Origin: a virus
DNA: 28,008 nt
Virus record (IMG/VR): IMGVR_UViG_3300017757_000101
Coordinates: 1-28,008 of that record
Direction: 5' to 3' (one strand)
The notes under the pieces are model-generated. The model had not been told where the DNA came from. It searched no databases and saw nothing but the letters and a program-made list of their open reading frames with translations. Shown in pieces: positions 1-28,008 of this stretch; within the stretch, counting starts at the first letter, position 1, and each line of letters begins with the position of its first letter. A program made the translations under genes and the position numbers.

Positions 1-1188
1 AGAAACTTTAAAAAATTATACGATGACTCAGATGTTACAAAAAGAAATGCCAATGGACAAACTCGTTCAGGACTCTATTCTTTGTTCATTCCTATGGAAT
101 GGAATTACGAGGGATACATTGATTCTTATGGCTACCCTGTCTTCGACACGCCATCAAAAAAAGTGCATGGACCTCATGGAACACCGATCAAGCTTGGGGT
201 TGTTGAATACTGGGAAAATGAGGTAGAAGGTCTTAAAAACGATCAAGATGGATTAAATGAATTTTATAGACAATTTCCTCGTACAACTAAACACGCGTTT
301 AGAGATGAATCTAAAATGTCTTTATTTAATTTAACAAAAATATACGAACAAATAGATTATAATGAAGATTTATCTCATAAAAACTTAGTTACTCAAGGTA
401 ATTTTTCATGGGACAACGGTATAAAAGACACAAGAGTAAGTTTTGTACCAAATAAAAATGGAAGATTTTTTATAACATGGGTTCCTAATTATAGCTTACA
501 AAATAGAGTTACAGTAAAAAACGGAATTAAATACCCAGGCAATGAGCATTTAGGTGCTTTTGGCTGTGATAGTTACGATATATCTGGAACGGTAGACGGT
601 AAAGGATCCAATGGTTCTTTACATGGTTTAACTAAGTTTAGCATGGAAGACGCGCCACCAGATCACTTTTTTTTAGAATATATAGCTAGACCACAAACAG
701 CTGAAATATTTTTTGAAGATGTTTTAATGGCTTGTGTGTTTTATGGTATGCCAATATTAGCAGAAAACAATAAACCAAGATTATTATATCATTTTAAAAG
801 AAGAGGATATAGAGGTTTTAGTATTAATAGGCCAGATAAAGTTTATACAAAATTATCTGTAACAGAAAGAGAAATAGGCGGAATACCTAATTCAAGTGAA
901 GATATAAAGCAAGCTCACGCTGCTGCTATAGAATCTTACATAGAAGATGCGGTAGGTTTTTTAGGTGAAACTTGGGGAGATTTATATTTTCAAAGAACAT
1001 TAGAAGACTGGGCACAATTTGATATAAACAATAGAACTAAGCACGATGCTTCTATTAGTTCTGGACTAGCAATAATGGCTTGTAACAAAAATAGATACGC
1101 GCCTGTAAATGCTACTGTAAGAAACCCTATAAGTTTAAATTTTAAAAAATACAATAACAAAGGCTCGATTTCAAAAATAATAAAATAA
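1..1188 (+). CDS. Terminase large subunit, C-terminal part (5' end outside window)
   Basis: This is the DNA-packaging motor and nuclease. The frame is open from base 1 with no convincing internal start, so the ATPase half lies upstream of the window. The visible 395 residues hold the end of the motor region (a Phe-Ile-Pro-Met-Glu-Trp stretch near base 85, then a Phe-Pro-Arg-Thr segment near 274) and an RNase H-like nuclease domain. Candidate metal ligands are Asp at 568-570 (Gly-Cys-Asp-Ser-Tyr-Asp), Glu at 763-765 (Ala-Glu-Asn-Asn) and Asp at 1045-1047 (Lys-His-Asp-Ala-Ser), in the order and spacing usual for TerL nucleases. The stop codon directly abuts the portal start. The first 230 bases use more C- and G-ending codons than the rest of the gene. 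Family assignment is confident; the exact subgroup is not. Confidence 0.88.
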   Translation, partial: RNFKKLYDDSDVTKRNANGQTRSGLYSLFIPMEWNYEGYIDSYGYPVFDTPSKKVHGPHGTPIKLGVVEYWENEVEGLKNDQDGLNEFYRQFPRTTKHAFRDESKMSLFNLTKIYEQIDYNEDLSHKNLVTQGNFSWDNGIKDTRVSFVPNKNGRFFITWVPNYSLQNRVTVKNGIKYPGNEHLGAFGCDSYDISGTVDGKGSNGSLHGLTKFSMEDAPPDHFFLEYIARPQTAEIFFEDVLMACVFYGMPILAENNKPRLLYHFKRRGYRGFSINRPDKVYTKLSVTEREIGGIPNSSEDIKQAHAAAIESYIEDAVGFLGETWGDLYFQRTLEDWAQFDINNRTKHDASISSGLAIMACNKNRYAPVNATVRNPISLNFKKYNNKGSISKIIK

Positions 1189-3582
1189 ATGAATATATAC
1201 ACAAATCCAAATAGTGCTTTCCCTAGCCAAGTTGTTAGCGAGGAAGAAAAAAATTCATTAGAATACGGGCGTAAAGTTGCAGAGGCTATTCAAGGTGAAT
1301 GGTTTAGACAAGGTGGTGAAGGAAATAGATTTGCTAGTTCTTTTAATAGATATCATAGTTTAAGATTATACGCAAGAGGAGAACAACCTGTGCAAAAATA
1401 CAAAGACGAGTTATCAATAAATGGCGACATGTCTTACATGAATTTAGACTGGAAACCAGTAGCGGTTGTTTCTAAGTTTGTTGATATTGTTACTAATGGT
1501 ATATCAGATAAAAATTATGATATAAAAGCATATGCTCAAGATCCTTCTTCTATGCAAAAACGTACTAAGTACGCTCAAGGATTATTAGAAGATTTAGTAA
1601 CTAAGCCATTTGATGACAAGGTAAAAAAAATGTTTGGTATTGATTTAACAAATAACAAAACCGAAGACTTGCCTCAAAATGAAGAAGAATTAGAACTTCA
1701 CATGCAGCTTTCTTATAAGCAGTCTGTAGAAATGGCAGAAGAAGAAGTTATTAATAATGTTTTAGCTAAAAATAAATTTGACGAATTAAAGAAAAGATTT
1801 AATTATGATCTAACAGTCATAGGTGTTGGAGCTGTTAAAACAAATTGGAACAAAGCAAATGGAATAACTATCGACTACGTTGATCCTGCTAGAGTTGTAT
1901 ATTCTTATACAGAAGATCCTAATTTTGAAGATATATATTATGTAGGTGAAGTTAGATCAATGACTATACCAGAAATTAAAAAACAATTTCCAGACATTAG
2001 CGATGAACAATTAGAAAGAATTCAACAAACACCTAGTAATAGATCTCAAACTTTTGGGTGGCAAACATATGATCCTAACACTGTTCAGGTTTTGTTTTTT
2101 GAATACAAAACTTACAACGACCAAGTATTTAAAATAAAACAAACAGATCAAGGTCTTTTAAAAGCATTAGAAAAACCAAGTACATTTAATCCACCTATAA
2201 GCGATGGGTTTGAAAGAGTATCAAGAACTATAGAAGTTTTATACAAAGGTGCTAAAGTTTTAGGTAACAATGAAATGTTACAGTGGGAGTTAGCCAGAAA
2301 TATGACTAGACCTACAGCCGATACTACAAAAGTCGAAATGAGTTATACATTGTGCGCGCCTAGAATGTATTTAGGTAAAATTGATTCGTTAGTTAGTAAA
2401 ATAACTGGTTTTGCTGACATGATTCAATTAACACATTTAAAACTACAGCAAGTTATGTCTAGAATAGTACCAGACGGTGTATTCTTAGACATGGATGGTT
2501 TAGCAGAGGTTGATTTAGGTAATGGCACAAACTATAATCCAGCGGAAGCATTAAATATGTATTTTCAAACAGGTTCTATAGTAGGTAGATCATTAACTCA
2601 AGAAGGAGAATTAAACAGAGGCAAAGTTCCAATTCAAGAACTTAGTAGCTCTAGCGGTCAAGCTAAAATACAAAGTTTAATACAAACTTATCAGTATTAC
2701 TTACAAATGATACGTGATGTAACCGGACTTAATGAAGCTAGAGACGCAAGCACTCCTAACAAAGATGCTTTAGTTGGTTTACAAAAAATGGCTGCAAATG
2801 CCTCAAACGTAGCCACTAGACATATATTAGACGCAAGTCTTTGGTTAACACTTAGAACGTGTGAAAATATTTCTTTAAAAGTAGCTGATTCTGTATCTTA
2901 CCCATTAACATTAAATTCTTTATTAAATAGCATATCTATTTATAATACAGAAACATTAAAAGAAGTATCAAAACTTAACTTACACGATTTTGGTATTTAT
3001 TTAGAACTTGAACCTGATGATGAAGAAAAAGCTCAATTAGAACAAAACATTCAAATTGCATTAAAATCACAAGGTATAGATTTAGAGGACGCTATAGACT
3101 TACGTCAAATAAAAAATCTTAAGCTAGCCAATAATATGCTAAAGGTTAAGCGTAAAAAGAAACAAAAGCAAGATCAAGCCAAGCAAGAAAAAATGATTCA
3201 AGCTCAAGCAGCTGCTCAAGCGCAAACAGCAGAAAAAACAGCTATGGCCGAAGTTCAAAAACAACAAGCTATTACACAGTCTCAAGTGCAGCACGATCAA
3301 GCTAAGTCTCAAATGGAAATGCAACGTATGCAAATGGCTTCGCAAATTAAGCAACAAGAAATGGAAATACAGTTTGGCTATGATTTACAATTAGCTAACG
3401 TTCAACTTGGTGCTGTAAGAGAAAAAGAACAATTTATTGAAGATCGTAAAGATAGACGAACTCAAATACAAGCAACGCAACAAAGCGAAATGATTAGTCA
3501 AAGACAAAATGACTCTTTGCCTACAAACTTTGAACCTGCGCCAGATATGGGTGGGTTTGGTATGGATCGATTAGAGCCATAA
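1189..3582 (+). CDS. Portal protein
   Basis: This is probably the dodecameric portal through which DNA enters and leaves the head. At 797 residues it fits large podovirus portals. Position just after the terminase, and a mixed alpha/beta core (residues about 190-290) with Asp-Pro-Ala-Arg and Ile-Pro-Glu-Ile segments, support this. Residues about 450-620 are helical, as expected for stem and crown. From about residue 653 to 770 there is a long Gln/Lys/Met-rich coiled-coil stretch with almost no aromatic residues, ending in a Pro/Gly/Met-rich tail. This could form a C-terminal barrel like that of P22, which is inference. The ATG follows the terminase stop with no gap, so the two genes are probably translationally coupled. 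No Shine-Dalgarno motif is seen. Confidence 0.85.
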   Translation: MNIYTNPNSAFPSQVVSEEEKNSLEYGRKVAEAIQGEWFRQGGEGNRFASSFNRYHSLRLYARGEQPVQKYKDELSINGDMSYMNLDWKPVAVVSKFVDIVTNGISDKNYDIKAYAQDPSSMQKRTKYAQGLLEDLVTKPFDDKVKKMFGIDLTNNKTEDLPQNEEELELHMQLSYKQSVEMAEEEVINNVLAKNKFDELKKRFNYDLTVIGVGAVKTNWNKANGITIDYVDPARVVYSYTEDPNFEDIYYVGEVRSMTIPEIKKQFPDISDEQLERIQQTPSNRSQTFGWQTYDPNTVQVLFFEYKTYNDQVFKIKQTDQGLLKALEKPSTFNPPISDGFERVSRTIEVLYKGAKVLGNNEMLQWELARNMTRPTADTTKVEMSYTLCAPRMYLGKIDSLVSKITGFADMIQLTHLKLQQVMSRIVPDGVFLDMDGLAEVDLGNGTNYNPAEALNMYFQTGSIVGRSLTQEGELNRGKVPIQELSSSSGQAKIQSLIQTYQYYLQMIRDVTGLNEARDASTPNKDALVGLQKMAANASNVATRHILDASLWLTLRTCENISLKVADSVSYPLTLNSLLNSISIYNTETLKEVSKLNLHDFGIYLELEPDDEEKAQLEQNIQIALKSQGIDLEDAIDLRQIKNLKLANNMLKVKRKKKQKQDQAKQEKMIQAQAAAQAQTAEKTAMAEVQKQQAITQSQVQHDQAKSQMEMQRMQMASQIKQQEMEIQFGYDLQLANVQLGAVREKEQFIEDRKDRRTQIQATQQSEMISQRQNDSLPTNFEPAPDMGGFGMDRLEP

Positions 3583-3614
3583 CAATTTTATTAATAATTA
3601 TATAATATTTTATC

Positions 3615-4823
3615 ATGTCAGAAACAAAAGAACAAGAAGCGCCTCAGGAAGGTGACTTTAAAATTAAAACAGCTAAAAAAACTAAACCTAAACAGTTTAA
3701 TGAACCTAGCAACAATGTAGCTAAAATAGATTTATCTAAAATTGACAATACTCAAGGTGAGGTTGTTGATAATGTTACTAAATTAGATTTAACAAAAATA
3801 CCAAAAGACGATGCCATTCAAATCGGAGAAACAGAGACGGTGGATGTGGGCGAACAAACCGGAGATAGCGTTAAGCTGGACACAGAAGTACAAGAGCCCG
3901 TTAAAATTGGTGAAACTAAAGAAAAAGACGAAGTAGTTATAAGTGAAGTAACTGAAGAAGTTAAAGAAGAACCATTAGAATATACTGCGCCAAAAATAGA
4001 ATTACCAGAAAACATTGAAAAACTAGTTGACTTTATGAAAGAAACTGGTGGTACAATAGATGATTATGCCAGATTAAACGCTGATTACACTAATGTAGAC
4101 AACGATGTTTTATTAAAAGAATATTACAAAAAAGCAAAACCTCATTTAAACGAGGAAGAAATAAACTTTATCATGGAAGATAGCTTCAAATATGATGAAG
4201 ATGAAGACGAGGAGCGAGACATCCGCAAAAAGAAACTCGCAAAAAAAGAAGAGATTGCAAAAGCTAAAGGTTTTTTAGAAGACTTGAAAAAAGAATATTA
4301 CGACGAGATTAAGTTAAGACCGGGCGTAAATCAAGAACAACAAAAAGCTGTAGATTTTTTCAATCGATACAACGACGAGCAAAAGTTAGCTAAACAAAGA
4401 CACGAAAAGTTTTTAAACGACACTAAACAAATTTTTTCTGATGATTTCAAAGGTTTTGATTTCGAAGTTGGAGAAAAAAAGTATAGATATGGAGTTAAAA
4501 ACCCGAAGAAACTTGTAGAAAATCAATCAAATATTAACAATATTATTGGGAAGTTCCTAGATAAAGAAGGTAATGTTAAGGACACGAAAGGTTATCACAA
4601 AGCTATGTACGCTGCTGAAAACATTGACAATATTATAAGTCATTTTTATGAGCAAGGAAAAGCAGACGGTGTTAAAAACATTGTTGAAACTTCTAAAAAT
4701 CCAGACACAAATGTAAGAAAAACATCGTCAGGAGAAATGTTTATAGATGGTTTTAAAATTAAATCTGTTGGAGGTGTAAGTAGCTCAAAGTTGAAAATTA
4801 AAACACGTAAATTTAACAATTAA
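3615..4823 (+). CDS. Capsid assembly scaffold candidate
   Basis: The 402-residue protein sits between portal and major capsid genes, where scaffolds lie in T7-like phages. It is highly charged, with an acidic, Val/Glu/Thr-rich N-terminal half (residues 1-130) containing near-repeats of the type Ile-Asp-Leu-Ser-Lys-Ile-Asp and Leu-Asp-Leu-Thr-Lys-Ile-Pro. A Glu/Asp cluster lies near residues 190-205, followed by lysine-rich helices. The C-terminus (about 365-402) is basic and could contact the capsid protein, as in other scaffolds. There is no Cys, few aromatics and no catalytic motif. Local composition changes at 3825-3905 and 4195-4260, where GC-ending codons appear, suggest patchwork recombination. 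The function is assigned from position and composition only. A head decoration or internal head protein is the alternative. Confidence 0.6.
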   Translation: MSETKEQEAPQEGDFKIKTAKKTKPKQFNEPSNNVAKIDLSKIDNTQGEVVDNVTKLDLTKIPKDDAIQIGETETVDVGEQTGDSVKLDTEVQEPVKIGETKEKDEVVISEVTEEVKEEPLEYTAPKIELPENIEKLVDFMKETGGTIDDYARLNADYTNVDNDVLLKEYYKKAKPHLNEEEINFIMEDSFKYDEDEDEERDIRKKKLAKKEEIAKAKGFLEDLKKEYYDEIKLRPGVNQEQQKAVDFFNRYNDEQKLAKQRHEKFLNDTKQIFSDDFKGFDFEVGEKKYRYGVKNPKKLVENQSNINNIIGKFLDKEGNVKDTKGYHKAMYAAENIDNIISHFYEQGKADGVKNIVETSKNPDTNVRKTSSGEMFIDGFKIKSVGGVSSSKLKIKTRKFNN

Positions 4824-4840
4824 AATTAAAACTAAAAATT
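4824..4840 (+). promoter_or_regulatory. A/T-only translation leader of the capsid gene
   Basis: The bases before the capsid ATG consist almost only of A and T with a single C and contain no GGAG-like element. The same A-rich leader type precedes most genes here. Bacteroidota ribosomes rely little on Shine-Dalgarno pairing and prefer A-rich leaders, so this supports such a host. For the most abundant virion protein, this is presumably an efficient initiation site. Confidence 0.4.
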
Positions 4841-6394
4841 ATGGGAATATTAAGTCCTCAATTTGGAAGTTTAGTACCTTCACAATCACAGCAATTAACA
4901 ACAGGAAATTACCTACAATGGACCAACAACGGTGGTGCAGGAGCGGTACCTGCTAATTTTGCTGACTTCGCGCAACAGTATTTGCCTGAAGTTTATGAAG
5001 CTGAAGTAGAGAGATATGGAAATAGAACTCTATCTGGTTTTTTAAGAATGGTTGGTGCTGAAATGCCAATGACATCTGATCAAGTAATTTGGTCAGAACA
5101 AAATAGATTACACATCGCTTATGACAACTGTACGTTGGCTGCTGGTGGTATACTTTTAAATGTAGATCCAGGCGGAGCTGCAAATATTACTAACACAATT
5201 TATCCTAACATGACAGTAGTTGTTATGGATCCTGCAAACCCTGCTGGAGCTGTTCACTGTTTTGTTGGTAGATCTGGTGCTGGAACAAACCCTGGTGGTT
5301 TAGGCGCAAACGTAGTAGAACTTTATCCTTATGACGCTGCTTTTGTTAGTGGTGCTGCTGCTAACGGTGCTCCTATAACAGGACTAAAATGTTTTGTTTA
5401 TGGTTCTGAATTTGCTAAAGGTTCTGGACTTGCTGCTGCTCAAGGTGGTAACGGTGGTGTTGTAGAAGAAAGCATTACTCCTTCTTTTACACAATTTTCA
5501 AACTCTCCAATCATTATTAGAGATAGATATGCTATATCTGGTTCTGATACTGCACAAATTGGATGGATTGAAGTTGCTACTGAAGACGGTCAATCAGGAT
5601 ACCTATGGTATTTAAAAGCTGAATCTGAAACTAGATTACGTTTTGAAGATTACTTAGAAATGAGTATGATTGAAGGTGAACTAGCTCAGGTATTAGGTGG
5701 TAACTCTTTTGGTACACAAGCTGCTGCAGGTGCTGCTAACTTAGGTGCTACTGGATTTAGCGCTGCTATATCAGCAAAAGGTACACAAGGTTTATTCTCT
5801 GCTATAAACGCAAGAGGTAACGTACTTTCTGGTTATGCTGGATCATTGCAAGACTTTGATACAATCTTAGAGAATTTAGATTCTCAAGGAGCGATCGAAG
5901 AAAACATGATGTTCTTAGATAGAAAAACTGAGTTATTATTTGATAACATGTTAGCACAACAAAACTCTTACGGAGCTGGAGGTACATCTTACGGTGTATT
6001 TGAAAACTCTGAAGAAATGGCGCTTAACTTAGGTTTTTCTGGATTTAGAAGAGGTTCTTATGACTTCTACAAAACTTCATGGAAATATTTAAACGACGCA
6101 TCTACAAGAGGTGGTTCTTCTAACTTTGTTAACGGTGACAATATTGATGGTGTAATGATTCCTGCTGGAACATCTACAGTATACGATCAGTTACTTGGAA
6201 CAAACATTAGACGTCCTTTCTTACATGTAAGATACAGAGCTTCTGAAGCTGATGACAGAAGAATGAAATCATGGCTAACAGGTTCTGTTGGTGGTGCATT
6301 TACTTCTGCGTTTGATGCAATGGAAGTAAACTTCTTATCAGAAAGATGTTTATGTGTACAAGCTGCAAATAATTTCGTATTATTTACTGCTTAA
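4841..6394 (+). CDS. Major capsid protein
   Basis: This 517-residue protein would form the icosahedral shell, presumably with an HK97-type fold (family knowledge, not visible directly). Evidence is position after the scaffold candidate, a length normal for capsid proteins, and a strong resemblance, from memory, to uncultured marine phage capsid proteins. The recalled block is an N-terminal one with Glu-Arg-Tyr-Gly-Asn-Arg-Thr (residues about 52-58) followed by Ser-Asp-Gln-Val-Ile-Trp-Ser-Glu-Gln (about 79-87). It is rich in Gly, Ala and Asn, with many GCT, GGT and AAC codons, a more biased usage than its neighbours and consistent with very high expression. The C-terminus is well structured, and no cleavage site is evident. 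A terminator-like hairpin follows directly, which would set its transcript apart. Confidence 0.88.
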   Translation: MGILSPQFGSLVPSQSQQLTTGNYLQWTNNGGAGAVPANFADFAQQYLPEVYEAEVERYGNRTLSGFLRMVGAEMPMTSDQVIWSEQNRLHIAYDNCTLAAGGILLNVDPGGAANITNTIYPNMTVVVMDPANPAGAVHCFVGRSGAGTNPGGLGANVVELYPYDAAFVSGAAANGAPITGLKCFVYGSEFAKGSGLAAAQGGNGGVVEESITPSFTQFSNSPIIIRDRYAISGSDTAQIGWIEVATEDGQSGYLWYLKAESETRLRFEDYLEMSMIEGELAQVLGGNSFGTQAAAGAANLGATGFSAAISAKGTQGLFSAINARGNVLSGYAGSLQDFDTILENLDSQGAIEENMMFLDRKTELLFDNMLAQQNSYGAGGTSYGVFENSEEMALNLGFSGFRRGSYDFYKTSWKYLNDASTRGGSSNFVNGDNIDGVMIPAGTSTVYDQLLGTNIRRPFLHVRYRASEADDRRMKSWLTGSVGGAFTSAFDAMEVNFLSERCLCVQAANNFVLFTA

Positions 6395-6408
6395 TATTTA
6401 TGTAATTC

Positions 6409-6446
6409 TTACCCTCGTTATATCAACGGGGGTAATTATTACTTTT
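6409..6446 (+). terminator. Hairpin after capsid gene, probable terminator
   Basis: An inverted repeat pairs 6409-6419 (TTACCCTCGTT) with 6425-6435 (AACGGGGGTAA) around a five-base loop. This gives 11 pairs with one G-U wobble. It is followed by TTATTACTTTT, a broken T-rich tract. It is the most GC-rich motif in an otherwise AT-only gap. It could end or attenuate transcription, or protect the 3' end of the capsid mRNA. Confidence 0.7.
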
Positions 6447-6471
6447 ACCAATTATTTAATTATATTATATT

Positions 6472-7248
6472 ATGTTAACAAAAAAACAAATAAACGCCGT
6501 AGAGGCAGAAAAAAACTGGGAAGTAAAACCTAGAAATTATTATTTAACTAGAAATAGAAAACCAGTTACATTTACACTAAAATCAAAACACACAGATAAA
6601 TATCCTTTACTGTGGTTTGATCCTGAAAAAAACGAGCAAAGAGCTTTAAGATATGCAACTAATCAAAATACTCCTTTCCAAGATGAACAAAAAGGAGAGG
6701 TTACATTAGGCCATATAATGTTTAGAGATGGCTCGCTTATGGTTCCAAAAGAACACCAAGCTTTACAAAAGCTTTTATCTATATATCATCCAGACAATGG
6801 TTTAAGATATAACGAATTCAAACCAGCAGAAATTGCTAAAGATGAATTAGTTGATTTAGAAGTTGAATTAATGGCTATGAATGTTGCAAAGCAAATGGAA
6901 ATTGAACAAGTTGAAGCAATATTAAGAGTCGAGCACGGATCAGAAGTTTTGAATTTAAGTTCTAAAGAATTAAGAAGAGATGTTTTAATTTTCGCAAGAA
7001 ACGAACCTAGAACATTTATAGCGTTAGCACAAGATGAAAACGTGATGCTTAGAAACTTTGGTTTAAAAGCAATGGAACAACAAATAATTGACTTATCACC
7101 AGATCAAAAAACTTTCAAATGGAAGAAAAATGGTAAAAAGTTAATGACTGTACCTTTTGATGAAAACCCATATACAGCACTAGCCGCGTGGTTTAAAACA
7201 GACGAAGGAGTTGCAGTTTATAAATCTATAGAGAAAAAGATCTCTTAA
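6472..7248 (+). CDS. Virion-module protein of unknown function
   Basis: I do not recognise a named family in this 258-residue protein. It starts at the first ATG after the capsid terminator, behind an A/T-only leader. The N-terminal half looks beta-rich (residues about 25-100), with Trp-Phe-Asp-Pro, an Ile-Met-Phe-Arg-Asp-Gly-Ser turn and His-Pro-Asp-Asn-Gly near 107. The middle (about 120-190) is helical and acidic, with an Arg-Arg-Asp-Val-Leu-Ile-Phe-Ala-Arg-Asn motif near 168-177. The C-terminus is lysine-rich. There are no membrane segments and no Cys. It is isolated by hairpins on both sides. Given its place between capsid and tail genes, head completion or a capsid-associated role is possible, but nothing in the sequence proves this. 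Confidence 0.7.
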   Translation: MLTKKQINAVEAEKNWEVKPRNYYLTRNRKPVTFTLKSKHTDKYPLLWFDPEKNEQRALRYATNQNTPFQDEQKGEVTLGHIMFRDGSLMVPKEHQALQKLLSIYHPDNGLRYNEFKPAEIAKDELVDLEVELMAMNVAKQMEIEQVEAILRVEHGSEVLNLSSKELRRDVLIFARNEPRTFIALAQDENVMLRNFGLKAMEQQIIDLSPDQKTFKWKKNGKKLMTVPFDENPYTALAAWFKTDEGVAVYKSIEKKIS

Positions 7249-7262
7249 CCTGTAATACTAAT

Positions 7263-7293
7263 ATATAGGGTTCGTTAATCCGAGCCCTTATAT
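7263..7293 (+). terminator. Hairpin between unknown gene and tail module
   Basis: The core pairs 7268-7274 (GGGTTCG) with 7281-7287 (CGAGCCC) around TTAATC. Outer A/T pairs extend the stem to 7263-7293, with one bulged T and one G-U wobble. It is followed only by TATAACAAA and not by a clear T tract. It may be a weak terminator or an RNA processing site before the tail genes. Confidence 0.55.
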
Positions 7294-7311
7294 TATAACA
7301 AATACAATAGC

Positions 7312-8031
7312 ATGATAAACGTAGATACTGTATATAAAACAGTTTTATTAATACTTAACCAACAACAAAGAGGATATATGACACCTGATGAGTTCAACAA
7401 AGTTGGAACTCAAGTGCAATTAAATATATTTGAAAAGTATGAAGACGATTTAAATCAACAATATCGCATGCAACAAAACGACACGGAATATGCGAATCGT
7501 GTTAAAAATATTGAAGAAAATTTACAATTCTTCCAAAGAACCGGCACAACAACTGGAACTAATCCTTTTACTTTAGTACCTGGCACAACAACTTATAACG
7601 GAGCAGCTCTTACTGATGTTATATACAGACTAGGTACTATTTATTCAAGTGGTATTCAACTAACTCAATATTCACAAAGGAACGAAATAACACAAATACT
7701 ACTTTCTCCTTTAACACAACCTACTAATGATTTTCCCATATATTTGTATGAGAATAATTTAATTTATGTATATCCTACTACTATAACTACCGGTATTACT
7801 TTTTCTTATTTAAAAACTCCACAACCAATAATTTGGAATTATTCACCTGGTACATTAGGTCAATTTGAATATTCATCAACTGGATCAGTTCAGTTTGAGT
7901 TAAATGTGTCAGAACAAACAAATGTTATAACTAGAATATTAGCTTATGCTGGAGTTATAATAAATGATCCTACTATCATTCAAGTAGCTGCTCAAGAAAT
8001 AGCGCAAGAAGAACAAAACTCTAAAATTTAA
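7312..8031 (+). CDS. Head-tail connector or tail-tube-like structural protein
   Basis: This 239-residue protein opens the tail block. Its N-terminal 65 residues are helical (Val-Asp-Thr-Val-Tyr-Lys, then Arg-Gly-Tyr-Met-Thr-Pro-Asp-Glu-Phe-Asn), a pattern I recall from marine phage tail adaptor-type proteins. Residues about 75-205 are beta-rich with many Thr, Gly, Tyr and Asn, as in tail tube or stopper proteins. The C-terminal 40 residues are helical, with Ala-Gln-Glu-Ile-Ala-Gln-Glu-Glu. It is followed after three bases by the next structural gene, so the two form a tight pair. Its position corresponds to T7 gp11. No enzymatic motif is present. The structural role is likely, but the precise part of the connector is inference. 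Confidence 0.6.
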   Translation: MINVDTVYKTVLLILNQQQRGYMTPDEFNKVGTQVQLNIFEKYEDDLNQQYRMQQNDTEYANRVKNIEENLQFFQRTGTTTGTNPFTLVPGTTTYNGAALTDVIYRLGTIYSSGIQLTQYSQRNEITQILLSPLTQPTNDFPIYLYENNLIYVYPTTITTGITFSYLKTPQPIIWNYSPGTLGQFEYSSTGSVQFELNVSEQTNVITRILAYAGVIINDPTIIQVAAQEIAQEEQNSKI

Positions 8032-8034
8032 AAT

Positions 8035-9231
8035 ATGTCTACACCTAATGGCGGTTTAATTACTGAAACTAATGTACAATACTACGCTGGTGCACAGCAG
8101 TTTTTTATATCTCCAGCTGTAGATAGAGTTACAACTACTTTTAATACAAATTTAGTTTTAGGTAGCGCTACTAGTTGGAACCCTATTGATCCTGATTTTG
8201 CTTTAAATAACTTTAGACTATATACAAGTACTAACGGTAGAACATGGATAGAATACATAACAACTTACCAAGTTATTGGTAATACTATTATTTACCCAGC
8301 TAATCTACCTTTAAACACTTATGTTAAAGTACAATTAAAACAATCAGCTGTTGAAAATAATTATGGAGGTTATGAATATACTAAATTAAAAGATTTAATT
8401 AATGGTTTTATGGTTGCTTATGTTGGCGAAGATAAACTTATACCTAAGGTAAGAAGAACTGATGTTATATTTCACGCTAAACGTGGATTACAAGAATTTA
8501 GTTACGATACTTTAAAAAGTATTAAATCTCAGGAATTAAATATACCTGCTGGATTATCTTTACCAATACCACAAGATTATGTGAACTACGTAAAAATGTC
8601 TTGGATAGATGCAGCTGGTGTTAAACACACTATATATCCTACTCAACTAAGTAGCGTTCCATCTAACACGCCTATACAAGATAACCTAGGAAAAATTGTT
8701 CAAGATCAGTTTGGAGAAAACACAGAAGGCAGCTCATTAACACAAGAGAGATGGGAAGGTCATAATCCTGCTGCTATTACTGGCGGCGGTGCTGCAATGA
8801 GTTGGAATAACGGAATGTATGACTGGTGGGGTATGAGTAGCTGGGGATATGGTTTTCAAAACTATGGACAAAGATACGGAGGAGATCCTGTTAATATGAA
8901 CGTTAATGGTTGGTTTTCTATAAACGAAGCTCAAGGTAATATAAGTTTTTCTAGTGATTTAAAAGGTAAACTTATAATACTAGAATATATTTCTGATGGT
9001 TTAGCATATGAGGAAGATGTAAAAATACCTAAATTAGCAGAAGACGCTATGTACTCTTATTTAAACCACGCTATATTATCAAGCAGAGCAAACGTTCAAG
9101 AGTATATAGTACAAAGATATAAAAAAGAAAAATTTGCTAAATTAAGAAACGCTAAAATAAGATTATCTAATATTAAGCTAGACGAAATCATACAAGTTAT
9201 GAGAGGTAAGTCTAAATGGATTAAACACTAA
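8035..9231 (+). CDS. Tail tubular / adaptor-like structural protein
   Basis: This 398-residue protein has an N-terminal beta-rich domain (residues about 1-110, with Trp-Ile-Glu-Tyr and Tyr-Val-Lys-Val-Gln-Leu) and then a helical stretch with Lys-Val-Arg-Arg-Thr-Asp-Val-Ile-Phe-His-Ala-Lys-Arg-Gly-Leu (about 139-153). A conserved-looking Leu-Pro-Ile-Pro-Gln-Asp-Tyr-Val motif lies near 177-184. That last motif type is common in podovirus connector proteins that contact the portal. A Gly/Trp/Tyr/Met-rich loop covers about 245-290, and the C-terminus is helical and basic. It lies between the smaller tail protein and the hub, with gaps of three bases on each side, so the three genes are probably co-translated. 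The structural role is firm, but the exact ring is not assigned. Confidence 0.65.
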   Translation: MSTPNGGLITETNVQYYAGAQQFFISPAVDRVTTTFNTNLVLGSATSWNPIDPDFALNNFRLYTSTNGRTWIEYITTYQVIGNTIIYPANLPLNTYVKVQLKQSAVENNYGGYEYTKLKDLINGFMVAYVGEDKLIPKVRRTDVIFHAKRGLQEFSYDTLKSIKSQELNIPAGLSLPIPQDYVNYVKMSWIDAAGVKHTIYPTQLSSVPSNTPIQDNLGKIVQDQFGENTEGSSLTQERWEGHNPAAITGGGAAMSWNNGMYDWWGMSSWGYGFQNYGQRYGGDPVNMNVNGWFSINEAQGNISFSSDLKGKLIILEYISDGLAYEEDVKIPKLAEDAMYSYLNHAILSSRANVQEYIVQRYKKEKFAKLRNAKIRLSNIKLDEIIQVMRGKSKWIKH

Positions 9232-9234
9232 TAC

Positions 9235-12200
9235 ATGGCAGAAATTAAAAATACCTTTTTAAAAGGTAAAATGAATCAAGATCTTGACTCTCGATTATTG
9301 CCTAACGGTGAATATAGAGAAGCTATAAACTTAATGATTAGTAGATCAGAAGGATCAACCGTCGGTGAGTTTGAAAATGTTTTAGGTAACACTTCTATAT
9401 CTAGTTTAAATGGAGACAATGCAGTTATAATAGGTCATTATGTAAATGAAACAACTAATAAAGTTTATTTGTTTGCTACTAATTATAACAATGTAGATGG
9501 AGTAAGATCTACAAGTGCTGATAATTTTATATATGAACTAAACCTCAACACTAATGTAAAAAAGACTTTAGTAACAGGTGGATTTTTAAATTTTAATAAA
9601 TCTTTTCCTATTTTAGGAGTTAATCTTATAGAGGATTTATTATTTTTTACTGATAATTTAAATCAACCTAGAAAAATAAATATAGATTTAGCTAATCCAG
9701 GTAACATAACAACGCCAACTCATTATCAAAATGAAGATCAAATATCTGTAGCTAAGTATGCACCATGCGAACCTATAATAGTTTTAGATAGAGTTAGATT
9801 TGATATAAAAGGTGGCGCGGTTAATAATGTTACTGTAATTGGTGTTGATGATGTTGCTGGTATAAAAATAGGTGATTCTGTGTCTCCATATGATGTTATT
9901 GCTCCATCTGGATTTCCAAGTCCATCCGCTCAATGGAACAAAGCTAATTATGTTATAGCTATTAATCCAACTGCAAGCTCTTTAACACTGTCTGAACCTA
10001 TGACGGCGCCTAATGGTTTTGAATTATTAGCGCAAAGACCTACAATGACAAACAAAACATCAGAGCTTTTGTCTAATGGTATTAAAACCTCATTAACTGT
10101 TGATGCTGGTCCTATTTATAGTATATTAGTAGATTCTACAAATGATTCACCAGACATAATACCAAAACCAGGTGACATAATAATTGATACAGCTAATCCA
10201 TCAACAATACTTTCAAACACAACTATACTTACTGCTAATGCTAGTTATGCTAGTGCAACTAAAACTAAATGGACATTAACTTTTTCAAAAACAATAACTT
10301 CAGCTACTGGTGCCGTTGTAAAAATAGGAATAAACCAAGATTATGATAATGCTTGGAGAGGTGATGCTGCTTTTTTAGAAGATAAATTTGTAAGGTTTAG
10401 TTATAGATTTAAGTTTGAAGACAATGAGTACTCTTTAATGGCTCCGTTTACTCAACCAATGTTTATACCAAAACAATTTAGTGAATTTGGTGCAGGAGGA
10501 AATACTAATACAGTTGACATGGACAATGCTTACAAGTCTACTATATTAAATTGGTTTGAAAACAATATTGAAAATATTGTATTAAAAACACCTATGCCTT
10601 ATTCAAGCCCAGCTTTAAACGTATCTAAACTTCTTATAACAGATATTGATTTATTATATAAAGAATCAGACGCTTTAGCTGTAAAAGTATTAGACACTGT
10701 AGATGTTACATCATTACCAAACCAATCAACAAATTTTCCAAGCTTGCCTTTTAAAGATCCTGTTAATGGCACTGTTAGTACTTATTATTATTCTTATGAC
10801 TATGCTTCAAGTAAACCATACAAGACGTTACCACAAGGCCAAACCACTAGAGTTTATGATAAAGTACCAATAAAAGCTTTAGCACAAGAAGTAATAGGTA
10901 ATAGAGTTGTATATGGTAATTACGTAGACAAACATAGTGGTCCTGATTCAATACCTTTTAGTGCTTTAGTTGATAAAAAAAGACCATATAATCACAACTT
11001 TGTTCAATACCCTTATCATAACTTAAAACAAAATAGAACCTATCAAGTTGGTTTTGTGCTGTCTGATAGATATGGAAGACAATCAGATGTTATATTATCT
11101 TCTTACGATAATGTAGATGGCACTCAAGGTTCTACTATTTATTCTAACTACAACACATACACTGAACAAAACGCTGATCCTATAATTAATTGGCTAGGAG
11201 ATACGTTGCAAGTTAAAATAGATAGCGCTATAGGCACTCAAACTGGTTCATCTTTTCCAGGACAACCTGGTGTTTGGAACGCAACAACTAATCCTTTAGG
11301 GTGGTATTCTTACAAGGTGGTTGTTAAACAACAACAACAAGAATATTACAATGTTTATTTGCCAGGATTTGTAAATGGTTTACCTATAGCTGGAAGTGAA
11401 GATGAAAATGATACTTCTTTTTCAGTTTTACTTAGCGATAATATAAACAAGGTTCCTAGAAATTTACAAGAAGTTGGCCCAACAGATACAGAATATAGCA
11501 GTGGTGAGCTTTTGTATATTAGAGTAAACAATCCTGACATAAACGGCAGAAACAATAGGCCTTATGGGTATCCATTAAAATTCACTCCTTGGAACAAGCA
11601 ATACTTTCCAGGTTTTGAAGATCAAGAAGTGTTATCTATAGCAACGGTTAGAGATATGGAGATACAAGGTATACCTTTTGTTAGTAATGCTCCTCAAGGA
11701 GATTATGGTCGAGTTGGTACTGCTAATACTAACCCTGTTGGAGGCACACCTTCCGCAGCTACCCCTGTAAGCATTGGATCAATACCGTGGGGAGTTTCTC
11801 CGGTAGTTCAGCCTTTTTACAATGCTGATTTAAATCCTTTTGCTATAAAAATAGATACTACTGCAAATGGAAAAGTTGCTTTAAATGATATTGATGTTCC
11901 TACTGTGCCAGGTGGCGTTGGAGCAATAACAAACGCAAACGCTTTAGGTGCTGCAAATATTCAAAGTATGGTGCCTTTTTTAAGTGTTGCGGAAACTAAA
12001 CCAGTTTATTCTTTATTAGAAATATTCTGGGAAACATCTTTACAAGGAAAACTTAATACTTTAAACAACTTAATAAACTCGCAAGAACCTGGAATTACAG
12101 CTTTAACTAGCTCTTCTGCTTCTTTTTCAGAAAGCGCTGGAACTAATACTAAAATAGGTCAAAGCATAAGTTTTGTAACAGGAGGCGGAACAACAATAGA

Positions 12201-13359
12201 CAATAATGCTTTATTAACTGTTAGCTTAGAGTCTGCTTTTACACAAGATAACGCTAGTTCTGATGTAAAAAGTTTATTTACATTGACCTATTCAGGTTTA
12301 GATGCTTCTTATGATTTAGACACCGCTGGTCCTACTTTTTGGTATGGGACTGGTACAGCAAGCACACCATCAAATGGTATATATAACATTACTATAAAAG
12401 TAATATACACACCGTCAGGAGGCGTTTCTTATACAAGTTACATGCCTTATGTCGCTACCTTACAAAATGTAGCCCCTATATTTGATGACTGTTCTAATCC
12501 AACTGGTATAGAATCAACAACAACAACAATAAAAACTTTTACGGCCAAAAACGGAAGCGCTTATGTCGCTAATCAAACACAACAATTAACTTTTGATTTA
12601 GATCCATCTCAAGCTAATTACTCTTTAATTAATTCTCAATTTAACATGAGTACTAACGGTGTATTAACTGTAAATCCTAGTGTTTTAGTAGATTTATCAA
12701 CGTACACGGTTGTGGCAAGAGTAAGAGATGCAAACGGCGCAGGATTATCAACTACTTGTTCTATAACTTTTACAGTTGGTGTTCAACATGTTAATAGAGT
12801 TATATGCGAAGGAAGAGAAGGTTCAACCCCTACTGATTGTGGTAAAAGTCTTCAAACAGTATTTTTAGCGTCAGCATCAACACCTACGTTTAGTTGGCCA
12901 ATAACAGTTCAGTCTCAAGCAAACCCTAATAATAACATTTCTTTTCCACAACCAAACTTTAACTATAATGCTAGAGCTTCTTATACCGCGGCTGGAACAC
13001 CTACAACAGGCGCTTTAACACAAGGTGTTATGTTTTTAAGACCAACATTAACTTCAACTTTAAACCCAGGTAGTAGTTTAGTAGAGGTGTATTACACAAT
13101 ACAGCGCAGAAATTTAGGAGGAACAACTTGGTCTCAAGCCGTAGACACTAGCAATAATGTTATAAACGCTATAAAATTATCTGCTTCAAACGGAAACCCT
13201 GACAGTGATACAAAAAACTTTAGTATTCCTGGAGAATATAGAGTAGTATCAACAAACATAAGTGGCGAAGGATGCTCTGCTGGTAGTGGTACCGCTGCTT
13301 TCTTTGTAGACTTTGGAGACGCTACTTATTCAAGTGGCGCTTGCACTGGTCCACTGTAA
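9235..13359 (+). CDS. Tail hub / stabilization-type protein with Ig-like C-terminus
   Basis: This 1374-residue protein is likely a main body of the short tail, comparable in position to T7 gp12. It opens with Asn-Thr-Phe-Leu-Lys-Gly-Lys-Met-Asn-Gln-Asp-Leu-Asp-Ser-Arg-Leu (residues 5-20) and an Asn-Gly-Glu-Tyr-Arg-Glu-Ala motif, which I recall from uncultured marine phage hub proteins. Repeated blade-like units follow (Val-Tyr-Leu-Phe-Ala-Thr, Leu-Leu-Phe-Phe-Thr-Asp-Asn), suggesting a beta-propeller. Two beta insertions lie at about 180-380. Conserved-looking blocks occur near 523-560 and 593-624, the latter with Ser-Asp-Arg-Tyr-Gly-Arg-Gln. Residues about 1080-1182 look like one Ig/cadherin-like domain, followed by a Ser/Thr/Asn-rich region to the end. 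This outer part may bind the host surface. No separate tail fibre gene is visible in the window. Confidence 0.72.
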   Translation: MAEIKNTFLKGKMNQDLDSRLLPNGEYREAINLMISRSEGSTVGEFENVLGNTSISSLNGDNAVIIGHYVNETTNKVYLFATNYNNVDGVRSTSADNFIYELNLNTNVKKTLVTGGFLNFNKSFPILGVNLIEDLLFFTDNLNQPRKINIDLANPGNITTPTHYQNEDQISVAKYAPCEPIIVLDRVRFDIKGGAVNNVTVIGVDDVAGIKIGDSVSPYDVIAPSGFPSPSAQWNKANYVIAINPTASSLTLSEPMTAPNGFELLAQRPTMTNKTSELLSNGIKTSLTVDAGPIYSILVDSTNDSPDIIPKPGDIIIDTANPSTILSNTTILTANASYASATKTKWTLTFSKTITSATGAVVKIGINQDYDNAWRGDAAFLEDKFVRFSYRFKFEDNEYSLMAPFTQPMFIPKQFSEFGAGGNTNTVDMDNAYKSTILNWFENNIENIVLKTPMPYSSPALNVSKLLITDIDLLYKESDALAVKVLDTVDVTSLPNQSTNFPSLPFKDPVNGTVSTYYYSYDYASSKPYKTLPQGQTTRVYDKVPIKALAQEVIGNRVVYGNYVDKHSGPDSIPFSALVDKKRPYNHNFVQYPYHNLKQNRTYQVGFVLSDRYGRQSDVILSSYDNVDGTQGSTIYSNYNTYTEQNADPIINWLGDTLQVKIDSAIGTQTGSSFPGQPGVWNATTNPLGWYSYKVVVKQQQQEYYNVYLPGFVNGLPIAGSEDENDTSFSVLLSDNINKVPRNLQEVGPTDTEYSSGELLYIRVNNPDINGRNNRPYGYPLKFTPWNKQYFPGFEDQEVLSIATVRDMEIQGIPFVSNAPQGDYGRVGTANTNPVGGTPSAATPVSIGSIPWGVSPVVQPFYNADLNPFAIKIDTTANGKVALNDIDVPTVPGGVGAITNANALGAANIQSMVPFLSVAETKPVYSLLEIFWETSLQGKLNTLNNLINSQEPGITALTSSSASFSESAGTNTKIGQSISFVTGGGTTIDNNALLTVSLESAFTQDNASSDVKSLFTLTYSGLDASYDLDTAGPTFWYGTGTASTPSNGIYNITIKVIYTPSGGVSYTSYMPYVATLQNVAPIFDDCSNPTGIESTTTTIKTFTAKNGSAYVANQTQQLTFDLDPSQANYSLINSQFNMSTNGVLTVNPSVLVDLSTYTVVARVRDANGAGLSTTCSITFTVGVQHVNRVICEGREGSTPTDCGKSLQTVFLASASTPTFSWPITVQSQANPNNNISFPQPNFNYNARASYTAAGTPTTGALTQGVMFLRPTLTSTLNPGSSLVEVYYTIQRRNLGGTTWSQAVDTSNNVINAIKLSASNGNPDSDTKNFSIPGEYRVVSTNISGEGCSAGSGTAAFFVDFGDATYSSGACTGPL

Positions 13360-13389
13360 TAATCAATAAAAACAAGTAATTAATATAAT

Positions 13390-15009
13390 ATGCCATTAAC
13401 ACTAGAAGTTTCTTATTTTAACTCATACTATGTGAAGAAATTAGCAGACGTTCCTTACATACCTAGTATAAATATAACAAGAACGGCTAACGGCACTCAA
13501 TCTAGTGTGGCGGTTGGTCAAGCTGTTAATTTTAACACTGGACTTACTGTAGCTGTAGGCATGTTTATAACTGGAGCAGGTATAACTTTACCTACTAAGG
13601 TAACAGCTTTGGCAAACAATGATTCTTTTAGGTTTGACCAGGTTTTAAGTGTAACAAATTTAGCCTCATATACATTTGGTTATGACTGGACAGGACCACA
13701 AACTTCTAACCCAGATGAAGATTGGTACATAGAAGAATCACGCATTAGAGGGGGTTATAATAATACTTCCACTGATTATGGTGTTAAAGCTTATTTAGTT
13801 GAAGAACAAGATGCCCAGACGCGCAGAGGAAGCTCTCTTATATACTCTGGTATATTTAATTCAAGAACTGGTATTAATCAAACAAATCAATTTAGTGTAG
13901 CAGAAGAAATAACTAGAAGTGTAGACCCAATAAGTGGTTCAATACAAAAGCTATTTGCTGAAGATACTAACTTACTTATATTTCAAGAACGCAAAGTTAA
14001 CAATGCTTTAATAGATAAAGACGCTGTGTTCACAGCTGAAGGCTCTGCAATAACTACATCAGGTAAATTAGTAATAGGACAAATAACGCCTATTGCAGGA
14101 AACTGGGGTATAAGTCAAAATCCAGAATCATTCGCGTCATATGGTTATATGAAATATTTTGTTGATAAAAACAGAAACGCAGTATTAAGATTAGCTGGAG
14201 GTAATATAACAGAAATATCAAATTACGGTATGATAGATTTCTTTAGAGATACGTTATCCTCTATTACTAGCACAGGCGTTGTATTAGGCGCTTTTGACAA
14301 TTATACCCAATGTTATGTTTTATCTATACAGCCGCTTAATAGATACGAACCAGATGGAACTTTATACAAAACTTTAAATTTTGACGAAAGAACAAAAGGT
14401 TGGACTAGCTTTTTTACATATAAGCCAGACGCAATGTTTAGTTCCCAAGGTAGTTTTTATTCAGCAAAAGATAAATCAGACGATAGTAGAATATTCAAAC
14501 ACTATACTAATCAAACTAGGAATAGTTTTTATGGCTCAACAAGTAGTTCGTCTGTTCAATTTGTATTTAACCCATCGCCTAACAATGTAAAAACATTTCA
14601 AACGATAAACTACGAAGGAACTAGTGGCTGGGAGGTTACTTCTTTTCTTTCTGATGAAACAGGTTTTAGTTCTGTTAGTGGTAATTGGATTAACTATGTT
14701 GATTCAATTGTAGAAGGTCCTGGAAATACTGAGTATAGAAAAATATATAGCTATAAAGAAGGGTATTATGAAGAAAATGGTATACCTTATAGAGCTGGTT
14801 TTGACAGAAAACAAAATAAATATATGGCTGTTATTCCTAACAACACTCAAACAACATCACAAAATGCTTTACCAGGTCAAGTTATATTTGGCAACCAATC
14901 ATCAGGTATAAAAGCTTATTATGCAACAGTTACTATGAAAACAGATGGAACCACAAATCCTAATGGATTAAAAGAGTTGTTTGCTGTAAGTAGTACTTTT
15001 GCTCCATAA
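13390..15009 (+). CDS. Tail nozzle / second hub protein
   Basis: This 539-residue protein begins with Leu-Glu-Val-Ser-Tyr-Phe-Asn-Ser-Tyr-Tyr-Val-Lys-Lys (residues 4-16), a start I recall from marine phage tail proteins encoded next to the hub. Residues about 25-95 form a Thr/Val/Gly-rich inserted beta domain. The conserved body begins near 118 with Arg-Ile-Arg-Gly-Gly-Tyr-Asn-Asn and includes a stretch with Ile-Phe-Gln-Glu-Arg-Lys near 198 and a Trp-Gly-Ile-Ser segment near 240. The middle has blade-like strands (Tyr-Phe-Val-Asp-Lys-Asn-Arg, Tyr-Val-Leu-Ser-Ile-Gln), again propeller-like. It probably stacks with the 1374-residue protein to form the distal tail. An enzymatic site is not seen. 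The gap before it is 30 bases of A/T-rich leader with no hairpin. Confidence 0.65.
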   Translation: MPLTLEVSYFNSYYVKKLADVPYIPSINITRTANGTQSSVAVGQAVNFNTGLTVAVGMFITGAGITLPTKVTALANNDSFRFDQVLSVTNLASYTFGYDWTGPQTSNPDEDWYIEESRIRGGYNNTSTDYGVKAYLVEEQDAQTRRGSSLIYSGIFNSRTGINQTNQFSVAEEITRSVDPISGSIQKLFAEDTNLLIFQERKVNNALIDKDAVFTAEGSAITTSGKLVIGQITPIAGNWGISQNPESFASYGYMKYFVDKNRNAVLRLAGGNITEISNYGMIDFFRDTLSSITSTGVVLGAFDNYTQCYVLSIQPLNRYEPDGTLYKTLNFDERTKGWTSFFTYKPDAMFSSQGSFYSAKDKSDDSRIFKHYTNQTRNSFYGSTSSSSVQFVFNPSPNNVKTFQTINYEGTSGWEVTSFLSDETGFSSVSGNWINYVDSIVEGPGNTEYRKIYSYKEGYYEENGIPYRAGFDRKQNKYMAVIPNNTQTTSQNALPGQVIFGNQSSGIKAYYATVTMKTDGTTNPNGLKELFAVSSTFAP

Positions 15010-15020
15010 AATTAAATTAA

Positions 15021-15494
15021 ATGAACAAAATAACAGTGCAAAAACAAGCGCTAGCTACGCAAGAATTTAGAAATAAAATAATTAAAATAGAAAATCAATT
15101 GTTGTCTAGTAAAAATCCTAATGTAGTTAAAGGTAATTCTAGTTTTTTTCCATTAACACATTCTTTTTCAGAAGGCATATACGTAAGAGAAATGTCTATG
15201 CTTAAAGGTGGTGTTGTTATAGGTAAAATTCACAATAGATCTCAAACTTGGTTTTTGATGAAAGGTAAGCTTAAAATAGCAAATGAAAACGGAACTATAA
15301 CCTACAATGCTCCTACTTATGTAAATGGTTTAGCTGGCGCAAAAAGAGTTATATATGCCTTAGAGGATTCAGTCTTTGTAAATGTACATCCAAACCCTAG
15401 TAATGAAAAAAATATAGAAAAATTAGAAAAAATGCTTACATGCGAAACGTATGAAGCATTTGAAGAATACAAACAGAAAAATAAAATAATATGA
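15021..15494 (+). CDS. Cupin-fold protein in the virion module
   Basis: This 157-residue protein has the strand pattern of a single cupin barrel (residues about 40-125). It contains Val-Arg-Glu-Met-Ser-Met-Leu-Lys-Gly, then Ile-Gly-Lys-Ile-His-Asn-Arg-Ser-Gln-Thr-Trp-Phe-Leu-Met-Lys-Gly-Lys, and later Asn-Gly-Leu-Ala-Gly-Ala-Lys-Arg-Val-Ile-Tyr-Ala-Leu-Glu-Asp and Val-Asn-Val-His-Pro-Asn-Pro. The two His residues could bind a metal, but the classic two-histidine-plus-Glu cupin motif 1 is not complete. The C-terminal 35 residues are helical and charged. Similar small cupins occur in other phages among tail genes (recalled, not searched). Its role, enzyme or structural ligand binder, is unknown. 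It overlaps the next start by four bases (ATGA), indicating translational coupling. Confidence 0.65.
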   Translation: MNKITVQKQALATQEFRNKIIKIENQLLSSKNPNVVKGNSSFFPLTHSFSEGIYVREMSMLKGGVVIGKIHNRSQTWFLMKGKLKIANENGTITYNAPTYVNGLAGAKRVIYALEDSVFVNVHPNPSNEKNIEKLEKMLTCETYEAFEEYKQKNKII

Positions 15495-16252
15495 GCATGG
15501 TAGCCGCCGGTATAATTAGCGCCGGCACAAGTATAATCGGAAGTTTTATCGGTGGAAGCCGAGCAAAAAAAGCAGCCAGAGAAGCAAGAGCAGAGAAAAA
15601 AAGACTTGCAGCTGAACTTAAAACATTAGAAGAAAATAGAGATCCTATAATGAACCCGTATGCTAATATTACTAACTTAAGTGGTTTAGCAACAGACGTA
15701 AGCGGTATGGCTAGTAACCAGTTTGCTAATTTAGGCGTAGCAACTCAAGCTGCCGAAATGCAAGCTGAACAAGCAGATATAGCTTTAGCAAATAGTTTAG
15801 ACGCAATTAGATCCACAGGCGCAGGAGCTGGAGGCGCAACAGCTTTAGCTCAAGCAGCGTTAGAAAGTAAAAAAGGTATATCAGCAAGTATAGAACAACA
15901 AGAGGCTCAAAACGAAAAACTAAGAGCACAAGGAGAAGAAAGATTAGAAGGTATAAAAATGTCTGAAGCACAAAGGCTACAAGGTATTGGGTTATCTGAA
16001 GGACAAAGAATGCAACAGTCAGAAGCGCAAGGTTCTATATTTACACAAAACATGAATGAAGCTAGGCAAAATTCACAAATAGATAGAGTAGCACAACAAA
16101 TGGGTATGGCCGCGCAAGCACAAGCGCAAGCAAATGCAGATCAAACAAACGCTATAACATCAGGTATTTCAGCTGTTGGATCAATAGGTAGTGCTTTTAT
16201 GTCTGGTGGCGGAAAGCAACTTTACAACCCACAAACAGGAGCAAAACTATAA
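15491..16252 (+). CDS. Internal virion / ejection protein, T7 gp14-like
   Basis: This 253-residue protein has a short N-terminal Gly/Ala/Ser/Ile hydrophobic segment (residues 3-22), followed by a basic Arg/Lys/Ala helix (about 24-45). A long Ala/Gln/Glu-rich helical region (about 60-220) contains near-repeats such as Ser-Glu-Ala-Gln-Arg-Leu-Gln-Gly and Ser-Glu-Gly-Gln-Arg-Met-Gln. It ends in a Gly/Ser/Ala-rich hydrophobic tail. This hydrophobic-helix-hydrophobic architecture and the position before two larger proteins are those of T7 gp14 and similar ejection proteins that enter the outer membrane during DNA delivery. A second ATG lies six bases downstream at 15497. I prefer 15491 because it gives the ATGA overlap with the cupin gene. 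Confidence 0.72.
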   Translation: MSMVAAGIISAGTSIIGSFIGGSRAKKAAREARAEKKRLAAELKTLEENRDPIMNPYANITNLSGLATDVSGMASNQFANLGVATQAAEMQAEQADIALANSLDAIRSTGAGAGGATALAQAALESKKGISASIEQQEAQNEKLRAQGEERLEGIKMSEAQRLQGIGLSEGQRMQQSEAQGSIFTQNMNEARQNSQIDRVAQQMGMAAQAQAQANADQTNAITSGISAVGSIGSAFMSGGGKQLYNPQTGAKL

Positions 16253-16256
16253 CAAG

Positions 16257-17726
16257 ATGGCATATAATTTCGAAAACGTGACACCGTATGTGTCAACTTC
16301 TAATCAAACAGCAGCAAACAACCAAATGCTAGTTAGTGGTTTTCAAAACTCAATGAGAACTTTTCAAGCGTTAGAGCAGCAAAGACTTAAAGAAAATTCT
16401 AGAAAAAACGCTTTAATTGATAAAGATATAAAAGATGCAGAAGCGGCTTGGAATTTATCTGTTGGCGAAGCAAGAAAAACTGGTAAAGTTGTAGATCTTG
16501 ATTCTAAATTAAAAGATTTAAAAACAGAGTACTATAGATTAAATCAGTCAAGAAAAAATGAAGACGCCAACATAAGTGAAATAGACTACAAGCTAAGTCA
16601 AATACTTACAATGCCAGATAATTTAAAAAACATGGTAGAAAACTTAGGTGTTGATGGAACAGAATGGAGCACTAAAAAACCAGGTCAAACAAACCCCGCG
16701 CAAGATCCTAACTTAAGTATGTTTTTAAATACTGTGACTCAAGCTAAATCTTTTGAAGCTCCTGTGTATGATGAAAATAATAATGTAATAAAGCCAGGTT
16801 TTAAACAAGAATATAGTTTTGATTTAGACACTTATAGTTGGAATTTATCTACAAGTAGAGTTGATTCTATTGGTGAAATTCCTTTTTACAGTATAAACAG
16901 TAATTCTTATGACGCAATGGATATGGGTTTATACAATCCAGTTGACAAACCTTTGAATTCATATGTTTCAATAGGAGAAAAAAATGGTTTATACGGAAGT
17001 AAATTAGTAGAGGGAGAATATGTTTCAGACACGTCAGTATTAAATCCTGATTTTATTAAACCTTTAGCTAAAATTCAAATATATGACAAAGATAAAAACG
17101 GTAATCCAATAGCAGCTATTCCAGGTAAAGAAATTTACCAAATGCAAGAAGTTGTTGATATTGAAAAAATAAAAGCAAGTTTAGATATACCTTTACAAAC
17201 GGCAGCATCTGCTTATTTAGTAAGCCCTACAGTAGCGGCAACAGCTTGGAATAATGATTTCATGAAACAAAAAGAAGTTCGTGCTGATGGAACTAAATTT
17301 ATTCCTGAGGGTGAAGACGAAAGATTATATGAAATGTGGGATGCAAACACTCCACTTACTACAGATCAAAGAAGCTTACTATCACAAAGATATAAAGACA
17401 AGTTTTATGAAAACCTAGACAACTCAGGAATGCTTGAGCCTTCTAAAGATGGAGTTCCTTTTGGGCCAGGTAAAAGTAGCGCTAAAGATACATCTCCAGA
17501 TGATAAAATAAAAGGTTTTATTGCAGGAGTAGATATGATCAAAGCAAATAATATTAATGGCATGGGCGCAGCTTGGCTTTTAAATGATGAAGGAACTGCT
17601 TATAAATTAAAAGCATATAGAAAAAATCCTTTTGATGATGGTAGTTATGTTTGGGTTGATGTAGGTGGAGTTCCTGCTATTTCATTAGGTGATACAACTG
17701 CTTTTGCAGCAGCAATAAACAATTAA
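16257..17726 (+). CDS. Internal virion protein candidate (T7 gp15 position)
   Basis: I chose the ATG at 16257, which gives 489 residues. An earlier in-frame ATG at 16191 lies inside the preceding gene and would add 22 unlikely residues. The N-terminus (residues 1-130) is helical and charged, with Gln-Ala-Leu-Glu-Gln-Gln-Arg and Leu-Asp-Ser-Lys-Leu-Lys-Asp-Leu-Lys coiled-coil patterns. The middle is mixed, with many Asp, Asn and Tyr, and the end has a beta-rich segment with Tyr-Val-Trp-Val-Asp-Val-Gly-Gly. No enzymatic motif, signal peptide or membrane segment is seen. Its order between a gp14-like protein and a giant last virion protein corresponds to T7 gp15, which forms part of the ejection channel. 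That analogy is positional only, since I see no clear sequence similarity. Confidence 0.6.
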   Translation: MAYNFENVTPYVSTSNQTAANNQMLVSGFQNSMRTFQALEQQRLKENSRKNALIDKDIKDAEAAWNLSVGEARKTGKVVDLDSKLKDLKTEYYRLNQSRKNEDANISEIDYKLSQILTMPDNLKNMVENLGVDGTEWSTKKPGQTNPAQDPNLSMFLNTVTQAKSFEAPVYDENNNVIKPGFKQEYSFDLDTYSWNLSTSRVDSIGEIPFYSINSNSYDAMDMGLYNPVDKPLNSYVSIGEKNGLYGSKLVEGEYVSDTSVLNPDFIKPLAKIQIYDKDKNGNPIAAIPGKEIYQMQEVVDIEKIKASLDIPLQTAASAYLVSPTVAATAWNNDFMKQKEVRADGTKFIPEGEDERLYEMWDANTPLTTDQRSLLSQRYKDKFYENLDNSGMLEPSKDGVPFGPGKSSAKDTSPDDKIKGFIAGVDMIKANNINGMGAAWLLNDEGTAYKLKAYRKNPFDDGSYVWVDVGGVPAISLGDTTAFAAAINN

Positions 17727-17736
17727 ATAAAAACAC

Positions 17737-20700
17737 ATGGCAGAAATTATATACGTAACAGGAGAAGGTGACGAATACACTGAATCTCAGTTAATAGAAC
17801 TTGCTGAAAAAAACGGCAAAAGTGTTGAAGAATTTAAATCTTTAATAGGAGCTGTTTTAAAACAAAGTCAAGAAATAAAAAAAGAACCGATCTCAAAAGC
17901 AACTCAGGGTGCAGCTGCGGGATCGAAAGAAAACAATGTACCCGACGTTATGGAGCCGTTTTCGGTAAATACTTCTACGGTATCACTAGACAAGTATCTT
18001 GTAAGTGCTAGCGATTTAGCTGGTGACGAAACAGATGTTGTCAAAAATATAAATAGAAAACTTTCACAAGTAGGTTTAAATTCAACAGAAGGAACTGCCT
18101 GGGGTAGTTTAGATGCTATTAATTTATCAAAATTTAATGCAAAAGGTATTGAAGACACCGAACGTTTAATACCACTTTTGGGTATTGAAGCGTTAATGCA
18201 AGGTATATCTGTAAGTGACGATGATGATTTAGCTGCTTCTGCTGAAAAAATTAACGAATATATAAAAAATAATGGTAATCCTAATTACTTAAACGAAGCT
18301 AATGCAAGAAGTGCTGGTGTTTTTGAAGAATATAATAAATATATTAAAGCTCCAGAAATAGAAAATATTGAGCAAGAATACTGGAGTAGTCTTAGAAATA
18401 AATTTGCAAAAATTAAAAAAACATTAACAACAGGTAGTTTTTCTGATATATTTGATACTTCACCGAAAAGAACAAAAGACGGGACCGTTATATATAGAGA
18501 AGAACTTACTGAAAAAGATTTTGATTCACAAAGAGAATTTGAATTATATCAAATTTATGAAAAAGGAGGAGATTTTGGAAAAGCATCAGAAGAAGAATTA
18601 TTAAAATTTGATGCACAAAGAAAAGCAGATTACAAAGCAAGGAGATCTTCTGAGTTTGCTAATGATTTAGATCAAAAAACTAGAGATGATATATTAGCGC
18701 TGACTTTTAATTTACAAAACCAGGCTATTGAAACAGTTAAAAATTTACCTGAAGAAGCAAAAAAATTTGAATCTGAACTTAATACTTATAGAGCAAACGA
18801 AGAAGCATACGCAAAAGCTCCATCATTTGAAGGTTGGACAAATCTTACTACAGATTTTGAAAACTTGATAGAATCTCAAGCAAACCTACAAGAAAGTGAA
18901 AAATTAGTTAATCAATACATTGACGTAGCTCCACTAGCTATTAAAAATTTTGGAGCGGATTACAACAGACTTAGACAGTTAAGAACTGGTTTTAAAAACA
19001 TAGGTGTGGATATGATGTATATTGTAAATCAAATGGATCAATTATCTGGCGAAATATCTTATAGAGCTACAGGTAATCCTATGATGAAAATTCAAGCTCA
19101 ACTTGGCGAAGATCAAATAGTAGATCTTAGTAAAAGTATCGACAAGGAAACAGCTACATATCAAGAGTCTTTAAAAATTGACGAAATAAAATCTGCATCT
19201 GACGCAGGTAGATGGGTGGCGGCAAGTACTACAGAGCTTATACCTTCTTTTAGTATGGCTTTAACTGGTTCAGCAGCTCTTCCTTTGTTTTTTTTAAGTG
19301 GAGCAGGTAGCGCTGGTTTAGAGGTTGCTAAAGATCAAAAAGATGCAGCGATTCGTTTAAAGCAAAATTTAGAAAAATTAGAAACAGCTGAAGATCCTTT
19401 TTCTATTATGGCGCTAGAGTCTGAAATAGAGAAAGATAAGAAAACATTAAAAATTACTCCTGGACAAAAACTAACTAAACAATTTATTGATGGAATTGCA
19501 GAAGTTATGTTTGAAAAATACGGTACAATGCTACTGTTGAAGCAAGCTAAGAAAGGTTTAAAGATGATACCTAAACAAACTATTACTGAGTCTATAGTTT
19601 TTGCTGGTAAAGAAATGGCCACTGGTTTAAACAGAGAAGGATTATCAGAATGGGGTACAAACGCAATTCAAAACTGGTCTTCAATATATGTTTTAGATCA
19701 AAATAAAAATTTATTTCCAGAAGGCGCTGTAGGTGTAGAAAAATTCAAAGGTGTTTTTACTGGAGGCTTAGAAGTTTATGCTAAAGGAGCGTTAATGGGT
19801 GGTGCTATAAGCGGTACAAACGGTATAGCGGCTATAAAACAAGCTATAGCAAGTGAGCTTTATACTAAAGCAGATTTAGCAAAATTAAAAAATAACCTTA
19901 AAGCATTTAAAGAATTAACAGGTATTAATCTAGCTCAAAACTCTAGTTTAGATATAACTAATATACCTCTTCCTATGAGAACACCAGAGGTTAATGCTTT
20001 AATAGAAGAATTGCAAAGTGAGAAATTTAAATTAGATTCAGATGTTTTAAATAGATTAGGTACGGATTTAACTTTAGAACAAGCTTATGAAATAGGAGAA
20101 GTTAATTATAAAATTAGAGAAAACAGTAGAGCTTTTCAAGAAGCTTCTATGAATCCTAACATAACACCAGTTCAATTAAGGCAACTAGAAACTAAGTATA
20201 GAAACAACTTTAATGAATTAATGGGAGAGAGAGAAAGTCTTTTAACTAATAAAGATGCTTCTTTAGATAATTTAAAAAACAAAACACTTAATCAATTAAA
20301 GCAAGAGTTTAACTTAGGATATCAAATGTATTCAACAAGAATGCAAGCAGCCTCTTTTTTTAATCTTAATAAACAATGGGATAAACTTTCGCAAGAAGAA
20401 AAACAATCTTATTATGATAAGGTTAGAGAAGTTAACACAGAAGGAATTGAAGGAAAAGGTAAAGAACTTTATTTTAAAGAACAATATACTAAAGGTTTTG
20501 ATAGTGGTTTAGAAAACGCTAAAGCTTTTGCTGATCAGTTTATTACTAAAGATATTAATTTTGTAATTGCCGAAGGTAAAGATAAAAATAAACAAATACT
20601 TATAGCTTATGCTAGGGCTTTAGAAGACTCTGGACTTAAAGAAAAAGATAAAAAAGAAAGGCTAGCTAGAGTGACAGAAGCTTTAAACGACGGAAGTTTT

Positions 20701-23700
20701 GATGGTGTATCAGAAGGTAATTTTATTATTATAGATAAAGATGCTTCTATAGAAAAAATGAGAACAGGCATTGCTGCTCATGAAGTTTTACACCCTTACG
20801 TAAAACAACAATTTAAAAATCAGAAAAATATAGACGAAAAAGGTCAAGAGCTTTTAGACTATATGGAAAAATCTCAACCTGATTTACATGCTCAAGTTAT
20901 ATTTAGATTAGAAAGTAGCTACACTAAAAAAGATGCAGATGGAAAATTTGTAAAAGACGCTGCTTATTATGAAGAAGCTTTAAACGCTTTATCAGATGTG
21001 TTAGCAGATAACAGTGGCGAGTTTGGTTCTGAAATAAACGCTGACACTATAAACGTGATAAGAAATTTTATAAACTTAATGCTGCCGTCAGCTTTGCAAT
21101 TTAAAGAAAATGAAGGATTTAATGTTTTTCAGTTTGTTAAAAATTTTAATGGATCTGCACATTTTGGAGGTAAGTTTAAAGACAAAGGTAAAGTACCAGC
21201 AGCAACAATGCCTGAAGACGAAAAACAAGATAGAGCACAAACATTATCTTTGAGTAAATCTGCTCAAGCTGCTAAAAAAATAGTAGATGATATTGGATTA
21301 GCTAACAACTATGATCCTAATTCTGAAGCTTTAGCTAAGCAACTTCCTGGCATGATAGATGCTGTTATATCAAAAACTTTTAAAGGTTTAAGAAACGAAG
21401 TTCAAAAAGAATTAAACCAAGGCGTTCAGTTTGCTTTAATAAATCCTAGTAGAACAGGTAAAAGTGATTTAAATAGTTTTATTCCAGCTGAATATGATAA
21501 TGATGGTAAAAAAATAAAAGGTAACACAAGTTTATATGGATATTTAAACTTTAGAATAAACAAAAGAATACTAGACGTATTAAGATTAAATCCAACTTTG
21601 ATAAACAATTATCAACAACAAATTGATGATTCAACGCTTCAAATTTCTGGAGACGCTAACGTAAAAACAAACGCAGCTGTAACAGAAAAACAAAAATACA
21701 AAAGTTTATTAGCTAGTAAAGTTTTTGATACCGATGCTTTAAAAAATGTTAATCAAAAAATAATCAAAACTGTTAGAGTTTTAAAAAATCGTATTGACAA
21801 AGCTGTTTCTAAAAACGTCACACAAACACCTATAGTTAGAGAAATAAAACAATCAATAGCTAACGATGTTGACATTGATATTAAAAAAGAAATGGGTGGC
21901 AAAGCAAATGATAAGTTTAAAAACTTTTTAATAAAAAACAAAAAAGCCATACTAGAAAACGCAACAACTAGTTGGTTGTCTGTTGCTTTTCCTGCAGCAA
22001 TACAGAAAAAAGTAAACGGAGTTTTTACCTCTGACTGGAAAGGCAAAGTAATAGATATATCTGACACATCTACTAATCAAGCAGGTATGACATCAGGTTT
22101 TCAATTAATAAGAAGATTACCTAACGCTAATAACCAAATAAGTGATGAGCAATTTTTAGATAATTACTTTAAAAATGGCAACGTGATCGCAAGTAAAAAA
22201 GAATCTTTAGCTAAAGAATTAGGTGCTGAAGTTAGTTTTGAAATAATGAGTAGAGATTTAGCAACTCAAGGACCTATATATCAAGCGTTGGTTAAAAACC
22301 AACAAGCTTTAGGTTATGTTTTTGCTGACAACACTATTGAAAACCTTAGCAACCAAATGGAACGTGGTCAAATTAAATTTAGCGTTACTTCGCAAGAAAT
22401 GACGCAAGGTTTGTATGATTTATTAGATGTTGCTGTAAACTATGATACGAATAATTCTAATTTTATAGAAGCAAAAGAGTTGCAACCAAAAGAAATACAA
22501 GACGAATGGGATAACTTAGGTTTAAACGAATTGTTTGGCGATGGAGTTTCAGGTTTTAAAAGTCCTTTAATTCAATTATTTGAGCAAGATAAAATGCCAG
22601 CTATATTTAAACCATACATGTATGTTTACAGGCAAACTATAACTGCTAGAGCTCAAGAAGTATCAATGGACCAATTAAGAGATTTTTCCGAAGCTTTAAT
22701 GAAAGAAATGCCTTCTGATTTAGTTAAGTTTTTAGGTCCAGATGTATTTGCTATAACTAATAGGTATTTAGACGGTGCAATTACAAAAAGAGATAAAAAA
22801 GGTAATATTATACCTGACGCGCAGGGTAAATATGTAGCTCTAGCAAACTTAAGAAAAGAAATAATTGAAAATGTAGATAACTTAGACTTACCTTTTAACC
22901 CTGCAGATATTGAGATATTTAATTCTTCTTCAGGATTAATGCAGCAAATAGGTAACGTTTTAAGTAAAAAGATTTCAAAAGCTGATAAAATTAAAGAAAT
23001 AGAGAGAAGATTTGGAGACAGAATAAGAGCTGCAAACGCGGCTAATCATGCTGCTTTAGGGTATTTAATGGACAAAGCTACTGAGTTATTAGCTTCTAAA
23101 CCAGAGTTAGCTCCAGGTTTCATGAGATGGCAGGAATCTAATACAAGTAACGCTAGAGGAATGAGAGGTTTAACAACTTTAAATTTATTAGACATACGTG
23201 AAGGCTCTCAAGCCGCAAATGAATTTCATCCAGATTATTTACAAGCAGTTGAATATGCTACCGAGGCTGCGGAAAAAGCTTACAACAAACTTTCAAATAA
23301 AAGAAAAAGTTTAGTTTCTTTAGAGTCTTATACTCAAAATAGATTAAACAGCCCAACAACAAGCCCTATGTCTTACTTAAGGTTTAAAGGCGAGCATGTT
23401 GATCCTGCTGCAAATGTTTCATTATCTTTAGCCGAAATAGTTTTAAATAATGCTGCTAAAGTAATTAAAACACCTGTAGAGTTAGAAACTATATTAACTT
23501 ATCAAGCAATAGAGGTTGGTGAGGCTATTGCTAATTATACTCAAACACTAGGGGTTAAACTATATTCAGACATACAAGATGACGCTCCAGGAGGAACAAC
23601 AAGTAGGGCTAGAGATTTTAGGATGTTAGCTTTAAACAAAGGTCAAAGAAATAATTTCACAACCTTAGATGGTATTTCTGGTGACAACTATATAAAAAAC

Positions 23701-26529
23701 GAAATAATAAAACTAAGTGACAAAATAAATATAGACGAGCTAACTAGTATTAATTCTAAACAAAAAGCAATACAAAACGCTGAGTCATATAAATTATCAT
23801 TAACACCTAAAGGTATAACTGTTTTAGACTTTGACGATACGTTAGCCATAACTAAATCTAACGTACTTTACACAATGCCTGATGGCGTAAAAGGAAAAAT
23901 AGATGCTACAGAGTTTGCAGCTAGATCTGCAGAGCTTGAATCTAAAGGAGCTAAATTTGATTTTAGCGAATTTGACAAAGTTATAGACGGTAAAACAGCG
24001 CCATTATTTAAAAAAGCTTTAAAACTACAAGAAAAATTTGGGCCTACTAATATGTTTGTTTTAACAGCAAGACCTATGACTGCTGCTCCTGCAATAGAGG
24101 CGTTTTTGAAAACCAACGGATTAAACATACCTATAAAAAACATTACAGGATTAGAAGATGGTAAAGCATCTGCAAAAGCAGACTGGGTTTTAAACAAAGC
24201 TGCTGAAGGATATAATGATTTTTATTTTGCTGACGATGCTATCAAAAATGTTAAAGCTGTAAGAGACGCTTTAGAAACTGTAGATGTTAAATCAAAAGTT
24301 CAACAAGCTAGAATTAATTTTAGCAAAACATTTAGCACTAGATTTAACGACATGATAGAAAGAAACAAAGGAGTTGCTTCAGAAGCAAGATACTCTGAAA
24401 TTGTAGCAAGAAGAATGGGAGCAGGTATTGGTAAATATAAAGTTTTTCTACCTCCTTCTGCCGAAGATTTTGAAGGTATGACTTCTTATGTTTTTGCTGG
24501 TAAAGGAAAACAAGGTAACGAAGATCAAAAGTTTTTTCAAGACGCTTTAATAAAACCTTACATGAAAGGAGTTTCTGCAATAGAAAATAGTAAGCAAACA
24601 TTATTAAAAGATTATAAAAACTTACAAGCTTTATCAAAGGAAAATAGATTAAGTAAACTAATTCCTTCTGGAGATTTTACTTATGACCAAGCTGTAAGAG
24701 TGTTTTTATGGACTAAAGCTGGATATGAAATACCTGGTATATCAAAAAGAGACGCTGCTAAACTAAATCAACTAGTAGCAGGTGATCAAAAATTAAGTGC
24801 TTTTGCAAACTCTGCATTATTAATGAGTAAAGAAAATGTTTGGCCTGAACCAAGTAAATACTGGGACACTCAATCGTTATTGTCTGATTTAAATAGCATG
24901 AATGATGGAGTAAAAAGAAAAGAATATTTAGCAGAGTTTATAGAAAATGTTGATGAAATATTTAGCGATCAAAATTTAAACAAAATACAAGCTTTATATG
25001 GCACAAGACAAAGAGATGCTTTAGAAGATATAATATATAGAATGAAGACTGGTACAAACAGACCTTCAGGTAGCAACAAGATAACAAACAAATGGAATAA
25101 TTGGGTAAATAACTCTATTGGTGCTATTATGTTTTTTAACAGAAAATCAGCATTGCTACAAACTTTGTCAACAGTAAACTTTATTAATTGGTCAGATAAT
25201 AATCCTGTAAAAGCTGGTATTTCATTTGCAAATCAACCACAGTTTTGGAAAGATTTTACTTATATATTTAATTCTAATAAATTAAAAGAACGTAGATCAG
25301 GACTAAAAATTAACGTAAATGAATCTGAAATAGCTAACGCTGCAAAAGGAGCTAAAAATAAAGCAAATGCAGTTCTTGCTAAGATACTAGAAAAAGGATT
25401 TTTACCTACACAAATGGTGGATAGTTTTGCTATAGCGGCAGGTGGAGCTTCTTTTTATAGAAATAGAGTAAATACTTATATAGGTCAAGGTTTAACTAAG
25501 CAAGAGGCAGAAGCTAAAGCATGGGAAGATTTCTCTGCAATAGCAGATTCAACACAACAGTCGTCAGATCCGTTGCTAATATCACCTCAACAAGCTAGTA
25601 CAATTGGTAGACTTGTTTTGAATTTTCAAAACGTTACAATGCAGTATACTAGGTTAATGAAAAAAGCTGGTTTAGATTTAATAAAAAGAAGAATATCTCA
25701 AGGTTATGAAACTCAATTACAAAGTGATTTATCTAATATATCTAAAATAATATATTACGGCGCTGTTCAAAACGCTATATTTACTGCTTTACAAAATGCT
25801 TTGTTTGCGTTTTTACCTGGGTTTGATGAAGATGAAGATGAAGAAAGAAAAGATGCAAATTTAGACAAAAAGACAAGTAGAATGTTAAATAGCATGTTAG
25901 ATACTTTGTTAAAAGGATCAGGTCTTACTGGTGCAACTATTTCAGCTATTAAAAATGTTGTTATGAAATATAACGAACAAGAAAAGAAAGGATATATGGC
26001 TGATCATACTTACACTATACTTGAGGCTGCTAATATTTCCCCACCTATTGGATCTAAATTAAGAAAAATATACAGCGCTATACAAACAAATAAGTTTGAA
26101 AAAGCTGTTATAGCTGAAAGAGGATTTGATATTACAATAGATGGTAAGTTTAATTTAAGTCCTAAATACCAAGTACTAGGCTCTTTAGTTGAAGGTGTTA
26201 CTAATTTTCCTGCTGATAGAATTGTTTCAGAAATTAACGCAATTGCAGAATCTTTAGATACTAGAAACACTAAATACCAAAGATTAGCTTTAGGTTTAGG
26301 TTGGAGAGCTTGGGATGTAAATGCTAAAAATGAAGAAAACGATTTAATAAAGCAAGAAGCAAAAGAAAAAAAGAAAATAAAAAGTAAAGAAAAATCTAAA
26401 ATTAAAGCTAAGTCAAAAAGAGATAAAGCTAAAGAATTAAAAGCAGAAGAAGCTAAAAGAAAAGCTGATGAGTTTAACGCGTTGACTAAAAAACAGCAAG
26501 ACTCTATATTAAATGCGTATTATAATTAA
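17737..26529 (+). CDS. Giant polyvalent ejection protein (metallopeptidase + HAD)
   Basis: At 2930 residues this is the last and largest virion-module gene, in the position of T7 gp16. In order it has: a short acidic helical N-terminal unit (about 8-40) and a low-complexity linker; long coiled helices (about 200-480); two Gly/Ala hydrophobic stretches (about 501-528 and 672-700) suited to membrane insertion; a zincin-like site His1015-Glu1016-x-x-His1019 with candidate third ligand Glu1079 or Glu1080; a helical region; and a HAD domain with nucleophile Asp2031, acid Asp2033, Thr2110, Lys2147 and Asp2166-Asp2167. From about 2230 to 2720 there is a block I recall from uncultured marine phage proteins and which resembles large polyvalent protein domains, with an Asp/Glu run near 2698. 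The tail is Lys-rich. It is probably packaged and ejected. The catalytic roles are inferred from motifs. Confidence 0.82.
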   Translation: MAEIIYVTGEGDEYTESQLIELAEKNGKSVEEFKSLIGAVLKQSQEIKKEPISKATQGAAAGSKENNVPDVMEPFSVNTSTVSLDKYLVSASDLAGDETDVVKNINRKLSQVGLNSTEGTAWGSLDAINLSKFNAKGIEDTERLIPLLGIEALMQGISVSDDDDLAASAEKINEYIKNNGNPNYLNEANARSAGVFEEYNKYIKAPEIENIEQEYWSSLRNKFAKIKKTLTTGSFSDIFDTSPKRTKDGTVIYREELTEKDFDSQREFELYQIYEKGGDFGKASEEELLKFDAQRKADYKARRSSEFANDLDQKTRDDILALTFNLQNQAIETVKNLPEEAKKFESELNTYRANEEAYAKAPSFEGWTNLTTDFENLIESQANLQESEKLVNQYIDVAPLAIKNFGADYNRLRQLRTGFKNIGVDMMYIVNQMDQLSGEISYRATGNPMMKIQAQLGEDQIVDLSKSIDKETATYQESLKIDEIKSASDAGRWVAASTTELIPSFSMALTGSAALPLFFLSGAGSAGLEVAKDQKDAAIRLKQNLEKLETAEDPFSIMALESEIEKDKKTLKITPGQKLTKQFIDGIAEVMFEKYGTMLLLKQAKKGLKMIPKQTITESIVFAGKEMATGLNREGLSEWGTNAIQNWSSIYVLDQNKNLFPEGAVGVEKFKGVFTGGLEVYAKGALMGGAISGTNGIAAIKQAIASELYTKADLAKLKNNLKAFKELTGINLAQNSSLDITNIPLPMRTPEVNALIEELQSEKFKLDSDVLNRLGTDLTLEQAYEIGEVNYKIRENSRAFQEASMNPNITPVQLRQLETKYRNNFNELMGERESLLTNKDASLDNLKNKTLNQLKQEFNLGYQMYSTRMQAASFFNLNKQWDKLSQEEKQSYYDKVREVNTEGIEGKGKELYFKEQYTKGFDSGLENAKAFADQFITKDINFVIAEGKDKNKQILIAYARALEDSGLKEKDKKERLARVTEALNDGSFDGVSEGNFIIIDKDASIEKMRTGIAAHEVLHPYVKQQFKNQKNIDEKGQELLDYMEKSQPDLHAQVIFRLESSYTKKDADGKFVKDAAYYEEALNALSDVLADNSGEFGSEINADTINVIRNFINLMLPSALQFKENEGFNVFQFVKNFNGSAHFGGKFKDKGKVPAATMPEDEKQDRAQTLSLSKSAQAAKKIVDDIGLANNYDPNSEALAKQLPGMIDAVISKTFKGLRNEVQKELNQGVQFALINPSRTGKSDLNSFIPAEYDNDGKKIKGNTSLYGYLNFRINKRILDVLRLNPTLINNYQQQIDDSTLQISGDANVKTNAAVTEKQKYKSLLASKVFDTDALKNVNQKIIKTVRVLKNRIDKAVSKNVTQTPIVREIKQSIANDVDIDIKKEMGGKANDKFKNFLIKNKKAILENATTSWLSVAFPAAIQKKVNGVFTSDWKGKVIDISDTSTNQAGMTSGFQLIRRLPNANNQISDEQFLDNYFKNGNVIASKKESLAKELGAEVSFEIMSRDLATQGPIYQALVKNQQALGYVFADNTIENLSNQMERGQIKFSVTSQEMTQGLYDLLDVAVNYDTNNSNFIEAKELQPKEIQDEWDNLGLNELFGDGVSGFKSPLIQLFEQDKMPAIFKPYMYVYRQTITARAQEVSMDQLRDFSEALMKEMPSDLVKFLGPDVFAITNRYLDGAITKRDKKGNIIPDAQGKYVALANLRKEIIENVDNLDLPFNPADIEIFNSSSGLMQQIGNVLSKKISKADKIKEIERRFGDRIRAANAANHAALGYLMDKATELLASKPELAPGFMRWQESNTSNARGMRGLTTLNLLDIREGSQAANEFHPDYLQAVEYATEAAEKAYNKLSNKRKSLVSLESYTQNRLNSPTTSPMSYLRFKGEHVDPAANVSLSLAEIVLNNAAKVIKTPVELETILTYQAIEVGEAIANYTQTLGVKLYSDIQDDAPGGTTSRARDFRMLALNKGQRNNFTTLDGISGDNYIKNEIIKLSDKINIDELTSINSKQKAIQNAESYKLSLTPKGITVLDFDDTLAITKSNVLYTMPDGVKGKIDATEFAARSAELESKGAKFDFSEFDKVIDGKTAPLFKKALKLQEKFGPTNMFVLTARPMTAAPAIEAFLKTNGLNIPIKNITGLEDGKASAKADWVLNKAAEGYNDFYFADDAIKNVKAVRDALETVDVKSKVQQARINFSKTFSTRFNDMIERNKGVASEARYSEIVARRMGAGIGKYKVFLPPSAEDFEGMTSYVFAGKGKQGNEDQKFFQDALIKPYMKGVSAIENSKQTLLKDYKNLQALSKENRLSKLIPSGDFTYDQAVRVFLWTKAGYEIPGISKRDAAKLNQLVAGDQKLSAFANSALLMSKENVWPEPSKYWDTQSLLSDLNSMNDGVKRKEYLAEFIENVDEIFSDQNLNKIQALYGTRQRDALEDIIYRMKTGTNRPSGSNKITNKWNNWVNNSIGAIMFFNRKSALLQTLSTVNFINWSDNNPVKAGISFANQPQFWKDFTYIFNSNKLKERRSGLKINVNESEIANAAKGAKNKANAVLAKILEKGFLPTQMVDSFAIAAGGASFYRNRVNTYIGQGLTKQEAEAKAWEDFSAIADSTQQSSDPLLISPQQASTIGRLVLNFQNVTMQYTRLMKKAGLDLIKRRISQGYETQLQSDLSNISKIIYYGAVQNAIFTALQNALFAFLPGFDEDEDEERKDANLDKKTSRMLNSMLDTLLKGSGLTGATISAIKNVVMKYNEQEKKGYMADHTYTILEAANISPPIGSKLRKIYSAIQTNKFEKAVIAERGFDITIDGKFNLSPKYQVLGSLVEGVTNFPADRIVSEINAIAESLDTRNTKYQRLALGLGWRAWDVNAKNEENDLIKQEAKEKKKIKSKEKSKIKAKSKRDKAKELKAEEAKRKADEFNALTKKQQDSILNAYYN

Positions 26530-26547
26530 AACTTAAATAAACAAAAA

Positions 26548-26637
26548 ATGATAGTAAAAATGAAAAAACTTTGGAACTCATTAATGTATAGGTTAATGTT
26601 TAAGAATTACGAATGTGAATGTGAAAATAAAAAATAA
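26548..26637 (+). CDS. Small ORF between virion and lysis modules
   Basis: A 29-residue ORF fills most of the 109-base gap. It begins Met-Ile-Val-Lys-Met-Lys-Lys-Leu-Trp-Asn, so an internal Met at residue 5 (base 26560) is an alternative start. It ends Asn-Tyr-Glu-Cys-Glu-Cys-Glu-Asn-Lys-Lys. It is an amphipathic basic helix with a terminal Cys-Glu-Cys-Glu motif. An A-rich leader precedes it and the next gene starts two bases after its stop, which suits real translation. The function is unknown, and it could be a chance ORF. Confidence 0.4.
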   Translation: MIVKMKKLWNSLMYRLMFKNYECECENKK

Positions 26638-26638
26638 T

Positions 26639-27259
26639 ATGAAAAAACTAATAATACTAGTAATGCTACTATGTAGCTGTGGAAGTTATCAATACATTAA
26701 TGATACTATGCTTATAACAGAGACAACAGACGTTTCTGTGTTTAGCGATTACAATACTAATATTATACGTTTTGTTATTAAGCCAATAAAGCCAAGATTT
26801 TATTATGCTAATAATTACGGATATTGGGGTATGAGACCTTTGTGGTATGATTTTGATTTTTATCAAGGCAGTTATTATTCTTATTATTCTAGCTTTTACA
26901 GACCGTGGAATTACTGGGATTATTACCTTAGACCTTGGAATCAAGGGCCTTTTAATAATCAAGGTTATAATGTGGTTTATAATTCTAGCAGAAGAACTAT
27001 GAAAGTTAAAGATAAAATAGCCTTAGGTAAACTAAGTAGATCTAGACTCGTTATAAATAACAAACCAGTTGTAACTTATAAACCAGTTGTAAAGCCAGTA
27101 ATAAATTACAATAGGCTAAAACCTATAATAAACAATAGCTATAATAAACCTAGCTTTAATAGTAAACCTAGTTTTAATTCTAGGCCAAGTTATAATTCAA
27201 AACCAAGTATTAATAATTCACCTTCTTTAGTTGTAAGAAGTTTAAAAAAAGGAAGCTAA
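26639..27259 (+). CDS. Phage-encoded lipoprotein, Trp/Tyr-rich
   Basis: The start at 26639 gives 206 residues beginning with a lipoprotein signal: Met-Lys-Lys, a run of Leu/Ile/Val/Met, then Leu-Leu-Cys-Ser-Cys-Gly at about residues 10-15. The form is typical of flavobacterial lipoproteins, so the mature protein would be a membrane lipoprotein. An ATG 24 bases upstream (26615) would spoil this signal and lies inside the preceding small ORF. Residues about 55-125 are extremely rich in Tyr, Trp, Phe, Pro and Asn. A basic stretch follows (about 125-145). The end has four hexapeptide near-repeats of the Lys-Pro-Ser-Phe-Asn-Ser type. No enzymatic motif is visible. Position at the head of the lysis genes suggests expression late in infection. 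It may act in envelope remodelling or block further adsorption, both of which are inference. Confidence 0.75.
   Translation: MKKLIILVMLLCSCGSYQYINDTMLITETTDVSVFSDYNTNIIRFVIKPIKPRFYYANNYGYWGMRPLWYDFDFYQGSYYSYYSSFYRPWNYWDYYLRPWNQGPFNNQGYNVVYNSSRRTMKVKDKIALGKLSRSRLVINNKPVVTYKPVVKPVINYNRLKPIINNSYNKPSFNSKPSFNSRPSYNSKPSINNSPSLVVRSLKKGS
27146..27217 (+). repeat. Four 18-bp coding repeats in lipoprotein gene
   Basis: Four tandem units of 18 bases encode Lys-Pro-Ser-Phe-Asn-Ser twice, then Arg-Pro-Ser-Tyr-Asn-Ser and Lys-Pro-Ser-Ile-Asn-Asn (residues about 170-193). DNA copies have drifted at third positions while the peptide pattern is kept. This suggests selection on the protein, with unit number possibly variable between strains. 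Confidence 0.75.
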
Positions 27260-27260
27260 A

Positions 27261-27542
27261 ATGAGTAACAAAATTTCAGAAAACACTGAATTAAATTTAG
27301 ATTTAAAAACACTTGCTATAATTGTAAGTTTTGTTGTAACTGTTGTAGGCATGTGGTTTGCTCTTCAAAAAGATATAGATCTTGCTAAAGAACTACCTAA
27401 GCCAGAGGTTAGTAGAACTGAGTATGATTTAAAAGATCAACTAATCAGGGAGACAATAATGAACACGCAAGACAAGGTGGAGCAAAATAGTGAAAAATTA
27501 GATAAAATTGACGAAAAGCTTTACCAGATAATTAAAAAATAA
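27261..27542 (+). CDS. One-TM coiled-coil protein, holin-like candidate
   Basis: This 93-residue protein has a short charged N-terminus and one hydrophobic segment (residues about 15-36, from Leu-Ala-Ile-Ile-Val through Gly-Met-Trp-Phe-Ala-Leu). An acidic/basic helical tail follows, with heptad-like Leu/Ile spacing (about 55-93, ending Ile-Ile-Lys-Lys). The layout resembles small phage lysis membrane proteins with a coiled-coil tail, and it lies just upstream of an endolysin. It starts one base after the lipoprotein stop. A GGAAG element 7 bases upstream of the ATG is one of the few Shine-Dalgarno-like sites in the window. A holin is the best guess. Lack of a second membrane segment leaves a spanin-like or adaptor role possible. 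Confidence 0.55.
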   Translation: MSNKISENTELNLDLKTLAIIVSFVVTVVGMWFALQKDIDLAKELPKPEVSRTEYDLKDQLIRETIMNTQDKVEQNSEKLDKIDEKLYQIIKK

Positions 27543-27546
27543 AACT

Positions 27547-27858
27547 ATGAAAAATATATTAACTTTAGCAATGTTATTGCTTTCTAGCGTGTTATACTCA
27601 CAAAAATACGTTTTAGTAGAAATAAACTCTGAGTGGAATTTAAAAAACTCTGCTAAAATTGACAAAGTTAAAAATGTGGAACATAGAATAACTTATTTAG
27701 AAGATCAAACACCTTCTTTTAAGAAAAAAATAAAATCTGTTCCGCTTGCTATATTATATAAAGACAACGACGCTATAGCTAGATGGGATGCTGATATAAG
27801 TTTTAAACTTATAGTTACTGAGGAGCAGATAAAAAAAGCTATAAAAGACAATGAGTAA
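27547..27858 (+). CDS. Secreted thioredoxin-like protein lacking CxxC
   Basis: The 103-residue product starts with a signal peptide (residues 1-19, Met-Lys-Asn then a Leu/Ile core ending Leu-Tyr-Ser-Gln) of flavobacterial type. The mature part has a thioredoxin-like order: a strand Tyr-Val-Leu-Val-Glu-Ile-Asn, then Glu-Trp at 29-30 where Trp-Cys-x-x-Cys would sit, then Ser-Val-Pro (64-66) like the cis-proline loop. The strand Leu-Ala-Ile-Leu-Tyr-Lys-Asp-Asn-Asp and Ile-Ala-Arg-Trp-Asp-Ala follow, and a final helix. Both active-site Cys positions are Asn (31 and 34), so no redox activity is expected. It overlaps the endolysin start by eight bases. The fold assignment is by eye. The role in lysis or the periplasm is unknown. 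Confidence 0.55.
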   Translation: MKNILTLAMLLLSSVLYSQKYVLVEINSEWNLKNSAKIDKVKNVEHRITYLEDQTPSFKKKIKSVPLAILYKDNDAIARWDADISFKLIVTEEQIKKAIKDNE

Positions 27859-28008
27859 TATAAGCAAACACATAACTTTAGCTGAAGCAATACACTCAAA
27901 CACAGCTAAAAGATGTAATATAGATAACACACCTAACGAAGAACAAACTAACAATATGAAAATGTTAGCTGAAAAAATATTCGAACCATTAAGATTATGG
28001 GTTGGTGG
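27851..28008 (+). CDS. Endolysin, M15-type peptidase, N-terminal part
   Basis: The frame runs off the window edge after 52 codons. The start overlaps the previous gene (ATGAGTAA). The visible residues, Ser-Lys-His-Ile-Thr-Leu-Ala-Glu-Ala, Asn-Thr-Ala-Lys-Arg-Cys-Asn-Ile-Asp-Asn-Thr-Pro and Leu-Ala-Glu-Lys-Ile-Phe-Glu-Pro-Leu-Arg, match the opening of the M15 family (D-Ala-D-Ala carboxypeptidase-like) used as phage endolysins. The metal-binding His/Asp residues would lie beyond the window. It probably cleaves the peptidoglycan stem peptide. No signal peptide is present, which fits release by a holin. Confidence 0.75.
   Translation, partial: MSNISKHITLAEAIHSNTAKRCNIDNTPNEEQTNNMKMLAEKIFEPLRLWVG

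Follow-up and report, generated by a model that had tools for sequence, protein, structure and literature searches.

A predicted polyvalent virion protein of 2,930 residues, with putative protease, phosphatase and sigma-like modules, in a podovirus akin to viruses of aquatic flavobacteria

A giant protein encoded at the end of the virion gene block of a podovirus was characterized computationally as a putative ejected polyvalent protein. In this reading, which we hold with fair confidence, it joins an N-terminal ejection module, a processing zincin, a phosphatase of the Pnkp type and a helical C-terminus of the polyvalent-protein type. The gene lies in a 28,008-base IMG/VR virus record, a 28-kb fragment analyzed as a whole and referred to here as the window. 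A sequence-only reading of this DNA had described one uninterrupted frame of 2930 residues, and this frame, which opens with ATG, indeed contains zero internal stops. Absent from that description were a sigma-factor region-2-like domain, which adjoins the protease, and a C-terminal core (C-core) that is all-helical in the predicted model. The features are collected in Table 1.

Table 1. Features of the giant and of its upstream neighbors (window coordinates)
Feature	Residues	Position	Strand	Basis
Muzzle, C-terminal part (crAss_MUZ_C)		13390..15009	+	Pfam 3e-10
253-aa protein, likely small ejection/virion partner		15491..16252	+	HMM 3.9e-7 to phi38:1 gp099; hydrophobic N-terminus
~490-aa protein, slot of phi18:3 gp121 / elemoF gp19		16257..17726	+	synteny only
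ORF of the giant, predicted polyvalent virion protein	2,930 aa	17737..26529	+	ATG start; 546 IMG/VR relatives
N-terminal part 1, fast evolving	1-480	17737..19176	+	alignment profile; dN/dS mostly 0.1-0.5
N-terminal part 2	480-905	19174..20451	+	common to last virion protein of Elemovirus, Pervagoviridae, Pachyviridae
Modest Gly/Ala/hydrophobic stretch	501-531	19237..19329	+	composition and hydropathy
Zincin (gluzincin-type) metallopeptidase domain, predicted	~911-1154	20467..21198	+	AF2, VIA, HMM
HExxH (HEVLH)	1015-1019	20779..20793	+	H1015, E1016, H1019 invariant 33/33
E1080, predicted third zinc ligand	1080	20974..20976	+	invariant 33/33, on later helix
Sigma-factor region-2-like domain	~1190-1290	21304..21606	+	VIA, PDB profile, hhalign, Pfam in L017
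Conserved block B	1315-1560	21679..22416	+	~24-45% identity in most relatives; dN/dS 0.04-0.16
HAD phosphatase, T4 Pnkp 3'-phosphatase-like, predicted	~2024-2185	23806..24291	+	phrog_415, VIA, motifs, dN/dS
C-terminal helical core, family hallmark	2200-2870	24334..26346	+	polyvalent-protein type by fold
Lys-rich tail	2880-2930	26374..26526	+	composition

Relatives of the giant are numerous. A profile search with residues 2199-2930 retrieved 546 IMG/VR stretches that encode them; 80 of these were read, and removal of truncated and near-identical copies left 59 proteins of 2,364-3,370 aa, which were aligned (individual members are given below by their L numbers). Identity among the 59 is about 47-77% in the C-core, about 24-45% in block B and often 10-24% in the remainder. 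The protease and the C-core are constant across the family, and the HAD phosphatase, a kinase and the sigma-like part are exchanged. C-core relatives also occur in metagenome bins (MAGs) of Bacteroidetes, Sphingobacteriales and Flavobacteriaceae, while two C-core contigs in an Aliivibrio MAG may be binning errors. One relative, L018 (9527-12175), has a C-terminal match nearly identical to that of L017 and an open frame of 883 aa versus 2,665 aa, for which a frameshift, an assembly error or a split gene are the options.

Virion context and delivery

The phage is a podovirus related to viruses of aquatic flavobacteria. Its nearest portal proteins are those of ctfjg026 (48%), Elemovirus (40%), phi38:1 (34%) and phi18:3 (28%), phages mostly of Flavobacterium and Cellulophaga that represent Elemovirus, Pervagoviridae and Pachyviridae relatives. 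The gene order is terminase, portal, head genes, muzzle, fiber, the 253-aa protein, the ~490-aa protein and the giant. PHROG matches upstream identify the terminase (phrog_6681), the portal (phrog_6547) and a head protein (phrog_13704), along with other head or connector proteins, and the tail fiber upstream of the giant is short. The giant closes the virion block, occupying the last virion gene position that had been assigned to it, and is followed by small ORFs that are not virion-like. Two of these encode a 93-aa protein with one hydrophobic segment (27261-27542) and a 103-aa protein with a signal-peptide-like N-terminal sequence (27547-27858).

Residues 480-905 connect the giant to an MS/MS-annotated virion protein. 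An HMM of this region built from the window family matches elemoF gp18 (2.8e-33), phi38:1 gp101 (8.5e-33) and phi18:3 gp123 (5.7e-22), and the record of phi18:3 gp123 is annotated from experimental MS/MS proteomics analysis of virions. A giant protein likewise stands in the last virion position of the Elemovirus, phi38:1 and phi18:3 genomes. These three giants have the same gene position and a homologous 480-905 region; they differ from the window protein in lacking the HAD motif and a detectable C-core sequence match, and those of phi18:3 and phi38:1 also lack HExxH. Residues 1-480 gave a weak HMM match to the ctfjg026 giant (9.1e-8). The 253-aa protein has a weaker HMM match to phi18:3 gp120, itself MS/MS-annotated (5.4e-4; hhalign 4.2e-7), than to phi38:1 gp099. 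Sequence comparison of the ~490-aa protein with phi18:3 gp121 and elemoF gp19 gave no clear similarity. The listed GTG start of its gene (16191) overlaps the preceding gene and is probably too early; an ATG at ~16257, directly past the stop of that gene, is likelier.

The trio in the window, a small protein, one of ~500 aa and a giant, recalls in its order and sizes the three-protein ejection sets of phages T7, P22 and N4 (for N4, PMC12633501). Because of the homology to MS/MS-annotated gp123, the last gene position, the homology of the 253-aa partner and the agreement in order and sizes, we strongly infer that the giant is carried in the virus particle. Among three internal virion proteins (253 aa, ~490 aa and 2,930 aa) it would come third and be the largest. 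It would be packaged by way of its N-terminal part, pass in threaded form down the tail ahead of the DNA or together with it, and refold inside the host cell to which it would thus be delivered. Storage of cargo of a comparable kind for ejection is described in the structure of crAss001 (PMC10172136).

Of the ejection features proposed previously, the Lys-rich tail holds, with 15 Lys within the final 51 residues, while the plural Gly/Ala membrane-type stretches reduce to one modest hydrophobic stretch at 501-531. Its best 19-residue Kyte-Doolittle mean is 1.5, and G+A amounts to 23% over 500-560 versus 15% overall.

The N4-like virion RNA polymerase gp50 is an ejected protein of ~3,500 residues with an HExxH part and a large helical C-terminus (PMC12633501), and RNAP-associated crAss cargo is likewise comparable in size class and role (PMC10172136). 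Together with a DVDID string at 1377, these parallels raise the idea that the giant is itself an N4- or crAss-type virion RNA polymerase. This was rejected as largely refuted, and we give it hardly any credence: DxDxD is missing in L002, L003 and L005-L007 despite the conservation of the surrounding block, the giant lacks a polymerase domain and any Pfam or PDB RNAP match, and no Rpb1-type RNAP was found in 10 long family contigs with controls working. A search for T7-type RNA polymerase (PF00940) returned no match in any control genome and is hence uninformative. Of Crassvirales traits, the fragment displays the muzzle match. The window phage resembles crAss001 in its muzzle-type tail and in the proposed storage of internal proteins as cargo to be ejected (PMC10172136); the giant shows no significant sequence match to the crAss001 cargo proteins gp45-gp50. 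The muzzle, a single gene in crAss001 and one single PHROG, is divided in the window between two genes, 9235-13359 and 13390-15009 (phrog_14478); of the 1,474 positions of phrog_14478, 1-176 match the first and 940-1222 the second.

The constant parts: protease and C-terminal core

The HExxH motif that had been reported at 1015-1019 is present exactly there, as HEVLH, and is the sole HExxH in the protein. An HExxH turns up in 0.16% of shuffles of the window protein, and 58 of the 59 non-redundant relatives carry a single copy, against a shuffled mean of 0.29 of 59 and a maximum of 3. The motif is kept although the surrounding sequence drops to 10-24% identity in many relatives. In a 33-sequence alignment of the protease region only five columns are invariant, four of which are H1015, E1016, H1019 and E1080. 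An AlphaFold2 model (mean pLDDT 75.6; 84-96 across most of the zincin part) displays a zincin-like arrangement in which HExxH and E1080 sit on separate helices beside a small sheet. VIA-align placed zincin metalloproteases at the top (Z 7.1), with PPEP-1 at Z 5.4, scores that are middling taken alone. The chains ranked first are those of a well-known bacterial toxin, a match of fold only that is uninformative on toxicity to animals; the same toxin fold served Iyer et al. as the reference for recognizing the zincins of polyvalent proteins (PMC5512222). Foldseek against the PDB gave no significant match for the zincin-containing and HAD + C-core models, an outcome that can occur with multidomain models of 700-940 residues, and VIA was applied instead. 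The structure predictions place a zincin-like arrangement where one had been claimed, and from the fold and the invariant ligands residues ~911-1154 are predicted to form a gluzincin-type metallopeptidase.

The zincin profile also matches elemoF gp18 (1.6e-10), so that this module too is common to the Elemovirus protein and the giant, as well as ctfjg026 (5e-7). The ctfjg026 giant (L014 741-12320, minus strand) has two HExxH motifs, at aa 1615 and 2500, and the strongest match of the family zincin profile falls on the second (open-frame residues 2481-2604). L082 alone among the full-length relatives lacks HExxH; its aligned residues (aa ~1000) read EEIGH, which makes it a candidate natural loss of the protease.

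The putative zincin would most likely cut the long polypeptide itself, and perhaps a host protein too, freeing the other modules. Iyer et al. 2017 (PMC5512222) put forward zincin-driven processing of this kind for polyvalent proteins. In the giant itself, no cleavage site was identified. A different target, namely a prohead or capsid protein during assembly, the cell envelope at entry or a host protein, is a lesser but substantial possibility: the protease is the most constant enzyme of the family amid variable surroundings, and in phage P1 the MPTase of DdrB is associated with a head protein that undergoes processing (Iyer 2017, PMC5512222). No substrate motif was seen, however, and a mid-chain position in a multidomain protein is the arrangement for which self-processing was proposed (PMC5512222).

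Searches with the HAD + C-core model against viral structure models assigned the C-core to a class. The top Foldseek hits are unstudied proteins with 31-46% identity, followed by numerous proteins that bear the names large polyvalent-protein-associated, ART-PolyVal or MuF, and by one piece of an Elemovirus structural giant (E 2.1e-3). A Pfam sequence search of the giant gave no LPD match. On the strength of the fold matches the giant is filed with the phage polyvalent proteins, in agreement with the label first given to it, and it unites several disparate enzymatic or effector domains within one large late-gene polypeptide. The closest predicted structures are A0A218MMX7, A0A218ML07 and A0A218MLT5 from uncultured viruses and A0A7S9STY3 from Virus NIOZ-UU157; A0A218MLT5, named UDP-N-acetylglucosamine kinase, looks like the kinase variant described below. 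We know of no function or virion evidence for any of these four proteins.

The exchanged parts: HAD slot and sigma-like domain

The full set of HAD motifs noted near 2031-2167 could be assigned to D2031/D2033/T2035, T2110, K2147 or K2154, and D2166/D2167, and every motif residue (DxDxT, T/S, K, DD) is invariant in the 26 of 26 relatives that bear the domain. PHROG 415, 'polynucleotide kinase', matches the window protein at 5.5e-6 and 25 of 59 slot sequences. When the HAD model was compared using VIA, the T4 Pnkp 3'-phosphatase ranked first (Z 11.2, 120 residues, 2.6 A), ahead of the bacterial RNA-repair Pnkp1 (10.9) and whole T4 Pnkp (9.7), with other HADs at <=9.6, a small margin. The model thus has a HAD fold at the position proposed for one, closest to Pnkp 3'-phosphatases, and the module is predicted by fold and motifs to be of the Pnkp 3'-phosphatase type. 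It shares the HAD fold and motifs with the 3'-phosphatase half of T4 Pnkp and Pnkp1, its best fold matches, and differs from them as a module of a virion protein without an adjacent kinase.

Among pairs of close relatives, dN/dS of the HAD segment is 0.00-0.11 and mostly near 0.03, the lowest or near-lowest of the modules, so that the HAD is under strong constraint (in the pair L036/L050 this segment holds the kinase instead). These values, together with the invariance of the catalytic residues of both enzymes (33/33 and 26/26), argue against the domains being inactive relics in a structural, tape-measure-like protein, a very improbable account to which the size and internal position, similar to those of tape or cargo proteins, and the large helical parts without a known fold would otherwise lend themselves.

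The HAD is an optional part, its signature being found in 30 of 59 members. In 9 of 59 a Walker-A kinase occupies the slot (Zeta_toxin 1.9e-15, AAA_33 5.5e-15, phrog_505 polynucleotide kinase 3.5e-12), 21 have neither, and only L049 has both, where about 4.6 would be expected if the two were independent (hand calculation, not corrected for phylogeny). Zincin and HAD are no fixed pair, with about half of the family lacking the HAD. In L049 a zeta/Pnk-like P-loop kinase (aa 2225-2450, locus about 8891-9568) is nested in the HAD immediately after motif I, and this protein thus bears both halves of a Pnkp-like enzyme. L047 (aa ~2050-2240) and L056 (aa ~2230-2420) have a HAD insert of ~190 aa near the site of the L049 kinase. 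An ART identity for this insert, suggested by a by-eye YYHGTS...HYT resemblance only, was set aside, with neither Pfam nor PHROG agreeing.

At the first moment of infection the HAD would serve as a 3'-phosphatase of the Pnkp type with nucleic-acid ends as its substrate; it might, for instance, remove the 3'-phosphates that host defenses based on nucleases or tRNA cleavage leave behind. In sister phages a zeta/Pnk-like kinase fills its slot. A complete tRNA-repair system was considered and rejected because matches to an RNA-ligase profile are few (3 of 10 long family contigs), fall below the curated cutoff and do not track the HAD. The substrate is the least certain step of the proposal; a signaling nucleotide or another compound may serve, compatible with the missing RNA-ligase link. 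That the HAD dephosphorylates a nucleotide or signaling small molecule (a defense signal or dNMP) or a host phosphoprotein rather than ends is, in our estimate, somewhat unlikely. Many HAD phosphatases match at Z 8-9.6 in VIA, the leading HADs by Foldseek alone are class C acid phosphatases and an effector phosphatase, and a consistent RNA-ligase linkage is missing; in contrast, both the PHROG profile and the top matches in VIA point specifically to the Pnkp type, and the slot kinase of sister phages matches phrog_505 polynucleotide kinase.

Convergent signals, individually weak yet agreeing in family and register, suggest a sigma-region-2-like domain next to the protease. For model residues 306-419 (window ~1175-1288), sigma factors occur throughout the VIA table, E. 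coli sigma70 and the SigE N-terminal domain (8b3z; Z 5.8, 77 of 77 residues, 21% identity) included. Five of the 10 matches of a family profile against all PDB sequences are sigma factors, all in region 2 (E 0.07-1.4). The two top matches of that search, 8cws and 8cwy, were left out of account, since both are designed helical-repeat proteins that the profile hit repeatedly. With hhalign, each of four E. coli sigma factors aligned in region 2 with scores of 17-24 (P 0.004), compared with 8.6-13.8 for 12 control proteins and 8.8-12.0 for reversed or shuffled profiles. In L017, Pfam Sigma70_r2 matches in register (E 0.088). The resemblance could instead be chance similarity of a small helical bundle, which we treat as a considerable minority prospect: VIA Z values of 4-6.4 are within the range of common helical arrangements, the Foldseek E value is not significant and the hhalign P is merely 0.004. 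Against it, the PDB profile search, hhalign with its controls and VIA agree independently on family and register.

The sigma-like version is clear in about 21 of 59 members and moves as a unit between close relatives. Identity between L063 and L067 is 94-100% up to the end of the protease and mostly 80-98% beyond ~1600, yet only 16-28% over 1301-1400, inside the sigma-like domain; aa 1250-1450 thus represent a clean recombinational swap of the single sigma-like module. L036 and L050 display the reverse pattern, with a differing N-terminus and protease and ~90% identity from the sigma-like domain onward. The sigma-like module would probably bind DNA or the clamp of the host RNA polymerase. More speculatively, and with rather low probability, a sigma-like module injected as part of one of the earliest proteins to reach the cell and freed by the neighboring protease would engage host RNA polymerase and start early transcription, doing for these phages what the injected polymerase does for N4. 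The idea of a split sigma factor whose region-4-like helix-turn-helix would be encoded by the 103-aa gene downstream (UPF0122 E 0.13) was rejected because the 103-aa protein starts with a signal-peptide-like segment.

Relation to known polyvalent proteins

Polyvalent proteins, their zincins, ARTs and zeta-like kinases are already known. As cataloged by Iyer et al. 2017 (PMC5512222), they resemble the giant in that a single, very large late-gene product combines several mutually unrelated enzyme domains, with the zincin as the commonest module and zeta-like kinases and ARTs as further parts. The giant differs by adding the predicted Pnkp-type HAD and the sigma-region-2-like domain and by its link to a last virion gene for which a homologue is MS-proven. 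Neither 'phosphatase' nor 'sigma' occurs as a word in the main text of the 2017 catalog (PMC5512222), and in the open-access literature no description was found of a Pnkp-type phosphatase or a sigma-like domain in an ejected protein.

Members of the family are frequent among public viral contigs, and distant relatives are available in culture (Elemovirus and Cellulophaga phages), so that the family can be addressed experimentally. The division into constant parts (protease and C-core) and exchanged ones gives direct evidence of which components a phage must inject during the first minutes, and the alternation of HAD and kinase connects what is injected with the chemistry of nucleic-acid ends or with zeta-type kinases. 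Should the sigma-like part bind host RNA polymerase, this would constitute a further virion-borne route to early phage transcription, beside injected polymerases and polymerase-modifying enzymes. Among the minor search results, a Pfam RPM2 match (E 0.018) was regarded as chance.
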